A DNA stretch of 52,150 nucleotides from a virus, in the IMG/VR virus record IMGVR_UViG_3300037200_000348, positions 1 to 52,150 of that record. The stretch is one strand, 5' to 3'. A program made the position numbers and the translations under genes. This document shows positions 1 to 52,150 of the stretch, piece after piece. How positions within the stretch are numbered: position 1 is the stretch's first letter; each line of letters starts with the position of its first letter. Under the pieces are notes generated by a model. That model searched no databases. It was given only the letters and a program-made list of their open reading frames with translations, and had not been told where the DNA came from.

Positions 1-153
1 ATTGGGGAACGCTTTCTGCATGCGACGATCAAACTCAAACCATTCGTCGGGACGGAAGCAGAGTGTACCTGCGCGTGACTGACCGTTAACCCATAGCGAA
101 ATGTGTATGTGCGTGTCGGCTTGGTCGATTCTGATGGTGAGATGCATCGTCAT
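1..153 (-). CDS. Hypothetical protein, N-terminal 51 codons, runs off left edge
   Basis: A leftward frame opens with ATG at 153 and has no stop before the window edge. The visible part starts MTMHLTIRIDQADTH and continues with an alternating hydrophobic pattern typical of beta strands, then a basic/aromatic stretch with DEWFEF. A second in-frame ATG lies at 147. A weak GGGAG lies about 14 bases upstream of the first ATG. It follows the exonuclease gene on the same strand with a gap of about 50 bases, so it probably belongs to the same leftward operon. I do not recognise a family, and the C-terminus is missing. Confidence 0.5.
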   Translation of the reverse strand, partial: MTMHLTIRIDQADTHIHISLWVNGQSRAGTLCFRPDEWFEFDRRMQKAFPN

Positions 154-202
154 TAATACTCGTCTAGCTCCCATGGACCCCGGGCGTGCCACCACACGCA
201 CA

Positions 203-952
203 TCATCGCGCCTTCGCGCCCTCAAGCCACTTCCATATCTGATAAACGTGGCGAGCGTCGGCGAGCGCGTCGTGCGCATCGGCGTTTTTGATGCCGGTGA
301 TCGACGCGATTTCCGAGAGCGTCGGCGGCACGAAGACGCCCATGGCGCCCATGAACATCGCCTCGATATCAATGACGTGATAGTGGTATGGGACCTCGCG
401 GTACACTTTACGCAGAAACTGATGATCGAACGTCGGGACTGCACCGACGAGGTAGACCGAGGTCTTTCCGCCATCCGAGAGACGCAGGCAATCTTCGAAG
501 AAATTGTCGAGGGCTTCGCTTATCGGGACCGACCGCGGGCCTACGGCTATTGCGAGGTGTTCCCCATCCCCCCGACGGTCGCGACGAGCGTTCGTGTTGC
601 GCGCGGCCCAGAGGCTGGGGAAGCCATCATAGTCGACGTGATAGTTGCGCTCGCAAACTGCCACAGGACTGTTTGGGACTGGCGCCTCGAATAGCCACGC
701 CATCTGCGTGATGACGTCGCGGTCCGGGTCGAGACCCGTCGTTTCAAGGTCGAGGAACACGTGCCTGATGCGCGGCGGGTTCGCGTCGGTCGTCGGTATG
801 GGTGGACCGCCGCCGACTGCCCCCTGGATGACCTGCACGTACCCCGAAGTGGCGGTCGCCCCGCCTTCAAAGCTAACCTGCGTTCCGATGACGCTTCCAA
901 CGGTCGTTTCGATAATGAGAATCCCTTTATGAGCCAGGGTAGGGGTCGCCAC
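203..952 (-). CDS. DnaQ-like DEDDh 3'-5' exonuclease
   Basis: The protein carries the three exonuclease motifs of the DnaQ/RNase T superfamily: Exo I with D68 and E70 (FLDLETTGLD), Exo II with D176 (PTFDHQFL), and Exo III of the DEDDh type with H227 and D232 (HDALAD). Such enzymes remove nucleotides from 3' ends, for proofreading or DNA/RNA processing, using two metal ions. No DNA polymerase is seen in the window, so the partner may be the host polymerase. The GTG start at 952 overlaps the end of the upstream gene by 26 bases. It gives about 60 glycine- and valine-rich residues before the catalytic domain that are unusual for the family. The true start could lie closer to Exo I, as no strong ribosome binding site marks the GTG. 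Confidence 0.85.
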   Translation of the reverse strand: MATPTLAHKGILIIETTVGSVIGTQVSFEGGATATSGYVQVIQGAVGGGPPIPTTDANPPRIRHVFLDLETTGLDPDRDVITQMAWLFEAPVPNSPVAVCERNYHVDYDGFPSLWAARNTNARRDRRGDGEHLAIAVGPRSVPISEALDNFFEDCLRLSDGGKTSVYLVGAVPTFDHQFLRKVYREVPYHYHVIDIEAMFMGAMGVFVPPTLSEIASITGIKNADAHDALADARHVYQIWKWLEGAKAR

Positions 953-1166
953 CGAACTCGTAAGAGCCGATGGGCTTGTCGATCGCGAGCCGGTTGACTT
1001 TGCGCTCTAGGACCGCGATGCGCTTGCGCAGTGAGATATTCTCAGTCTCGACTGCGAGCCGCATGCCGCGCTCGCGACGTGCCTCCTCTTCGCAGTCCTT
1101 GACTCGCTTTACGAGGCCCTTTACGAATGTCTCTACGAGGGCGCCGTCCTGGTCGATGTTCGACAC
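927..1166 (-). CDS. Small predicted coiled-coil protein, leaderless
   Basis: A 79-residue protein with a charged helical middle rich in E, K and R (about residues 15-62) and heptad-like hydrophobic spacing, so probably a coiled coil; the tail is glycine/proline rich. No family is recognised. The GTG start at 1166 is 7 bases downstream of the -10 box TAGACT of a leftward promoter at 1174-1202. The message would therefore start at or next to the GTG and lack a ribosome binding site. It is first in a leftward operon with the DnaQ-like exonuclease, whose start overlaps this gene's 3' end. Confidence 0.65.
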   Translation of the reverse strand: MSNIDQDGALVETFVKGLVKRVKDCEEEARRERGMRLAVETENISLRKRIAVLERKVNRLAIDKPIGSYEFGGDPYPGS

Positions 1167-1173
1167 TGCGGAG

Positions 1174-1202
1174 AGTCTACCATTGCGAGCGCTTTTTGTA
1201 AA
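1174..1202 (-). promoter_or_regulatory. Leftward early promoter with GCTCGC spacer element
   Basis: On the minus strand TTTACA (1202-1197) and TAGACT (1179-1174) are separated by exactly 17 bases. The spacer contains GCTCGCA six bases after the -35, the same position as GCTCGCT in the rightward promoters at 1220, 15551 and 36608. It forms a divergent pair with the promoter at 1220 and drives the gene starting at 1166. Confidence 0.7.
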
Positions 1203-1219
1203 GAACCAACTCTAGTCGC

Positions 1220-1248
1220 TTGCTATTTCCTGCTCGCTGCATTATACT
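1220..1248 (+). promoter_or_regulatory. Rightward early promoter with GCTCGCT spacer element
   Basis: TTGCTA (1220-1225) and TATACT (1243-1248) are separated by 17 bases, and the spacer is TTTCCTGCTCGCTGCAT. The promoter at 36608 has nearly the same spacer and also shares the leader ACTGGTGGAGG just downstream. A strong GGAGGG ribosome binding site at 1255-1260 serves the ATG at 1269. The conserved spacer word is probably an operator. Confidence 0.8.
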
Positions 1249-1268
1249 GGTGGTGGAGGGAAAACGAC

Positions 1269-1637
1269 ATGGCCACCGCGATCGAGACGCCCCGGCTCTT
1301 CAACGAAGCGGTGTTCATGCCGCGGTTGCGGATGCCGAACCGGGAGATGCCGCTGCGGTACGGGCGGCACGCGCTCGAAGCCGCTCAAAACGATCGGTAC
1401 GGCAACCTGACGCAGTACCTGCCCGAGACGGTGAACCCGACGCTCTGCCAGGTGGTGGAAGCCGAGTTGACCGGCACGAAGCTCACGAAGCTCGTGCTCC
1501 GGAAGACGCTCGGAAACGGCCTCGACCTCGTGCTCGTGCTGACGCCGCAAGACGGCTTCGTACGGACCGTATGGGGACAACAAACGAACGACGCTCACGG
1601 GACACTGAACCGGAACCGGTACGCCACCACTCTCTGA
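1269..1637 (+). CDS. Hypothetical early protein
   Basis: First gene of a short rightward operon, 122 residues, with ATG 8 bases after GGAGGG. The N-terminal third is rich in Arg, Pro and Met (RLRMPNREMPLRYG). The middle, about residues 58-95, alternates hydrophobic and charged residues as in beta strands (TGTKLTKLVLRKTLGNGLDLVLVL). No catalytic or metal-binding motif is visible and I do not recognise it. Its early-type promoter suggests a function in takeover or regulation, but that is inference from position only. Confidence 0.6.
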   Translation: MATAIETPRLFNEAVFMPRLRMPNREMPLRYGRHALEAAQNDRYGNLTQYLPETVNPTLCQVVEAELTGTKLTKLVLRKTLGNGLDLVLVLTPQDGFVRTVWGQQTNDAHGTLNRNRYATTL

Positions 1638-1648
1638 AAGGACGCGAT

Positions 1649-1690
1649 ATGAAACTGTGCCCCTACTACCAGAATCCGGGATTGCCCTGA
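1649..1690 (+). CDS. Thirteen-codon minigene, translationally coupled
   Basis: ATG at 1649 follows AAAGGA (1637-1642) at good spacing and encodes MKLCPYYQNPGLP. Its stop TGA (1688-1690) shares the A with the ATG of the next gene at 1690. The likely role is as a leader that couples or tunes translation of the next gene; a CPYY-containing peptide function is also possible. It is too short for similarity searching. Confidence 0.4.
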   Translation: MKLCPYYQNPGLP

Positions 1691-1902
1691 TGAACCTCGG
1701 TCAGCTACTCCGAGAAGAAGGGCTCACCACGCTCGCGGCGATCGACGCGCAACGCGGCGGCGCGAGCCGCTACCAGTACCTCAAGGTCCGCCTCGGTGAG
1801 GTAAACGCCGACCGAATCATGCGGAACCTGGAGGTCGCGTCTTGGACGCAGCGCGGCGCTGAAGCCATCGAAAAAAATCTCGCCAAAGAATTAGGAGGCT
1901 AA
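1690..1902 (+). CDS. Hypothetical small protein
   Basis: Seventy residues from ATG 1690, the A of which is the last base of the minigene stop. An alternative GTG at 1657 would give 81 residues but lies in the wrong place relative to the only ribosome binding site, which fits the minigene ATG. The sequence is helical and charged (LREEGLTTLAAIDAQRGG, then RNLEVASWTQRGAEAIEK), with no recognised domain. The last codons GGAGGC supply the ribosome binding site for the next gene. Confidence 0.55.
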   Translation: MNLGQLLREEGLTTLAAIDAQRGGASRYQYLKVRLGEVNADRIMRNLEVASWTQRGAEAIEKNLAKELGG

Positions 1903-1905
1903 CCC

Positions 1906-2250
1906 TTGAACACTTATTGGAGAAACCTGTGGAGCGAGTCCGTCGGTAAACTCGCCGAAGCGGCCATCGCCCACTCGGCCTACGTCGAACGCGACGTGCT
2001 CAAAAATCCGGGACGCATGAAGGCTCACAACTGCACCGTGGTGGAGACCGCCGACAACCTCGAAGCGCTCATCGCGGCGGTGCCCGACAGTGACATCCTG
2101 CGAGCCGAAGGCCTCGCCTTCCGCTTCCAAAACATCGCGAACGGCATCGGCGACGCGAAGCTCATCGAGCGCGCGAACGAGGCGATGCGCTCGGTCCGCG
2201 CTCGCGCGGCATATAAGCGCCTCGTCACGCAGCGAGTCAACGGGGCCTAA
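1906..2250 (+). CDS. Hypothetical helical protein
   Basis: A 114-residue protein starting with TTG at 1906; the start is fixed by GGAGG at 1894-1898, seven bases upstream. It is alanine-rich, predicted mostly helical and roughly neutral, with a basic C-terminus (VRARAAYKRLVTQRV). It is last in the three-gene rightward operon from the promoter at 1220 and lies only four bases after the previous stop. I do not recognise a family. Confidence 0.6.
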   Translation: MNTYWRNLWSESVGKLAEAAIAHSAYVERDVLKNPGRMKAHNCTVVETADNLEALIAAVPDSDILRAEGLAFRFQNIANGIGDAKLIERANEAMRSVRARAAYKRLVTQRVNGA

Positions 2251-2260
2251 AACGTGAGCG

Positions 2261-2290
2261 TTGACGCCGCACGTATGCGCGTGATATATT
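2261..2290 (+). promoter_or_regulatory. Rightward promoter ahead of a candidate structured RNA
   Basis: TTGACG (2261-2266) and TATATT (2285-2290) with an 18-base spacer. No protein gene follows on this strand for kilobases; what follows is a strongly folding stretch ending in a GAAA-capped hairpin. The spacer lacks the GCTCGC word. Confidence 0.55.
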
Positions 2291-2296
2291 GACCCG

Positions 2297-2408
2297 GCGT
2301 AGAGGTTGGGAAGTGTAGCGCGGCCGTTTTAACCGGCAACACCGAACGCGCTTTGGCGCTCGCAGCGTAACTGCTGCCAACCGCAAGGGCCGCCGAAAGG
2401 CGGCTCTT
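2297..2408 (+). ncRNA. Candidate structured non-coding RNA
   Basis: About 110 bases downstream of the promoter at 2261 without a sensible reading frame. GGTTGG (2304-2309) can pair with CCAACC (2377-2382) to close a multibranch fold containing three hairpins: GCCG/CGGC around 2323-2337, GCGC/GCGC around 2348-2359, and GCAGC/GCTGC around 2362-2376. A separate 11-pair hairpin with a GAAA tetraloop (about 2384-2409) ends the region but has no U-run. It is not a standard tRNA: there is no T-loop TTCRA and no suitable acceptor or D arm. The function is unknown. It abuts and is antisense to the 3' end of the MazG-like gene. Confidence 0.4.
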
Positions 2409-2409
2409 G

Positions 2410-2717
2410 TCATTCGATGTCGCGGAGCGTGAAGCGCGTCGGCAACTTCTCTGCCGAAAGCGCGTCGAGTTCTTCGAGCGATAGTCCGAGAGGTGAAGTA
2501 CGACCGAGTAGACGTCGCAAAGCTCTTCCCGCGCCCGGGCCAAAGCTACCGGGGCCTTCCCGGTGAGCTTCAAGAGGTCTAGCTCGTCGGCAAGCTCGGC
2601 GACTTCACTGCGGAGATGCGCGATGACGGCGGTGTTCGTCCACGACGATGGCCGCGAGCCCTTGCGATGCATCGCGTCCTCAGCGACGATACGCTTGACG
2701 ACAGACTCGGCCCTCAC
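2410..2717 (-). pseudogene. MazG-like nucleotide pyrophosphohydrolase, frame broken once
   Basis: GTG 2717 overlaps the DUF3307 stop as GTGA. The first 77 codons hold a MazG-type helical core with SEVAELADELD and the metal-binding EExxD motif (REELCDVYSVV), the signature of all-alpha NTP pyrophosphohydrolases that hydrolyse NTPs to NMP and pyrophosphate. At 2487 the frame must step back one base; the continuation GLSLEELDALSAEK is then followed by TGA at 2410, giving about 102 residues. Without the step the frame runs on through Arg/Ser-rich shadow sequence. There is no classic slippery heptamer, so a lost base (mutation or assembly error) is more likely than programmed frameshifting. Confidence 0.6.
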
Positions 2718-3142
2718 TGCTGTTGCGGTCGTCCCGAGAGCGCGGCGTGATTGATGAGAAGATGGAGCGTGTTGTCGGCGATGATGAGGAGCCACACGGC
2801 CATCCATGGTGGCATGTCTTCGCTATAACCTGTATTCGTCGCAAATGGACCGGCAGTGGGATAATACACCGCACATCGTCCGACCTGTTGCCGAATCCAC
2901 GTCCTATGTGTCGTCCAGTTCTTGGCCGCTACGATGAAGCGCGCGAGCCGATAGCGATCGATCGCGGCGTGCGTCGCAAAGATGATGCCGAGGCGCAGTG
3001 GGTTGCGCGTGAGCGCGAGGAAGCTCGCGGTGTATGCGGCGGCGTGGAAGAGCGCCCACCACCACGACTTCGTTTTCTTCGTGGCCATGGCGTCGGTCTG
3101 GAGGATGTAGTCCCCCACAAGGTGAGCGAGAAGCTCGTTCAC
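2714..3142 (-). CDS. DUF3307-type membrane protein
   Basis: A 142-residue protein starting with GTG 3142, chosen because GTGA overlaps the upstream stop and because everything before it in this frame is Arg-rich shadow. The order of features matches DUF3307: LAHLVGDYILQTD near the start, WWWALFHAAAYTASFLAL as the first membrane helix, a THAAIDRYRLARF segment, then WMAVWLLIIADNTLHLLINH as a C-terminal membrane helix. The family is common in phages and bacteria and its function is not established. It is translationally coupled to its neighbours on both sides by GTGA overlaps. Confidence 0.75.
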   Translation of the reverse strand: MNELLAHLVGDYILQTDAMATKKTKSWWWALFHAAAYTASFLALTRNPLRLGIIFATHAAIDRYRLARFIVAAKNWTTHRTWIRQQVGRCAVYYPTAGPFATNTGYSEDMPPWMAVWLLIIADNTLHLLINHAALSGRPQQQ

Positions 3143-3361
3143 GGCTTCGAGAAGCCGCCGTCTGGCATGTGACCATCCGTGTGGCACTCGTGATCGTTTG
3201 CGATGGCGGCGGGCATGACGTCGTTCGATAGCCACGCGATGGCCTCTGCGACGGCGTGCGCGTGTCCATGCTGCATCGAAGAAAACATCCTCGATGAGTT
3301 CGTCGGCTTTTTGCTCGATAAAAAACTGCCGCTCACACTGATAGAGATTTGCCCCACGCAT
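3139..3361 (-). pseudogene. Small protein apparently split by a one-base frame break
   Basis: Two good partial frames abut. From ATG 3361 a frame reads sensibly to about DELIEDV (RGANLYQCERQFF near the start) and then turns Arg-rich. From about 3285 the next frame reads SSMQHGHAHAVAEAIAWLSN and ends with GGFSKP at TGA 3139. One base less in the TTTT run near 3285 would join them into a protein of about 73 residues. Alternatively the second part alone starts at ATG 3276. No family is recognised; the His-rich HGHAHA and the later NDHECHTDGH could bind metal. It is coupled by GTGA to the DUF3307 gene. Confidence 0.4.
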
Positions 3362-3438
3362 GTGCTCCAAAAAAGAAAAGCTGGCTACGGAGTCGAGTCC
3401 TAATTGCGCCAGTTCTCGCTCCGCAGCCTAGCCGTTCG

Positions 3439-3467
3439 ATCGTAGCAAGTCAGGGCATTGAAGTCAA
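3439..3467 (-). promoter_or_regulatory. Leftward promoter at the 3' end of the methyltransferase gene
   Basis: On the minus strand TTGACT (3467-3462) and TACGAT (3444-3439) are separated by 17 bases. It overlaps the last codons of the methyltransferase and would drive the small gene, DUF3307 and MazG-like genes to its left. It lacks the GCTCGC spacer word. Confidence 0.55.
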
Positions 3468-4778
3468 TGGCTTGAGCGGTGCCGACGTCGTGCGCCGTCG
3501 TTGAGTCAGTTCGGTGAGGAGTTGCTCCGTCTGTCGGAGTGCAGGGCTGAAACCGTGAGAATCGGTCAAACGAAAGTCGAGCAAGCCGGGTGGCGAGGTG
3601 CCTTTCGTAACGTGCTGAGTAAGGATACTGGTTGCCAGCACCTCCGCGGCGACAGGCGGAAAGGCATTGCCGATCTGGCGCGCGATGCTCGCACTTCCTC
3701 CCTCAAAGACAAAGCGATCGGGGAAAGACTGGAAACGTGCGCACTCACGCAGGCTGATTGCACGATCCTCGAAAGGGTGGATGAACTCCCTGCTAGACAT
3801 ACTCGTGATTGTGAGCGAGGCACAGCCAGGGTCTAATCGCTTCAGACCGGCGGGCGCTCCGCCCCGACGGTCGGTCGGCATTCCGTCGCGAACTCGACGA
3901 AACGCGCGACTTCGGTAGCTGTCAGGCCAAAGGTGCTCCGGGAGACTGCGTAAGGACTGACCAGGTTTGAGTCGACTCGCCCTTTCGAAGTCGGCTGCCG
4001 ATAAACGGGGCGCAAAGTGCTGACGTGTCCCTTGTTCCACGTTGCTGTGGCGCATAGCTTGATCGTAGTGGCTTTGCGGATCGCGGTGAGCGTAAGGCGA
4101 GAGCGCGGCTACTGTGTCTTGCACCCGCCCCAGTCCGACGATTGCCCCCGCAACTGTCGGCCCGGCGATCGCTCCGCTTTCACTCCGATGTTTCTTGCCT
4201 TCAAAGGAGTGACACGCCGCAGGGAACTCGTAAGGGATGCCAATACTGTTTGCAATAATAAGAACCCGTTTCCGCGCCTGGGGCACGCCGTAACCAGCAA
4301 AATTCGCCTTCTGCAGATTTACAGTGTAGCCGAGAGCGATGAGTTGCTGGACGAAGTCTCGGATGCTCTCGCCACCATTTGACGTGAGCAATCCTTCAAC
4401 GTTTTCGAAGACGATCCAAAGCGGACGTAGACGCTCGACCATGTGCAGGTAGGCGAAGATGAGCCGATTGCGAGGGTCGGAACCGTTCCGCGCTCCTGCG
4501 GTTGAAAAACCTTGGCACGGTGGCCCACCTATCATCGCGAAAGGCCGTGCTTGGGAGAACGTGCGTTCAAGAGTTTGAACAGTCTCGTCCGCCGCTAGGT
4601 CCGCGCATAGTGTATCGGTGCCGAGGTTGCGGCGATAGGTCGCGCAGGCATCGGGCTCAATGTCGATGCCGAGAATGGGCTTGAGGCCCACGGCGGCGAA
4701 TCCCAGCGACAGGCCGCCAGCGCCCGAGAAAAGCGCGATGGTGGAATCAGTTAGGGCCTGACGCAAGGTTTGCTCCAT
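3450..4778 (-). CDS. DNA cytosine-C5 methyltransferase
   Basis: A 442-residue enzyme that transfers a methyl group from SAM to C5 of cytosine. Motif I is LFSGAGGLSLGF (about 16-27), motif IV is GGPPCQGFS with catalytic C88, motif VI is ENVEG (125-129), motif VIII is QARKR (167-171), and motif X is QIGNAFPPVAAE near residue 385. The stretch between about 200 and 330 is the variable target-recognition region, so specificity cannot be read. No endonuclease partner is adjacent, which suits an orphan phage methyltransferase that protects DNA from host restriction. GC content looks lower than in the neighbours, which hints at transfer. ATG 4778 has no clear ribosome binding site. It is intact, unlike the intein-bearing methyltransferase at 36892. 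Confidence 0.92.
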   Translation of the reverse strand: MEQTLRQALTDSTIALFSGAGGLSLGFAAVGLKPILGIDIEPDACATYRRNLGTDTLCADLAADETVQTLERTFSQARPFAMIGGPPCQGFSTAGARNGSDPRNRLIFAYLHMVERLRPLWIVFENVEGLLTSNGGESIRDFVQQLIALGYTVNLQKANFAGYGVPQARKRVLIIANSIGIPYEFPAACHSFEGKKHRSESGAIAGPTVAGAIVGLGRVQDTVAALSPYAHRDPQSHYDQAMRHSNVEQGTRQHFAPRLSAADFERASRLKPGQSLRSLPEHLWPDSYRSRAFRRVRDGMPTDRRGGAPAGLKRLDPGCASLTITSMSSREFIHPFEDRAISLRECARFQSFPDRFVFEGGSASIARQIGNAFPPVAAEVLATSILTQHVTKGTSPPGLLDFRLTDSHGFSPALRQTEQLLTELTQRRRTTSAPLKPLTSMP

Positions 4779-4876
4779 GACAAATACGAAAGTCGCGCCT
4801 GAAGCTCTTCGGATGACGGCGGCGGACTAGCAATGAACGGGGCGCTGAAACTTGGTCGGTTAGTCGACACTGCCCT

Positions 4877-7534
4877 CTATCCAACGTCGTAGCCTTTCTC
4901 GAACCAGGGCTTTTGGTCGGTCGCTTCGAGCCATAGGCTCTCGACGCCATCGAAGTACATCGCGACTGTTCCTGGGACGCCATGACGACACTTCGCGACG
5001 GCGGCCTCGGCTCGTGTTGGTGGGATGGGATTCCCGGCGTCGTCCACGACCTCCGGGTCGTTGCCGGGGTTCGGGCGCCACGGGAAGATGATCGTCGTCG
5101 CGTGGCCCTCCGTGTTGCCCCCGTCGCGGAGGTCAAACATCGTGGGGCGAGCAGCCTTCGCCCCGCGGTTGAGGTGGTAGACGACGTGCACGGGGCACGA
5201 GAGTTCATCCGCGAGCGAGAGAAGCTCCGCAAGGAGTCGATCGAGCGCGTTGTGCTTGCCACCGCTCTTCTCGGACGCCGTCGCTAAGTCGCTCACGAAG
5301 CCGATATGGTCGATCGCAATGCCGGAGAGCCCCCCGTGTTTTTGCGCGATGGCCCGGGAAGCGCGTTTAACGTCCGCCAGTGACCGCCGCGGATGCCGCG
5401 TGATAAACTCTATCGGAATCCCCTTGAGGGCCCTCTGGGCGTATTCTAGGGCCCGCCAATCCTCACTCGTGAGTCGGACGCCCTCGCGTATCTTGTTCAC
5501 CGGCACCCCGGCCCGCATCGAGAGGATGCGCTCGGCGGAATCTTCCTGGGTCATCTCCAGGCTGAAAAGCGCGAATGCCTTGGGGTTGTACGCGTGGGCC
5601 GTATACTCTGCGTAGTTGCCGAGCATGATCGAATTGTGAACAACGATGTCGTCTGCAACAAAATTGTGATGGCCTGGAACCTCTAGGTCGAAGGTCTCCA
5701 TCGGGCCAACGCTTTTAATCTCTTTGATTTCATCCCAAATTATATCTGGGCTAGCCAGCGCCGCTAACCACCGGTCTTTCAATACAGTCGCAATTGTCGC
5801 TAAGTGGTCCTGAGTAATGTCTCGATCGGGGTGAGATTTGCTGGCAAAGGCCGCGCGGCGATCAAGCTCGTCCAAACTTATTCCCCGTTGCGCGCACCGT
5901 CTTCGAATGGTGTCCCACACTTTGCGCCCCACGACGCGAAAATTTGTGTTGGAATTAGGCGAAGCGCGCCACGTCGAGAAACGCCTCGTTTTCTCGCCAA
6001 TCCATCCAATGGAAGACTGGTACGCCTGAATTGAAAGCGGGCTTGTTATCACAAGTCTCCATGCTTTTGAACCTTTGGTTGAAAAATCAGCCAAAATTCC
6101 AAAACGCAAAAAGGCGTGCTGCAAGTCACGCACAAGACGCTCGCTCGCCAAAGTAATCTCGATGATGGGGGCCATACCCTTGGAGCAATATATAGTCCCG
6201 TCGCAACTCATTAAAGCCCGCAAAAATTCTCGAAGCGCGACCGCGTCCCATTTCCAAACCTCGGCTGGTATCCACTTCTCTTTCGAGAGATGCCCCGCTA
6301 GCCCGAATCCGCGCAACCAGGACACTACTAGATTTTCCGATTGCCATCGACCGCCTCGACCGCCCCGCTCGGCAGGAAAATAGCCAAACTTCCCGTCGAA
6401 TCGCACGCTGAGCGATGGGAACTTGTCGGCGATTATTTGAGAGAAATCGGCCACTATCTCGGCGTCGGCATTAGTAAATCCGGCGTGGCTTCCACAAGCC
6501 TTACAACCGCGCGCCTCGCGGTGCGGACCGCTAATTGACGCCATGGAGCCGTCTCCGAAATAATAGCCGAGTAAGCGCGCTAACTGAGGGTCAGCCGCCT
6601 CCGAGCCGTGAACCGCCTTCGCAGACACCGCAATCCGGTCGCCACGACGCAAGGCGCGAAGCGGAGCCCACCCTTCCGTCGTCAAAAATGGATGTGCTTC
6701 GGTCGCGCAATTCTCGCGACCACTTCTTGTCCGTAGAGCATAGCACTCTTGAATCCCGCTCGGAATCCACGAGGCCACTTGTCGTGGCTCGATCTTGCCG
6801 CTATGCGACAGCGAAAGCGTTTTTTTGCGCTGCTCCTTGACGAAATCTCTAATCGTCAGGCGCTCGCCCGTTTCTGCGTCCGTGACCTTCGTATTTGCGG
6901 CCTGGCACTTCCCCATGCCCGGAGCCGCGCCCCACACGATCAATTCGCCGGGCTTGAAGCCGCCGGTAAGGCGGTCGAGGGTTTCCCATTGCGAGAGGTA
7001 TGGGCGCACGGAGGGCGAGCCGATGCGCGCCACGACGCTGTTGACGACCTCATCGAGCGAGGTGACCGTGATGGCGTTACTCGCGAGAGCGCTCGTGATT
7101 TCCCGGATGGCGTAGTCCTGGAGTTCGGCGGAGCTTTCGAAGTGCTCGTTGTAGGCCTTTTCGTAAAGCTCCCGGGCTACACGGATGATGGCCCGCGACC
7201 CCGCCTTGTCGGCAACGATACTTGCGTAATACTCAACACTCGACGCCGTAGGCACGATATCGAGTAGCGAATTGAGATAGGGGACGCCGCCCGCCTTTTC
7301 GAGCATCCCGGCGCTTCGTAGCCGCTCCGCGAGGGTGATCTTATCTATCGGCGCGTCGGCCTCGTAAAGCGCGAGGATATGGGTCCAAATAACCTCGTGA
7401 ATGTGCGCATAGAAGTCCGCCGCCTTCACGTGCGCAAGCGCGACCGGCAGCATCTCTCGCTCTAGGAGTACGGAACCGATGACTGCCATCTCTGCCTCCA
7501 GGTTCGACGGCGGAATCTTGTCGGCGGCGCTCAT
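4877..7534 (-). CDS. dnaB: Replicative DnaB-family helicase containing an intein
   Basis: An 885-residue precursor; removing the 425-residue intein leaves a 460-residue helicase of normal DnaB size. Residues about 10-110 are the DnaB N-terminal domain (NLEAEMAVIGSVLLE). The RecA-like motor starts near 180 with Walker A GAAPGMGK (202-209), which is completed by Ser635 after the intein. Walker B is GIAIDH, followed by HVVYHLNRG and a FDLRDGG motif. The hexamer unwinds DNA at the fork. The ATG overlaps the stop of the DUF1376 gene (ATGA), which suggests a coupled helicase plus loader or primosome pair. The stop is followed by about 100 bases without a gene before the methyltransferase. Confidence 0.95.
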   Translation of the reverse strand: MSAADKIPPSNLEAEMAVIGSVLLEREMLPVALAHVKAADFYAHIHEVIWTHILALYEADAPIDKITLAERLRSAGMLEKAGGVPYLNSLLDIVPTASSVEYYASIVADKAGSRAIIRVARELYEKAYNEHFESSAELQDYAIREITSALASNAITVTSLDEVVNSVVARIGSPSVRPYLSQWETLDRLTGGFKPGELIVWGAAPGMGKCQAANTKVTDAETGERLTIRDFVKEQRKKTLSLSHSGKIEPRQVASWIPSGIQECYALRTRSGRENCATEAHPFLTTEGWAPLRALRRGDRIAVSAKAVHGSEAADPQLARLLGYYFGDGSMASISGPHREARGCKACGSHAGFTNADAEIVADFSQIIADKFPSLSVRFDGKFGYFPAERGGRGGRWQSENLVVSWLRGFGLAGHLSKEKWIPAEVWKWDAVALREFLRALMSCDGTIYCSKGMAPIIEITLASERLVRDLQHAFLRFGILADFSTKGSKAWRLVITSPLSIQAYQSSIGWIGEKTRRFSTWRASPNSNTNFRVVGRKVWDTIRRRCAQRGISLDELDRRAAFASKSHPDRDITQDHLATIATVLKDRWLAALASPDIIWDEIKEIKSVGPMETFDLEVPGHHNFVADDIVVHNSIMLGNYAEYTAHAYNPKAFALFSLEMTQEDSAERILSMRAGVPVNKIREGVRLTSEDWRALEYAQRALKGIPIEFITRHPRRSLADVKRASRAIAQKHGGLSGIAIDHIGFVSDLATASEKSGGKHNALDRLLAELLSLADELSCPVHVVYHLNRGAKAARPTMFDLRDGGNTEGHATTIIFPWRPNPGNDPEVVDDAGNPIPPTRAEAAVAKCRHGVPGTVAMYFDGVESLWLEATDQKPWFEKGYDVG
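5633..6907 (-). mobile_element. DnaB intein with LAGLIDADG homing endonuclease
   Basis: Residues 210-634 of the helicase precursor form a full-size intein. It begins at Cys210 right after the Walker A lysine (block A CQAANTKV), and has block B around NCATEAHPF. Two LAGLIDADG motifs, LGYYFGDG (about 323-330) and FLRALMSCDG (about 437-446), mark the endonuclease. It ends with FVADDIVVHN, followed by extein Ser. Insertion between K and S of the P-loop is a well-known DnaB intein site. The DNA is visibly more AT-rich than its flanks (for example around 5700-5800 and 6060-6200), pointing to recent arrival. Splicing should be autocatalytic, as Cys1, the penultimate His, the terminal Asn and Ser+1 are all present. 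Confidence 0.95.
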
Positions 7535-8586
7535 TCGGCAACCGCGGGACGCGGTGTGCCGGGAGCATGCCGCACCTCAGCAACGAAGCCGACGTCGTAG
7601 TCGAGACCGCGACGAGGGGAGCGCTCGCGCTCGGCGGGACCGGCGGTCGAACGGGGCACGTAGGTCGCGGGCTGTCCTGTGCGCCGCTGCTGGAACATCG
7701 GGGGCACCCGGTTGACCTCCGCCTTGAAGAGCGGCTTCCCGCCGTTGTCGAGCCGGGCGCGAGCGAAGAGTCGGGCCGCCTCAACCGTGCTGCACCCTCG
7801 CTCGCCGAGAATACGCAGCGCCGAGACCCAGTAGAAAATCGCTGCGTCCTGCTTCTCGGGATTTTTCGCGTTGCCGTACTCCGACAGGAACCAGCGAGCA
7901 AGGGTGTGCACCGCCGCAGTCTCGGTCGGGATAGCCTTCGGGAGCGTGTCTGGAGGCGGCGTCGGCTTCCACTCGGCGCGAGCCTTTCGCGGCGACTTCT
8001 CCGGCACCGGCTCAGGAGGCAAGAGAACTTGCTCGCCCTCTTCGGCCGAATTGACCTGCGCGGTATCTGAACGAAGTGAAGATACCGAACCGTCCGAACG
8101 CAGTGAGGACGTATCTCTATCTCTATCTCTATCTCTATCTCTATCTCTTATGCTAGAGCCCGGCTGTAGCGGGGCTACTGGCGTTGCTATAGCGTGGCTA
8201 CTGGCGTTGCTATTTCCGGGCTGGAGCCGGGCTGCAGCGCGACTCTTGGCGGCGCTATGGCCGCCCTTGGAGCCATTCGCGGCAAAGCGCGTCGATTGCT
8301 CGATCATCTCGTCGCGCACGGCTTGCATGCGGCGGTTGGCGATCGTGCCATCCGGGAGCGCTTCGAAGCGCGGCCGAATAACGTCCCAGGCGCCCGCGAC
8401 AACCTCGGTCGATTCGCCAATGATTCGCGCGCACTGCCCGGCGTCATCAGGGACGCTCCCCTCGTCAACCTGAACCATGAGAAGCTCGAAGTAGACGCAC
8501 CGCTCCACCGGCGTCATGAGCCGAACGTGTCGATCGGTGCGCCAGGCCTTATGGTCCCACTTAACCCAGGGTAGAGACTTTGCCAA
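7531..8586 (-). CDS. DUF1376-type phage replication protein
   Basis: A 351-residue protein starting at TTG 8586, seven bases after GGAGGG; the open frame extends upstream but across a terminator hairpin. Residues about 1-95 match DUF1376 (LPWVKWDHKAWRTDRHVRL, then ERCVYFELLMVQVDEG), a winged-helix-like domain of phage replication or loader proteins. A low-complexity linker follows, with an Arg-Asp repeat from a six-base DNA repeat and two SSLRSD copies. The C-terminal half (ARWFLSEYGNAKNPEKQDAA onward) is helical. It lies directly upstream of dnaB with an ATGA overlap, so a helicase-loading role is likely but inferred. Confidence 0.75.
   Translation of the reverse strand: MAKSLPWVKWDHKAWRTDRHVRLMTPVERCVYFELLMVQVDEGSVPDDAGQCARIIGESTEVVAGAWDVIRPRFEALPDGTIANRRMQAVRDEMIEQSTRFAANGSKGGHSAAKSRAAARLQPGNSNASSHAIATPVAPLQPGSSIRDRDRDRDRDRDTSSLRSDGSVSSLRSDTAQVNSAEEGEQVLLPPEPVPEKSPRKARAEWKPTPPPDTLPKAIPTETAAVHTLARWFLSEYGNAKNPEKQDAAIFYWVSALRILGERGCSTVEAARLFARARLDNGGKPLFKAEVNRVPPMFQQRRTGQPATYVPRSTAGPAERERSPRRGLDYDVGFVAEVRHAPGTPRPAVAE
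8112..8147. repeat. Six tandem copies of TATCTC
   Basis: A perfect hexamer microsatellite inside the DUF1376 gene that encodes alternating Arg-Asp on the minus strand. Copy-number change would keep the reading frame and only lengthen or shorten the linker. Confidence 0.95.
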
Positions 8587-8618
8587 AAGAAAACCCTCCG
8601 GACTGGTAGTCCGAAGGG
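8583..8618 (-). terminator. Terminator or attenuator hairpin overlapping a ribosome binding site
   Basis: Minus-strand arms CCCTTCGGACT and AGTCCGGAGGG pair over 11 positions (one G-U) with a three-base loop, followed by TTTTCTTTT. This is a good intrinsic terminator. The 3' arm contains GGAGGG, the ribosome binding site of the TTG start at 8586, so the fold would also block translation of the DUF1376 gene. Confidence 0.75.
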
Positions 8619-8742
8619 TCGCAAAAGTGTCGCGAGGCGATCTCTGCTTCGGGCATCCGGTCGATACGGGCCCTGGTCCGTACGACCGTTGCCCAGGAGC
8701 ATACATCCGAGAAAAGGCAGCCTGGCCTGGCCGTCGCTCTCG

Positions 8743-8874
8743 CTACTGAGACTCTATCACAATCCGCCGTCGGGCGCAAGGGGCTCGCCACGCGAGCACC
8801 ACGGCAGCGCCGCCGACGACGACCGCGAGAAGGGCGATGCGCAGCTTCATAGCAGCAGGAGCGATCGTCATCAT
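8743..8874 (-). CDS. Small single-pass membrane peptide
   Basis: A 43-residue frame from ATG 8874, or 35 residues from the in-frame ATG 8850. The core IALLAVVVGGAAVVLAW is a clean membrane segment preceded by KLR and followed by a basic tail (RAPCARRR), so N-in or N-out is ambiguous. It lies just after the zinc-binding small protein and before the terminator at 8594. No strong ribosome binding site is seen. It could be a small lysis or membrane effector; no family can be assigned at this length. About 120 bases between its stop and the hairpin hold no convincing gene. Confidence 0.5.
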   Translation of the reverse strand: MMTIAPAAMKLRIALLAVVVGGAAVVLAWRAPCARRRIVIESQ

Positions 8875-8880
8875 CAGCCA

Positions 8881-9075
8881 TCACGAGCCCGCCTTCCGGT
8901 ACGATCGTTTGCGCTGCCCGCGCTGCCCGCGTTTCGCCTCCGCACACGCGCGACTACAAAACAAACCTGCGCGCCAACTTTGCCCATCGACCGGGATTGC
9001 GACGTTGAGAAACACGCCCATGAGGTCGCCGCACTCGTCGCATCGGCCGTTCCAGGGCTTCTCGCGGTCAGCCAT
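8881..9075 (-). CDS. Small zinc-ribbon-like protein
   Basis: Sixty-four residues from ATG 9075, which shares its A with the upstream TGA. Four cysteines in two pairs, RCDECGDLMG and FCSRACAEAKRG, suggest a treble-clef or zinc-ribbon fold of the kind used for nucleic-acid or protein binding. The C-terminus is very basic (RGQRGQRKRSYRK), which favours nucleic-acid contact. Function unknown. It is part of the leftward train of overlapped genes from 12319. Confidence 0.65.
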   Translation of the reverse strand: MADREKPWNGRCDECGDLMGVFLNVAIPVDGQSWRAGLFCSRACAEAKRGQRGQRKRSYRKAGS

Positions 9076-9821
9076 CACGCGCCCTCCGAAAGAAACGCCT
9101 CGGCCTCTTTGCACCACACCATGTAGCTCGTCACGCAGTCGCCTGCCATGGTTTCGGGCTCGTTCGTCACGATCGCTTCGAGGAGACTCGTGTATCGGCG
9201 CCGCTCGGAGGCAACCCGCTCCGCGACATACGCCGCTACTGCGTCGACTACGCCATCACGGTCGGCATCGAGAATGGCCTTCCGAATCCGCGCCCGCTCG
9301 TCGTCCGGTGGCTGCAGCATCGTCGGCTCCGTTCGCTCGGGCGCGGCTACGGCGTCGATGGCGCGGATAGTTTCGCACGGGTACGGAATGACGTTGCCTT
9401 CACGGTTTTCGCACACCGAGCATACGCGATTCGTCGGAAGTCCCAACGCCATGCGCGTGGCGTCCCCAACGAGGTCCGGCGCGTGCAACTCCCGCACCGC
9501 CGCTATCGCTGCCTCGGCGCGGGTGGCGCGTTCGTACAGCGCGGCATGTCGTTCGTTGATTTCGCGCACGCCGCGCTGAATGACACTTTCGCCTTCTTCG
9601 TCGTCGCCCTCCGTCACGGCAACGTCTTTGGGTGGCGGAGCCGGTTGCGAGGCAACGTGCACACCCTCGGCACCGCAAACGCACGGGATGGCAATGCACG
9701 TCTGGCACGGCACGATCATGCCGTCCGGTTGCCGCGCTTGTTCGAGCGTCATTGGGTGCGGATTAGGCGGCTCGCATCGTTTCCCCCAATGCTCCGGCTG
9801 TCCGCAAAGCACGCATTTCAC
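9075..9821 (-). CDS. Cys-rich protein with a CCHC zinc-knuckle
   Basis: A 248-residue protein. The N-terminus has CVLCGQPEHWGKRC, an exact C-x2-C-x4-H-x4-C zinc knuckle, followed by further cysteine pairs (CQTCIAIPCVCG, and CSVCENREGNVIPYPC in the middle). The C-terminal half is helical and acidic (DDERARIRKAILDADRDG, then ERVASERRRYTSLLEAI). I chose GTG 9821 because it forms a GTGA overlap with the upstream stop, the pattern used across this operon; ATG 9839 is an alternative that adds six residues. Zinc knuckles usually bind single-stranded nucleic acid, so an RNA- or ssDNA-binding role in the replication operon is plausible but unproven. Confidence 0.6.
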   Translation of the reverse strand: MKCVLCGQPEHWGKRCEPPNPHPMTLEQARQPDGMIVPCQTCIAIPCVCGAEGVHVASQPAPPPKDVAVTEGDDEEGESVIQRGVREINERHAALYERATRAEAAIAAVRELHAPDLVGDATRMALGLPTNRVCSVCENREGNVIPYPCETIRAIDAVAAPERTEPTMLQPPDDERARIRKAILDADRDGVVDAVAAYVAERVASERRRYTSLLEAIVTNEPETMAGDCVTSYMVWCKEAEAFLSEGA

Positions 9822-10012
9822 GGTTTTTGCCCCGCACATTTGCGTAGCACATGCGCGACCACCGAATGTATCGGGGTTCCCGCATCGTCGCCCATTTCGG
9901 GGTACCAACGGGCCTGAACGCGGTGCCACGTATCTAGGTCTTTATCGCCGCAAAACATGACCCGCACAAGGTCGTTGGCTTCATCCGCAGTCAGCGGCGT
10001 ACTATCGGGCAT
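9818..10012 (-). CDS. Hypothetical small protein
   Basis: Sixty-four residues from ATG 10012, eight bases after GGAGG, which fixes the start. The sequence is acidic in the first half (LTADEANDLVRVMFCGDKDLD) and ends with a short helical HSVVAHVLRKCAG segment. No domain is recognised. It overlaps the upstream gene by 11 bases and the downstream one by GTGA. Confidence 0.65.
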   Translation of the reverse strand: MPDSTPLTADEANDLVRVMFCGDKDLDTWHRVQARWYPEMGDDAGTPIHSVVAHVLRKCAGQKP

Positions 10013-10187
10013 CTTGGTTTCCTCCAGGGCTCGCGCCCAACGTATCGTACAGTCCGTAATGCGGCGGACACACCCACCATTGAAAGCTCCAGGTTTGCAG
10101 CACGGCATCCAGCCACTGCAAGAACCTAACGCGCTTCGTGTTCGGGCAACGTCCGTCTGCGTCGGTCACATAGCAGCGCATGGTCAC
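10002..10187 (-). CDS. Hypothetical Cys/Trp-rich small protein
   Basis: Sixty-one residues from GTG 10187, which overlaps the previous stop as GTGA. Features are an early pair of cysteines (RCYVTDADGRC), a Trp-rich segment (FLQWLDAVLQTWSFQWW) and a VCPPHYG motif, which together could bind a metal ion. No known family. Coupled on both sides to its neighbours in the leftward operon. Confidence 0.55.
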   Translation of the reverse strand: MTMRCYVTDADGRCPNTKRVRFLQWLDAVLQTWSFQWWVCPPHYGLYDTLGASPGGNQDAR

Positions 10188-10798
10188 GATTGCACCGCGC
10201 CGTCGAGGGCTGCGCGTATTCCGCGCGCAGCGAGTCGATGAATAACTGCGACGTCATCATTGCCCCGCGAGAATTGCGAGGCGAGTTCTTCGTGTGCCGC
10301 CGCTTCTGCGGCACAGGCCGCCAGCTTCGCCTCGGCTGCGGCGAGGGCGTCGCGAAGTTCGGCGATCGTCGTCGCCTTGAAGTCTATGTCGTCGCGCAGG
10401 TGCCCGAAGTCTGAACCGCAACACCGACAGCGTTTCCCTGCGCCGGTGCGATTCTGACGCATCTTCTCCGACTCTGCGCGCGCCGCGTTGACTTCGGCGC
10501 GGCATCGTTCGATTTCGGTTTCCAGCATCGTGCAGCGCGAACGCCAATGCTCGGGATTCGCCACGTACGATCCCTTGAGCCGTTCGTGCTTTTCGAGGAG
10601 TTCATTTCGCTCCGTCGTCACGGAGGCCAAGGCATCAAGGAGTGCCAAAACTTGCTCGGGCCCAGCCGCTTCGTGGAAGTCATCGTCAAAGTGTTCGGGC
10701 CACCCGGCGATGGAATCGTCGAGCCGAATCGCTTCAAGTAAATCCGTCGCGGTACTCTTCATGGCCGCGATCTCGGCGTCGGTGAGAGGCGCGCTCAT
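10184..10798 (-). CDS. Hypothetical coiled-coil protein with a zinc-binding centre
   Basis: A 204-residue protein. The N-terminal MSAPLTDAEIAAMKSTATD and a D/E-rich loop are followed by a long coiled coil (about 60-180: TERNELLEKHERLKG, LETEIERCRAEVNAARAES, AELRDALAAAEAKLAACAAE). Between the helices lies RCRCCGSDFGHL, which may bind zinc at a bend, as in small phage Zn-hook-like proteins. Proteins with this layout are common in phage early operons and have no agreed function. ATGA overlap upstream, GTGA downstream. Confidence 0.65.
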   Translation of the reverse strand: MSAPLTDAEIAAMKSTATDLLEAIRLDDSIAGWPEHFDDDFHEAAGPEQVLALLDALASVTTERNELLEKHERLKGSYVANPEHWRSRCTMLETEIERCRAEVNAARAESEKMRQNRTGAGKRCRCCGSDFGHLRDDIDFKATTIAELRDALAAAEAKLAACAAEAAAHEELASQFSRGNDDVAVIHRLAARGIRAALDGAVQS

Positions 10799-11082
10799 CG
10801 CTCACCTCCGAGACGCCGCGCGGCTTCACGCAGTAAGCCTTCCGCCGAATGTTTCCCGTTGCAGTCGCTATGCACGTGCGGCAGTGCTGCCCGCTCCCTC
10901 GCCACCTCCAGCAACTTGTGCGCGAGAGCGGTGTCGGGATGCGCGGCAAGGCGCAGAGACTTCAGAATGATCGAACCCGCAGTCGTCGGGGAATCCGTGT
11001 ACGGGTAAGCTTGAAGTCGATCGGCAGATTCGCGCTCCTCGGCGCTGAGCACCGGGACGAGGTCGGGCGCGTCGGGATTCAT
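10795..11082 (-). CDS. Hypothetical small protein
   Basis: Ninety-five residues, ATG 11082 overlapping the previous TGA. Acidic N-terminus (LSAEERESADRLQAYPY), helical C-terminus with HVHSDCNGKHSAEGLL, where His and Cys could bind a metal. No family recognised. Its overlaps on both sides show it is translated as part of the train. Confidence 0.6.
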   Translation of the reverse strand: MNPDAPDLVPVLSAEERESADRLQAYPYTDSPTTAGSIILKSLRLAAHPDTALAHKLLEVARERAALPHVHSDCNGKHSAEGLLREAARRLGGER

Positions 11083-11804
11083 CCCGCGTTCACTCGTTCT
11101 TGCAGTGTGAGGATGAATTGCGCGGCCTCGCGCTCGCTAAGCTCTTCGCGCGGCATGGAGATAGCACGGCCGACCTGCGACATAGCAACTTTGAGCGTTG
11201 CGTTACGAACGCCGTTGCTGATGGTGCGGAGTTGCTCAAGCAGGCCCGTGATGAGCTTTGCCTGTAAGTCCGAGATGGTGCCGGGGGCGCCATTGAGGAC
11301 ACCGCGTTCCGTATCGGCGGGCTTCTCCGCCTCGCGCTTCTCTGCGGGAGGCTCGGCGACGCGCTCGGTCGGAACGCATAGCACCTTCTGAATTGGACCA
11401 TTGAATTTGAACGAAATGAGCCAAACGTAATCGTCTTTCTGCTCCTTCGTTTCGTCTCGCTCTTCGCCACGCGCACCGCGCGAATACGCGACGCACTCCG
11501 GCATCTTGCGCGCCTTGTTTTCCGGGAAGTGGCGGCGCTTCCAAACCTGCCCGAGGCGCTCGACGCACTGCTGCTCCGAATCGCCATCCTTGATAACGAA
11601 GTGCCGCGCGCCGATGAGGCGCCAGTCGAACTTGTCGGCCATCGCGAGCGGAAGCACCCAGCCGCCATCCGGCGGCTCTCCAGAGGCCCAGCCCTCGCCG
11701 CCCATCGTGCGCATGATGTCGTACGGCGTGTAGCCCGTGCCAACGTCGATCGAGATACACATGCCGATGCCGTTGACGAGGTGGAGCTTGCGGTCGATAC
11801 CCAC
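11079..11804 (-). CDS. Hypothetical replication-region protein
   Basis: A 241-residue protein. The first 110 residues are probably an alpha/beta domain (ISIDVGTGYTPYDIMRTMGG, then FDWRLIGARHFVIKDGDSEQ); a charged linker rich in E and K follows, then a helical C-terminus (ISDLQAKLITGLLEQLRTIS). The start is GTG at 11804, sharing its first base with the end of the upstream TAG. It sits second in the operon between the first gene and the small-protein train. The layout resembles phage recombination or ssDNA-annealing accessory proteins, but no diagnostic motif is visible, so I leave the function open. Confidence 0.6.
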   Translation of the reverse strand: MGIDRKLHLVNGIGMCISIDVGTGYTPYDIMRTMGGEGWASGEPPDGGWVLPLAMADKFDWRLIGARHFVIKDGDSEQQCVERLGQVWKRRHFPENKARKMPECVAYSRGARGEERDETKEQKDDYVWLISFKFNGPIQKVLCVPTERVAEPPAEKREAEKPADTERGVLNGAPGTISDLQAKLITGLLEQLRTISNGVRNATLKVAMSQVGRAISMPREELSEREAAQFILTLQERVNAG

Positions 11805-12319
11805 TACTGCAGGCCTTTCTTCGGAGCTTCGTGCGGTATAACGACAAGACTGTACGTCCGTTCGCCGTACACGAGCGCCTTCTTGCGAATCGCCGCGAGG
11901 GGATGGTCGTCGCCGTAGAGGTCCGCGTATTTCTTGAGCGCCGTCGCGTTGGTCTTCAGGACGGGCTCCGTCGGCACGATGCGAAGAATCATCTCGTCCT
12001 TCTCGCGCTGCGGAATATCCGGCAGGTCGAGGATGGCGAGAAACTCGCTCTCGCGCTTATCGAGTTGCAAGGCGTTGGGCGAAAGTTCGATACGCATCGT
12101 CGCATGCGGAAGCCGCTTCGACTTCGCATCGTTCATTCGCGCGACGAGTTCCGCGCGTATCCCTTGTGCTGCGGCGGACCATGCGGCGACCTCTTCGAGC
12201 GCGCTGCGCCGGGCGTCCTCAACAAGCAATAGCTCTTCGACGAGCTTGTCGACAGAGGCATCGGCATGGGGACGCGGCGGCGGCGGTGCGGCATCCGGGA
12301 CGGCATGCAAATTCGCCAA
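11804..12319 (-). CDS. Hypothetical first gene of the leftward replication operon
   Basis: A 171-residue protein starting at TTG 12319, seven bases after CGAGG. After a proline-rich N-terminus (APPPPRPHADAS) comes a long helix (VDKLVEELLLVEDARRSALE and onward), then a beta-rich section (ATMRIELSPNALQL) and a mixed C-terminus. The helix-then-beta order recalls Gam-like host nuclease inhibitors, but the match is only by impression. It is preceded by about 120 bases of leader from the promoter at 12446; that leader shows GC-rich partial repeats but no clear terminator. Confidence 0.55.
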   Translation of the reverse strand: MANLHAVPDAAPPPPRPHADASVDKLVEELLLVEDARRSALEEVAAWSAAAQGIRAELVARMNDAKSKRLPHATMRIELSPNALQLDKRESEFLAILDLPDIPQREKDEMILRIVPTEPVLKTNATALKKYADLYGDDHPLAAIRKKALVYGERTYSLVVIPHEAPKKGLQ

Positions 12320-12445
12320 CTGAGTACCTCGAAAAAAGAAGTGCGGCCCGGATACCCGGAGAGCTTGGCGACTCTTTTGGGCCCGAACCGCTGGAGGGAT
12401 TCCGCTGGTCTCGCCTGTGAGGGGTTGGCCACTCGGAACGGGTTT

Positions 12446-12474
12446 ATGGTAGCAAAAGTCAAATAGAAAGTCAA
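12446..12474 (-). promoter_or_regulatory. Leftward promoter of the replication operon
   Basis: Minus-strand TTGACT (12474-12469) and TACCAT (12451-12446) with a 17-base spacer. Just upstream of the -35, at about 12480-12488, lies CTGCTCGCT, the same word found inside the spacers of the early promoters, here placed where a bound protein could block or aid polymerase. Confidence 0.7.
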
Positions 12475-12530
12475 GGGCTAACTGCTCGCTGTCAAGGAGT
12501 CAGGAGTCGCGGGCAATAAACGGTCCATCC

Positions 12531-12779
12531 ATGGAAGAAGGCACGCGCCCGAAGAAGGCTCAAATACGCTGGCTCCCAGAGCACATTGCGTTCGTGGCCG
12601 CTTCATATCCGACGCATACCGTTACCGAGCTTTCCGTCGCGTTCTACAAAAAATTCAAGCTCTACGTGAGCCCATCGGCCATCGGATTCGTGCTTTGGAA
12701 GCGCGGGGTTTGGAAGCGCGGGGTTCAGAAAATGAAAAAGACGCCCAAGGGACCAAAGAAGCGGGCCGCGCAGCGCTGA
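12531..12779 (+). CDS. Helix-turn-helix-like DNA-binding protein, possibly frame-interrupted
   Basis: Eighty-two residues from ATG 12531. RWLPEHIAFVAASYPTHTV, then ELSVAFYKKFKLYVSPSAIG resembles the N-terminal DNA-binding helices seen on some phage HNH endonucleases. A direct duplication gives WKRGVWKRGV, and the tail is highly basic. The frame ends at TGA 12777-12779. A +1 step there opens a second good frame (ETLATKAKDSAEAQRLDVR and onward) that ends at TAG 12897 and has no start of its own. No ribosome binding site or GCTCGC-type promoter is seen directly upstream; the gene is divergent from the replication operon. Confidence 0.5.
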   Translation: MEEGTRPKKAQIRWLPEHIAFVAASYPTHTVTELSVAFYKKFKLYVSPSAIGFVLWKRGVWKRGVQKMKKTPKGPKKRAAQR

Positions 12780-12934
12780 AACGCTCGCCACTAAAGCGAA
12801 AGACTCCGCTGAAGCGCAGCGGCTCGACGTGCGCATCCGCGCAGTGGAGGCCCTCAATCGAATCGGAAAACTCGCGCTCCCCGTCCCCACGATCTAGTCG
12901 CGTACCGAAGCGCGCGAAACTACCAGGTCACCTT

Positions 12935-13201
12935 GTGGTTGCGGGCTATCGCGAGGACGGCGCGGTGCGCGGTGAACAAAGGCTTAATAAGCGCTCGCAG
13001 GCGCCTGCCGTGGAGCACGAAGCTCTGGTCGCCTATCACGCGGCGAGGATTCGCACGGTATCGGTTTACATCGAGAACGGAGAGATATGGCAAGCGCTAG
13101 TCGGGGAGCTTCTCCGAGGCGACGTCGTGGGGACGAAGCGGACGCTGCGCAGGGATGCGTGGACGACCACTCGCTCGCGCGCCCAATCTCTGTTCTCGTA
13201 A
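12935..13201 (+). CDS. Hypothetical protein
   Basis: Eighty-eight residues if started at GTG 12935; the frame is open further upstream but the earlier part is Arg/Ser-rich and out of keeping with local codon use. The third codon position is GC-rich through the body (VSVYIENGEIWQALVGELL, then GTKRTLRRDAW), which supports coding. No family recognised. It overlaps the proposed RusA start by about 40 bases. Confidence 0.4.
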   Translation: MVAGYREDGAVRGEQRLNKRSQAPAVEHEALVAYHAARIRTVSVYIENGEIWQALVGELLRGDVVGTKRTLRRDAWTTTRSRAQSLFS

Positions 13202-13776
13202 CGGCGGACGTTTGCGTTATCACCTTGCCAATAGGCGCTCGCTACCCGACCCAGAATACCATATTCGCGGAAGGGGTACGGCGTGGCCGAAAGACTCAAG
13301 AATATACTGACCTTCGTCTGGCAGCCAAGCTGGGGGGCGAGGCGGCTCGCCGCGGTGGCTTTCCCTTCATCGACGCACCCGCCCGCGTCGAGGTGGTTCT
13401 CTACAACCCAACTGACGCCACGATCGACGCCGGAAACATCGGTAAGGTCGAGTTCGACGGACTCGAAGACGGTGGCCTCATCGCAAACGATAGACTCTTC
13501 CGTCCCCTCTCTCTCGACGCCGCGCCCGGAGCCAGCGGACCGCGCCGCGTCGTCATTGTCATCTGGGCTCCTCGCGGCGCGAACCCTGGAAGAGATGCAC
13601 CGCCTCGGCGCACTCGAAGCCGCAAGCCGTCCGTCGCCACTCCCGGCGCCCCCGGCGATGCACAAGCCGCTTACCGACAACCAACGGGAGGACTGGGACG
13701 CCTACAGGAAGTCCTTAACGGGCACCGACCGCCGACCCCGGAGGAACGCGCGGAAATACTACGACGCGCTCGTTGA
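13159..13776 (+). CDS. rusA: RusA-like Holliday junction resolvase
   Basis: The core from VCVITLPIGARYPTQN to RRVVIVIW shows the RusA fold order: an N-terminal beta strand with a YPTQN motif, then the catalytic acidic cluster in DATIDAGNIGKVEFDGL, where the D-x-x-N-x-x-K-x-x-x-D pattern holds the metal-binding aspartates and lysine, followed by ANDRLF. RusA dimers cut four-way junctions, which suits resolution of branched replication intermediates. The start is uncertain: GTG 13159 has a modest AGGGA, and a TTG near 13222 lies just before the fold. The last 65 codons lose GC bias at position 3, while another frame gains it, so the end may be affected by a frame break near 13570. Confidence 0.75.
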   Translation: MDDHSLARPISVLVTADVCVITLPIGARYPTQNTIFAEGVRRGRKTQEYTDLRLAAKLGGEAARRGGFPFIDAPARVEVVLYNPTDATIDAGNIGKVEFDGLEDGGLIANDRLFRPLSLDAAPGASGPRRVVIVIWAPRGANPGRDAPPRRTRSRKPSVATPGAPGDAQAAYRQPTGGLGRLQEVLNGHRPPTPEERAEILRRAR

Positions 13777-13948
13777 CTCATTTGACTTGTTCGCAGTACA
13801 CTTCCGCCATGCATGCGCGCAGTGGTTCTGGGTTCGCCTCCTCGGTCGCTGCATCGTTTGCCACGCACGCATGAAGCCGGTGTGGCGGATGCCCTACGGT
13901 GAGCGTGGACGAGCCTGCGCGTCCCTGCACCGCTGGCACAAGGACTAA
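13595..13948 (+). CDS. Hypothetical protein with C-terminal cysteines
   Basis: A 117-residue frame from ATG 13595 overlapping the end of the RusA frame by 182 bases. Codon third positions are strongly GC-rich here and weak in the RusA frame, so this is the better coding frame for 13600-13948. DNQREDWDAYRKSLTGTDRR precedes a helical part and a C-terminal CIVCHARMKPVW plus RACASLHRWHKD that may bind zinc. It may be a separate gene, or the displaced C-terminus of the resolvase if a base is missing near 13570. The stop TAA shares AT with the next ATG. Confidence 0.45.
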   Translation: MHRLGALEAASRPSPLPAPPAMHKPLTDNQREDWDAYRKSLTGTDRRPRRNARKYYDALVDSFDLFAVHFRHACAQWFWVRLLGRCIVCHARMKPVWRMPYGERGRACASLHRWHKD

Positions 13949-14007
13949 TGCCGTCAAGAAAATGCGAGCGCTGTTCGCGCGCGGAGGAACTGGAATGGGT
14001 AAAGTAA
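13948..14007 (+). CDS. Nineteen-codon minigene
   Basis: ATG 13948 overlaps the previous stop as TAATG and encodes MPSRKCERCSRAEELEWVK, a basic peptide with one C-x2-C pair. It overlaps the start of the ParB-like gene, whose ribosome binding site GGAGGA lies inside it. It may act in translational coupling; a real product is uncertain. Confidence 0.3.
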   Translation: MPSRKCERCSRAEELEWVK

Positions 14008-14624
14008 GCGTCTCTATAATTCGTCAAAACGCCCGAAATGCCAACGTAATGCAGCCGGAATTTTTACGAAAACTACGTGCTGGAATCGAGGCCAACGACG
14101 GGCGTTACCCGCCCTTAGATGTGCGCGAGTTGGGAACTAAGCCTGAGACATACGAACTTCTCGACGGCCACCAACGCTTTTCAGTGCTCAAAGATATGGG
14201 CCACACCGAGGTCGAGGTCACAAACTGGGGAAAAGTCTCCGACGTCGATGCTGATAGGCTCCTCGTCTCCCTCAACCGGCTCCGTGGAGAGGACGACGAG
14301 TACAAGCGCTCGTCGATCATCGCGAGCCTCATGAAGAACTTCGCGTCGATGAGCGACCTCGCGAAAGTCATCCCCGAAGACATGAACGGCGTCAACAAGA
14401 TGCTGCTCCGCTACGAAGGCGGCATCGAACTCCCGCCAACCGGCAAGCAGACGGAGCCGGACCCAACTAAGCCCGTCCGACTCACCTTCGTGCTCTACTC
14501 GGACGCCGCTTCGATCGTCGAGCAATCCATTTCCCGCGTCGTCGCTGAGGCGTCGCTGGAAGGCGACAAAAACGCGCGGAACCGCGCGTTGGAACTCATC
14601 TGCGCTGACTACTTGGCGGGCTAG
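13995..14624 (+). CDS. ParB-like nuclease-domain protein
   Basis: A 209-residue protein with start ATG 13995, six bases after GGAGGA. Residues about 3-75 match the ParB/sulfiredoxin fold: VSIIRQNARNAN, RYPPLDVREL and the signature YELLDGHQRFSVLKDMG. In plasmid and chromosome ParB this fold binds CTP; in phage homologues it is often a nuclease or a methylation-linked regulator. The C-terminal half (YSDAASIVEQSISRVV) is helical. There is no ParA nearby, so partition is unlikely. It closes the rightward operon and overlaps the convergent gene at 14621 by four bases. Confidence 0.75.
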   Translation: MGKVSVSIIRQNARNANVMQPEFLRKLRAGIEANDGRYPPLDVRELGTKPETYELLDGHQRFSVLKDMGHTEVEVTNWGKVSDVDADRLLVSLNRLRGEDDEYKRSSIIASLMKNFASMSDLAKVIPEDMNGVNKMLLRYEGGIELPPTGKQTEPDPTKPVRLTFVLYSDAASIVEQSISRVVAEASLEGDKNARNRALELICADYLAG

Positions 14625-14863
14625 GCTCGCGCTTCGGCCTTCGTGATACTCGCGAGGGCAGCGTCGACTGGAAGGCCCTTAGCACGCAGCCGCTTTGCCT
14701 CTTGCTCCAGGAGCCGCTCGAAGAAAACGCGCTGCGGCTCTTGTGTCACGACGGTGCACGCCTGCAACAAGCGCCGCCGGTGACGACGAAGATGAAATCC
14801 CTGGGATACTAACATTTCGTCATAGGGCAATTTTTTGCGCCCCGGCGTTTTAGGGGAGTTCAA
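14621..14863 (-). CDS. Small basic protein
   Basis: Eighty residues from TTG 14863, seven bases after AAAGG. Very basic centre (HLRRHRRRLLQA) and helical C-terminus (RVFFERLLEQEAKRLRAKG), so a nucleic-acid-binding or regulatory role is possible. It is driven by its own promoter at 14902-14931, which carries the GCTCGCT word in reverse. It is convergent with the ParB-like gene. Confidence 0.55.
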   Translation of the reverse strand: MNSPKTPGRKKLPYDEMLVSQGFHLRRHRRRLLQACTVVTQEPQRVFFERLLEQEAKRLRAKGLPVDAALASITKAEARA

Positions 14864-14899
14864 GAATCAGCCTTTCTGACCAACTAGCCATGGCATATC

Positions 14900-15082
14900 T
14901 CAGTGTAACATGCGCTCGCTGGTTTTGTCAATTTCCTCGAACAGGCCGCCTTCGAGTGGCTGCGGCGGCCACGGCGGATTGCGAAGCTCCAGCAATTCTT
15001 GCGACAGCGGGCGCCCGGATGCGATAGCTCTTCGCTCGGCCTCGGCGAGCAGCTTTCGATCGAGCCCAGAGTCGTCGCGCAC
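14900..15082 (-). CDS. Hypothetical small protein
   Basis: Sixty residues from GTG 15082, which lies just past the stop of the upstream gene. DRKLLAEAERRAIASGRPL suggests a helical segment, followed by a Pro-rich middle (NPPWPPQPLEGG) and a short C-terminal helix. No family. Its 3' end contains the leftward promoter for the next gene. Confidence 0.5.
   Translation of the reverse strand: MRDDSGLDRKLLAEAERRAIASGRPLSQELLELRNPPWPPQPLEGGLFEEIDKTSERMLH
14902..14931 (-). promoter_or_regulatory. Leftward promoter with the spacer word reversed
   Basis: Minus-strand TTGACA (14931-14926) and TACACT (14907-14902) with an 18-base spacer that contains AGCGAGC, the reverse complement of GCTCGCT. It lies at the end of the upstream gene and would drive the basic protein starting at 14863. 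Confidence 0.65.
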
Positions 15083-15083
15083 C

Positions 15084-15518
15084 TCACCGCAGCTTCCCGT
15101 GCTCGCGCCTAATGAGTCTATCGACAGATTCTCCGGCCGTCATTCCAAGTCGTCGGCCGAGTTCGCGCGCCATGCGTATGGCCTCGGGGTCGAGCTTGAA
15201 AGGCGGCACGCGGCGTACGGACAATCGACGCGGAATTTTCTCGCCAGCCTCCTGAAACTTGCGATAGCGAGCGAAGCTCGTGGCAAGCCATGAAAACACC
15301 GTTGGCCCCGCGGAGGCGCGCACGTGCATATCGAGACTCTCTAGCGTGCGGCTCCGCCGCGGCCACGTCGGGTCGCCCTGGACGTGCGCGGCCATCTCGG
15401 CAACCGACGGCGCGGGCCGGGGCTGCTTTGCGGCCCACAGAAGCCACTGCGTATAGGATGGGTTCACGAGGTGTTGACTCACGAACGCAACGGTACCAAA
15501 AAGGGCCGTTCCGCGCAA
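15084..15518 (-). CDS. Hypothetical protein with possible DNA-binding C-terminus
   Basis: The frame starts at TTG 15518, or at an internal GTG about 12 codons later. An aromatic N-terminus (NPSYTQWLLWAAKQPRP) is followed by a middle with HVRASAGPTVFSWLATSF and a C-terminus KLDPEAIRMARELGRRLGM plus AGESVDRLIRREHG that looks like a small helical DNA-binding or ribbon-helix-helix-type unit. It is divergent from the operon at 15595 and shares the control region with tandem GCTCGCT sites. It is a candidate regulator, but only by position. Confidence 0.5.
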   Translation of the reverse strand: MRGTALFGTVAFVSQHLVNPSYTQWLLWAAKQPRPAPSVAEMAAHVQGDPTWPRRSRTLESLDMHVRASAGPTVFSWLATSFARYRKFQEAGEKIPRRLSVRRVPPFKLDPEAIRMARELGRRLGMTAGESVDRLIRREHGKLR

Positions 15519-15524
15519 CTTTTA

Positions 15525-15579
15525 TTGACATTTTTCGCTCGCTAACCCTATTGACATTTCCTGCTCGCTAATATAGAAT
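15525..15579 (+). promoter_or_regulatory. Rightward promoter with tandem operator-like repeats
   Basis: The active promoter is TTGACA (15551-15556), 17 bases, TAGAAT (15574-15579). The -35, GCTCGCT and following AA are repeated 26 bases upstream as TTGACA (15525-15530) with TTTTTCGCTCGCTAA, but there no good -10 follows. Two copies in tandem look like paired operators. GGAGG at 15586-15590 serves the ATG at 15595. Confidence 0.8.
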
Positions 15580-15594
15580 CAAGTTGGAGGTTAT

Positions 15595-15954
15595 ATGATT
15601 CGAACCAAAGAGGGCAAGATACTCACGGGCGAGACCCGCTCTGCCGATGCCAAATTTTTCTACGTCAGCATTGTGAGCGGCGAGAACTACGGTCTCTTGT
15701 ACGGTCCGCTCGCGAGCTACGAAGAGGCCGATGCGAAAGTCGCGCTTGTGCGCCAAGTCGCGCAAAATACGAACCCGTCGCAGGCAGCGTTTGCGGCGTT
15801 CGGCGTGGCGGGAACGCCGGACGCAAGCCGCACCGGCATCTTGAATGCAGCGGTCGACGTGCTCGCCATCGACGTGCCGAAGGCCGCCCCCAAGCGACGC
15901 GTGCGCGGCCCGAAGCGTATCGAGGCCTACACGCACGACGCGGTGGGCCACTGA
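15595..15954 (+). CDS. Hypothetical early protein
   Basis: A 119-residue protein with a strong GGAGG four bases before the ATG. The N-terminal half is a beta-like fold with alternating charge (KEGKILTGETRSADAKFFYV), then SYEEADAKVALVRQVAQNT as a helix, then a basic tail (KAAPKRRVRGPKRIE). No recognised domain. First gene of a five-unit rightward operon. The stop TGA overlaps the next ATG. Confidence 0.6.
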   Translation: MIRTKEGKILTGETRSADAKFFYVSIVSGENYGLLYGPLASYEEADAKVALVRQVAQNTNPSQAAFAAFGVAGTPDASRTGILNAAVDVLAIDVPKAAPKRRVRGPKRIEAYTHDAVGH

Positions 15955-16187
15955 TGAGCGTACTCGAAAAAACGCAAGTCGCGCTCGACGCCGCCGTCGC
16001 TGGCGAGCATGCCGCCTACGCCGCTTTCGAAGACGCGTACAAGGCGCTGGTCGCGCACCCGTACTCGCGCGAACTCGCGCGCGGCTACGACGAAGCGCGC
16101 AAGGTATGGGAGCGCGCCGAAAAGCGTCACCACAGCGCGCTCGCGGCGTACTGCCGGACTGAAGACCTCGCGGTGCTTCATGGTTGA
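15954..16187 (+). CDS. Hypothetical helical protein
   Basis: Seventy-seven residues, ATG 15954 sharing its A with the previous TGA. Almost entirely predicted helix with Ala/Tyr/Arg (AYAAFEDAYKALVAHPYSRE, then VWERAEKRHHSALAAY). No family. It overlaps the next gene by eight bases. Confidence 0.6.
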   Translation: MSVLEKTQVALDAAVAGEHAAYAAFEDAYKALVAHPYSRELARGYDEARKVWERAEKRHHSALAAYCRTEDLAVLHG

Positions 16188-16404
16188 GCGCATCCTCAAA
16201 CGCTGGGGTGACATCTCGCCGGACGCGTACCCGCGCTGCGTCTTCTGTGCACGCGTAGTGACCGGCGATTCCACAATGACATTCGCCAGTATCGAGCAGG
16301 TCGACTCCATGCTCCTCACCACGCCACGCGGCGCCCACATCCGCGGCACCGAATACTTCGTCTGCGACGACGAGCGCTTCTGCGATGGCCGAGGGCTACC
16401 GTGA
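16180..16404 (+). CDS. Small zinc-binding-type protein
   Basis: Seventy-four residues from ATG 16180, in a different frame from its neighbour. Four cysteines arranged as RCVFCARVV and later YFVCDDERFCDG suggest a zinc ribbon with an intervening beta/alpha segment. The codon third positions are GC-rich, supporting a real gene. Function unknown; part of the rightward early operon. Confidence 0.6.
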   Translation: MVERILKRWGDISPDAYPRCVFCARVVTGDSTMTFASIEQVDSMLLTTPRGAHIRGTEYFVCDDERFCDGRGLP

Positions 16405-16442
16405 TTTACGCATCCGAAAAACTCCCACTTCTGGAAGGATAG
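16401..16442 (+). CDS. Thirteen-codon minigene
   Basis: GTG 16401 overlaps the previous stop as GTGA and encodes a 13-residue peptide ending LPLLEG; the GGAAGGA in its last codons is the ribosome binding site of the next gene. Its length is the same as the minigene at 1649. Probably a coupling leader. Confidence 0.3.
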   Translation: MIYASEKLPLLEG

Positions 16443-16448
16443 CCCACT

Positions 16449-16778
16449 ATGGAAAACACCGCTGCGCCCCACGAAGGAGCCCTCACGAAGCGCCGCACGC
16501 GCATCTCAGCGTCATCCGCAAAGAGCGCTCGCGATGAGTACGAGGCGACCCTGCGTAGTCCGGCAATAACTGCCGAAATGGTCACCGCGTACGGCACGCC
16601 GGTCGGCGAGATGCCGCTGCAAGACGAAGACTCCGGCATGTGCTACATCGTCCGCGGAAAGTTCCTCACGCACGACGAACTCGACGGCATTCTGCGGACG
16701 GCGCTCACGGGCTTCGAGGTCGGCTACACAGCGGGCCACCGCGACGGCGTCAAGGCAGAGCGCGGCGACAGCGAGTGA
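16449..16778 (+). CDS. Hypothetical early protein
   Basis: A 109-residue protein, ATG 16449 after GGAAGGA at nine bases. Basic N-terminus (TKRRTRISASSAKSARDEYE), a central beta-like region (GTPVGEMPLQDEDSGMCYIV), then a helical C-terminus (DELDGILRTALTGFEVGYTA). No family. Last gene of the rightward early operon; its end is 20 bases from the convergent SSB stop and no clear terminator lies between them. Confidence 0.6.
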   Translation: MENTAAPHEGALTKRRTRISASSAKSARDEYEATLRSPAITAEMVTAYGTPVGEMPLQDEDSGMCYIVRGKFLTHDELDGILRTALTGFEVGYTAGHRDGVKAERGDSE

Positions 16779-16798
16779 GTAAGTACGCCCCAGATTTC

Positions 16799-17269
16799 TT
16801 ACAGCGAATATAGGGCTTGTCGGTATTCACGCGGGTCCTCGGCGAACGGAATTTCGTCGTATATGTCGGCGTTTAGCGAATCGCTACTCTGGCGACTCGA
16901 CGCGCCTTCGTAGCCTGTCGCGCGCTCGCCGCCGCCATCGCGGTCTCTCTTAGATTCGAGAATCTGCATCTCGCTCGCGACTATTTCGACCGCCTTGCGC
17001 TTGTTGCCCTCGCGGTCGTCATAGTTACGAATAGTCAGTCTCCCTGAGATGAGGGTCGCCATGCCCTTTGAGAGATACTGGCTACAAATTTCGCCCAGCC
17101 GTTCCCATGCTACGACGTCGATGAACATCGTCTCGTCGCCGCTTTTGCTTTTGCGATTGACGGCTACGCAAAACTTAGCGACCAGCTTGGCTCCGCCATC
17201 CGTGTAGCGGACCTCCACGTCGCGCGTGAGGTTACCGACGACGGTGATGTGATTATATGACCCTGCCAT
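16799..17269 (-). CDS. ssb: Single-stranded DNA-binding protein
   Basis: A 156-residue protein with start ATG 17269, six bases after GGAG. The OB fold occupies about residues 1-108: YNHITVVGNLTRDVEVRYTD, LVAKFCVAVNRKSKSGDET, FIDVVAWERLGEICSQYLSKG, and LISGRLTIRNYDDREGN. Bacterial SSB coats ssDNA and recruits partners through a C-terminal acidic tip ending in IPF at the very end. Here the tip DEIPF is present but followed by about 14 more residues (AEDPREYRQALYSL), so the usual free carboxylate next to Phe is absent. It is downstream of an HNH gene that overlaps its start by 17 bases. Confidence 0.9.
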   Translation of the reverse strand: MAGSYNHITVVGNLTRDVEVRYTDGGAKLVAKFCVAVNRKSKSGDETMFIDVVAWERLGEICSQYLSKGMATLISGRLTIRNYDDREGNKRKAVEIVASEMQILESKRDRDGGGERATGYEGASSRQSSDSLNADIYDEIPFAEDPREYRQALYSL

Positions 17270-17720
17270 GTCGCGCTCCAATCGAAATTTTAGTGATCGT
17301 TCCAGGGTGGACACTAAAAATAGGCGCGATGTCTCGACGCGTTTTGCCAGCCGCGAGCATGGCGCGTATTGAACGCACATCGTCATCGGAGAGTTTGTAT
17401 CCGCGATGCATGCGCCCCTTAGCGGCGGCGTCGCGCATGTTATCGGCCGCCGACCCAGCAAACAGGTGTGATGGACGACAGCAAGGCGGGTTATCGCACT
17501 TATGACACTGGGCGAGGCCGTCGATGTATTGCCCCGTAAGTATCGCCGCTACGATGTGCGCCTTGCGTGGGCGCCGTTTTCCATCGGGCGACAGCATCGC
17601 AATTTGCCCATAGCCCTTGTTATCACAAGAAGCGGTCCATTCCCAACATCCATCGGGCGCCCGATGAACCTTGGCCCAGAACCGCTCCTCAAACGAAAGA
17701 CCTCGAATGTATCCAGCCAT
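17253..17720 (-). CDS. HNH homing endonuclease
   Basis: A 155-residue protein; ATG 17720 is preferred over an upstream TTG at 17738. The HNH_3-type core is visible: CHKCDNPPCCRPSHLFAGSA, then DNMRDAAAKGR, with HIVAAILTG before it as the first His segment. The C-terminus (SDDDVRSIRAMLAAGKTRRD, then HPGTITKISIG) is a helix-turn-helix that probably gives target binding. Free-standing genes of this type home into phage genomes. It sits between the holin candidate and SSB, overlapping the SSB start, so its insertion probably altered the SSB leader. Confidence 0.85.
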   Translation of the reverse strand: MAGYIRGLSFEERFWAKVHRAPDGCWEWTASCDNKGYGQIAMLSPDGKRRPRKAHIVAAILTGQYIDGLAQCHKCDNPPCCRPSHLFAGSAADNMRDAAAKGRMHRGYKLSDDDVRSIRAMLAAGKTRRDIAPIFSVHPGTITKISIGARHGRVI

Positions 17721-17800
17721 TCCTGCTGCTTTCTTCAATCACTAGACCGAGAGACTCGCGCGCCGTCTAAGCCTGGCGTGATTCGCGAGCCTTGGATTTT

Positions 17801-18166
17801 TTAGGGAACGATGTTCGTGAGGCCCGCGTCAAACGCGGACACGTAGTCGGCGACGATCGCTACCACGTCGCTTTTGAGGACGCTCGGGAAGGTGCTCGGG
17901 AGCTTCGCCATGAGCGCTGCGGCGACGCCGGTCACCGACGCCGTCGAGAGTGGGCCCGTGGTGTCCACGAGCGCCTTGAGTTCATTCACAACCCATGGGC
18001 GCAGCGCAGCCGGAACGTCGTGCGAGAGAGTCGAGCCGATGATGGCGGCCGACGTGGTGCCGAAAGCCTTTGCCTTGGCTTGCGCAGCGACGAGCAACGA
18101 TGTAGCGAGCGATACGAGAAGCGAGAGGATGATCGGGAGGATGATCGGGACGGTGATATCGGACAT
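17801..18166 (-). CDS. Holin candidate
   Basis: A 121-residue protein with start ATG 18166 after AAGGAG at seven bases. The first 30 residues form one long membrane helix (VPIILPIILSLLVSLATSLL), followed by a soluble region with small residues and a C-terminal VADYVSAFDAGLTNIVP. Position next to the transglycosylase endolysin argues for a holin that permeabilises the inner membrane. Only one membrane segment is clear, which fits a class III-like topology or another lysis accessory. Not assigned to a family. Confidence 0.55.
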   Translation of the reverse strand: MSDITVPIILPIILSLLVSLATSLLVAAQAKAKAFGTTSAAIIGSTLSHDVPAALRPWVVNELKALVDTTGPLSTASVTGVAAALMAKLPSTFPSVLKSDVVAIVADYVSAFDAGLTNIVP

Positions 18167-18169
18167 GAG

Positions 18170-18427
18170 TTACTCCTTGGAGTCCTTGAAGCGCTGTTCG
18201 AGTGCCGCGAGCCGCGCGTTTCGCCCGCTCCGCGGTTTCGGTTCCGCGACTCTTTGACTCGCACCTCCGGCGCCGTAGTGCGCTTCCCAGCTACCTCCGC
18301 AGGGCGTGCCGTCATCGAAAACACGCAGGCAACCGACGCGTATCGGACGCTTGTGTTGCGCCGCCTCCTTCTCCTCATTGCGAGGCGGAAGGCCGATATA
18401 GAACGGACAGCCTAAGCGGGAGTCCAC
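18170..18427 (-). CDS. Hypothetical lysis-region protein
   Basis: Eighty-five residues from GTG 18427, overlapping the endolysin end by 16 bases. Cysteines at LGCPFYIG, RVGCLRVFDDG and GTPCGGSW could bind zinc; the C-terminus is basic and helical (NARLAALEQRFKDSKE). It lies between endolysin and holin candidate. Its last codons provide the holin ribosome binding site. Function unknown; no lipobox is seen, so it is not an obvious spanin. Confidence 0.5.
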   Translation of the reverse strand: MDSRLGCPFYIGLPPRNEEKEAAQHKRPIRVGCLRVFDDGTPCGGSWEAHYGAGGASQRVAEPKPRSGRNARLAALEQRFKDSKE

Positions 18428-18975
18428 GTCGTCCAGTCGACTTCGAGACCGAGGTTAATCGACGCGTAGAGAATCCAATTCTCGAAAACGTCGCTTCCGT
18501 AATTGCCATCGGTTGTATTCGCGTCGGGCGACTCGCCCGCGATGAGTTCCGCCGCCACGCCCCCGGCACCAAGATTGTACGCGTCGAACGCAGCCTGATG
18601 CGAATCTGGGAACGAGCGAAACGCCGGTAACAAAAAGTCTCGCACCGCTACGGTGAAGTTATTACTCGGGACGGTGAGGTCGAGCCCCCCAAGCGTTGGG
18701 TGATCGAGGTCTATCCACTCGACCCCGCTCGTAAGCTGACAGTATCCGACGCCGCAGCCTACGCCACGGGGCATCCCTGCCTGGAAGATATTGCGAAAGC
18801 CGCTCTCGCGCTTCACGATCGCCGCGAGCATGGACGGCGTGACCTCGCCCGCGCCGAACGCGTCGCATGCGGTGCGGATATCCGCCGCGACCGCCATGAT
18901 ATCCGGCCGCCACGGGAAGCAGAGTCCCGGGTGCTGCTGGATATCGAGCATGGCGACGTCGTGAACGCTTATCAT
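18412..18975 (-). CDS. Lytic transglycosylase-type endolysin
   Basis: A 187-residue protein. From about residue 45 the SLT/goose-lysozyme motifs appear in order: MLAAIVKRESGF with catalytic Glu57, GVGYCQLTSG, and DAYNLGAGGVAA. These enzymes cleave the glycan strand between MurNAc and GlcNAc with a 1,6-anhydro product. The extra cysteines around GVGCGVGYC may form a disulfide. No signal peptide is visible, so release would depend on the holin. ATG 18975 has a poor ribosome binding site. It follows the tail fibre gene. Confidence 0.85.
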   Translation of the reverse strand: MISVHDVAMLDIQQHPGLCFPWRPDIMAVAADIRTACDAFGAGEVTPSMLAAIVKRESGFRNIFQAGMPRGVGCGVGYCQLTSGVEWIDLDHPTLGGLDLTVPSNNFTVAVRDFLLPAFRSFPDSHQAAFDAYNLGAGGVAAELIAGESPDANTTDGNYGSDVFENWILYASINLGLEVDWTTWTPA

Positions 18976-18995
18976 TTGACTTTACTATAGCAGAG

Positions 18996-20363
18996 CTATG
19001 CGCCCGGCACAACCGATGCGATTTTTGATGTATCGAGGCCACCGTACGCGTTCTGCGGGAGCCACGCGCTCCAGAGGCAGTTGATGCCTGCGGCGGTGCT
19101 CCCGTTTACGTGCAGTACGACGGTGTGCGGGTTTCCATCGTCGGGAATCGTCCCAGACCACGAGAATGTGCCGGAGGGACTCGACTGCGACGCGATGTAC
19201 GTACCGTCTAGGGAGACCGCGACGTAACCGCCTAGCTGGTTGCACCCGCCGCCGCCAGAGAGCGAGGGGACCGTCGAGCCGATTGGCTGGGCCCCGGACC
19301 CCGCCTTGACCGTGACGTTGAAGACGCCCTCGACTGTGGAGTTCGGTGCACCCGTCCCGACGAGGAGAGAACCGAGCGTCGAGCCGAGCGGGACGACCGA
19401 AGACTGGCTCGTAGGCATAAGCGAGTTCGAGCTTGCGCTGTAGTTGTAGCGAAAACGATACTGCACGAGCCCCGCTGCGTACGCGCCGGTTTTCGCAATC
19501 GAATAGTCGCGCGTTGGCCCGCTACCCGTGATGACCACGGACCCGTCAGCCGACGTCGCCCCGCTGAGCCCCGTGACGGGTCCGGTAGCGCCGTTGTAGG
19601 TCGACACGCCTGTGACGGGCCCGGTAGCGCCGTTGTAGGTCGACACGCCTGTGACGGCCCCCGAGGCGCCGTTGTAGGTCGACACGCCGGTCACGGCGCC
19701 TGTAGCGCCATTGTAAGAGGTCACGCCCGCTGGGATAGCGCTAATGGCCGCGGAGATGAGGCCAGAGACGGTCGAGAGGATGCCGGGGATTGCCGCCGTG
19801 ATGAGCGCGTTGACGAGCGAGGAGAACGTCGGGAGATTGATCGTGATGTTCGCGTTCGTGATGACGTTGCTCGTCGGCGTCTGCACGGTCGCGATGAGCG
19901 TGTACCCCGTGGGGACCGTTGCGCCGGGCCCCGCGAGGCCAAGGATGCTCGCGCCCTGGATGAGCTTGTATGCAGTGACCGAGCTAATCGTTCGGTCGGA
20001 ATTGCGAACCTGCGTCGTGAACGGGTCGCCTTGAACTTCGAGCGGCTGGCCGACGATGATATCGGTGCGCGGCGAGCTTCCGGTGTTACTCGGGAAGCTG
20101 ACGCCGACGGTGCCCATCTCGTTGACGACGCGACGTCCGAGTACGAACTGCTGCCCGAGTCCGCCGACGGTGACGTTGAGGCCGCCCGCTGCTGTGACTT
20201 GCAGGGGCGCATTGCCGCCCTGCAAGCTGGGCGCTCCGAGGAGAATGTCGGCAAGCGAACCCGCGAGCCAATGCATCGTCTCGCCTTCTTCGAGAAGCTC
20301 CGCTGAGGTAATGAGTTGGCCTGTTATCCACTGCATGAGGTGGTTCACGATCGAAATTGCCAT
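18996..20363 (-). CDS. Tail fibre protein with VNG-type repeats
   Basis: A 455-residue protein. The N-terminal ~220 residues (EEGETMHWLAGSLADILLG and onward) are likely the baseplate-attachment part. Four tandem 13-residue repeats (VSTYNGATGPVTG) follow, of the kind found in phage fibres and side-tail-fibre shafts, then a beta-rich C-terminus (QYRFRYNYSASSNSLMPTSQ to the end) that probably binds the receptor. Tyr/Gly/Asn-rich composition fits a trimeric shaft. Start ATG 20363 follows AAGGG. It is placed after the gpI-like baseplate gene, the usual fibre position. Receptor unknown. Confidence 0.8.
   Translation of the reverse strand: MAISIVNHLMQWITGQLITSAELLEEGETMHWLAGSLADILLGAPSLQGGNAPLQVTAAGGLNVTVGGLGQQFVLGRRVVNEMGTVGVSFPSNTGSSPRTDIIVGQPLEVQGDPFTTQVRNSDRTISSVTAYKLIQGASILGLAGPGATVPTGYTLIATVQTPTSNVITNANITINLPTFSSLVNALITAAIPGILSTVSGLISAAISAIPAGVTSYNGATGAVTGVSTYNGASGAVTGVSTYNGATGPVTGVSTYNGATGPVTGLSGATSADGSVVITGSGPTRDYSIAKTGAYAAGLVQYRFRYNYSASSNSLMPTSQSSVVPLGSTLGSLLVGTGAPNSTVEGVFNVTVKAGSGAQPIGSTVPSLSGGGGCNQLGGYVAVSLDGTYIASQSSPSGTFSWSGTIPDDGNPHTVVLHVNGSTAAGINCLWSAWLPQNAYGGLDTSKIASVVPGA
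19570..19727. repeat. Four 39-bp tandem repeats in the tail fibre gene
   Basis: Near-identical 39-base units encode GVSTYNGATGPVT variants. Unit identity is highest between the two middle copies, suggesting recent duplication. Copy-number change would alter shaft length in frame. Confidence 0.9.
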
Positions 20364-20370
20364 AGTGCCC

Positions 20371-20445
20371 TTATCCTCGCATAGCGGCGAGCATTGCAGT
20401 GGAAGCGCCGAAAAGTAGGTTTTCGAGCAATATGAGCTTACTCAT
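20371..20445 (-). CDS. Twenty-four-codon hydrophobic peptide
   Basis: ATG 20445 overlaps the stop of the upstream gene as ATGA and encodes a short peptide with LILLENLLFG and STAMLAAMRG, amphipathic or weakly membrane-active. It fills most of the gap between the gpI-like and fibre genes. The overlap pattern matches real genes in this operon; the function is unknown. Confidence 0.4.
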   Translation of the reverse strand: MSKLILLENLLFGASTAMLAAMRG

Positions 20446-21152
20446 CCGGAAATAGGAGCTTCCGCGGTTGGGTCAACCGACGTATCCCAGTTGACTGCAT
20501 TTTTGAAAATCGGAATCGTGTTTGCCACGCGAACGGAGGTGACGGTCGCAATGAGCGCGGGGTCGGCCGAGGCCGCGGAGATATATGACGTTCCGCCCTG
20601 GTATAGGTAGGCCTCGTCGTCACATGCGCAGTAGTCCGCAAATGCAGCGTCGTCGACATTGACGCTCGATGAGAGTTGGACGACGAAGTAAAATATCGGC
20701 ACGGGTGTTCCGGCCGCAGCGTCAGCGGCGCAGAGCGTGGGATTCGACTGTTGATCGTACGCCATTGCGGTGACGGGCGAGCCGCCGGTTGGAATACTGA
20801 GACCGTTCTCGTAGTCTTGAACGGCCGCCTGAATCGCGGCGAGGGTGTTGCGCCCGCGTGAGATGGCTGCAAAGATGCGCGTGCGATACGCCGCATCGAG
20901 TTCGCCCGGATACCGCAGTACGCCGTACAAGACCCCGAGCGCGTCGAGGTATGGTCCGGTGGCTGTCTGTACGGTCGTTTGCGAGATGTACGAAACGACC
21001 ACGGCCATGAACGCGAGTATGAGCGACTGGTACGTCGAGAGGATGGCTTTAATTGGCCCTATCGTCGGATACGCGATGGGCGGAACGCCGAAGTTGTACG
21101 GCGTTATCGGAAATTGCTCGGTCAGGAGTTCTGCTGGGTCTTCGAGACTCAT
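20442..21152 (-). CDS. Baseplate protein, gpI-like
   Basis: A 236-residue protein coupled to baseplate J by a TAATG overlap. Position right after baseplate J and before the fibre is that of P2 gpI / Mu gp48-like wedge proteins. The N-terminal half is helical (LSTYQSLILAFMAVVVSY, PYLDALGVLYGVLRYPGELD with an AAYRTRI motif typical of the family), the C-terminal half beta-rich with several cysteines (ADYCACDDEAYL). It would link wedges to fibres. Confidence 0.65.
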   Translation of the reverse strand: MSLEDPAELLTEQFPITPYNFGVPPIAYPTIGPIKAILSTYQSLILAFMAVVVSYISQTTVQTATGPYLDALGVLYGVLRYPGELDAAYRTRIFAAISRGRNTLAAIQAAVQDYENGLSIPTGGSPVTAMAYDQQSNPTLCAADAAAGTPVPIFYFVVQLSSSVNVDDAAFADYCACDDEAYLYQGGTSYISAASADPALIATVTSVRVANTIPIFKNAVNWDTSVDPTAEAPISG

Positions 21153-22375
21153 TAGAACGCAGCCGTTGCGAGGATGCTCACGAGCGAGGTCGAGGCGATA
21201 CGTGCCGTCTGACTGAAGAGCGGCTGGAAGTCCGCGTTACTGCCATTGACGCGCACGCTGCTCACGGTAACGTCCGTGACGCCCGGCGTTTCCATAACGA
21301 GCTTGATGATCGCTGCGATAAGAACAGCGTTGCCGATACCTAAGCCATTGATGTAGGCGAAGATTGAGGTCGCAATCGCAGTCTCGGTCGTGGCGATGGA
21401 CGCGATGTTGTTCGCATACGTCGGGTCGTACGTGAGCGAGAGCGACACTGATGTGACTGGTGTTTGCGTCGCGCCGACGACGTGCACTTCCGTGCTTGCT
21501 CCGCGATAGAGCCCCGAGTTGAAGTCGGTTTGAATTTGCGAGATGAGAGCGGTGTTTGAGCCGAGCGTGCCCGTGCCGTTGTCGACGAGAAGTTGGCCGC
21601 GACCCGGCTCGAAAGTCACGCCGTCGTCGGCGAGGTTCTCCAGGAGAAGCGCGGTGATGACGCCGGAGTAGCTAAGCGCATCTTGCTCGATCGCCGCAAC
21701 CGTGCACTGCGCCGCATTCGGAATCGCCGCGAGCGCGCGTGCGCGTAGGCCGCCGTTGGGGGCATCGTCACCTTCGAGGTCGGAGCCGCCGCCAGTCGCC
21801 GTCGGATTGAAGCCCGTGGCCCCGTATGGCCCAGAGACGACAACATTGACGGCACCGATAGGCTGGTTGCCGGAGCTTCCCGCTACCTGCGCAATGATCG
21901 GCGCGATGGTCGAGGCATTTGTCGCCCCCATCGGCACGGTAACGGCCGCCGTCGTCACGAAGAGAACGGGACTGACAGTCGGGTCCGCCTGCTGCGCCGC
22001 AACGAGCGTTCCAACAGAGAACACCGTGGCGGTCACGGCGGGAGCCGGGAGAGAGAATTGAAAACCACCTTGCGCGGTTCCCGGTTGCTTGCGGAAGACG
22101 TTGACGTCTGCGGCCTTGTTATCGAGGTCGGACCCGACGGCAGTGAGGATGTATGCAGCCTGCTGCGCACGCTGCAGCAACTGATAGGCTCCTGGCTGCT
22201 GAACACCTGGATACGATGTTGCGTCGATGCCGAGCGCTAGTGCCAGCGCCTCTAGCGTCGTCTCGGTGACGCCGCCGGGGTTAAAATTCGTCAGCAAGCC
22301 TTGAAGCTCGGTGACCGAGGCTTGGGCAGAAGCAAGGATATCCGCAACGGTCGGAAGCGCTGGCAGCGTGCTCAT
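21152..22375 (-). CDS. Baseplate J-like protein
   Basis: A 407-residue protein. The family order is clear: an N-terminal helical part (TVADILASAQASVTELQGLL), a central beta region with VVVSGPYGATGFN and GGSDLEGDDAPNGGLRAR, the typical (S)xLExD..RxR signature of baseplate J / Mu gp47, then a C-terminal helical and beta part with GVTDVTVSSVRVNG. It forms the wedge inner ring of contractile baseplates. It starts one base after the upstream TAG. Confidence 0.88.
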   Translation of the reverse strand: MSTLPALPTVADILASAQASVTELQGLLTNFNPGGVTETTLEALALALGIDATSYPGVQQPGAYQLLQRAQQAAYILTAVGSDLDNKAADVNVFRKQPGTAQGGFQFSLPAPAVTATVFSVGTLVAAQQADPTVSPVLFVTTAAVTVPMGATNASTIAPIIAQVAGSSGNQPIGAVNVVVSGPYGATGFNPTATGGGSDLEGDDAPNGGLRARALAAIPNAAQCTVAAIEQDALSYSGVITALLLENLADDGVTFEPGRGQLLVDNGTGTLGSNTALISQIQTDFNSGLYRGASTEVHVVGATQTPVTSVSLSLTYDPTYANNIASIATTETAIATSIFAYINGLGIGNAVLIAAIIKLVMETPGVTDVTVSSVRVNGSNADFQPLFSQTARIASTSLVSILATAAF

Positions 22376-22376
22376 A

Positions 22377-23516
22377 CTATGCTACCGCCTGAACATTCGC
22401 AATGATGCCAGGACCAGCCCAGAACGGCACGACCATATTGGCCTGCAAGGTATCCTCGACGCCGATGGCGCGAACTGTGTACGAGATAAGCCATCCGGTC
22501 GCCCCTTGCTGGCTAACAGCGACGTCGAGGACGCTCGCTACGCGCGCGTCGCCATAGAGACACTCGATGACGTCGGCTTGCAGATTGAGCGCCTGAAGAG
22601 CGGGGTTCGCCTGCCCGCGCCCAATGACCTTACCCTTCATAAAGCCGTAGTCCTGATGCATCGCGAGTTCGCCGATTTCCGTCCGTAGGCGAATGCCGAG
22701 GTCTTGCGCGAGTAAGTAGAGACCATTGACGGTGAGGAGGTCGCCATTGGGCCCAATAACTCCCTCACCCGTTGCTGGGTTGAGGAAGATATCGGAGCCT
22801 AAGAGCGGGTACGGGCCAAGCGCCGGAGCGCCCGCCGGGAAGGGGCCGGTGCCGACCAGGAGCGGCAAGACCGCGGCGCCCTGGAGGTCGGAGTACCCGC
22901 TCTCGTATTCGCTCGAATCGACGGCGGTCGCCGCGTACGTCTGATTGACCCCGACGATAGGATTCGCGTCAAACAATTGATTCACGACGGAGAGCGTCGA
23001 GATAAGCTGCGTGTCGATGAGCGCGTAGGGGCCCACCGGGGTCGGCGCGCGATAGAGATTAAACGCGACGATCGGCGCGCCGCCCGTGACGGGGTCTTGC
23101 TCGACCCCGACGACAACGAGTGGGCGCAGGCCCGAGAGCGCTTGCGAGATGAAGCGGATTCGCGGCGGCGTCGGCCCCGCGATAACCGTTGGTACGATCG
23201 TAACGAGAAGCGAGAGGACGACGCCGTTATCCCCGGCAATCATGACGCGCGTCGCGCCGTACATAATCGGCGTGATCGTCAAGGTGTAGCCCGGCGAGAG
23301 CACCGCGGTATTTGACCCGCCGACGGTGCCGACTTGCGCTGAGCCGACGGTGGCTCCGGGGAGCGTGGGCGCGATAGAAACGCTCACCATGGCCGCGTTG
23401 TAGCCGAACACGGACATGCCGCCCGCATTTGACGCCTGCGTAAGCGCAACCGTTACGGGCGTCGAGAGGCCGCGAATAATGACCGGCGACGGAGACGCTA
23501 CTATCGGATTCGCCAC
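22377..23516 (-). CDS. Baseplate wedge protein with FN3-like and gp25-like domains
   Basis: A 379-residue protein. The N-terminal ~110 residues are a beta-sandwich-like region (VALTQASNAGGMSVFGYNAA), followed by an FN3-like stretch (IVAFNLYRAPTPVGPYALID, then NQTYAATAVD). The last ~130 residues match T4 gp25/Mu W-type wedge proteins: LYLLAQDLGIRLRTEIGEL, HQDYGF and a final VSQQGATGWLISYTVRA. The fusion of surface beta domains in front of a gp25 core is unusual; gp25 alone is normally about 130 residues. The start is set by the MAN N-terminus after a short gap. Confidence 0.75.
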   Translation of the reverse strand: MANPIVASPSPVIIRGLSTPVTVALTQASNAGGMSVFGYNAAMVSVSIAPTLPGATVGSAQVGTVGGSNTAVLSPGYTLTITPIMYGATRVMIAGDNGVVLSLLVTIVPTVIAGPTPPRIRFISQALSGLRPLVVVGVEQDPVTGGAPIVAFNLYRAPTPVGPYALIDTQLISTLSVVNQLFDANPIVGVNQTYAATAVDSSEYESGYSDLQGAAVLPLLVGTGPFPAGAPALGPYPLLGSDIFLNPATGEGVIGPNGDLLTVNGLYLLAQDLGIRLRTEIGELAMHQDYGFMKGKVIGRGQANPALQALNLQADVIECLYGDARVASVLDVAVSQQGATGWLISYTVRAIGVEDTLQANMVVPFWAGPGIIANVQAVA

Positions 23517-23532
23517 GAGCGCGTCCTTCTCG

Positions 23533-24642
23533 CTACACGCTAAACTTTACTTTGGACGACCCCGCTGGAATTGGAAGGTGAGCGGCGCCCGCGAGCGTCG
23601 CGATAGCCGCCGCCGCCGTCGGCAAGCTCGGCACCCCGGAAGCCTGCATGGCAGCGATGAGGGCGGTAATCGTGTCTTTCTTGTCCTGGAGACGCGCTGC
23701 AAAACCGCTATTTTCGAAGGTCCCTATATCCGCGTGCGCTATGGCCGCTTGGGTCGCGGGGATATTCTCCGCAAGGTCGCCGAGCGCCACGACGGGCGCC
23801 ACCGTCGAGACAGAGGGAACTCCCGTGACGGCACCAGCCGCATCATAGACGGTGTAGAGCGGGTCACCCGCGCTCACCGTGACGGTTCCGCCGCTTTCGG
23901 CCGCGCTGATGACGATGTTGCCCTCCGCGTCGACCGAGATGACCGCGCCGAGCGGATGGGTGTACGTGAAGGTGGATTCCCCATCGGCGGGCTCATCGAG
24001 AACGAAACTCTGCCCTTGCGGCATCGTGAGCGTGAGTTTTGCGCGCTTTGGGAGATTCAGCGCCGGGTCAGGGGTCGTCGTTGTCGTAACGCCGGTAACG
24101 GGGTCCGTAGTCGACGTCGCAAACGGTGCATAACCCGGTGGAATGTAATCCACAACTGACAGCGCGAGGCCGGAAAGCCAGGACACATCGAAGATGCACG
24201 GCGAGCCGTCGACGGCGGCGCTTGTTGGCGTGCTCCCGGCGTTGCGCCACCGCATGAAAAAGCCCGTCTCATCGTGGTGAATGACCATATCGTCGGGATT
24301 CACATAGATGGGTCCGGCGGCGTTTGACGGCACCGGGTCGCCGTATTTCGAGCCCGGCTTATCGAGCGAAAAGGTATGCCCGGAAGCGACCGCTAGTTGT
24401 GGAGAACCGTCAACGTAAAAGAGCTTGACGAGCATCCCTTGCCGAAAATTTCGCGTAAAACCTGGGGGCAAGAAGACCGGTACCCGGATATGGTCGGCAG
24501 ACTGATCGAGCGGGCGGACATTGACGAGCATCTGGGGCGTCGGCGGGTTCGTCTTGGCCATCGGCTCGGTCGACACGACGGTGCCGAGCTTCGTCTCCGC
24601 GTCGTTGAGCATCGTGCGGTGGTCGCCGCTCGTTCTTCCCAT
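23533..24642 (-). CDS. Baseplate spike, gpV/gp45-like
   Basis: A 369-residue protein. The N-terminal OB-like part (TPQMLVNVRPLDQSADHIRV, LVKLFYVDGSPQLAVASG) is followed by beta-helical sequence with regular Gly/Asp/Val periodicity (LTLTMPQGQSFVLDEPADGE, AVISVDAEGNIVISAAESGG), as in Mu gp45 / P2 gpV membrane-piercing spikes. The C-terminal 80 residues are helical and Ala-rich. It lies between the hub and the gp25-like gene as in P2-like clusters. Confidence 0.75.
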   Translation of the reverse strand: MGRTSGDHRTMLNDAETKLGTVVSTEPMAKTNPPTPQMLVNVRPLDQSADHIRVPVFLPPGFTRNFRQGMLVKLFYVDGSPQLAVASGHTFSLDKPGSKYGDPVPSNAAGPIYVNPDDMVIHHDETGFFMRWRNAGSTPTSAAVDGSPCIFDVSWLSGLALSVVDYIPPGYAPFATSTTDPVTGVTTTTTPDPALNLPKRAKLTLTMPQGQSFVLDEPADGESTFTYTHPLGAVISVDAEGNIVISAAESGGTVTVSAGDPLYTVYDAAGAVTGVPSVSTVAPVVALGDLAENIPATQAAIAHADIGTFENSGFAARLQDKKDTITALIAAMQASGVPSLPTAAAAIATLAGAAHLPIPAGSSKVKFSV

Positions 24643-24645
24643 GAT

Positions 24646-26121
24646 CTAATAGCCTCCGTTCGGAAAGCGTAGCGAAAGCGTCGTCGTCCAAGCGCCGCCC
24701 ATGCTCCACGAGTTCGAGATGGCCTCGATGTACCATATCGCGTTGGTCGTACTCGTGCGGCTCGTCGTGACCGGCACGAGCACGCGGTCGCCGACGCGAT
24801 ATGCCGTCGTGCCGCGCAGCGCTACTGTCGCGTGCTCCAGTGAATTGTGCAGCAACGAGAGAACCCCCATCTTCGAGAACGCTGCCGCCCTTGTGACGTC
24901 CCAGTACGACCCAAAAGTTCCGCGCCGGTACCCGTACGTCGTAAACGGCGAGTTTCCAGCCGGGGCGTTCTGCGCGATGTATCCCTTCGCAATGCCCTGC
25001 CCAAAGCCAAGGGCTGCGCCATCTCCCGTTACGAGTGCCATCGGAATGCTGGCAACATACGACGCCATCGGGGTTATTTGAAAGTAGGTGACGAGGTCTT
25101 CGTCGGAGATGCGACAGCGGAACATAATGATATCGTCGGGCCCGAGCGGAACGGCATTTGGGGCGGCCGTCGTCCACGCGGTGAGCGTATCATCGAAGAG
25201 TAGATTTCCGATTTCGTCCACGAAAAGTCGGCACGACGGGGCGTTGCGAAGCTCTTCGACATTCGCCCATGTCGAGGCATCTTGGAATTGAAATGGCGGA
25301 TATTCCGCCAGGGTGTATGACTCGAATCCGTCAGCGAGCTTGGTTTTATTGTCGGTTCGTATAAAATTCCGCCATGGGTAGCCGAATTTCTGTGCCGCTA
25401 CCTGCGTGACTGCGGGAACGCCGACGTTTGGAATCTTGGTAGCAACGCTCAGTTTTTTCGCGACGCACAAATCGAGCACATCAAGGAGGAGGCGGGTTCC
25501 GGAGTACGTCTTCGAGACGGCAAGCGTCACGGGATTTTGCAGTGTTGTGTTCACCGAGCTTGCTGATGATGCTTCGGGAACGAGCGTGTCGTTGACGTAG
25601 AAGACCTTTGTAAGGTCGCGTCCATCGAGTTGTAGCGTCGGCTCTGGTGAATCGCTCATCTCGACCGGCGTCTCCTCGATCGAATCGACCATGCCGATCA
25701 TGATGCACGTTGCGGAGCCGAGAGCAACAATCGTCGCGATATCTGAATACGTCAATCCGGATATGTTGATGTTGCCCGGCGTCGAGCCGACGGGTCCAAG
25801 GGTATTCGCTGACTGCTGGCTCTTTAGCGGCAGACGTATCGCGTAGAGCGCCATGAGGTCCATGGGGCTCGCGACTGATGCGTACTCTACAATCGGTTGC
25901 GGGGGCGGCAGGCCAGCTTGCAGCGCATTAAAGAGGGGCAGCGTTAGTGACCAGCTACCAGCGTCTCCATCGTCACTTTTACTCGCGCTCGCGGCGAGAA
26001 TTTGCGTGAGGAGGTACGCGTTGCCGGTGATCGCTGAAATGGCGACTGCAACGAATAGAACTCTGCTGATCGTTCCGCCAATACTTGCAGAAACTTGACC
26101 GATTTGTTGCAGGCCGCTCAT
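24646..26121 (-). CDS. Baseplate hub, gp27/gpD-like
   Basis: A 491-residue protein starting at ATG 26121 (ATGA overlap). An upstream extension of the frame is Arg/His-rich shadow and is left out. The C-terminus is typical of hub proteins (YRVGDRVLVPVTT, IWYIEAISNSWSMGGAWTTT, ending LSLRFPNGGY). The N-terminus has a hydrophobic helix (SRVLFVAVAISAITGNAYLL) that is unusual for a hub and could sit against the tape measure. The hub connects tube and spike. Identification rests on the C-terminal signature and on gene order. Confidence 0.65.
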   Translation of the reverse strand: MSGLQQIGQVSASIGGTISRVLFVAVAISAITGNAYLLTQILAASASKSDDGDAGSWSLTLPLFNALQAGLPPPQPIVEYASVASPMDLMALYAIRLPLKSQQSANTLGPVGSTPGNINISGLTYSDIATIVALGSATCIMIGMVDSIEETPVEMSDSPEPTLQLDGRDLTKVFYVNDTLVPEASSASSVNTTLQNPVTLAVSKTYSGTRLLLDVLDLCVAKKLSVATKIPNVGVPAVTQVAAQKFGYPWRNFIRTDNKTKLADGFESYTLAEYPPFQFQDASTWANVEELRNAPSCRLFVDEIGNLLFDDTLTAWTTAAPNAVPLGPDDIIMFRCRISDEDLVTYFQITPMASYVASIPMALVTGDGAALGFGQGIAKGYIAQNAPAGNSPFTTYGYRRGTFGSYWDVTRAAAFSKMGVLSLLHNSLEHATVALRGTTAYRVGDRVLVPVTTSRTSTTNAIWYIEAISNSWSMGGAWTTTLSLRFPNGGY

Positions 26122-26900
26122 ATTAGATTTGTGAGCGCGCCGATGACCGAGTTCACAAGCGAAGCGCCGATGTTTCCAGGCGAGATGATGTCGGAAGCGG
26201 TTGGCGGAACGCCGCTCGAATAATCGTACAGCACCGCAGCATTTATCCGCAAGCGCCCTTGATTCGGGCGCTCCGCATCCTGGTCTAGGCTGCAGTCCTC
26301 TTGAGAGATGACGAGCGTGATGCCGAGGTACGTGTCGGTGAAACGTAGCTGGCACGGCGCCGTTCCCGTGAGAGGATTTGCCGACTTCCCGAGCTTGACG
26401 AGTTGGAAGAAGTTATTATAGTCCGACGATGGGGACGGCGACCACACGACTGCGGCGTCGATTTCAAGTCTACCGGGCGCGATGCCGTACTCGTTGTAGT
26501 GGAATCCGCCGAGCGTGTGCTGCACGCTCTGGCGCGCACGCTGGACGTATGAGATGCGCTGCATGAAGCCTGCGGTGTTGCGGCCGGTCGCGACGTCGAA
26601 GACGACGGTCGCAAGAATTGGCGCCGCTCCGCGAGAGGAGCCGCTGCCGGGATTGACGGCCTGCGCGACGCCCGTCGCGGTACTCGGAGCCGCGACCGTT
26701 GGCGCGGGGATAGGACCCGTGAGTACGAGTTGAAATGAGCGATTCTGCGTCGGCAAAACGGTTTGCACGAAGCCGGACAAAGCGGGTCCAAACGCGGATG
26801 ACGTGAGCGCCCGCGCGGCATTTCGGGCCGCCTGGCTCTGATTGAAGAAGCCGATGACCGCATCGTTGAGTTCGGTATTGATGATGAGTTCGCCACTCAT
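26118..26900 (-). CDS. Tail protein between tape measure and hub
   Basis: A 260-residue protein coupled to both neighbours by ATGA. LSGFVQTVLPTQNRSFQLVL and RLEIDAAVVWSPSPSSDYNN alternate as in beta domains, with a helical N-terminus (ELNDAVIGFFNQSQAARNAA). Its slot, just after the tape measure, is that of baseplate or tail-initiator proteins (such as T4 gp53/gp48 or LysM-type factors), but I see no LysM motif. Structural role inferred from order. Confidence 0.55.
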   Translation of the reverse strand: MSGELIINTELNDAVIGFFNQSQAARNAARALTSSAFGPALSGFVQTVLPTQNRSFQLVLTGPIPAPTVAAPSTATGVAQAVNPGSGSSRGAAPILATVVFDVATGRNTAGFMQRISYVQRARQSVQHTLGGFHYNEYGIAPGRLEIDAAVVWSPSPSSDYNNFFQLVKLGKSANPLTGTAPCQLRFTDTYLGITLVISQEDCSLDQDAERPNQGRLRINAAVLYDYSSGVPPTASDIISPGNIGASLVNSVIGALTNLI

Positions 26901-28876
26901 TGCTTCGGCCTCGTTCCAGCGCGCGGCTTATTGTTTGGGCCTTTACTATGCGGCCTCACCGTAACATTGACTTTTACGCCATGGGCAGTGACAGAGGCGG
27001 AGTCGCCATAGAGTGCGTGCATCGCCTGTTGTTCAGTCACAGGAGAGGTACCCTCTACCCTTGACATTGCGGCGACGACGCCAGCGAGTTGCGTAGGCGT
27101 GTAGTCGGCGATGGATTCATTTCGAGCAACACCCGACCAACTTTCAACGTCCTTGATATAATTTGCATGCGTAATCCCGCCCGGATATTCTTTGCCGGAC
27201 CATATCGGAATAAGCTGCTCAAGGGTTTTCGCGTTCCAGTCTTTCGGGTACTCCCCTATGCGCTTGGCTCCAGCGCGGATTCCTTCATCGAGCGTGGAGA
27301 AGCTCTCGCCCTTTCCATTGGTTCCTTCGAGGTCGAGCGGGTTATTCACCCACGGCTGCCCTTGAACGTCCTGCATGGCACGGGAAATGAATCCCGTCGC
27401 CGAGTTCCATGCGCCGCCTGCGCCCTTTTGAATCTTGTCTATAACGACGTTATCCGCATCATCGCTTTTGTTGAGCCAGTCGTTAAACTTACTGAGCGCA
27501 TCGCCCGCCGTCGCAGCGGCTCGCGAAAGCATCTCTATGGCCTTAGTCGTCTGAAGAAAGTCTGCGGCTCCTTTAAGTGTTGTTTCGCCGAAAGCCGTCA
27601 TGGAGTTCGCCACCTGAGCGAGCATGGCGTCTTTCATTCCGGCCGGGGTTTGCGCAAACTCGTCAGCCTGCCCGAGGCGCGTCGGTTTTCCGGCTTTATC
27701 GAAGTGTCGGAAGGCATCCTCGGGATGAGGCAAGCCCGCAAGAAGACGCAGTTGGTCTTGCGACACGCCCGCGCCGAGCATGCCCATGAGCCAGCCGTTG
27801 GAGTTGACGGGCCCGTACTCGCGCGAAACCTCGCGTGAGACTTTTTGCATATTTTGGCCATCGTTGCCCACGTTGCCGAGCAAGATATCGCGCGTCGAAA
27901 CTCCAGCGCGCAGCAAGAGACTCGCCTTACGGATATCGGAGTTCCCGCCGCCCACAAGCGCTTGCCCTGCGCCGAGGACGCCCTCGACGCCGCCTGCGGT
28001 CGCGTAGACGCCGCCGTTGCGCGCGATGGCGGACGTGAAGCCCGCAGCCCGTGAGGGGTCGAACGTCGAGCCGGACTGCCCGTACATCATCGTCTGCAAA
28101 ACCGACGTCGAGGTGCCGATGAACTCATCGAGACGGCGCCCGAGCGAGCCTGCGCGCTCTGCGCCCCCGAAGAGCGCCTCCGCGTTGCTATCGAAGTCCC
28201 CGCGACCGCCGGAAGCGGCCTGGAATGACCCCACCATGCCCCCCAGGCGCGTCGGGTCGAGTCCGTAGGCCCGGGCGTACCGGGCCATACTCGGCGCGGC
28301 GTCAGCGGTCTGATTGACGTTCGCGCCCGCGGTGCGCCCGTAGGTCTCCATTGCCGAGACCATCTCGTTTGCGGTGTAACCGTAGGGCTGGCCCTTGTAC
28401 GCCGCGCTCTGCAGCGTTTTCATATTCGTTTCGAGCGAGCCGCCAAAGCCGATCGAAAGCGCCGCTGCCGCTCGCGCCGAAGATTGCTCGAACTCGAAGG
28501 CCATCTTCAGGGCCATGCCGATGACACCGCCGACAGCTACAAGGAGGCTCGCAATGCCGACCGCGCCCACTGCGCCACCTAGAGGCCCGGCCAGGCCCGA
28601 GCCTTGCGTCGCAGCGACTGCGGTGCGCTGCAAGGTGCTGCCAATACCGCCGAGCGTCTGAGAGAAGCGCGTGGCCTCGGCACCGCTTGACCGATAGTTG
28701 CGAGCAAGGCGTTCGAGGGAATCGTTCTGTTTCGCGAGCCCCTCGGCGGCGCCCGCAGTCGGGCCTTTAACATCCGTACTTGTCTTCGAAAGCGCCTGTA
28801 ACGACGAAACAAGGGACTTGACTTTCTCGTCGGCCCCGTTGTCGTTAAGATTGAGTTCGAGCGAGACTTTAGCCAC
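26897..28876 (-). CDS. Tape measure protein
   Basis: A 659-residue protein from GTG 28876. Long helical Ala/Gly/Ser-rich sequence with a central hydrophobic stretch (about 95-125, VGAVGIASLLVAVGGVIGMA) is typical. The region near residues 510-600 (NNPLDLEGTNGKGESFSTLD, EGIRAGAKRI, then GGITHANYIKDVE) resembles the virion-associated lysozyme-like domain that helps penetrate peptidoglycan. It is the longest late gene apart from the methyltransferase. Length would predict a tail of about 100 nm at roughly 1.5 angstrom per residue, if the whole protein acts as ruler. Confidence 0.85.
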   Translation of the reverse strand: MAKVSLELNLNDNGADEKVKSLVSSLQALSKTSTDVKGPTAGAAEGLAKQNDSLERLARNYRSSGAEATRFSQTLGGIGSTLQRTAVAATQGSGLAGPLGGAVGAVGIASLLVAVGGVIGMALKMAFEFEQSSARAAAALSIGFGGSLETNMKTLQSAAYKGQPYGYTANEMVSAMETYGRTAGANVNQTADAAPSMARYARAYGLDPTRLGGMVGSFQAASGGRGDFDSNAEALFGGAERAGSLGRRLDEFIGTSTSVLQTMMYGQSGSTFDPSRAAGFTSAIARNGGVYATAGGVEGVLGAGQALVGGGNSDIRKASLLLRAGVSTRDILLGNVGNDGQNMQKVSREVSREYGPVNSNGWLMGMLGAGVSQDQLRLLAGLPHPEDAFRHFDKAGKPTRLGQADEFAQTPAGMKDAMLAQVANSMTAFGETTLKGAADFLQTTKAIEMLSRAAATAGDALSKFNDWLNKSDDADNVVIDKIQKGAGGAWNSATGFISRAMQDVQGQPWVNNPLDLEGTNGKGESFSTLDEGIRAGAKRIGEYPKDWNAKTLEQLIPIWSGKEYPGGITHANYIKDVESWSGVARNESIADYTPTQLAGVVAAMSRVEGTSPVTEQQAMHALYGDSASVTAHGVKVNVTVRPHSKGPNNKPRAGTRPKQ

Positions 28877-28879
28877 TGG

Positions 28880-29146
28880 CTACTTCTTTCGGCCCGTCAC
28901 CGCGTTGAGCATTTTATCGAAGAACTTCTCGTCGCCGCGGATAACCTTCGTGCCCTTCGCTTGTTTCTTGAGCGCGAACTCGCACTCCCAAAAGAGCGTG
29001 TAGTGGACATCCGTCCAGCGAGACGTCGGTATCGCCTGCCCCGCTATCTTGTGGGTCGCATGGAGGCCGGTGAGGTACCCGCCTACGTCATGCGACTGTA
29101 GTAAAAACGAATCTCGTCCGCACTCGGCGTCACCTGCGCCTTCCAC
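28880..29146 (-). CDS. Frameshift-expressed C-terminus of the tail chaperone
   Basis: This frame has no ATG and no ribosome binding site; GTG 29146 is its first possible start, inside the upstream gene. It is in the -1 frame relative to that gene and joins it naturally at CGT-TTT-TAC (29109-29101), where TTT can slip back onto TTT. The result is a gpG/gpGT or E/E' type pair, which is near-universal directly before tape measure genes and needed for tape-measure assembly. After the slip it adds about 74 residues (SRWTDVHYTLFWECEF is the best-conserved-looking part). Confidence 0.7.
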   Translation of the reverse strand: MEGAGDAECGRDSFLLQSHDVGGYLTGLHATHKIAGQAIPTSRWTDVHYTLFWECEFALKKQAKGTKVIRGDEKFFDKMLNAVTGRKK

Positions 29147-29709
29147 TTTTGGTAGAGGTCCCAGAGCGGCTCGATTTCCTCGCTACGCACGTAGGGGTCA
29201 CGCTGTGCCATCCAGTTAATCTCATCGAGCTTCGGCCACTTGTCCGGGTCGTTGAGATGCGCTTGCAAAAGCTGGCCGCGCGGTGAGTTCTCTGGCACGC
29301 TCCCGTAGAGGCTCTTGAGAAGCTCGCCGACCATCATCGTGAGGTACTGGCCGCTTGTGATCGAGGTGCCGATTTCCACCGCCGCAAGGCGCTCGGTCTG
29401 CAGCGCCTCTTGCGCCGTAATACAGCGCCCCGCAAAGAGTTTGCCGCGCACCGCGAGCGCATAAACGGGCCCAGCAGTCTTGGGGTCGAGAAAGCGCGCG
29501 ACCTTCGTGAGTACCGCAGCTTGCGTCTCTTCGTCAGCGTCCGCGATGCCGCCAGTGAGCTTGCGCTCGCCATGCATGGTGATTTCGCGCGCATTCTCGG
29601 CCTTCGAGAGGTCGATTCCCTCGGCCATCTTGACCATCGCGGCGATTCCCGCCGCGAGTTTCTCTGGCGGCAGGTCAGGCTCGCTTGTCGGGGTGGCCTC
29701 TTTTACCAT
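29083..29709 (-). CDS. Tail assembly chaperone
   Basis: A 208-residue protein with ATG 29709. Helical and acidic, with PEKLAAGIAAMVKMAEGI near the start and DPYVRSEEIEPLWDLYQKW near the end. It lies immediately before the tape measure and overlaps a -1 frame continuation, so it is the gpG/E-type chaperone that coats the tape measure. Most ribosomes should stop at TAG 29083; a minority would shift at about 29104 into the extension. Confidence 0.75.
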   Translation of the reverse strand: MVKEATPTSEPDLPPEKLAAGIAAMVKMAEGIDLSKAENAREITMHGERKLTGGIADADEETQAAVLTKVARFLDPKTAGPVYALAVRGKLFAGRCITAQEALQTERLAAVEIGTSITSGQYLTMMVGELLKSLYGSVPENSPRGQLLQAHLNDPDKWPKLDEINWMAQRDPYVRSEEIEPLWDLYQKWKAQVTPSADEIRFYYSRMT

Positions 29710-29750
29710 GCGCGCTTCTTTGACTTTATGGGGCGGAATCCTTGAGATTC

Positions 29751-29933
29751 CTAGACGGCACCGCCGGAATCGCCCTGCACGGGGTCGGGTTGAGGCGACG
29801 TCGTACCGGCCGCGAGCGCAGCTTTGGCTCGTTCAATTGTGGCGATTGTGGCGGCGGTTTGCGGTCCCGGCAGGGCCATCGTGACGGCGTCGATAAGCGC
29901 TGCGAACACTTTCGCGGAATCGGGGTCGATCAT
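29751..29933 (-). CDS. Hypothetical small tail-region protein
   Basis: Sixty residues from ATG 29933 (ATGA overlap). Helical N-terminal half (DPDSAKVFAALIDAVTMALP), Ala/Thr-rich middle and a Pro/Asp C-terminus. No family. It lies between the conserved small genes and the tape-measure chaperone. Confidence 0.55.
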   Translation of the reverse strand: MIDPDSAKVFAALIDAVTMALPGPQTAATIATIERAKAALAAGTTSPQPDPVQGDSGGAV

Positions 29934-30391
29934 TTGGGCGCACACACCTCACCGCGAAACGTCGTGCGCGCGTCTTCGTCTGTTCCGTGAGTGAAGACCA
30001 CGTACGGGTCATTTCCAGGCCCGTGATGCGGCGCGAAGATGCGTTCGCCGCCGATGACGAAGAACTCGCATGCCTCATGGCGCTCGACAAGGAGACACTG
30101 GTCGAGGAGCCACTGCGTCCATGACTTCTTGTTGTAGGCCGCGGGAGGCACGAGCATGTAGTGCACGACGCGATAACGCGGCGGCTCATCGAGGTGGTGG
30201 CTGTTATAGCCCATCGTCGTGATGGAAAGCGTGAGGCCCGCCGAACCTTGTCCCCGGTCGACGTGTTCGAGGTCGAACGTCCAACCGGGGCGATACTTCA
30301 ACTTCGCGACGAGGTCCGCGAGAATCTGCGGATACGGGGCCGTTTGCGTCATCGTCTCGGGCGACATAGGAAAGCTCGTCGCGTCGTTCAT
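29930..30391 (-). CDS. Conserved-type phage protein
   Basis: A 153-residue protein coupled by ATGA to both neighbours. Features include YNKKSWTQWLLDQCLLVERH, then ACEFFVIGGERIFAPHHGPG and DPYVVFTHG, a pattern I associate with small conserved phage proteins of unknown function in this genomic neighbourhood. A mixed alpha/beta fold is likely. No catalytic motif is certain. It may be a tail accessory or late moron. Confidence 0.55.
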   Translation of the reverse strand: MNDATSFPMSPETMTQTAPYPQILADLVAKLKYRPGWTFDLEHVDRGQGSAGLTLSITTMGYNSHHLDEPPRYRVVHYMLVPPAAYNKKSWTQWLLDQCLLVERHEACEFFVIGGERIFAPHHGPGNDPYVVFTHGTDEDARTTFRGEVCAPK

Positions 30392-30744
30392 TTGAGGGGG
30401 CTCGTGGTGTCGTCGAGCATCTGAAGCTCGCCGTTGTGAACAAAGAAGTGGCAGTGAGGCTCACTACCGACGTCCGTTACGACCGATGGGTCGAAGTGCA
30501 CTGGGCTTTCCGACGAAAGCGTCCAGGACGCGCCGTTCGAGAACGCGTAGGGCGCAAGGGCGGCGAGGTGTCGCGCTCCGCACGCGCAGTGAACGCCAAG
30601 GTATGGTCCGTGCGACCAGTCTGGGTTATTGGCATCCTCGAAACGAGGAACCCGAAACACGTCGCCGATTTCACTCGGAGGATTGGCGGCATAGACGTCG
30701 CCGTACGCGACCTCTCCGACGAACCGGGCGGGATAGGTTTTCAC
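30388..30744 (-). CDS. Hypothetical protein, DUF6527-like
   Basis: A 118-residue protein, GTG 30744 (GTGA overlap with the GIY-YIG stop). Sequence shows CACGARHLA, then SWTLSSESPVHFDPSV and CHFFVHNGELQML; the W-x-L...P-x-H-F-x-P-S-x...C-H-x-F-F order matches DUF6527, a small zinc-binding-type phage family. Role unknown. Its close coupling to the endonuclease may just reflect insertion of the latter. Confidence 0.55.
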   Translation of the reverse strand: MKTYPARFVGEVAYGDVYAANPPSEIGDVFRVPRFEDANNPDWSHGPYLGVHCACGARHLAALAPYAFSNGASWTLSSESPVHFDPSVVTDVGSEPHCHFFVHNGELQMLDDTTSPLK

Positions 30745-31628
30745 GTATGCTTCGTTTTGCGTCCGTCGACCGTCTTCCCGCCATTCGCGAGCGTCGCGCG
30801 GCGCGCGTTGGCCGCCGCGTCGCCCACCTTACTGCAAGGGACGCATAACCCTGGTCCGTCGATGGGGTGCAGTTTATTTCGGCAGAGCGGTCCGTACGTG
30901 CGAGGACGCGGGTTGCCATCGGCATCGACCCACCGCGTCGCGCGCTCGCCCGTTTTCCGCTTGTCGGGAATCTCTCCACGATACGCGCGCGGGCGCTGAT
31001 CGTTACCGCGCTTAACGCGGTCGCGATTGCACTCCTCGCACTTCCCTGGAGTCTTTGGGTGCAGGCCGTTGTTACAAAGGCCGGTCTGCGGCTTAGGGAT
31101 GTATCCCTTAACGACGCCGTGCCTCTTGCGGTCTGGCCGCAATTCATTCGCCCGCCGCATCGCGCTTTCGCGCTTGTGCTTTCGATGTTCGTCGGGATTT
31201 TCTTGAACCCACATCTTGCATGCGACGCGATGACCGGGAAGGCTGCATTCGCGGCATTGCCGTTGCCCTTCCACCCACGCATGCTTGCCGCTCATGCACT
31301 TCGTCGGGTCGGGTCGGAACTGACCGCCACCCGCAATAAACGCGATGTTGTATTCGGGCTCGTACGCTTCGAGAAACGCCTGCTCCCAAGCGAGGAGGTC
31401 GGCCTTGTCGTCAACCACTTCGAGGATGCGAAAAACAAACTCGCTCTCGCCCGATTTATTCCACGCGTTCTGAAGGTACCGCGAATGGTGACGGTTGTGG
31501 CGGAGTTCTTTTTTGTGCAGCCACCATCGCGACGAAAATCTCGTAGCACTGCCGATGTAACGCTTGCCGGTCGCGAGATTGACTATCTCGTAAATGCCTG
31601 ACAACGAAAGACCCTGGTTTTGTTTCAC
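30741..31628 (-). CDS. GIY-YIG homing endonuclease with three zinc-finger-like repeats
   Basis: A 295-residue protein. The GIY-YIG nuclease is at the N-terminus: GIYEIVNLATGKRYIGS (about 11-27), catalytic Arg in SRWWLHKKEL, and Glu further on. The rest carries three related cysteine/histidine units, CMSGKHAWVEGQRQCREC, CNNGLHPKTPGKCEEC and CRNKLHPIDGPGLCVPC, each C-x4-H then C-x2-C, probably DNA-binding fingers. GTG 31628 lies six bases after its own -10 box and no ribosome binding site precedes it. A TTG near codon 9 is an alternative. It sits between the tail tube gene and the DUF6527-like gene. Confidence 0.88.
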   Translation of the reverse strand: MKQNQGLSLSGIYEIVNLATGKRYIGSATRFSSRWWLHKKELRHNRHHSRYLQNAWNKSGESEFVFRILEVVDDKADLLAWEQAFLEAYEPEYNIAFIAGGGQFRPDPTKCMSGKHAWVEGQRQCRECSLPGHRVACKMWVQENPDEHRKHKRESAMRRANELRPDRKRHGVVKGYIPKPQTGLCNNGLHPKTPGKCEECNRDRVKRGNDQRPRAYRGEIPDKRKTGERATRWVDADGNPRPRTYGPLCRNKLHPIDGPGLCVPCSKVGDAAANARRATLANGGKTVDGRKTKHT

Positions 31629-31637
31629 CAGGGTCTT
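31608..31637. promoter_or_regulatory. Perfect 11-bp inverted repeat over the GIY-YIG start
   Basis: AAGACCCTGGT and ACCAGGGTCTT, separated by eight bases. The repeat covers the first codons and part of the -10 box, so it could be a protein operator for autorepression, an RNA hairpin, or a weak terminator for late transcripts. T-runs are short on both sides, which argues against a strong terminator. Confidence 0.7.
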
Positions 31638-31664
31638 ATATCATGGTTAACGGCTTTGCGTCAA
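31635..31664 (-). promoter_or_regulatory. Promoter of the GIY-YIG gene at 31628
   Basis: Minus-strand TTGACG (31664-31659), 18 bases, TATAAG (31640-31635). Transcription should start close to the GTG at 31628, giving a leaderless message within the late operon. Confidence 0.6.
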
Positions 31665-31691
31665 GAACGAAGCCTTATTGCGACGGCATTC

Positions 31692-32216
31692 TCACGCGTT
31701 CACGTCCGACCAGCGGCACATTAACGAGGCGTCGTCCATTATGATGACACCTTCTATTTCGACCGCACGGCGCAGCGTCGTGAGGACGCAGTCGTGATAC
31801 GCTCCTAGCATTTGATTGTTATTGTCGAGCAGCACGATGTTGAAGTAGAACTGCGTGAAGTCAGGCGACGCCTGGTAGAGTCCGACGACGGGGCGAATGC
31901 CGCCACCGAGCGCCGACTCTAGGCTTTGGCCGAAGATGAACGCTTTCGAGATGGTTGCGGTCGCTTCATACACGCCGGGAATCATCGCTACAGAGATGGC
32001 TGAACCGATCGCCTTGACGCGCTGTACGTTGAAGTTTTCGTCGACGTTGAGCGAGCGGATGAGGCCTTGAACTATGCCCTTCGAGACGATCGCCATATTA
32101 ACGGCGGTCGTGGTGTTTTTTGGATTCGGTTGCGCGCTCGAAGAGAAGGCGCCCGGCAGGTTGATGTTGCCGACTGCGGCTCCGATGGCAGACTGAAGAC
32201 CTGCGAAGCCGCTCAT
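31692..32216 (-). CDS. Tail tube protein
   Basis: A 174-residue protein coupled to the sheath gene by a TAATG overlap. The size, its position right after the sheath, and a beta-rich sequence with a central helix (RPVVGLYQASPDFTQFYFNI, LDNNNQMLGAYHDCVLTTLR, then the RAVEIEGVII end) fit contractile-tail tube proteins, whose hexameric rings form the inner tube. The first 35 residues are Gly/Ala-rich. Confidence 0.75.
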   Translation of the reverse strand: MSGFAGLQSAIGAAVGNINLPGAFSSSAQPNPKNTTTAVNMAIVSKGIVQGLIRSLNVDENFNVQRVKAIGSAISVAMIPGVYEATATISKAFIFGQSLESALGGGIRPVVGLYQASPDFTQFYFNIVLLDNNNQMLGAYHDCVLTTLRRAVEIEGVIIMDDASLMCRWSDVNA

Positions 32217-33817
32217 TAGTTGCCGTTCACTGTTCCGCCGATGCTAACCGGCACTTGGAAGGGCTCGAATGTTTGGTCGAGACCCAAGTGATTGATGGGG
32301 AGAACAGGGTTCGCGCCGTACGCGACGATGAAGTCGTTGCCGGTCGTGCCGACGGGCGTGATCGAGATGGAGGCCTGACTGAAGCTCACTATCCAGTTGT
32401 CGTTGAGCGCCTGCTGGATGAGGTCGTAGACGACGGTGAGCGCGTACACGAGACTCATGGGAGTCCCGCCGGTACCGATGACCTTCGGATTGTTCGATTC
32501 AAGCGCGCCCTTGATATTCGCCTGAAGCGCGTCGGAGCACCGTTGCACGGAGACCTCTGCGAAGTACCACGGGTTGCCGCTGGCGTCGTTGGGCTGCGTG
32601 GTAACCGATTGCACGATGCGCACGGAGCCGAGTCCGTTGTAGTTCACGCGCTCGAAGACGACGAGGCCGCCCGCAACCGCGAGGTCCATGTCGCCCGTTG
32701 TGCGCAACACTTGATAGTCGACGCTCGCGACGGTCGCCGGGTATTCGTACGTCAGCGGCGATGACGGGCCATTCGGTCCCGTAGCGCCGATGAGCGCGAG
32801 AAGCCCGGCATACACCCATGCGCCATCGACCAGCGTCGATTGGCCGGTGGCGACATTGAGCGCGAGCACTTGCTGCGCGCACATAGAAGAGCGCCGCGAA
32901 TTGAGTGCGGCTGCCGCTGCCGTTCCCGATGCGACGACCGCAGCCGAGTTCTGTACCTTCGTTTGGGTCGCGCTCGCGCCCGAGACCTGGCACTGATGCA
33001 CCCATGAGCGAAGATAGCCGAGCGTCGCGACTTGCTGCGCCTGACCGTCCGCATAGGCCTGTGAGGGCCCGTCGTACGCGCCGACGAGGTGCCCGATATC
33101 GAAGGGAACGTCGATGAGCGAGTCGATCGCTTGTTGGTAGTCGGAGAAGGCGAGCGTCTGCGTTCCGCCGCCGGTGCCGCCGGAGAGCGTCACGAAGCCC
33201 GACGTAATCGTCAGCGCCGTACTGCCGTTAAACCCGTTCGGAACGAAGAGCGTGAACAATGGCTGATAGCCAGTACCAGCAGCCGGAGTCATGAGCGAGT
33301 CTGCCTGCATGACCGTGATGAGGTTGTTGATGTTCGCGATGTTGTCGTACTTGGTGCCGATGCCGCCGATGTAGTTGACGTTCCCGTTCGAATCTACGTA
33401 CCGGAAGGTAACGGCGGAATTGGTCGTTCCCGCGGTCACCTTGTAGGCGAACTGATTCGTGTACGACCCAGCATCACCCGCGGTCAGGGTGCCTTTGCCC
33501 GGAGACGTGCAAGCGATGGTTCCCGACGCCGGAGTCTTTGTTCCAGCGGTGACCGCGACGAATCCCGAAGCGCCTCCCAAGGAAGCCGCCGTCTGGAGCG
33601 CGGTGAGGAGCGGGCCGTTTCGAAGAATACGCTGCGCGACCGTGATGTCGGTGAACCGGTACGCGGCGCCGCTCCCGAGGCCGCCATCCGACGCCCCGAC
33701 CATACAAATCGTGCCGAACGGAAGAAGCTGCAGGACGCGATTCGCGCTCACGGTCGATCGCAGCAAGAATCCCGGCGCGATGATGCTCGCGCCGTTGAAG
33801 GTAAAGACGTCAGCCAT
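32216..33817 (-). CDS. Contractile tail sheath protein
   Basis: A 533-residue protein of typical sheath size. N-terminal strand and loop (PGFLLRSTVSANRVLQLLPF), a central variable beta domain (about 120-250), then the conserved C-terminal part, with SWVHQCQVSGASATQTKVQN, DYQVLRTTGDMDLAVAGG and NGLGSVRIVQSVTTQPND, and a last strand FEPFQVPVSIGGTVNGN that in sheaths donates a beta strand to the neighbouring subunit. Its presence makes the phage a myovirus. Confidence 0.88.
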   Translation of the reverse strand: MADVFTFNGASIIAPGFLLRSTVSANRVLQLLPFGTICMVGASDGGLGSGAAYRFTDITVAQRILRNGPLLTALQTAASLGGASGFVAVTAGTKTPASGTIACTSPGKGTLTAGDAGSYTNQFAYKVTAGTTNSAVTFRYVDSNGNVNYIGGIGTKYDNIANINNLITVMQADSLMTPAAGTGYQPLFTLFVPNGFNGSTALTITSGFVTLSGGTGGGTQTLAFSDYQQAIDSLIDVPFDIGHLVGAYDGPSQAYADGQAQQVATLGYLRSWVHQCQVSGASATQTKVQNSAAVVASGTAAAAALNSRRSSMCAQQVLALNVATGQSTLVDGAWVYAGLLALIGATGPNGPSSPLTYEYPATVASVDYQVLRTTGDMDLAVAGGLVVFERVNYNGLGSVRIVQSVTTQPNDASGNPWYFAEVSVQRCSDALQANIKGALESNNPKVIGTGGTPMSLVYALTVVYDLIQQALNDNWIVSFSQASISITPVGTTGNDFIVAYGANPVLPINHLGLDQTFEPFQVPVSIGGTVNGN

Positions 33818-34130
33818 CGTTCTCTCCCGTTAGCTCAGCGAGCTTCGCCTTGAACTCGGCTTCCGATCGCAAATCGTTGTCGTGATGCGTGATCTTCATG
33901 TGAACGCGCAGGGCATTGGCCAAGGGAAAGCTGCCGCCCGGAAGGCTGTGCGAGAACTCCTTGAACGACATGCCGGACACGCTCTGGCTTTGGGCCTCCG
34001 CGGACGCCGGTTCGTCCGGGGCGGTGTACTGCTCTGAGGACGCCGGTTCGTCCGGGGCGGTGTACTGCTCTGAGGACGCCGGTTCGTCCGGGGCGGTGTA
34101 CTGCTCTGACTCATCGGCCACGGATTCCAA
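33810..34130 (-). CDS. Small protein with three identical 12-residue repeats
   Basis: A 106-residue protein from TTG 34130, six bases after GGGGAG. The N-terminal third is SEQYTAPDEPAS three times, an acidic disordered segment from a 36-bp DNA repeat; the C-terminal half (FKEFSHSLPGGSFPLANALR, RSEAEFKAKLAELTGEN) is helical. It overlaps the sheath start by eight bases. No family; perhaps a sheath-associated chaperone or linker. Confidence 0.65.
   Translation of the reverse strand: MESVADESEQYTAPDEPASSEQYTAPDEPASSEQYTAPDEPASAEAQSQSVSGMSFKEFSHSLPGGSFPLANALRVHMKITHHDNDLRSEAEFKAKLAELTGENDG
34003..34110. repeat. Three perfect 36-bp tandem repeats
   Basis: Units start at 34003, 34039 and 34075 and are identical over almost their full length. 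They encode SEQYTAPDEPAS. No spacers lie between them, so this is not a CRISPR array. Confidence 0.95.
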
Positions 34131-34150
34131 AAGCCACTCCCCTTAAAAAG

Positions 34151-34915
34151 CTAGACGTCCACGGGCGGAAGCGTGTCGCTTTCCCCCGAGATTCCGCTCA
34201 CGGTCAGTTGCTCCTTTACGAGGTTGATGATTTGCACCACACCGCCGATAAAATCGTAGTGCTGGGCCGAGTAGGTCAACAGCCGCTCGAAGACCAGAAA
34301 CTCACCGCCAGGGTGATCGAGATTCAAGCTCGTCGAGTGCGACCCACTGGTCCGGATGGGTGCCTTGATGTACCCAAGCTGCTTCATGAAGACCGTTTGG
34401 GCCGCAGCCTGCATGAGGACTTTAACAGTCAAATAAATTTGGTTCGCGCGCTGCTCGTTCACGTCGAATATCCAAATATCGACCGTGACATTGGACGCCT
34501 CGTTTTTCAGGAGCACCTGCGCCTCGTCGGGAATCGCTCCCACATCGACCAGTTGCTCGCCGTCGTTGACGAAGAACCCCGTAACGGTCCCGATACCCAC
34601 GCGCTCCGCGGAGTCCGAGCCGAGGTTCACCACGATCGTCGGGCGATTCGTAAACTTTCCGTCATCCGACCGCAACATCGACGTGCGGAATGCGCCGTTC
34701 GTAATGACCGGAATCTGCTCTCCCGTAATGCCGTAAATCGCAAGCCCTTGCTGCAACACCACGGCGACGTCGTATTGCGCCGAACGCGGTACCGGCCAAA
34801 TAACGCTCGTTCCGTCGGCAGCCGTGAGGTCCTGATTGATCTGCGTATCGTCAATGAGGGGAACGTGGGGCGCGATTGCCAGCGTCGCCCCCGATGAAGC
34901 AACCCCGACGCTCAC
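34151..34915 (-). CDS. Neck or tail-completion protein
   Basis: A 254-residue protein from GTG 34915 (GTGA). Alternating beta and helical stretches (AERVGIGTVTGFFVNDGEQL, then VTVDIWIFDVNEQRANQI and GGEFLVFERLLTYSAQHYDF). The position between an HK97 gp10-like gene and the sheath is that of a tail terminator or neck protein. I do not recognise a specific family. Confidence 0.55.
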   Translation of the reverse strand: MSVGVASSGATLAIAPHVPLIDDTQINQDLTAADGTSVIWPVPRSAQYDVAVVLQQGLAIYGITGEQIPVITNGAFRTSMLRSDDGKFTNRPTIVVNLGSDSAERVGIGTVTGFFVNDGEQLVDVGAIPDEAQVLLKNEASNVTVDIWIFDVNEQRANQIYLTVKVLMQAAAQTVFMKQLGYIKAPIRTSGSHSTSLNLDHPGGEFLVFERLLTYSAQHYDFIGGVVQIINLVKEQLTVSGISGESDTLPPVDV

Positions 34916-35502
34916 GTGACGGCCCGCTCAATCGCGCGACGTAGAATCTCGTCTATGCCAGCCGAGAAGAGTGGTTCGATGTATTCGCCCGCGGCGGCCA
35001 TGAATGGGCGCGGCTGGGCGGCAGGGATAATCCAGCCCTTCGTGTTCGGACCGATGCGACGAAAGGCGATTGTCTCGACTTTCGATTTGCGCCCCGTCGA
35101 TGCGCGAAGGCGCCGCGACGTCGCGCGCGGGTTCCCACCCCTCACAGGAAGCGGGATGGTCTTGCCCATGAGGTACGGCTTCATGTCGAACGCCGGGTGG
35201 CCTTCCTCGACGTAACTCGCATAGTTCGCCTCATTGACGATGATCGAAGAAAGCGCGTTCGGGTACGTGACGCGAAAGCTACGCGCGAGCTTGCCGGTGC
35301 GGCGATAGATGAGAAAGAAGTTCCCTTTGAACATCGACTCGACGCCCGAGACGTTTTGCACCGCACGCGCGTGCGCCATCTCTGTGTACTTACGAATGCC
35401 GCCCTTCACGTCGCTAAGCGTCGTGAGGCCATCCTTGAGCGCCGCGGTGATATCGTCAACGCCGGTCACTTTCGCGGAAACTTCGATGCGGACGTCGCCC
35501 AT
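34912..35502 (-). CDS. HK97 gp10-like tail completion protein
   Basis: A 196-residue protein; ATG 35502 is chosen because the frame upstream is Arg/Ser shadow and the upstream gene stops at 35504. The fold of gp10-like proteins is suggested by VTGVDDITAALKDGLTTL, a middle with TGKLARSFRVTYPNALSS and EANYASYVEEGHPAFDMKPY, and a C-terminal helix. Such proteins join head and tail. The YASYVEEGHP motif is the most diagnostic part. Confidence 0.75.
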   Translation of the reverse strand: MGDVRIEVSAKVTGVDDITAALKDGLTTLSDVKGGIRKYTEMAHARAVQNVSGVESMFKGNFFLIYRRTGKLARSFRVTYPNALSSIIVNEANYASYVEEGHPAFDMKPYLMGKTIPLPVRGGNPRATSRRLRASTGRKSKVETIAFRRIGPNTKGWIIPAAQPRPFMAAAGEYIEPLFSAGIDEILRRAIERAVT

Positions 35503-35503
35503 A

Positions 35504-36013
35504 TCAGTAGGTCTCTTTCGCGACAAGGATGCGCCACGCAAACGTGATGTTCGAGTCGACCAGCGGCACGGGAACAGCCTTTGCGACATAGGGCACGCCG
35601 CCGATAATGAAGCGGTCGAATGTCACTGTCGTCTGGCCACGAATCACCGCGAACTTCCCGTTGTTGTAGGCGTCGAGAAGCGCTGGGGGCAGCGCCCCGA
35701 TGCAGCCCGCTCCATCGGGAGCAAATGGGACCGCGACGGTGAGTTGCGCGTCGCCCGCTTCAACGATTCCCCACTGCATGAATGCTGATGAAGAAACTTT
35801 TCCACTAAAGTATGCTCGAATGGGAAAGAAGGCTGCGTAGCCCTCCTCCATCGCGCCCTCGTTGCGCGGGCCGGTTCCGATGCCCGCAAGCCCGGTCGAC
35901 TTCGGCCCTTGCGTGACCGTGTTCATATTCGCTGCGGGAACAGGGGATGCGTGCGCCCATTGGACGACGCTCCCCCGCCGTGAGATGAGCCCCCGAACCG
36001 CGTCAGCGTTCAT
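35504..36013 (-). CDS. Head-tail connector-type protein
   Basis: A 169-residue protein. Begins MNADAVRGLISRRGSVVQWA; contains ALLDAYNNGKFAVIRGQTTV and a beta-rich C-terminus (IGGVPYVAKAVPVPLVDSNI). Gene order (before gp10-like) suggests a head closure or stopper protein. No strong family signature visible. It follows the previous gene by six bases. Confidence 0.5.
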   Translation of the reverse strand: MNADAVRGLISRRGSVVQWAHASPVPAANMNTVTQGPKSTGLAGIGTGPRNEGAMEEGYAAFFPIRAYFSGKVSSSAFMQWGIVEAGDAQLTVAVPFAPDGAGCIGALPPALLDAYNNGKFAVIRGQTTVTFDRFIIGGVPYVAKAVPVPLVDSNITFAWRILVAKETY

Positions 36014-36019
36014 AGGGGA

Positions 36020-36523
36020 CTAGCTTTCGAGTTCGGCTGCCTTCCGGGCCTTTACTTCAGACGAAGCCTTGCGACGTTCGAGCGCCGCGAGGGCTGCTGC
36101 GCGCTCGTCTTCGATGAGTTTAGCACCAGCCGCTGCCTGCGGCTCGCTCGTGGCGACGTTGCCGGAGCGTAGTGGGGCCGTGAAGACGCCATGGCGCTTC
36201 ATGTCGTGATCGACGGGCATCGGATACGGCAATCCCGCCGGATACCAGTACGTCGGGTCGCCAGCGGCCTCGCAAGCCTTGTTCTCGACCGACTCCACGA
36301 GAAACTTACATTCCTCGGGCGTCATGTAACACTCCCAGTTGAGGAACTGGCGCTCGAAGTCGACCTGCTGGACGGTCGTCTTACCGTCGGTCGTTACCTC
36401 TTCCCACATGCGTTGCGTCTTCGCGCGCACCTCGCGGTACTTCGATCGTACCAGAATCTTGACGGGCGTCTCTTCCGCCGATTGCGCGTCGAGAATGTCT
36501 GACGCACTAGCTTCCTTCACCAT
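36020..36523 (-). CDS. Hypothetical head/neck protein
   Basis: A 167-residue protein, ATG 36523 five bases after GGAGG. KTTVQQVDFERQFLNWECYM, then EECKFLVESVENKACEAAGD and a Pro/Tyr-rich PTYWYPAGLPYPMP; the C-terminus is a long Ala/Glu/Lys helix. Its upstream side faces the inverted methyltransferase cassette, so it needs a leftward promoter in 36524-36657 or read-through across that cassette; none is obvious. Confidence 0.5.
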   Translation of the reverse strand: MVKEASASDILDAQSAEETPVKILVRSKYREVRAKTQRMWEEVTTDGKTTVQQVDFERQFLNWECYMTPEECKFLVESVENKACEAAGDPTYWYPAGLPYPMPVDHDMKRHGVFTAPLRSGNVATSEPQAAAGAKLIEDERAAALAALERRKASSEVKARKAAELES

Positions 36524-36607
36524 GCAGGCCTCCGGGTTTTCTTTGGAAAGTCAGTGGATTCCCCGCCCCGCCTGCGCGAGCCTTTTGAAAAACATCGCCA
36601 TCCCGAC

Positions 36608-36636
36608 TTGCTATTTACTGCTCGCTGATATATAAT
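36608..36636 (+). promoter_or_regulatory. Early-type promoter of the inverted methyltransferase cassette
   Basis: TTGCTA (36608-36613), 17 bases including CTGCTCGCT, and a consensus TATAAT (36631-36636). Nearly the same as the promoter at 1220, including the downstream leader ACTGGTGGAGG. GGAGG at 36643-36647 serves ATG 36658. On the other strand nothing clear is seen in 36524-36607. Confidence 0.8.
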
Positions 36637-36657
36637 ACTGGTGGAGGAAAACTCAAG

Positions 36658-36885
36658 ATGGCAAAGACTGCAAAGGAATGGACCCGCGATGAGTACATCG
36701 CCATGCAAACGGCGAATGTCATGCGCGAGGAGCCCGGTATCACCGAAGCTGCCGCAGCGAAGGTCGCGGACCTTCAGTATCGGACGGGGTTTGCGCACCG
36801 TGGCCTCCTGAACCCGGCGACGGGTGAGGTCGAGGACCTACGTGTCATCATCGCGGAGATGCAAGCGACTCGTGAAGCGCGTTAG
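36658..36885 (+). CDS. Hypothetical small early protein
   Basis: Seventy-five residues with a clear GGAGG and promoter. Helical (KTAKEWTRDEYIAMQTANVM, then GITEAAAAKVADLQYRTGFA), ending in EAR. The WT-x-x-EYI and helical pattern could be DNA-binding, but no family is recognised. It is co-transcribed with the methyltransferase six bases downstream and may regulate or modulate it. Confidence 0.6.
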   Translation: MAKTAKEWTRDEYIAMQTANVMREEPGITEAAAAKVADLQYRTGFAHRGLLNPATGEVEDLRVIIAEMQATREAR

Positions 36886-36891
36886 CAAGGC

Positions 36892-39696
36892 ATGAGGTAT
36901 CTCTCCGTCTGTTCGGGAATCGAAGCAGCAACTGTTGCATGGGGTTCTCTCGGATGGCAGCCCGTCGCGTTTGCCGAGATCGACCCGTTCGCTTGCGCGG
37001 TCCTCGCGCACCACTATCCCGAGGTCCCGAACCTCGGCGACTTTACAAAGATTGGACCCGAAGACGTTGGAGCAATCGACCTTCTTGTTGGCGGAACACC
37101 GTGCTTTGCGTCCGGAACGCTCGTCACGCTCGATCGCGGGTTGGTGCCCATCGAAGAGGTGCGCGTAGGTGACCGCGCCCTGACGCACGAGGGTACGTTC
37201 GAGCGCGTCTCGGCCGTCGGGAGCAAGTCGGCACCGACCGTGCGCGTGCGCGGGCAATCCGGCGACGTCACGACGACCGCCGACCACCGCTTCTGGTCGT
37301 CCAGCACGATGTCGCGTTCGACGCGGCGCGGCGGCGTGGCCGCGCGCGAGACAACCCGCAGCGAACCTGGTTGGACGGCCGCGAAGGACCTCGTCGGCGC
37401 GCACGTCGCGACCCCAACGGTGGTCCCGATGCTTCCCGTCCCGCCCGTGTCCGCCCTCGGACGCGAACGCGAAGGCCCGGCGATCTCGGAGCAGTTTATG
37501 TGGTGCGCGGGGGCGTGGCTAGGTGACGGATGGACGCGCGTATGGGAGGGTGGCCGCAGAGGCGCCGTCGTCGTGTGCGCCGCGCGCGGACCGCAGGCCC
37601 GGGAACTCGAACGCAACATGCGCGACGTGTTCGGGAGCGTCACCCTGACGCAGGAACGCACGACGGAGCGCCTGGCGGCGTATTCGCTCGCGACGGTGCG
37701 CTGGCTACGGGAGAACTTCGGGAGCGGCGCGGCGGGCAAGACCGTTCCGACGTGGTTGCTTGGAGCGCCCGAGGGATTGCGTCGCGCGTTCCTCGCGGGC
37801 TACCTTTTCGCCGACGGGAGCACCATGCCCAACGGCCGCCGATGCACGACCGTCTCGCCGCGCGTGGCCCTTGGGATCGCGATGCTGGCCCACACCCTGG
37901 GATTTTCTACAAGCCGCTACGAGACGCGCGTCGATCCGACGACCGTCATCGAGGGGCGGACCGTCACACAGCGCCCCTGGTGGCAGGTTTCCATCTACGA
38001 CCGCGCGCGTTCGTCCTGGACGGACGGCCGCCACCGCTTCGGCCTTTGCCGTAGCGTCGAACCCACAGGGAGGACCGAGACCGTCCATGACCTCACCGTC
38101 GAACGATCCAACTCTTATGTTGCTGCCGGGCTTGTCGTCCACAACTGCCAAGACTTCTCCGTTGCCGGACTGCGAGCCGGACTTGCGGGCGATCGAGGAC
38201 AACTCGCCATTGAGTTCGCTCGACTTGCTGCGCGTTTACGTCCCCGCTGGCTTATCTGGGAAAATGTCCCCGGTGTTTTGTCCGCAGACAAAGGAGGGGC
38301 CTTTGGAATCTTCCTCGGGGCGCTGGCAGAATGCGGGTATGGGTTCGCCTACAGAGTTTTGGACGCTCAAAACTTCGGAGTCCCACAGCGCCGCCGTCGC
38401 GTGTTCGTTGTCGGACATCTTGGAGAATGGCGACGTGCCGCAGCGGTACTTTTTGAGCGCGAAAGCCTGTCGTGGAATACTCCGCCGCGCAAAAAAGCGC
38501 GGAAAGACATTGCCGGAACTCTTGGAGCGCGCACTTCGGCAGGTGGCGGATTCGGAACCGACTTTGACTTAGACGGCGTCCTCGTCGAGTCGTACAGCCC
38601 TGGCTCGTTCGGCACGTACAGCGAGGGCATAAAAGCCCTGCGGGCGGGAAGCACGGGTGCGGGCAAAGATGCCTTGCTCGTCGCGCATACGTTGCGCGGC
38701 GAGGGTCATGACGCAAGCGAAGACGGCACGGGGCGCGGCGTTCCGCTAACGATCTCATTTGGCGCACAAGCCGACTTGTCGCCTACTCTGCGCGCAATGT
38801 CTCACCGAGACTCGCACCAGAACGCAGGCGGGCAAATTACGGTTCCGTTCTCACAGAACTCGCGCGACGAGATTCGCATGGTGGGCGGAGACGGCGGTGT
38901 CGTCGGAGCGTTGTCGGCCGAAACCGGCATGGTGGCCTTTACGTGTAAGCAAGATGGCACCGACGCAGGCGCAGTATCGCCAACGTTGCGTTCGATGAAT
39001 CACGCGGACAGTCATGCAAATGGCGGGGGGCAAGTCGCCATTACCGTTCCGCTTTCTGGAGTGCGGCGATTGACGCCGCGCGAATGTACTAGGTTGCAGG
39101 GATTCCCGGACGATTACCTTACGATGCGGTATGCCGATGCCGAGGAAGCCCACACCGCTCAAATATTGCACGAATTGTGGAACGCGGCTGGAGCGATCGC
39201 GCGAGAAGGATGGCGACCTGGAGTCGTTGCAGCACTTCTCACGCCGGAAATATTGCTCGCGGGCGTGTATGGCGGATGGGTTTCGTGGAAGCTGGCGAGA
39301 CGATGTGCTGCCGCACGAAGGACGTTACAGGGCGCGGAGCCTTGGCCCGAAGGGTTCGTGTTCGCGTTGCGGGACGGAGAAGAACGTCGATCGTCACCAT
39401 ACCGACGAGAATCCTTTGAACAATGCGCCCGAGAACTTGGTCGACCTCTGTCGTCGGTGCCACCTGGCCGAGCATCGTGTTCCGAGATTCTGCGAAGAAG
39501 CGGGTTGTGGGCGGAAGCACAGGCGCTATGGCCTCTGCGATATGCACTCGCAACGCCTTCGCAGATCGAAAAAGGACGTATCGACGTAGCCGACGGACTG
39601 AAGTACCGCGCGCTCGGCAACAGCATGGCGGTCCCCGTCATGCGCTGGATTGGCGAGCGAATCGCAATGGTTGATGCGATATTTAGTCGCAACTAA
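36892..39696 (+). CDS. DNA cytosine-C5 methyltransferase with an intein and a nested HNH gene
   Basis: A 934-residue open frame. Motif I is SVCSGIEAATVAW at the start; motif IV GGTP|CQDFSVAG is split by an intein (residues 71-418), so the catalytic Cys is residue 419. Motif VI is ENVPG (457-461), motif VIII QRRRRVFVVG (499-508), a target-recognition region follows (about 510-710, with the pair SPTLRAMSHRDSH / SPTLRSMNHADSH), then RECTRLQGFPDDY, and motif X RALGNSMAVPVMRW near 905-920. Between the last two, about 140 residues correspond to a complete HNH gene read in the +1 frame. No restriction partner is near. The ATG has only a weak AAGG. Activity needs intein splicing and tolerance of the loop. 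Confidence 0.9.
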   Translation: MRYLSVCSGIEAATVAWGSLGWQPVAFAEIDPFACAVLAHHYPEVPNLGDFTKIGPEDVGAIDLLVGGTPCFASGTLVTLDRGLVPIEEVRVGDRALTHEGTFERVSAVGSKSAPTVRVRGQSGDVTTTADHRFWSSSTMSRSTRRGGVAARETTRSEPGWTAAKDLVGAHVATPTVVPMLPVPPVSALGREREGPAISEQFMWCAGAWLGDGWTRVWEGGRRGAVVVCAARGPQARELERNMRDVFGSVTLTQERTTERLAAYSLATVRWLRENFGSGAAGKTVPTWLLGAPEGLRRAFLAGYLFADGSTMPNGRRCTTVSPRVALGIAMLAHTLGFSTSRYETRVDPTTVIEGRTVTQRPWWQVSIYDRARSSWTDGRHRFGLCRSVEPTGRTETVHDLTVERSNSYVAAGLVVHNCQDFSVAGLRAGLAGDRGQLAIEFARLAARLRPRWLIWENVPGVLSADKGGAFGIFLGALAECGYGFAYRVLDAQNFGVPQRRRRVFVVGHLGEWRRAAAVLFERESLSWNTPPRKKARKDIAGTLGARTSAGGGFGTDFDLDGVLVESYSPGSFGTYSEGIKALRAGSTGAGKDALLVAHTLRGEGHDASEDGTGRGVPLTISFGAQADLSPTLRAMSHRDSHQNAGGQITVPFSQNSRDEIRMVGGDGGVVGALSAETGMVAFTCKQDGTDAGAVSPTLRSMNHADSHANGGGQVAITVPLSGVRRLTPRECTRLQGFPDDYLTMRYADAEEAHTAQILHELWNAAGAIAREGWRPGVVAALLTPEILLAGVYGGWVSWKLARRCAAARRTLQGAEPWPEGFVFALRDGEERRSSPYRRESFEQCARELGRPLSSVPPGRASCSEILRRSGLWAEAQALWPLRYALATPSQIEKGRIDVADGLKYRALGNSMAVPVMRWIGERIAMVDAIFSRN
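37102..38145 (+). mobile_element. Methyltransferase intein with LAGLIDADG endonuclease
   Basis: A 348-residue intein. Block A starts CFASGTLVTLDRGLVPIEEV; block B includes VTTTADHRFWS; the endonuclease motifs are CAGAWLGDG and FLAGYLFADGS; the C-terminal blocks are TVHDLTV and GLVVHN. Extein +1 is the catalytic Cys of the host enzyme. Cys1, the penultimate His and terminal Asn are intact, so splicing should work. Unlike the DnaB intein its DNA is as GC-rich as the flanks, which suggests longer residence or a GC-rich donor. Confidence 0.95.
39131..39589 (+). CDS. HNH endonuclease nested in the methyltransferase gene
   Basis: A complete 152-residue protein in the +1 frame relative to the methyltransferase, from ATG 39131 (or ATG 39137). 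The N-terminus KPTPLKYCTNCGTRLER, with HFSRRKYCSRACMADGF, is the zinc element common in free-standing phage HNH proteins, followed by CSRCGTEKNVDRHHTDENPL, NAPENLVDLCRRCHLAEH (the HNH nuclease with two zinc pairs), then CEEAGCGRKHRRYGLCDMHS. It fills the gap between the GFPDDY and ALGNSM blocks of the host gene. No ribosome binding site is obvious, so expression may depend on host-gene translation. Confidence 0.85.
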   Translation: MPMPRKPTPLKYCTNCGTRLERSREKDGDLESLQHFSRRKYCSRACMADGFRGSWRDDVLPHEGRYRARSLGPKGSCSRCGTEKNVDRHHTDENPLNNAPENLVDLCRRCHLAEHRVPRFCEEAGCGRKHRRYGLCDMHSQRLRRSKKDVST

Positions 39697-40712
39697 ATCA
39701 CCATCACGCGCTGATATTTTTCAAGGCCTTTCATTGTGGCCTCATCCTCTTTGTCGAGTGACCCACCGTACGGCTCGCCGCCGTACGATTCCGAGGCGCC
39801 ATCGACCGAAAGCGATGACAGGCCGTTCGTGAGATTATACCATCCCTGGCGCCGCACGCGATTCGCTACGAGGCGCGCTACGCTCGTCGTGATGCCGGTC
39901 GGCATGCCGGATGACCAGTCGATCGGCGACGCACCCGTACCGTCACCCTTGGGCCCGGCAGAGGGATTGATGACCATGCCGGTGTCGGCGTCGAAGACGA
40001 GCGCGGTGCCGTCCTGGTATTTCGTTGGGGGGAAGCCGAACGTGTAATGGACCTCGACGTTGACCTGGCCCGGAATGAAGCTGTAATTCCACATGGGGAG
40101 CGAGAGCCCGGCGTAGAGCACGCGCGGCGGTATCGTAAGAATCCCGCGGCGCGTGTCGACGTACATATCGGCGTCCTCGATGCCGGTTGCATATATCGCG
40201 CCACCCGAAGATTCCGTTGCAGCTACGACGTCGACCGGGAACGTCTCCGGTGGCGTCGGGAGCGGCTCTTGGCCGCCGATGCGCCAATTCTCCGTGCCGT
40301 CGAGGCGACGAATCTTCCCGAAGTGATACCACACCTGCGAGGGAAGAATACGAAGATAGACCGTCGTGACGTCACGGATGTTCTTGTACGGCAACGTGAG
40401 TTGCGGGCCGCCTGGGCCGTCGAAGAACTGCTGGATGAAGCACCAGTCGTACGGCGAGCCCAGAAACTTGACAACGAGGTCGGTCGCCTCTTGGATGTAT
40501 ATATTGACGAGCGACTCGAACGTGTCGAGCGTGCCGTTGCAATCCTTGAAGTTGCCGAGATTCGTGCCGAGTAATAGCGCCTGCACCTGACGCAAGCTGC
40601 AGTGCGGTTGCGCGTCGTCCTCCGCGCGCACGAGCACCCTCGCCGGAATCGTTTGCGGGTACTTCGGCAACGGGAGTGCAGGACGGATGTATGGGCCCGG
40701 AAAGAAGCTCAT
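39693..40712 (-). CDS. Head-tail adaptor candidate
   Basis: A 339-residue protein, convergent with the methyltransferase (four-base overlap of stops). N-terminal helices (SLRQVQALLLGTNLGNFKDC, TFESLVNIYIQEATDLVVKF), a beta-rich middle (GGPQLTLPYKNIRDVTTVYL, then RRGILTIPPRVLYAGLSLP), and a C-terminal RLVANRVRRQGWYNLTNGLS helix. Position after the major capsid gene (with the GIY-YIG gene between) is that of head completion or adaptor proteins. Not assigned to a family. Confidence 0.55.
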   Translation of the reverse strand: MSFFPGPYIRPALPLPKYPQTIPARVLVRAEDDAQPHCSLRQVQALLLGTNLGNFKDCNGTLDTFESLVNIYIQEATDLVVKFLGSPYDWCFIQQFFDGPGGPQLTLPYKNIRDVTTVYLRILPSQVWYHFGKIRRLDGTENWRIGGQEPLPTPPETFPVDVVAATESSGGAIYATGIEDADMYVDTRRGILTIPPRVLYAGLSLPMWNYSFIPGQVNVEVHYTFGFPPTKYQDGTALVFDADTGMVINPSAGPKGDGTGASPIDWSSGMPTGITTSVARLVANRVRRQGWYNLTNGLSSLSVDGASESYGGEPYGGSLDKEDEATMKGLEKYQRVMVI

Positions 40713-40726
40713 GCGCGGGACGTTCG

Positions 40727-41803
40727 CTACGCGGCGGTGGAGTCTTTGGCCGCCTTGCGCTCGCGATACCGGGCAGCCCTGGCGTTGGCCGCAAGACGCT
40801 TCTCTTCGGCGAAGTTCGGCGAGCGCTTTGCCGCCCAGTGAGCGGCGTTCTTCTCGCCGATTTTTCGGCGATGCTCCTTCGATGGCGGCCCGATGATGCG
40901 GCCGGTGAGCGACGCGGAGATTTTCGCCTTCGTCTCATCGGAGTGCGGCTTCTTTTTCATCCCGGTGATCGTTGCCACGCGCTTCGCGATGTGCTCCGGC
41001 GACTGCTTGCGCCCTGTGTTCGCGGCGATCGTGGCCGCACGGCATTCGGGCGAGATGCGCGCCCATGGCTGCCCGCGATTCGCGTCGCCTATCTTGCGCC
41101 GATGCTCTTCCGTTAAGGGTTTCCCGAGCTTCGCTTGGCGCATAAGCTCGCGCGTCTCGGCGCTTGGACTCTGGCCACGCGCCCACTCAGCGAAGGCCAC
41201 GGTGACCTCGGGGTGCTCTTCGCGATAGCGGCGCAACGAGACGCTGATTTTCGCGCGCACCTCGGGTGTATGAAGATGCGCCGGAGCGCGGCCCTGCATC
41301 GCCGCCGTCGCCTTGGCGCGGGCCTCTGGGGTATTCAGGCGCTCGTGGGAGGCGGTTTCGATCGAGTGACGGCGATGAGCTTCGCGGCCCTCTTCGGTGT
41401 AGCCAGCCTTAATTGCGGCGGCGCGGCGAGCGATGTTCTCGGCAACCTTCCAGTACACGCTATGGAAAGCGCTACCCTTGGCCTTACATTCGTCGGATTG
41501 GGGAACGCCGAAACGCGAGCCAGCGACCTGCGCGACATTGTAGACCGGCTTCCAAAGGTCGATGTATGCCTGCTCGCGCTCGATGAGCCTGGACTGCCCA
41601 GCAACCTCTTCGAGAACGCTAAACTCGAAGGCGTCTGGACCGTACTTGTTCCAAGAATTTTGGAGGTACTTCGCCGGGTGATTGCCGCGCCTGAGAACGT
41701 ACCGATGCTGCTTCCATCTGGTCGGTATATTCACAGAACTTCCGACGTATGAATTGCCGCTCTCGCGATGCCGGATAAGATAAATGCCGCTCGCAACTTT
41801 CAT
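40727..41803 (-). CDS. GIY-YIG homing endonuclease with NUMOD3-type repeats
   Basis: A 358-residue protein from ATG 41803; an earlier ATG at 41815 overlaps the -10 box and is unlikely. N-terminal nuclease: GIYLIRHRESGNSYVGS, catalytic Arg in PTRWKQHRYVL, and Glu in FEFSVLEEVAGQ. The rest has several NUMOD3-like DNA-binding units, such as TEEHRRKIGDANRGQPW, SDETKAKISASLTGR and SKEHRRKIGEKNAAHWA. It lies between capsid and adaptor genes and carries its own promoter. The C-terminus is basic and Ala-rich. Confidence 0.9.
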   Translation of the reverse strand: MKVASGIYLIRHRESGNSYVGSSVNIPTRWKQHRYVLRRGNHPAKYLQNSWNKYGPDAFEFSVLEEVAGQSRLIEREQAYIDLWKPVYNVAQVAGSRFGVPQSDECKAKGSAFHSVYWKVAENIARRAAAIKAGYTEEGREAHRRHSIETASHERLNTPEARAKATAAMQGRAPAHLHTPEVRAKISVSLRRYREEHPEVTVAFAEWARGQSPSAETRELMRQAKLGKPLTEEHRRKIGDANRGQPWARISPECRAATIAANTGRKQSPEHIAKRVATITGMKKKPHSDETKAKISASLTGRIIGPPSKEHRRKIGEKNAAHWAAKRSPNFAEEKRLAANARAARYRERKAAKDSTAA

Positions 41804-41813
41804 TGTGAACGGC

Positions 41814-41842
41814 ATTGTACCACTCTTTGACTTTCTTTACAA
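41814..41842 (-). promoter_or_regulatory. Promoter of the GIY-YIG gene at 41803
   Basis: Minus-strand TTGTAA (41842-41837), 17 bases, TACAAT (41819-41814) with an extended TGG before it. The -10 ends ten bases before ATG 41803, leaving a 5' leader of only about four bases. A 6-bp inverted repeat CTCGTA-AAA-TACGAG spans the end of the capsid gene at 41874-41888. Confidence 0.65.
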
Positions 41843-41878
41843 TAGGGTTATTCGATCGGGCGTCTTTGCCCTCGTATT

Positions 41879-43009
41879 TTACGAGATTCCCAACGCACCA
41901 ATCAGGCTCAAAAGCCCGTGGAATATGAATGCGAGGGCAAAGACTCCGTAAATTGGGGGAAGCGTTGCGTTCAGCCCTTGAAGGAGCCCCTGGTACTGCG
42001 TGATGCCGATTTGCAGCATGCTCGTCTCGTAGACGATGCCGCGGTCGGCCGTCGTGATCGCCTGGAGGTCGACGTAGTGGAGCTTGTCGACGTCGACCAT
42101 CTGCACGGCGTTGCCGGAGTTCTTGTCGTCGGAGGTCGAGTCGTCCAGGAAGATGATGCGTTCGAGCCCGGTGTTCGGGTCCGGAATCATGTACTGGTCC
42201 ATGATGAGGTCGACGGCCCCGGTACCGAAGTTCCAGGTGTCGATTTCAAAACCGCCGTTGACCGGCCCCATAGCCGCCGACCCACCCTGGCGGATGGCAT
42301 AGAGCGGCTGCAGCATCTGCGTGAGCAACGCCATGATCGTGTAGCTCATGACGAGCGCGCGTGTGCGTCCACCGGCCTTCTTGATGGCGTAGCACTGCTG
42401 GCGGATTTGCGCGTAGTTGAGCGCCGCGCCGCCTCCGGCCGAGACGTCGAGGATGTTGAATCCGTCGGCCTGGATTTGGGTGATAAGGCCGTCGAAGGCC
42501 AGGCCGTTCGTCAGCGACGAACTACCGTTGAGGATGAAGTATTCCTCGGCGAGCCCAACATTTATCATTTTGACGCGCTTCTGCTGCGCCAGAATGTCGA
42601 TGAACGAGGCGTCTTGCGCCTTGTCCTGCCACGCGACGATGACCATGTCGCCGATGTTGCTGTACGGACGCGACACGTACTCGTACTGTGGGTCGAGAGC
42701 GGCCGGGAGGCCACCCTTTGCGAACGCGGCGCCCGAGGGGTCGGTGCCGAGATACTTGGTCGTCGTCTGATTGATGCCCGCATTCGAGACGAGCTTGTAG
42801 AAGGCGTGCGCCTTGCCCTCGCCCTTGATGCGGGTAAGCCGGTTGCGCACGGGCGTGTCGAGGTTCGCCGCCAGCTTCAGGTCGTCTTCGAGGTCCTGTC
42901 GGACGACTTCGAGGCCCGGTACAGCCGTCGTGGACTTACGAATTTGGTCGAACTTCCGAAGGTCCGCGACGATTTGGTCCGGGCTCCGAAACTCTGCTAA
43001 CTTGGCCAC
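41879..43009 (-). CDS. Major capsid protein
   Basis: A 376-residue protein from GTG 43009 with GAGGGGAG about ten bases upstream. The order protease, scaffold, then this gene, and the pattern of an N-terminal helical region followed by a mixed core (RPYSNIGDMVIVAWQDKAQD, EEYFILNGSSSLTNGLAFDG, DTWNFGTGAVDLIMDQYMIP, RIIFLDD), fit an HK97-fold major capsid protein. Typical P-domain-like sequence ends with MLQIGITQYQGLLQGLNATL. The final 20 residues (FALAFIFHGLLSLIGALG) are strongly hydrophobic, which is unusual. The DNA just upstream (43010-43111) holds no gene. Confidence 0.75.
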   Translation of the reverse strand: MAKLAEFRSPDQIVADLRKFDQIRKSTTAVPGLEVVRQDLEDDLKLAANLDTPVRNRLTRIKGEGKAHAFYKLVSNAGINQTTTKYLGTDPSGAAFAKGGLPAALDPQYEYVSRPYSNIGDMVIVAWQDKAQDASFIDILAQQKRVKMINVGLAEEYFILNGSSSLTNGLAFDGLITQIQADGFNILDVSAGGGAALNYAQIRQQCYAIKKAGGRTRALVMSYTIMALLTQMLQPLYAIRQGGSAAMGPVNGGFEIDTWNFGTGAVDLIMDQYMIPDPNTGLERIIFLDDSTSDDKNSGNAVQMVDVDKLHYVDLQAITTADRGIVYETSMLQIGITQYQGLLQGLNATLPPIYGVFALAFIFHGLLSLIGALGIS

Positions 43010-43111
43010 GTTACTGGGCTCCCCTCACAGGCGGTTTTTTCGGCATCCGTCCCCTTACGCGCCAACGCAGTGGGATGGACTTCTAGCCGATGTTTTTGGA
43101 AAAGCGGCTCG

Positions 43112-43879
43112 TTACGCCCGAGCCATGAGTTCGGTTTCGAGCCGCATTATTTCGTCTGCGACCTTTTGCTTCTCGATCGTCTCGGTATCCGAGAACTTGA
43201 TCTTCGATGACATTTTTTCGAGGAAGCCCTGGCGCGTGGACTTGAGCACTTCGAGGCGCTCCTGCTTGAGCGTACGCTCATCTTTTCCGCCGTCGCCGTT
43301 CGGTACCTCTTGCGAACCGTTCTTGAGGACGAGTTCGCCCTTGCGGGGAACCGCCGTACCGCCGCCACCCTCGACGCCAGCCAGCGCTTTCGCAACCGCA
43401 GCTTCGATCATCGCGGGAACGTCGTCGAGGCGCTTCGCCAGCGTGGAAGTGGAGCGCGACTTCGTGAACGCAGCCTTGCGCGCCTTAAAGGCGTCGTCAC
43501 TCTCGTCCCGCTGCTGTTCTGGCGCCTGCTCATCTTCGTCGGCGAGGCTGTCGAGCCCAGCGCCCTTCATGATGGCGCCCTTGCACTTTTCGAGGTTCTG
43601 GGCGTGCTGCATCGACTCTTCTTTCGAAGGCCAGTTGCTCTCATCGTCGTCGCTCATCGCGTCGCCGCTGTCCTGACCGTAGCCGGACGCGTCCATGTCT
43701 TCCTTGCGGATATCCTCGGAAACGTCGGCCGCCTTGTTCAGGATGATGTGGCCGTCTTTGTCGCGGCCCATGATCGCCGACTTCGGGATGACGATGAAGA
43801 GGTCGTCCTTCTTGGCTGACTTCATCACGTCGAGCTTCGCGTACTCGTCCAGGGACTTGATTTTACCGAGCTTTGCCAC
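43112..43879 (-). CDS. Capsid scaffold protein
   Basis: A 255-residue acidic protein. Disordered D/E-rich part (RKEDMDASGYGQDSGDAMSD), then helices (DDVPAMIEAAVAKALAGVEG, and a C-terminal coiled coil EKMSSKIKFSDTETIEKQKV ending in ELMARA). This composition and its place between protease and capsid genes are typical of scaffolding proteins that template procapsid assembly and are then degraded. It shares the MAKLGKI-type start with two other head genes (MAKLAEF, MAKLGDA). Confidence 0.75.
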   Translation of the reverse strand: MAKLGKIKSLDEYAKLDVMKSAKKDDLFIVIPKSAIMGRDKDGHIILNKAADVSEDIRKEDMDASGYGQDSGDAMSDDDESNWPSKEESMQHAQNLEKCKGAIMKGAGLDSLADEDEQAPEQQRDESDDAFKARKAAFTKSRSTSTLAKRLDDVPAMIEAAVAKALAGVEGGGGTAVPRKGELVLKNGSQEVPNGDGGKDERTLKQERLEVLKSTRQGFLEKMSSKIKFSDTETIEKQKVADEIMRLETELMARA

Positions 43880-43890
43880 GTTTAGTGCTC

Positions 43891-44478
43891 CTAGAGGTCG
43901 ATGGCCTTGCGGCCGACGAGTTGGTACGCTTTGCGCCCGGTCTGGCTAAATATGAGGGCGTTCCCGCGCTTCATGACGGCGGTGATGATGCATGACGCGT
44001 TCGCGGGGGTGTCTACGAGGGACAGTTCATCAAGCTCGTAGTCCAGAATCCGGTGAACCTTTTTTCCGGTCGCCTTATTGAGTTCCATTCGGCTGCGAAG
44101 AACGCGTCCACCGATTGAGTAACCCCGTAAGGTTCCGTCGAGGACCTTCTCCCATGTCGGCTGGGCCCCTTTCGATACATGGGTGCCGACGAGGATTTTC
44201 CTTTCGCCCGGGATTCCGAGAACTTGAATCGCATGGCCCGCGGCGGTGTCGCCGTGCATCTCGCGCACGTTTCCAGCCCAGCGCTTGAAGGCTTTAATCG
44301 TGCCTTCGAAGTCCACGATATCGTTTTGCGAATCGGGTTTGTCTTCTTCTGTTTGCCCAACACCCCATACGATGCGCCGCTCCCGGTCGATCTTCGAGAA
44401 TGGCATATAGACGCGACCCGCGCGCATGCCTGCGGCGAGCGATGGTAGCTGATATTGACCAAAGGCAATGTCATGCAC
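43891..44478 (-). CDS. Prohead serine protease, XkdF-like
   Basis: A 195-residue protein. Catalytic-type motifs appear in order: NVREMHGD with His75, TLRGYSIGGRV with Ser121, and ELSLVDTPANASC with Asp156. The QNDIVDFEGTIKAFKRWAGN segment is characteristic of XkdF-type head maturation proteases, which cut scaffold and capsid during maturation. It overlaps the upstream gene by eight bases. Confidence 0.85.
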   Translation of the reverse strand: MHDIAFGQYQLPSLAAGMRAGRVYMPFSKIDRERRIVWGVGQTEEDKPDSQNDIVDFEGTIKAFKRWAGNVREMHGDTAAGHAIQVLGIPGERKILVGTHVSKGAQPTWEKVLDGTLRGYSIGGRVLRSRMELNKATGKKVHRILDYELDELSLVDTPANASCIITAVMKRGNALIFSQTGRKAYQLVGRKAIDL

Positions 44479-44812
44479 GGGATTTCTCCTGCGCCTTGTA
44501 GTCGGGAATCTGTAGCATACGCAGAACCGTCGGCAAGATAAACGCGGCGATTTTCTCCGTGTCAGTTGCGCTCATCTCGACCTTGTGCGGCGAGAGCAAC
44601 GCGACGATACCATAGTCGCCAAAGCGAAGGTCCTTAATTTGTTCGGCGATTTTTTTCGAGATGACCTGCGTCTGCTCGGGAGTATCGGAGACGATCTGAA
44701 AAATGACGACGATATTTTTGTCGCTCGGCTTTTGCGTCTTGAACGGGAGTGCTCCCCGGCCAACGGCTGGCGGGCCATACCCGCCGCCGCTGACTGAACT
44801 CGGGAGGCCCAT
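44471..44812 (-). CDS. Hypothetical head-region protein
   Basis: A 113-residue protein. Gly/Pro-rich N-terminus (SSVSGGGYGPPAVGRGALPF), then alternating strands and helices (DKNIVVIFQIVSDTPEQTQV, RFGDYGIVALLSP, TDTEKIAAFILPTVLRMLQI). No family recognised. Position upstream of the protease suggests a head role. Confidence 0.55.
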   Translation of the reverse strand: MGLPSSVSGGGYGPPAVGRGALPFKTQKPSDKNIVVIFQIVSDTPEQTQVISKKIAEQIKDLRFGDYGIVALLSPHKVEMSATDTEKIAAFILPTVLRMLQIPDYKAQEKSRA

Positions 44813-44815
44813 CCG

Positions 44816-45601
44816 CTAGTAAATGCTCGTGATTTGGTCGAGTGTCGCGGGAGCGTACAGCGCGGTGCCCGACGTCGGGCCGACGCACGCTTCCGCGTGC
44901 ACGCCCTTCTTGTACGGCAGGTTTACATTTGCGCCGTTGTCGACCGCCGCTGCGCCTGCTGCAACGCCGAGAGCGACATAGTAGAGCACGTTGCCGCTGA
45001 CGTCGCACGCCACGATATCGAACGTCGGCGTCGTAGCCGCTGCCGTGCAGACGGTGCTTGACGCGGGCGCCGTGATCGTGACGATGTTCGCCGGGCTCGC
45101 AGAGAGCGCCGCCGCCGTCGCCGCTACCGTTGTGCGCGCTCCGAGAAGGCTGTAACGGAAGCCGCGACCCGATGCCCCACCGCCGATGGCGGAGACGGGC
45201 GCGATTTGACCGGCACCGAGACCCTGGTTTGGCGTGCGGCCTTCGGGCGGGGCTCCCGGCACGAAGCGCGTTGCGCCGATCGTTCCGAGGCCTGGGCCCG
45301 GTACGAGCGGGTAGCGTACGATCGCACCATAGTAACGAGTCGTTGAACCTGCGGTGCCGCTATAGACGGACGCGGGCGCGGGAACCGCTTCGGCGTTTGC
45401 GTCGAAGAACGCCAGAATCGCGAGAAGCGCTTGCTTCTGCGTGAAGCCCGAGAGCCCACCGGTCGTCGCGAGCATGTTGAACTTGGCCATCGCGGCGACC
45501 GTGTCGACCTCGTTGTCGCACAGGAAGCCGATCATCGGGTCGGTCAACTGGCCGTTTGAAAACGTCGACGCGAACGAGCCGGTAGGCAGCGGATAGCTCA
45601 T
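44816..45601 (-). CDS. Hypothetical virion protein
   Basis: A 261-residue protein after GGAGGAACCCT. N-terminal part helical (NEVDTVAAMAKFNMLATTGG, QALLAILAFFDANAEAV), then Gly/Ala/Thr-rich beta sequence with many small residues (FRYSLLGARTTVAATAAALS), typical of secreted or virion decoration proteins. The leader contains hairpins and a T-run (45612-45685) that may set expression. No family. Confidence 0.55.
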   Translation of the reverse strand: MSYPLPTGSFASTFSNGQLTDPMIGFLCDNEVDTVAAMAKFNMLATTGGLSGFTQKQALLAILAFFDANAEAVPAPASVYSGTAGSTTRYYGAIVRYPLVPGPGLGTIGATRFVPGAPPEGRTPNQGLGAGQIAPVSAIGGGASGRGFRYSLLGARTTVAATAAALSASPANIVTITAPASSTVCTAAATTPTFDIVACDVSGNVLYYVALGVAAGAAAVDNGANVNLPYKKGVHAEACVGPTSGTALYAPATLDQITSIY

Positions 45602-45611
45602 AGGGTTCCTC

Positions 45612-45685
45612 CAAAGAAAAATGGGCGGCGCCTTCGCGTGCCCGTCATTCTTTGCCGAATGACCCGTCAGCCCCTATGTGGGGCT
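45612..45685 (-). terminator. Hairpin cluster with T-run in the leader of the gene at 45601
   Basis: Reading leftward: AGCCCC-loop-GGGGCT (45685-45669), then GTCATTC-loop-GAATGAC (45663-45644), then a GC-rich GGGC...GCCC followed by ATTTTTCTTT just before GGAGGA. This could be a partial terminator that lowers transcription into downstream head genes, or an mRNA-stabilising fold. Confidence 0.45.
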
Positions 45686-45695
45686 ATCCATCGCC

Positions 45696-46091
45696 TTAGT
45701 CGTCCTCTTCTTCGTCATCCACTTCACCGTCGCCGTCGCCAACGGGGACGAATTGCTGCTCAACCTCTTCGGGGTCGCCGGTCGTAACTTCGTCGCCGTC
45801 GACCTCGTAGGGAACCTTCCAGGCGGCATCCTCGGTGTTGCAAAGCACGACGCCGTATTCCGGGAACGTCGCCACGACGTCTTGGTAGTGGCTCCCTGGG
45901 GCGCCGATGCTCATGCCGTCATTGCTGCCGACCGGCTCCGGATGCTCGCAACCTGAACCCGCAATGAGATACGGTCGCACGAGCTTCATGTGGTCCTCAT
46001 AGGAGCCCGTTGTGAAGCTCTTGCGTAACTCCATCTCGCGCGAGACGAGCGCTGACATTTTACGCCCGGCGGGAACGTCTATCTTCGCCAT
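45696..46091 (-). CDS. Hypothetical acidic head-region protein
   Basis: A 131-residue protein. Basic N-terminal helix (GRKMSALVSREMELRKSF), a middle with GSGCEHPEPVGSNDGMSIGA and YGVVLCNTEDAAW, and a strongly acidic C-terminus ending in DDEEEDD. Possibly a head-associated or decoration protein. No family. The gap of 36 bases to the next gene holds its ribosome binding region only. Confidence 0.55.
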   Translation of the reverse strand: MAKIDVPAGRKMSALVSREMELRKSFTTGSYEDHMKLVRPYLIAGSGCEHPEPVGSNDGMSIGAPGSHYQDVVATFPEYGVVLCNTEDAAWKVPYEVDGDEVTTGDPEEVEQQFVPVGDGDGEVDDEEEDD

Positions 46092-46127
46092 GGCGGGCTT
46101 CTTTCTCGCTAGGGGCCCTCGGTACCG

Positions 46128-46268
46128 CTAAGCTTTGGGTTCGTAGTCGCGTTCCGGGTTGACCCAACGCGCTGGCGGGGTAGGGTCCGGCACAACCACG
46201 GCTTCCTTTCGCTTCATCTCTTCGTACTCGAAGTCGCCCATCCAGGCGCGAAGCTCGTCCTCGTTCAT
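46128..46268 (-). CDS. Small hypothetical protein with own promoter
   Basis: Forty-six residues from ATG 46268 with GGGAG five bases upstream. MNEDELRAWMGDFEYEEMKR, then a Pro-rich PDPTPPARWVNP segment. No family. An extended -10 promoter lies 18 bases upstream of the start, so it could be transcribed independently of the late operon. Confidence 0.6.
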   Translation of the reverse strand: MNEDELRAWMGDFEYEEMKRKEAVVVPDPTPPARWVNPERDYEPKA

Positions 46269-46285
46269 ACTTCTCCCTTCACCTC

Positions 46286-46314
46286 ATTATACCATAAAGT
46301 CAAAGAGTCGTCAC
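46286..46314 (-). promoter_or_regulatory. Extended -10 promoter within the late operon
   Basis: Minus-strand TGGTATAAT (46294-46286) is an extended -10 with a perfect TATAAT. The -35 region is weak (GGTGAC-like). The word TTTGACTTT next to it also occurs in the promoter at 12446 and beside the one at 41842. Confidence 0.5.
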
Positions 46315-47927
46315 CTTCCGGCATAGTCCGGGGAGTTCGGGTCTTTCATGCGATGAGCAAGCGGCTTTTTGGGTCTCGTGTCAGGCGTCAAGGGCGCTTT
46401 ATTGCCGCAATTCCAGCATTCTCGATGCGCGTATGGGCCAAAGCCCTTGAGCGAGCCAAATTTATGCGGACACTTCGATGGTTTCGGGTCTTCGAGCGCT
46501 TTGTCTCTAGCGGCCTTGGCCGCGGCGGCTTTTTTTGGGTGAACAAATCCCTTGGGCGGTCCATCGGGAGTCATCCCAGCGTTGAGCGCCTCCTCGATGT
46601 CGGGCGCGTTCATCGTTGCCTTGGGCACATGCGTGATGCGCCGACCCTTCGCGCCTTCGCTTGCCGCGAAAGCCCGTAGCTTGGGTGATATCAAGGCCGC
46701 TTTGGCATGCGTTGCAGCGAGGGCCGCTGGGTCTACCGTGCGCTCACGCCCCTGATTGCGGTACTGCGCCACGGCGGGATTTGCGACGTTTCCGAGATGA
46801 TCGGTCGCCTCGGCGAAGTCGACGTTGTAGCCGTTATCCAGCGCCTGGTTAGCCCAGTCGCCATACTTGATATTGCCGACCGAATCGTAAACGAATGAAC
46901 CATTCTCGGGGTGGGCGATGGCGTCCGCGAGTTTGTTCTTCACGACATGCGAAGAAAGCTCGTGCGTGAGGCCGCCGTCAAACTCGGTGTCTGGATTCGT
47001 TCCGTCGTTGAAATGGCCATGCGACATATCGCCGCGCGCCGCGGCTTCTGGGTTTCGCGGTCCCGTGATCGTGCTGCGTGCGAAGTCGTGGGCATCCTTG
47101 TACTTCGTCGCGGCGCGCACGTGGGCGTGCACGGCCTCGATCTGTTCCGGAGTGTAACGCGCGAGGTCCGCACCCGTCTTTGGGCCGCTTGGGCCATACA
47201 TATCTGAAGCCGAGGCGGCCTCGTGGTCGCGCGTCTCGCCTTTCTTATCGCTATAGAGTGGGTTCTTTTTCTTCTCAGCATCGGAATCGAAAACACGGCT
47301 CGGGTGAAAGCCGGGCTGCGGGGCAACGAATGGGTCGTCATCGCGGCCATCACCCGCTTCGTAAGTCGTTCCGTCCTTGCGCTGTTGGCCGCCGTTGCCG
47401 ACGTAGTCTTCTACAACCGAACCCTTACCTACAGCGCCTCCACCGATCGTGAAGACGCCGGTCGGGCGGCTTGGGTCGAGAACTGGCAAGTCGCCAGTAC
47501 GGCGACGCTCTGCGATGGAGCGGTCGTAGTTCACCGCCCCCGACTCGGGGTGCGTGTGCTTGTCCTCGATGCGCTGTCTTTCGGTTCTTGGCTTACCGGA
47601 GAGTAAGGAACCCGCGCGTGCGAGGAGTCCGTTGACGGCAGCCTTTGCGCCATGCGCGAGGCGCCCCGTTGTATCGGCGCGGCCAGAACCTGTCGTCATG
47701 CCCTTGGGGTCGTTCTTGCCGTTGTGTTGCGCGTCAGCGCCGTAGTGCTCATGAAGCGCCTCGGCGGCCTTCGAATGCGCCTCGCCAGCGCTTACGAATC
47801 GCCCAGCCTCGCCATGCTCGTGACCGGCGGCGTCTTTTGCCTTCACCACGCGCGGCGGCTTCGCAGCGTCCACCGCATCGGCGAGCTTACGGACATTCTT
47901 CGGAACGGCATCGCCGAGCTTAGCCAT
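46311..47927 (-). CDS. Large hypothetical virion protein
   Basis: A 538-residue hydrophilic protein rich in Gly, Asp, His and Lys. N-terminal MAKLGDAVPKNVRKLADAVD, then long low-complexity stretches (KAKDAAGHEHGEAGRFVSAG, KKKNPLYSDKKGETRDHEAA), a helical part (RYTPEQIEAVHAHVRAATKY) and a C-terminal cysteine pair CPHKF...CWNCG. No enzyme motif is certain. The location between portal and scaffold genes, together with its size, suggests an internal head protein or a packaged effector; this is inference. Confidence 0.55.
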   Translation of the reverse strand: MAKLGDAVPKNVRKLADAVDAAKPPRVVKAKDAAGHEHGEAGRFVSAGEAHSKAAEALHEHYGADAQHNGKNDPKGMTTGSGRADTTGRLAHGAKAAVNGLLARAGSLLSGKPRTERQRIEDKHTHPESGAVNYDRSIAERRRTGDLPVLDPSRPTGVFTIGGGAVGKGSVVEDYVGNGGQQRKDGTTYEAGDGRDDDPFVAPQPGFHPSRVFDSDAEKKKNPLYSDKKGETRDHEAASASDMYGPSGPKTGADLARYTPEQIEAVHAHVRAATKYKDAHDFARSTITGPRNPEAAARGDMSHGHFNDGTNPDTEFDGGLTHELSSHVVKNKLADAIAHPENGSFVYDSVGNIKYGDWANQALDNGYNVDFAEATDHLGNVANPAVAQYRNQGRERTVDPAALAATHAKAALISPKLRAFAASEGAKGRRITHVPKATMNAPDIEEALNAGMTPDGPPKGFVHPKKAAAAKAARDKALEDPKPSKCPHKFGSLKGFGPYAHRECWNCGNKAPLTPDTRPKKPLAHRMKDPNSPDYAGR

Positions 47928-47929
47928 AG

Positions 47930-48454
47930 TTAGAGCCCCTCACTCACGAACCGTTCCGCGACGAAGGAGTTTTCTCCGTCAACGCTGAGGTCGAACATGA
48001 TTCCCGCGTATTCCACGAGGACGCGAGGCGGCATCTCAAGGGCTGCCGCATTCGACGTGAAGAGCACACGGCCAAAGACCGCGACCGGCGCGATACCCAA
48101 AGCGATGTGACACGACCCGCGGTCGATGACCATGCCGCGCGGTCGTAGCTCGGCGCGGGGCGTGCGCGCTATCGCCTCTTCCCAATCCTCATACGCCACG
48201 CACATGAGCGGCGTGTAGTCGGGCGTACGAGCGACCTCCGTGAACGCACCGCTCGCGAGCCGTAGCTTCGTGTCGAAGGTGACGCCGAGGCCGTCTATCC
48301 AAATGATCGTCGTGTCGACGTACCTCGGGATAGGGCTGCACGCGAGCTTATGAAAGCGCGCGTCCTTGCTGAGTACGACGTCGCCATAGCGAAGATTTCG
48401 TACGGGCACGAGGCCGCGCTCGGTTACCGCACGCGAGGCGGGGAGCACGCTCAT
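47930..48454 (-). CDS. Stand-alone Hint (intein-like) domain protein
   Basis: A 174-residue protein, ATG 48454 overlapping the MuF stop (ATGA). It aligns by eye with the Hint fold of the methyltransferase intein in this same window: AVTERGLVPVRNLRYGDVVL against block A (with Ser2 where inteins have Cys1), and IMFDLSVDGENSFVAERF against block F. The terminal His-Asn is absent (it ends FVSEGL) and no endonuclease is inserted. It should not splice. It may be a domesticated or degenerate intein, a maturation domain acting in trans, or a structural domain. Known MuF proteins sometimes carry C-terminal effector modules, so a split MuF-Hint arrangement is possible. Confidence 0.65.
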   Translation of the reverse strand: MSVLPASRAVTERGLVPVRNLRYGDVVLSKDARFHKLACSPIPRYVDTTIIWIDGLGVTFDTKLRLASGAFTEVARTPDYTPLMCVAYEDWEEAIARTPRAELRPRGMVIDRGSCHIALGIAPVAVFGRVLFTSNAAALEMPPRVLVEYAGIMFDLSVDGENSFVAERFVSEGL

Positions 48455-49383
48455 GCGGCGCGTGCGAGTTCAGCCGTCCATGGCAGATAAAGGCACCTGC
48501 ATGAGGGATGGACGGGAATGTACGGACCCCATTCGCCAGTCTTAGTGCGAAAATTCGATTTCCCGATGAGGTCCTCAATGCGGTGCACCTTGCCGTCGAT
48601 GAGGCGCAGGCAGTGATCGCATGTGCTTGGGTCGTGCGCGGAGCTTCCGACAACCGACGAGTACCCTTGATCGAGGTACTCTTGCAGTCGGCCCGCCGAC
48701 TCGGCGCGACTCGTTTCTGTTACTGCGATGCGCTCGAAGTCGGTCGTGAAGTCTTGATTGATGTTGCGCATGGCACGCGCGACTTCTTTCGGGTTCGAGC
48801 CCGTCGCAATGCCGCCAATGAGTTGGTTGCGAAGTTCGTGCTTGAGGTGATCGAGCTTGCTGTCGATTTCTGAAAACGAGTAGTGCCCGAGGAACTCGAT
48901 AATGCGCCGGTCCTCTGCGAGCACGGGACGCATCATCTGATTCCCGCCGCGGCCGAGGCGGCGCGCAAGGTCGGCAGACGCCGCCGTTGCAAGCGACTGC
49001 CCGATGAGGTACGCCTTCATCGGTTCGAGCGCGAGCGCGGTCATTGTGCGCATCTTCCACTCATCGAGTGGCTCGGTCGCCTTCCATGGGTCGATGCCCT
49101 GCCACGTCCCGCCGTTGGCGGCGTACAGTTGGTCGACGATACTTGCGATATCCGCGAGCGCCTTCTTCTGATTTTCCGTTAGTAGCCTATAGTAACTAAG
49201 CTCTTGGCGGCCAATCTCTGCGTGCCCTGGATGGTCGCCCGGGCCGCCGGTCGTATCGGCTTTTGCAATCGGGTAACCCCACGCATCTTGAAGAGCCCCG
49301 ATTGCCCTGTGCATCGGGGCTCCCTCGCGCACGCGCACGAGCATGAGGTGAAAACTCGCTTCGATCGCGGCGGCGTCGAACAC
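48451..49383 (-). CDS. MuF / SPP1 gp7-like head morphogenesis protein
   Basis: A 310-residue protein. The MuF signature is in the last ~110 residues: VTETSRAESAGRLQEYLDQG, STCDHCLRLIDGKVH and YIPVHPSCRCLYLPW. The N-terminal part is helical (EIGRQELSYYRLLTENQKKA). MuF proteins bind the portal and enter the procapsid. The position after portal fits. The stop overlaps the Hint gene's ATG. Confidence 0.88.
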   Translation of the reverse strand: MFDAAAIEASFHLMLVRVREGAPMHRAIGALQDAWGYPIAKADTTGGPGDHPGHAEIGRQELSYYRLLTENQKKALADIASIVDQLYAANGGTWQGIDPWKATEPLDEWKMRTMTALALEPMKAYLIGQSLATAASADLARRLGRGGNQMMRPVLAEDRRIIEFLGHYSFSEIDSKLDHLKHELRNQLIGGIATGSNPKEVARAMRNINQDFTTDFERIAVTETSRAESAGRLQEYLDQGYSSVVGSSAHDPSTCDHCLRLIDGKVHRIEDLIGKSNFRTKTGEWGPYIPVHPSCRCLYLPWTAELARAA

Positions 49384-49389
49384 GAGGCC

Positions 49390-49848
49390 CTATGGGGCCG
49401 GGCGCAGCGCCACTAAACCGTCGTTCTCGGTGACGAGTTGCTGGCCGAGTGCGTCCGCGACGCTCGGGGTGCTCACGCCGACCACGTAGCTCGTGGGCGT
49501 ACCGGCGCCGATGACGACGGTCACCGTGTCGCCTTGAGCCGCAGAATGACGGCGGACCGGCTGGTGGATACCGGTGGCGTTGGGAGAGATGCCGAGCGCG
49601 TTGAGCGGGTTGTTGAACCCGGCTGTGGTTGGGCCGCCCTGCGCGATGATCGGCGCGAGGTCGACGGCCTGCTTGTCGTTGTAGTCGAGTTGAACCTGAA
49701 CGTCTGCGGAGGCCGAGGCGCCCGACTCCACCGTTTGCGCTGGCCGCGTCCGAATCGCGAAGAATACCTCGGTTACGCCCGTAAGCGGGGTTCCGTTGAG
49801 CGACAAGAGCGGCGTCGTGCCCGGCTTGTAGAGATACGTGTTGGCCAT
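49390..49848 (-). CDS. Hypothetical head protein, decoration-like
   Basis: A 152-residue protein, mostly beta with Gly/Ser/Thr (TPLTGVTEVFFAIRTRPAQT, then GASASADVQVQLDYNDKQAV). Between portal and MuF. The beta-rich, non-catalytic sequence suggests a head decoration or fibre-like protein. No family. The gap on each side is under eight bases. Confidence 0.5.
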   Translation of the reverse strand: MANTYLYKPGTTPLLSLNGTPLTGVTEVFFAIRTRPAQTVESGASASADVQVQLDYNDKQAVDLAPIIAQGGPTTAGFNNPLNALGISPNATGIHQPVRRHSAAQGDTVTVVIGAGTPTSYVVGVSTPSVADALGQQLVTENDGLVALRPAP

Positions 49849-49850
49849 TT

Positions 49851-51707
49851 TTAGGGCTCCCCGGGCGCTGCGAGCATCTTACGCAGCACGACGTCGAGTT
49901 CAGCGATGCGCTTCTGGGCAGCGTTCGAAGGCGCTTCACTCGGCCCCTTCGGTGCGGGAGGATTCGGTGGGTGCGGTGGCTTCGGCGCGTGCGGCGCCGG
50001 GGGCGCGTTCGTGGGGGCCTTGCCGTCATGCTCGCCCTCGTCGCCGCCGCCGGGCTCTCCGGGCGCACCGGGCGGTTGCGGAGCTTGCGGAGGTGGGAGA
50101 ATGGCGAGGTCCTCGACCTTGCAACCCGGTTGCGCCTGAAGAAACAAAATATCGCCGCCTGGACGCGGCGGTAAGCCAATCTCTTTGCGGACCTCATTGA
50201 TCGTGAGTACGCCCGTGCCGATGAGTGATTCGGCACGCTGGGCGTCTTCGAGCTTCTTGTCCGCATTGTTTTGAACGAACTCGAACTTGACGTCTCGGAA
50301 CGGGAAGCACGCCTCCGAATGACCAAGAAGCGAGTCGACGTTCATTGGGTCGTCGCGAAGCCAGAGACGGCCCTTGATGACCTCGCCGTTTATGAACCCC
50401 GCAATCATCGTGCCATACGAATTTATGCCATGGCTCTGCGTGAGGTCGGCTTGCGTCTCCGACGTCGTGCGGTGCAGGTCTTCGGTGAATCCGATATCGT
50501 TGAGCGACAGCCCGTACGCGGCGCACTTGATGTTCGCCCAATACTTGAGAATGTCGATGATTTCCATGTCTCGGTTCGTGCCGTTGTTAAGCGGAATGAA
50601 TCCCTTCACGCCCTCCTTCGAGCCGATAAAAATGCCGAGGCGCTGACCTTTATTGACCTTGTTGTCCCACTCGGCTTCGACTTGGTCGCGCTCGTCTTGA
50701 CTGACGTTCGGACCGAGGTCGAACACGAAGTTCGGGATGTTTGAGTTCGAGAATCCCTCATTGATGTACTGGTCGCCGTACATCGAGCCGACCATCTTGC
50801 GTAGGATGACCAGGATTGGCGACGTGCCATACCCATTGCTCGCGGGGTTCATGCGGAAGTATACGAGTTCGTTGTTATTGTATGACGCCTTGATGCGCGC
50901 TGAGTCATACCAATCGTAGGCAATCTCCGGCGGCTGCGGCGTTGAGAGGTCCTCGCAGCGATAGATACGCACCTGGTCGCCCGGAATCACGTAAAGCTCC
51001 GCGAGACGCCCGTCGAACGTCGGGTTCTTGATGAGGCCGACCGAATCGTAGAGCGTGAGGTTGTCGACGATCGTGTCAAGCAACGAGCGAAATGATGAGT
51101 CCGACGACTGGTTCGGATGTTCGAAGAGCGCCTGCACGCGATTGATGTGGCCCTCGGCAACCGCGTTGTGGTATTCGAGGCAAGACTCGAAAAACTCGCG
51201 CATGCGCATCGAGGTCGATGGCGTCTCGCCTTCGGCTTGCATGTCGCGCGTGACGTTGCGAAGCTCGCCGAGCGCCTTCCAGAAGAAGTCCGGCTCCAGC
51301 ACCTGCGGGACGAACTTTAGCTCGAATCCCGGGTGCGTCATATTCAGTTGGACGATCGTCTGCCAGCGCTTGAGGTCAGCCTTGATTTTCTCGGTGTCGG
51401 GGACGATCTTCCACTTTAACTCGCCGATGGCGCGACGAAGCGTGTTGCGGACCGCGAAGACGATATCGTCACGAGCGGCAAGCTCCTCGATCGAATAGCC
51501 GGGCGCCGTGATGCGTGGCGGCGGGTCTTGGAGATTCTTGACGGCCCCGCGGGGGATGTTCGCGGGTTTGCCGACCGGGTCGGCACCCTTGCGGGGCTCG
51601 ATCGGAGAACCAAAAAAATACGAGACCAAGCTCTTGCGAATGGTCGCGAGCCCAGAGCCACGCTGTTCGATCGTGGCCGGTGGCTGGAATGAGTAGCGGT
51701 CGTCCAC
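49851..51707 (-). CDS. Portal protein, HK97-type
   Basis: A 618-residue protein. After a short N-terminus come the portal core motifs (DDIVFAVRNTLRRAIGELKW, VYFRMNPASNGYGTSPI, FIGSKEGVKGFIPLNNGTNR, EIIDILKYWANIKCAAYGL, NEVRKEIGLPPRPGGD). The C-terminal ~100 residues are Pro/Gly/Ala-rich and disordered with a final helix (QKRIAELDVVLRKMLA). The dodecameric ring forms the DNA entry vertex. Preceded by a zinc-ribbon gene and, at the window edge, a partial gene that may be terminase. Confidence 0.88.
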   Translation of the reverse strand: MDDRYSFQPPATIEQRGSGLATIRKSLVSYFFGSPIEPRKGADPVGKPANIPRGAVKNLQDPPPRITAPGYSIEELAARDDIVFAVRNTLRRAIGELKWKIVPDTEKIKADLKRWQTIVQLNMTHPGFELKFVPQVLEPDFFWKALGELRNVTRDMQAEGETPSTSMRMREFFESCLEYHNAVAEGHINRVQALFEHPNQSSDSSFRSLLDTIVDNLTLYDSVGLIKNPTFDGRLAELYVIPGDQVRIYRCEDLSTPQPPEIAYDWYDSARIKASYNNNELVYFRMNPASNGYGTSPILVILRKMVGSMYGDQYINEGFSNSNIPNFVFDLGPNVSQDERDQVEAEWDNKVNKGQRLGIFIGSKEGVKGFIPLNNGTNRDMEIIDILKYWANIKCAAYGLSLNDIGFTEDLHRTTSETQADLTQSHGINSYGTMIAGFINGEVIKGRLWLRDDPMNVDSLLGHSEACFPFRDVKFEFVQNNADKKLEDAQRAESLIGTGVLTINEVRKEIGLPPRPGGDILFLQAQPGCKVEDLAILPPPQAPQPPGAPGEPGGGDEGEHDGKAPTNAPPAPHAPKPPHPPNPPAPKGPSEAPSNAAQKRIAELDVVLRKMLAAPGEP

Positions 51708-51734
51708 GTTGCCCCTGACTACGAGCGGTATCGC

Positions 51735-51944
51735 TCAGGGGTTCGGCTCTTTTGACCCCATTCCCTTAATCGGAACATCACCCGCTCGCAGAGGCCGCAG
51801 CACGCGGTAACTCACGCTGACCACTTGCTCAGCTAACATAGACCCGCCGCAGTGTGCACAATCAATCTCCTCTACTCCGCCGCCAGGCGGCCAGCGACGG
51901 TCCCATAGGTCGTGCATCGTCTCTTTGCAAAACGGACAAATCAC
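51735..51944 (-). CDS. Small zinc-ribbon protein
   Basis: Sixty-nine residues from GTG 51944, seven bases after GGAG and overlapping the upstream TAG by one base. CPFCKETM and CAHCGGSM form a four-cysteine zinc ribbon; the C-terminus is VVSVSYRVLRPLRAGDVPIK. Possibly involved in packaging or late expression control. No family. Confidence 0.6.
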   Translation of the reverse strand: MICPFCKETMHDLWDRRWPPGGGVEEIDCAHCGGSMLAEQVVSVSYRVLRPLRAGDVPIKGMGSKEPNP

Positions 51945-52150
51945 TAAATATCTCCATGTGCGGCGTGCCAAACGAGTGACTCCGCGTCGTAGTCTTTCGG
52001 CTTGACCGCCGCAATCTGCTCTGGCGTGAGGCCCTTAATGGCGCGACGGTGCGGGCGAACGATTGTCCAGCCCCCACTCGGCTTCTTGCGCGGGAAGCTC
52101 CGCACCCAGTGCGGCTGGCGCGTGTAGACGTTCTCTCCGCGGAGCGATTG
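51944..52150 (-). CDS. Protein C-terminus entering from the right edge
   Basis: A 68-residue open frame without start, ending at TAG 51944. NVYTRQPHWVRSFPRKKPSG, then RAIKGLTPEQIAAVKPKDYD and a terminal WHAAHGDI. Codon use is GC-rich at position 3, supporting a real gene. It precedes the portal operon, where large terminase or an adjacent packaging gene is expected, but the visible part has no terminase motif. Confidence 0.55.
   Translation of the reverse strand, partial: QSLRGENVYTRQPHWVRSFPRKKPSGGWTIVRPHRRAIKGLTPEQIAAVKPKDYDAESLVWHAAHGDI

Follow-up and report, generated by a model that had tools for sequence, protein, structure and literature searches.

The spacer that separates the -35 and -10 hexamers of a bacterial promoter is usually seen as a matter of length rather than of sequence, and its bases are normally free to vary. 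The nearest working analogue of the promoters described here is the T4 middle promoter, which works by sigma appropriation and whose MotA box, (a/t)(a/t)(a/t)TGCTTtA, has its centre at -30, over the -35 region, and keeps a distance of 12 ± 1 bp to the -10 element (PMC2988021). Repeated sites are also found in phage P1, with 22 dispersed asymmetric 17-bp C1 operators (PMC8546580), in L5-type mycobacteriophages, where the sites follow the direction of transcription (PMC9283540), and in cluster K mycobacteriophages, where SAS/ESAS motifs recur just 5' of many gene starts, the ESAS adding, ahead of the SAS, imperfect 17-bp inverted repeats whose spacer varies (PMC3203893).

In a virus record of 52,150 bases with a G+C content of about 61%, analysed whole and hereafter called the window, we find the repeated unit TTTnCnGCTCGCT-N4-TAnnnT-N5-TGGAG. 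Like the T4 middle promoters, it joins a host-type -10 element to a phage-specific box at a near-fixed distance, is scattered over the genome and has a replaceable -35. It is not a member of that class, since position, sequence and distance all differ: TTTnCnGCTCGCT lies inside the spacer, at -29 to -17 and 4 bp from the -10, often with the -35 still present, and it lacks the centre at -30, the 12 ± 1 bp interval and the TGCTT of MotA boxes. Scanning of the proteins from this incomplete genome brought up neither MotA nor AsiA. The P1 C1 operators are likewise dispersed and asymmetric, at about 17 bp, and the box may be their functional analogue; their sequence, however, is ATTGCTCTAATAAATTT, which differs from the box, the box is held in one register relative to the -10, and nothing resembling C1 was recognised among the proteins. 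L5-type operators and stoperators share the asymmetry and the orientation with transcription, whereas the present box sits where genes start, in register with the promoter elements, and a repressor of the L5 kind was not recognised. In contrast to SAS/ESAS, the unit is asymmetric, constant in spacing over six copies and contains a -10 element. A limited literature search returned no closer known case.

Results

Genome context

The window encodes a contractile-tailed phage, with a recognisable tail sheath, baseplate, portal and DnaB-like helicase. A search with the portal protein found an IMG/VR contig, L010, that is 98.9% identical to window 42978-52150 and extends 2,782 bases past the window end. 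Since the phage thus runs beyond position 52150, and no terminase was recognised among the genes scanned, the record is probably incomplete.

Several other genes are worth recording. A DdrB-like single-stranded DNA-binding protein (11079-11804, minus strand) has plasmid relatives exclusively in Deinococcota (11/11), which makes a Deinococcota/Deinococcus lineage plausible as host of the phage; a phage-type SSB is encoded separately at 16799-17269. The C5 cytosine methyltransferase at 36892-39696 (plus strand) carries an in-frame intein, with Hint, LAGLIDADG and splicing-domain matches (the last under Pfam's cut-off) all ahead of residue 418, at which the methylase match picks up again. The two halves of the DnaB-like helicase (4877-7534, minus strand) match at residues ~1-209 and ~650-875, and the interval of ~440 residues is possibly a second intein. 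A homing endonuclease gene lies amid the head genes (40727-41815, minus strand). Tandem repeats occur inside a 455-aa gene (19531-19725, 39-bp period) and inside the 103-aa gene at 33810-34121 (33996-34109, 36-bp period). The L010 extension holds a ParB-like gene (L010 1139-1891) and a 355-aa gene; the window has a second ParB-like protein at 14121-14624 (plus strand, PHROG 723), so that the phage may carry two.

Anatomy of the promoter unit

The first-pass annotation of this DNA had described a divergent promoter pair with GCTCGC six bases past the -35 in both 17-base spacers, and direct reading bears this out: 1220-1248 on the plus strand is TTGCTA TTTCCT GCTCGC TGCAT TATACT, and 1202-1174 on the minus strand is TTTACA AAAAGC GCTCGC AATGG TAGACT. 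The same arrangement had been said to recur at 15551 and 36608. The rightward design does so, as TTGACA TTTCCT GCTCGC TAATA TAGAAT, which matches 11/12 consensus bases, and as TTGCTA TTTACT GCTCGC TGATA TATAAT; at neither site is there a complete leftward partner. The repeated element is longer than the word first noticed, comprising a 13-bp asymmetric box at -29 to -17, exactly 4 bp, a TAnnnT -10 element, exactly 5 bp and TGGAG(G) (Table 1).

Table 1. Promoter units, related sites and the genes that they precede in the window.
Feature	Position	Strand	Description
Full promoter unit 1	1220..1259	+	TTGCTA-TTTCCTGCTCGCT-GCAT-TATACT-GGTGG-TGGAGG; 51.2 bits; heads operon from 1269
Spacer box of unit 1	1226..1238	+	TTTCCTGCTCGCT; spans -29 to -17
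Full promoter unit 2	15551..15590	+	TTGACA-TTTCCTGCTCGCT-AATA-TAGAAT-CAAGT-TGGAGG; 54.5 bits; heads operon from 15595
Full promoter unit 3	36608..36647	+	TTGCTA-TTTACTGCTCGCT-GATA-TATAAT-ACTGG-TGGAGG; 54.4 bits; heads operon from 36658
Tandem extra box	15525..15545	+	TTGACATTTTTCGCTCGCTAA; 26 bp 5' of unit 2; without -10 or TGGAGG
Partial copy	12482..12490	+	CTGCTCGCT; 49 nt 5' of gene 12531-12779; no -35, -10 or TGGAGG in register
First gene under unit 1	1269..1637	+	122 aa; PHROG 24108, no assigned function
First gene under unit 2	15595..15954	+	119 aa; PHROG 20105, no assigned function
First gene under unit 3	36658..36885	+	75 aa, no family; followed by the intein-bearing C5 cytosine methyltransferase
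Predicted leftward promoter	1174..1202	-	TTTACA-N17-TAGACT; GCTCGC at same offset; likely a weak class member
Gene served by predicted leftward promoter	927..1166	-	79 aa, no family, no Shine-Dalgarno sequence

Contig L010 holds a further copy, L010:65, heading a gene cut by the contig end. A profile made from this copy and the three in the window found two more in the L010 extension, outside the window: L010:527, facing leftward, and L010:540, facing rightward, which form a true head-to-head pair before a 62-aa and an 88-aa gene. Full copies thus number six, three in the window and three in L010, and occupy both strands. Between the head-to-head promoters there is a perfect inverted repeat, ACTTAT-N5-ATAAGT (L010 ~529-545).

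Across the six copies, 11 of the 13 box columns are invariant and a twelfth is kept in 5/6, giving TTT.C.GCTCGCT, four free positions, TA...T, five mostly free positions and TGGAG. As in sigma70-type promoters, whose hexamers lie 16-18 bp apart 5' of genes, the -35 and -10 are separated by 17 bp in all copies, and the -10 is TAnnnT in 6/6. The -35, by comparison, matches TTGACA at 6, 5, 4, 4, 2 and 2 positions, and the two copies with 2/6 (CAACCA and TATAAG) retain the box. An extended -10, TGn, is present in L010:65 and L010:527; one of the two -35-poor copies therefore has this element, and only L010:540 is truly without both. Over the 40-column profile the six copies score 47-55 bits, against at most 22.6 for any other site in the window or the further loci retrieved. 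The association also holds when read from its parts: the box accompanies every TA...T-N6-GGAGG site in the window (3/3) and in the L010 extension (2/2), and GGAG lies at the fixed distance from all six GCTCGCT-N4-TA...T sites.

Two further sites carry part of the unit. The tandem box at 15525 retains 18 of the 21 bases of -35 plus box and none of the next five, and ranks directly after the three full units over the first 20 profile columns (19.5 bits, the next site scoring 12.5). The copy at 12482 has either lost the rest of the unit or never had it. An inverted GCGAGC occurs 30-35 bp 5' of the -35 in 4/6 copies; since two of these four belong to a partner promoter, we do not build upon it.

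With transcription assumed to begin 7 nt past the -10, +1 is predicted to fall on the first G of GGAGG, the Shine-Dalgarno sequence (1255, 15586 and 36643 in the window); the predicted leaders would then be 14, 9 and 15 nt long for units 1, 2 and 3, and the mRNAs would begin with GGAGG. As for the genes that follow, the first gene under unit 1 has relatives in Streptomyces phages and in Xanthomonas phage XacN1.

The predicted leftward promoter at 1202 has GCTCGC, its offset and the -10 register in common with the class, and lacks TTTnC, the following T and TGGAG. It is likely to be real, though a weak member. Because its -10 lies 7 nt 5' of the GTG of the gene at 927-1166, it is probably leaderless, an arrangement that is reported to be common in Deinococcus-Thermus (PMC12340547).

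Frequency of the box and occurrence elsewhere

The first-pass annotation had made its proposal depend on the word not being equally frequent away from promoters. The bare hexamer GCTCGC fails here, with an uninformative 135 occurrences in the window against 103 expected, as does the proposed TTGNNA-N6-GCTCGC pattern, which with two mismatches allowed gives 80 matches in the window against 83 expected. The full box behaves otherwise, and the right unit is thus the longer one: TTTNNNGCTCGCTNNNNTANNNTNNNNNNGGAG occurs 3 times in the window against 0.00 expected (100 shuffles), while CTGCTCGCT has 4 occurrences against 0.76, each of them on the plus strand and 34-49 nt 5' of the first gene in a rightward cluster (1269, 12531, 15595 and 36658). 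An independent repeat search arrived at these three copies too, each of 40 bases, at 1220, 15551 and 36608. Within 120 nt 5' of the 61 called gene starts there are five sigma70-like sites, four of which carry GCTCGC precisely at offset 6, the leftward site at 1202 among them; by our own arithmetic from the hexamer frequency, the chance of this is ~0.0013 per promoter. Exact TTGNNA-N6-GCTCGC matches at 13225 and 32711 were set aside, being without a -10 and within called genes. A leftward TTGACA at 14931 was not counted either; it has GCGAGC, the reverse complement, and lies at the end of an ORF.

In the collections scanned, the unit was not met outside this phage. Four IMG/VR pattern scans, from which records very near the window's own may be left out, found the full unit in no other virus. 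A 15-base scan of IMG/VR gave 62 stretches, and only L010 had two matches. From the other IMG/VR scans, a match in L007 was taken as chance for being a lone one in AT-rich DNA, and another in L011 for lying inside a 406-codon ORF. Relatives sought through the first gene, the portal and the sheath proteins came down to L010. The TTGnnA form, TTGNNATTTNCTGCTCGCTNNNNTANNNT, had no match in ~85,000 prokaryotic species genomes, a set outside which the true host may fall, and three Deinococcus plasmids gave background matches only; the same promoter was thus not found among these bacterial sequences.

Discussion

The spacer is the best-kept part of these promoters, and probably something besides ordinary polymerase recognition reads it. 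The first-pass annotation had argued from the conserved spacer to a phage regulator or a phage-modified polymerase. That something reads the spacer is strengthened by six 13-bp boxes held rigidly with the -10, by the extra box at 15525 and by boxes that persist in copies whose -35 is gone; the reader may be of either kind. The proteins at 15084 and 14621, put forward as candidates, gained no support, nor was either ruled against: that at 15084-15518 has no Pfam match above cut-off and an uninterpretable AlphaFold fold (pLDDT 48), and that at 14621-14863 has no PHROG or Pfam match.

Our preferred reading, to which we give slightly less than an even chance, is that the copies form one promoter class on both strands, whose spacer box would be read in fixed register with the polymerase by a dedicated factor, most likely phage-encoded. 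A polymerase with a housekeeping-type sigma would melt the -10, while the factor, seated on the polymerase, would touch the box in a constant register and thereby switch scattered small operons together. In line with this notion, the register between box and -10 is fixed in 6/6 copies, which favours a box read together with the polymerase; simple repression does not require it. Counting against a dedicated factor, a recognisable -35 (4-6 of 6) is kept in 4/6 copies and only L010:540 is without both this element and an extended -10, so that unaided recognition is possible; the box without a -10 at 15525 would suit an operator as well. Among the proteins scanned from this incomplete record, none was recognised as a sigma factor, an RNA polymerase or a classical HTH regulator.

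One main rival, which we hold to be rather unlikely, takes the box for the operator of a phage repressor, asymmetric and dispersed, that overlies ordinary sigma70 promoters in the manner of P1 C1 or of the repressor of mycobacteriophage L5. The box is indeed asymmetric, scattered and always oriented with transcription, the dispersed P1 operators and the direction-following L5-type sites are precedents (PMC8546580, PMC9283540), the tandem second box at 15525 lies without a -10 beside a divergent gene, and the ParB-like proteins are a hint that the phage may exist as a plasmid-prophage. Repression would, however, need no exact register with the -10 or with TGGAG, and decay of the -35 in two copies would weaken promoters that are under repression; moreover, neither repressor nor integrase was recognised in the proteins scanned, and apart from the tandem box no full box was found away from a promoter. 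A similarly low probability goes to the other main rival, in which the spacer and the initial transcribed sequence make a very strong early promoter for the unaided host polymerase. The conservation of T4 early promoters, which also reaches beyond the hexamers (PMC2988021), is explained in this way, and the near-consensus hexamers at 15551 agree with it. Against an unaided polymerase stand the want of matches to the TTGnnA form in the ~85,000 genomes, the mere background in the three Deinococcus plasmids, and a -35 that drifts where the spacer does not. To our knowledge, known effects of the spacer fall far short of a near-invariant stretch of 13 bp, which we also count against it.

If a promoter cassette had lately been duplicated in the phage, with the box left unconstrained, the likeness of the regions 5' of 1220 and 36608 would be accounted for. 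We regard this as very improbable, since the differences among copies sit in the N4/N5 gaps and the -35 and not in the box, the genes that start at 1269 and 36658 are unrelated, and copies lie on both strands; a box kept amid varying gaps and -35 elements, together with unrelated downstream genes, indicates constraint. An RNA leader element, such as a riboswitch or thermometer controlling the Shine-Dalgarno sequence, is hardly to be expected: in some copies TTTCC might base-pair with GGAAA or GGGAA, but there is no shared fold, 5/6 copies fold no better than shuffles, the window has no Rfam match, and the predicted transcription start falls downstream of the box.

Returning to a dedicated reader of the spacer, we tentatively propose, as a possibility short of probable, a new kind of control, in which a phage factor would read a 13-bp box wholly between -35 and -10, its register fixed with the -10 and with a Shine-Dalgarno sequence at +1, the signals for polymerase, factor and ribosome forming one rigid 40-bp unit. 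The predicted ribosome-binding site at the first transcribed base is an easily testable feature of this unit. The unit would, in addition, serve as a marker for co-regulated phage genes, most of them without known function, and with promoter conservation strongest in the spacer, the phage offers a clean case for finding the reader of such a sequence.

Follow-up and report, generated by a model that had tools for sequence, protein, structure and literature searches.

An HNH endonuclease family nested out of frame within C5 cytosine methyltransferase genes of phages and bacteria

Nuclease open reading frames (ORFs) hidden within phage DNA methyltransferase (MTase) genes have been described in the ShiLan domain of Mycobacterium phage ShiLan gp65 and in the insertion of Pacc40 gp60, and the principle of an out-of-frame, unspliced HNH gene within an MTase has been in print since 2025 (accessible text of PMC11855218). 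Here, we describe a locus of this kind in a window of 52,150 nucleotides, comprising positions 1 to 52,150 of IMG/VR virus record IMGVR_UViG_3300037200_000348. As with the ShiLan domain, an HNH ORF lies out of frame in a phage DNA MTase gene whose own frame stays open, no splicing element was found for it, its distribution is patchy, and the MTase also carries an intein (PMC11855218 and PMC9957025, in their accessible text); the Pacc40 gp60 insertion likewise places an out-of-frame nuclease ORF in a phage MTase gene (accessible text of PMC11855218).

Three features of ShiLan-type elements are absent from the window, namely kinship of the HNH sequence, an amino-MTase host and a position in the third frame. 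The window's host is a C5 MTase, unlike that of ShiLan, which we take to be an amino-MTase from its DPPY motif, and unlike that of Pacc40, whose record bears the note ‘DNA methylase N-4’. The ShiLan HNH is not recognisably related (best match to the family E 0.001, window copy E 0.093), and the window's HNH family gave no match to the Pacc40 HNH ORF. Both published elements use the other alternative frame, which stayed open in 4% of synonymous shuffles for ShiLan and in 500 of 500 for Pacc40, compared with 0 of 500 for the frame used in the window. Freestanding zinc-ribbon HNH endonucleases (PHROG 1271), such as that at locus L058, have the same zinc ribbon and HNH core; L058 is 53% identical to a nested copy (L052) over 111 columns but, unlike the nested copies, stands alone and has eight stops in the corresponding frame. 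Inteins with homing endonucleases also place a homing-type gene inside a conserved coding sequence on the same transcript, whereas here the endonuclease occupies another frame and no splicing domain surrounds the HNH. Judged by these comparisons, the window's HNH family appears to be a larger, frame-locked variant that differs from the published cases in its HNH, host class and frame. We found no account of this C5-MTase HNH family in the literature searched, which left bioRxiv and most subscription papers outside its coverage.

The host methyltransferase and the nested ORF

The host is a C5 cytosine DNA MTase ORF of 934 aa on the + strand (36892–39696), recognised from the ORF list, its translation and a Pfam match to PF00145 (E 9e-49). 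It reads without a stop through two inserts. The upstream insert is an intein at approximately 37102–38145 (+ strand), with boundaries inferred from the translation and with Pfam matches to Hint_2, LAGLIDADG_3 and Intein_splicing; it was absent from the account given by the earlier sequence-only reading of this DNA. The intein ends in HN directly before the catalytic cysteine of PCQ, and the hallmarks of a C5 MTase (PF00145, catalytic PCQ, motifs IX and X) are all present, PCQ being complete only with the intein removed. The region that we take to be motif IX, RRLTPRECTRLQGFPDDY, lies at 39064–39117 (+) immediately 5′ of the second insert, as judged from sequence, translation and motif spacing in relatives, and the MTase returns in frame at 39592–39696 (+) with its C-terminus and ALGNSMAVP, presumably motif X.

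The distance between motifs IX and X is ~168 codons in the window MTase, compared with 21–28 aa in the nearest MTases in which both motifs were recognised, the exceptions being L223 and a spurious motif match in L167. This short spacing identifies the extra stretch at approximately 39118–39591 (+) as an insert, read in the MTase frame as a loop of ~158 codons, which adds ~145 codons relative to insert-free relatives. In that frame, it matched no Pfam or PHROG family. Almost all of it is occupied by a nested ORF of 152 aa (39131–39589), open on the same + strand at an offset of one base, i.e. in the second frame relative to the MTase. The nested ORF matched PHROG 1271 (HNH endonuclease) with E 3.5e-10, and Pfam HNH weakly, under the curated cut-off (E 0.004). 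From N- to C-terminus, it comprises a zinc ribbon, an HNH core and a Cys/His finger, and it retains the zinc ligands and the HH...N...H core of HNH endonucleases: all 49 of the aligned relatives share C13, C16, R22, C42, C46, C77, C80, H89, H90, N98, N102, C107, C110, H111 and H115 without variation. An AlphaFold2 model of the window HNH reached a mean pLDDT of 92.4. Foldseek returned no match to this model in the PDB with E < 0.001; its weak matches include the HNH nucleases I-HmuI (E 0.49) and a Geobacter nicking HNH (E 0.64).

The sequence-only reading had described a complete HNH gene out of frame within the MTase, an MTase frame open across the insert and resuming with motif X, and neither an intein nor a group I intron at the HNH. 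The first two of these points were borne out, and the third is supported. Pfam placed intein families at MTase residues 70–418 only, with none in the HNH insert, and a scan of 38000–40000 against Rfam 15 gave no intron and one irrelevant sub-threshold match, in an insert that the HNH ORF nearly fills.

Translation signals recur ahead of the nested gene. In most loci, the HNH start lies ~12 codons ahead of the first CxxC, and a Shine–Dalgarno-like match of at least 4 nt precedes it in 90 of 106 loci versus 39% of control starts (at least 5 nt: 51 of 106 versus 13%), the best of the candidate starts being taken under an identical rule for controls. The window's nearest relatives have GGAG seven bases 5′ of the ATG. 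The window copy itself has no Shine–Dalgarno-like site ahead of its HNH start, and its HNH frame is open for 19 codons upstream of the ATG; most of the 57 loci checked have an HNH-frame stop within ~12 codons upstream of the start.

Distribution, insertion sites and insert-free relatives

IMG/VR and species genomes were searched with the HNH frame, a query that does not favour loci with an open MTase frame. The HNH family turned up nested within C5 MTases of phages and of bacterial genomes, and the relative frame never varied. Among the best 80 of 84 relatives in a first IMG/VR set, 53 (L004, L005 and L007–L057) and L062 lay in C5 MTase ORFs in that frame, and the remaining 26 loci were weaker matches. 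From a second set (best 80 of 121), 49 were tested and all 49 were open in the host frame with an MTase match; most of the remaining rows were contigs already represented. A first scan of species genomes yielded no relative; with a broader profile, eight loci were recovered, of which six are nested in MTase frames, in Dokdonella, Peptococcaceae, Virgibacillus proomii, Actinomycetales, Lentisphaerae and Eubacterium records. Named phages with a nested copy are Staphylococcus phage CUB-EPI_14 and Komagataeibacter phage phiKX1; Komagataeibacter phage phiKX2 also matches the HNH family. A search of phage records with the window's MTase-frame segment gave two chance matches only.

Our counting set comprised 106 loci including the window (90 non-redundant), one of which (L098) was found from the MTase side, and all 106 are situated in C5 MTase frames. 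Excluded from the first IMG/VR set were L055 (a contig-end fragment) and L062, both open with an MTase match; L059 and L060, open with no MTase match; L074 and L077, inteins; and L058, L061, L063–L073, L075, L076 and L078–L084, with stops in the host-equivalent frame. From the genome set, we excluded L245 (open over a 42-codon match, no MTase) and L246 (a stop). In the second IMG/VR set, L255, L256, L264, L267 and L290 were dropped as copies though nested, and L097, L247–L249 (100% identical to L098) and L257 fell outside the tested rows. The HNH ORFs of L007, L008, L031, L262, L264 and L296 were shortened, as their tblastn matches pass an HNH-frame stop. More distant out-of-frame zinc/HNH genes sit in terminase inteins (L074, L077, L487 and L488).

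A motif search placed 12 of the 106 insertions between motifs IX and X (the window's class) and 42 just before motif IX, leaving 52 without a class; inspection by hand placed L009 and L012 in the IX–X class and recognised, in 27 of these 52, an MTase type whose HNH immediately precedes motif X. In an HNH tree of 91 rows including freestanding L058, obtained by a quick search without bootstraps and with 36 open forks, the IX–X class forms one group (12 rows, support 98), and 15 pre-X rows plus L058 form another (support 98), with six pre-X rows outside. Site labels require 22 changes on this tree versus 47.9 in shuffles, none of 200 being as low, showing that HNH clades go with insertion sites.

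The sequence-only reading had called for relatives lacking the insert, and had considered that the extra loop might be normal among them. Such relatives exist, and a loop of this kind is not the norm: among the 80 MTases nearest to the window's, 79 lack this HNH (tblastn, 1e-6), and empty sites occur in MTases ~91–92% identical in their N-terminal part, a disjunct distribution among related MTases as in ShiLan-type elements. L223, which belongs to these 79, has a different HNH, which lies within motif IX and in the other frame. The empty sites were recognised by comparison with L042 (503 aa, with the HNH), which shares 91–92% identity over ~500 nt of the N-terminal MTase part with L328, L329, L332 and L335 (343–346 aa, without it); past the insert, identity to L042 over 602 nt is 92% for L328 and 91% for L329. 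Between the flanks, L042 and its insert-free relatives have a variable region that is not alignable. The insert's left edge at this site is similar to the target that it displaced, recalling the 11-residue similarity reported for ShiLan (accessible text of PMC11855218). Flanking duplication as a general rule was rejected, a flank repeat being found in only 11 of 106 loci. We also discarded a count of 69 of 80 relatives with the HNH near L042, an artefact of short matches of the HNH-frame tail over motif X; HNH matches of 80 aa or more are confined there to L326, with 160 aa on the contig that carries L042, and to L330 (85 aa, 47%), whose MTase ORF has no long insert, and the HNH of L327, on the contig of L043, falls outside the stretch compared. 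For certain pairs, divergence is lower in the HNH block than in the N-terminal MTase (L032/L033, 95% versus 79%; L056/L057, 88% versus 75%). In several others, the window's included, the two have diverged alike, and so we make no case for frequent homing.

Selection on two frames and competing explanations

The host frame is stop-free in all 106 counted loci. When codons were shuffled synonymously within each HNH gene (first 165 codons), 611.6 stops were expected in the MTase frame of the 90 non-redundant genes and none was seen (an earlier run of 45 genes gave 0 versus 299.4 expected), whereas the third frame of the same genes, as a control, held 522 stops versus 477.7 expected and was open in 0 of 90. 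For the window HNH alone, 6.7 stops were expected and 0 seen. Such stop avoidance argues against a spliced or dead host gene, neither of which would need it.

Selection on each frame was compared through nonsynonymous/synonymous ratios over the insert in 26 disjoint close pairs from four groups, with two ratios per frame. Ratios were 0.52 and 0.20 for the HNH frame versus 1.32 and 0.51 for the host frame in the window clade (six pairs), 0.30 and 0.33 versus 0.96 and 1.06 in a group of three pairs, 0.39 and 0.31 versus 1.12 and 0.88 in a group of 16, and 0.22 and 0.05 versus 1.38 and 0.30 in a single pair. Some differences fell in a ‘stop’ class because each was judged on the background of one sequence; the real sequences are stop-free. 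HNH ratios were thus 0.05–0.52 throughout and host-frame ratios 0.88–1.38 in six of eight comparisons, from which it follows that the HNH frame is under purifying selection, in line with the sequence-only reading, and that the host frame is kept stop-free and is otherwise nearly neutral. Changes silent in the HNH allow some weak host-frame constraint in the window clade (0.51) and in the single pair (0.30). Among deep pairs (n = 636, 25–45% HNH identity), the host-frame score lay 0.4–0.6 SD above a null of stop-free shuffles, compared with 0.1 for the control frame. An unconditioned shuffle test had overstated host-frame conservation, because its shuffled copies contain stops, and helices in the MTase-frame reading were dropped as a candidate conserved domain after stop-conditioned shuffles and substitution counts.

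The explanation that we consider probable is that an unspliced, homing-type HNH gene is carried as a translated, nearly neutral loop in the C5 MTase. An HNH homing-type endonuclease gene would have been inserted into the MTase gene between motifs IX and X and would be neither spliced from the RNA nor removed from the protein. Translation in the MTase frame would continue through it and give an MTase with an extra loop, and internal initiation on that mRNA, at an offset of one base, would yield the HNH. The looped MTase would presumably be active, with both proteins made, and the HNH may cut uninterrupted MTase genes and spread by repair copying. The nested, unspliced arrangement read in two frames that the sequence-only reading proposed is supported by the stop-free host frame and by purifying selection on the HNH. 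Against this explanation stand the missing Shine–Dalgarno-like site and the 19 open HNH-frame codons upstream of the ATG in the window copy, and homing alone leaves the near-exclusive occurrence of nested copies in DNA MTases unexplained.

That restriction to MTases is what a partner nuclease would account for, the HNH cutting rivals' unmethylated DNA in a pair resembling restriction–modification or a competition system, with shared DNA preserving the linkage. In its favour, the host frame is that of a C5 MTase at each of the 106 counted loci, the published elements have amino-MTase hosts (accessible text of PMC11855218), and freestanding L058 begins where an apparent Dam-type MTase ORF ends; yet near MTases work without the HNH, close relatives are insert-free, and similar out-of-frame HNHs sit in terminase inteins that involve no MTase, so that we regard such a pairing as unlikely. 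It is very unlikely that the host-frame reading instead serves the MTase as a functional domain, in target recognition for instance, with the HNH overprinted on it. The model of the L004 MTase has helices at residues ~400–480 (pLDDT ~75–83, within a poor whole model of mean 55.8), host-frame identity is 57–59% among the window's near relatives, and the window clade shows the slight constraint noted above. Host-frame ratios are nevertheless near 1 in the larger sets, deep conservation does not exceed that of stop-free shuffles, and it is the HNH that has freestanding and wider relatives, the host-frame segment having matched no family and that of the Staphylococcus phage, used as a query against phage records, having matched only itself.

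Removal of the insert from RNA or protein, as a mobile intron or unusual intein, would fit its position in conserved MTase motifs, its patchy occurrence and the true intein in the same gene, but appears highly improbable: RNA splicing would lift the avoidance of stops seen here, neither Rfam nor the search for intein motifs gave support in the insert, and the HNH leaves almost no room. Overlapping frames on one strand, and the open HNH frame ahead of the window's ATG, would also suit a programmed frameshift in which ribosomes translating the MTase shift into the HNH frame, yielding an MTase–HNH fusion. This we consider barely credible, given the upstream HNH-frame stops in most loci checked and the recurrence of a start codon and Shine–Dalgarno-like sites. 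Returning to the unspliced homing-type gene, we lean slightly towards regarding it as a frame-locked mobile gene, in which the HNH lineage keeps its second frame permanently stop-free and may thereby enter several sites and MTase subfamilies without an intron or intein around it, which would add to RNA and protein splicing a third means by which homing genes persist within conserved genes.

For annotation, these loci carry a warning: in the Staphylococcus phage record, the annotation ‘DNA-cytosine methyltransferase’ conceals the nuclease, and the nested ORF in the Komagataeibacter phage phiKX1 record carries no nuclease annotation. More broadly, an oddity of two mycobacteriophage elements becomes a broad family across phages and bacterial genomes, whose overlap lets selection be measured on each frame, the parasite's constrained and the host's mainly kept open, and which offers comparative evidence for a host protein read through an unspliced parasite gene.

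Freestanding and nested members of the HNH family

The nested HNH family includes a freestanding member at locus L058 (3980-4315). Its start coincides with the end of a methyltransferase (MTase) ORF, apparently of Dam type, and here stops are present in the frame that is kept open in the nested copies. In Komagataeibacter phage phiKX1 (L002, locus 2300-3000), the HNH frame 5' of the nested gene also resembles a conserved MTase-type stretch (GWPTP...LNPSHSRWLMGFP), and this region is possibly a second dual-coding region.

In four related loci (L300, L302, L303 and L305) the MTase frame terminates shortly 3' of the HNH; motif IX is broken by a stop or frame change in L300, L302 and L305 (LTPL* then LECERLQG), and a second HNH-like ORF lies upstream in L302.

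Out-of-frame HNH genes of other kinds and in other hosts

An HNH of another kind is nested within motif IX of a C5 MTase at L223 (4119-4736), where the host MTase uses the other alternative frame and contains no stops against 1.1 expected. HNH-type genes were also found out of frame within inteins, at L074 (3434-4153) and L077 (1561-2307; the same contig as L486), whose host ORFs carry terminase and intein domains (Pfam), and at L487 (3001-3747) and L488 (3001-3711), both with the intein HN|C end present. The intein frame was free of stops in all four, against 8.1 expected in L074, 9.6 in L077, 3.7 in L487 and 9.6 in L488. A weaker match, L489, shows no nesting.

Other putative mobile elements in the window

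Downstream of the HNH-bearing MTase, the window encodes a homing-type endonuclease of the GIY-YIG kind, which carries a NUMOD3 motif (40727-41815, minus strand) and is adjoined by a region (41879-43009) weakly matching an SU10-type major capsid protein. Within the MTase itself, an intein with a LAGLIDADG domain (about 37102-38145) immediately precedes the catalytic cysteine; with this intein and the nested HNH in the same MTase, two parasites therefore occupy one gene.
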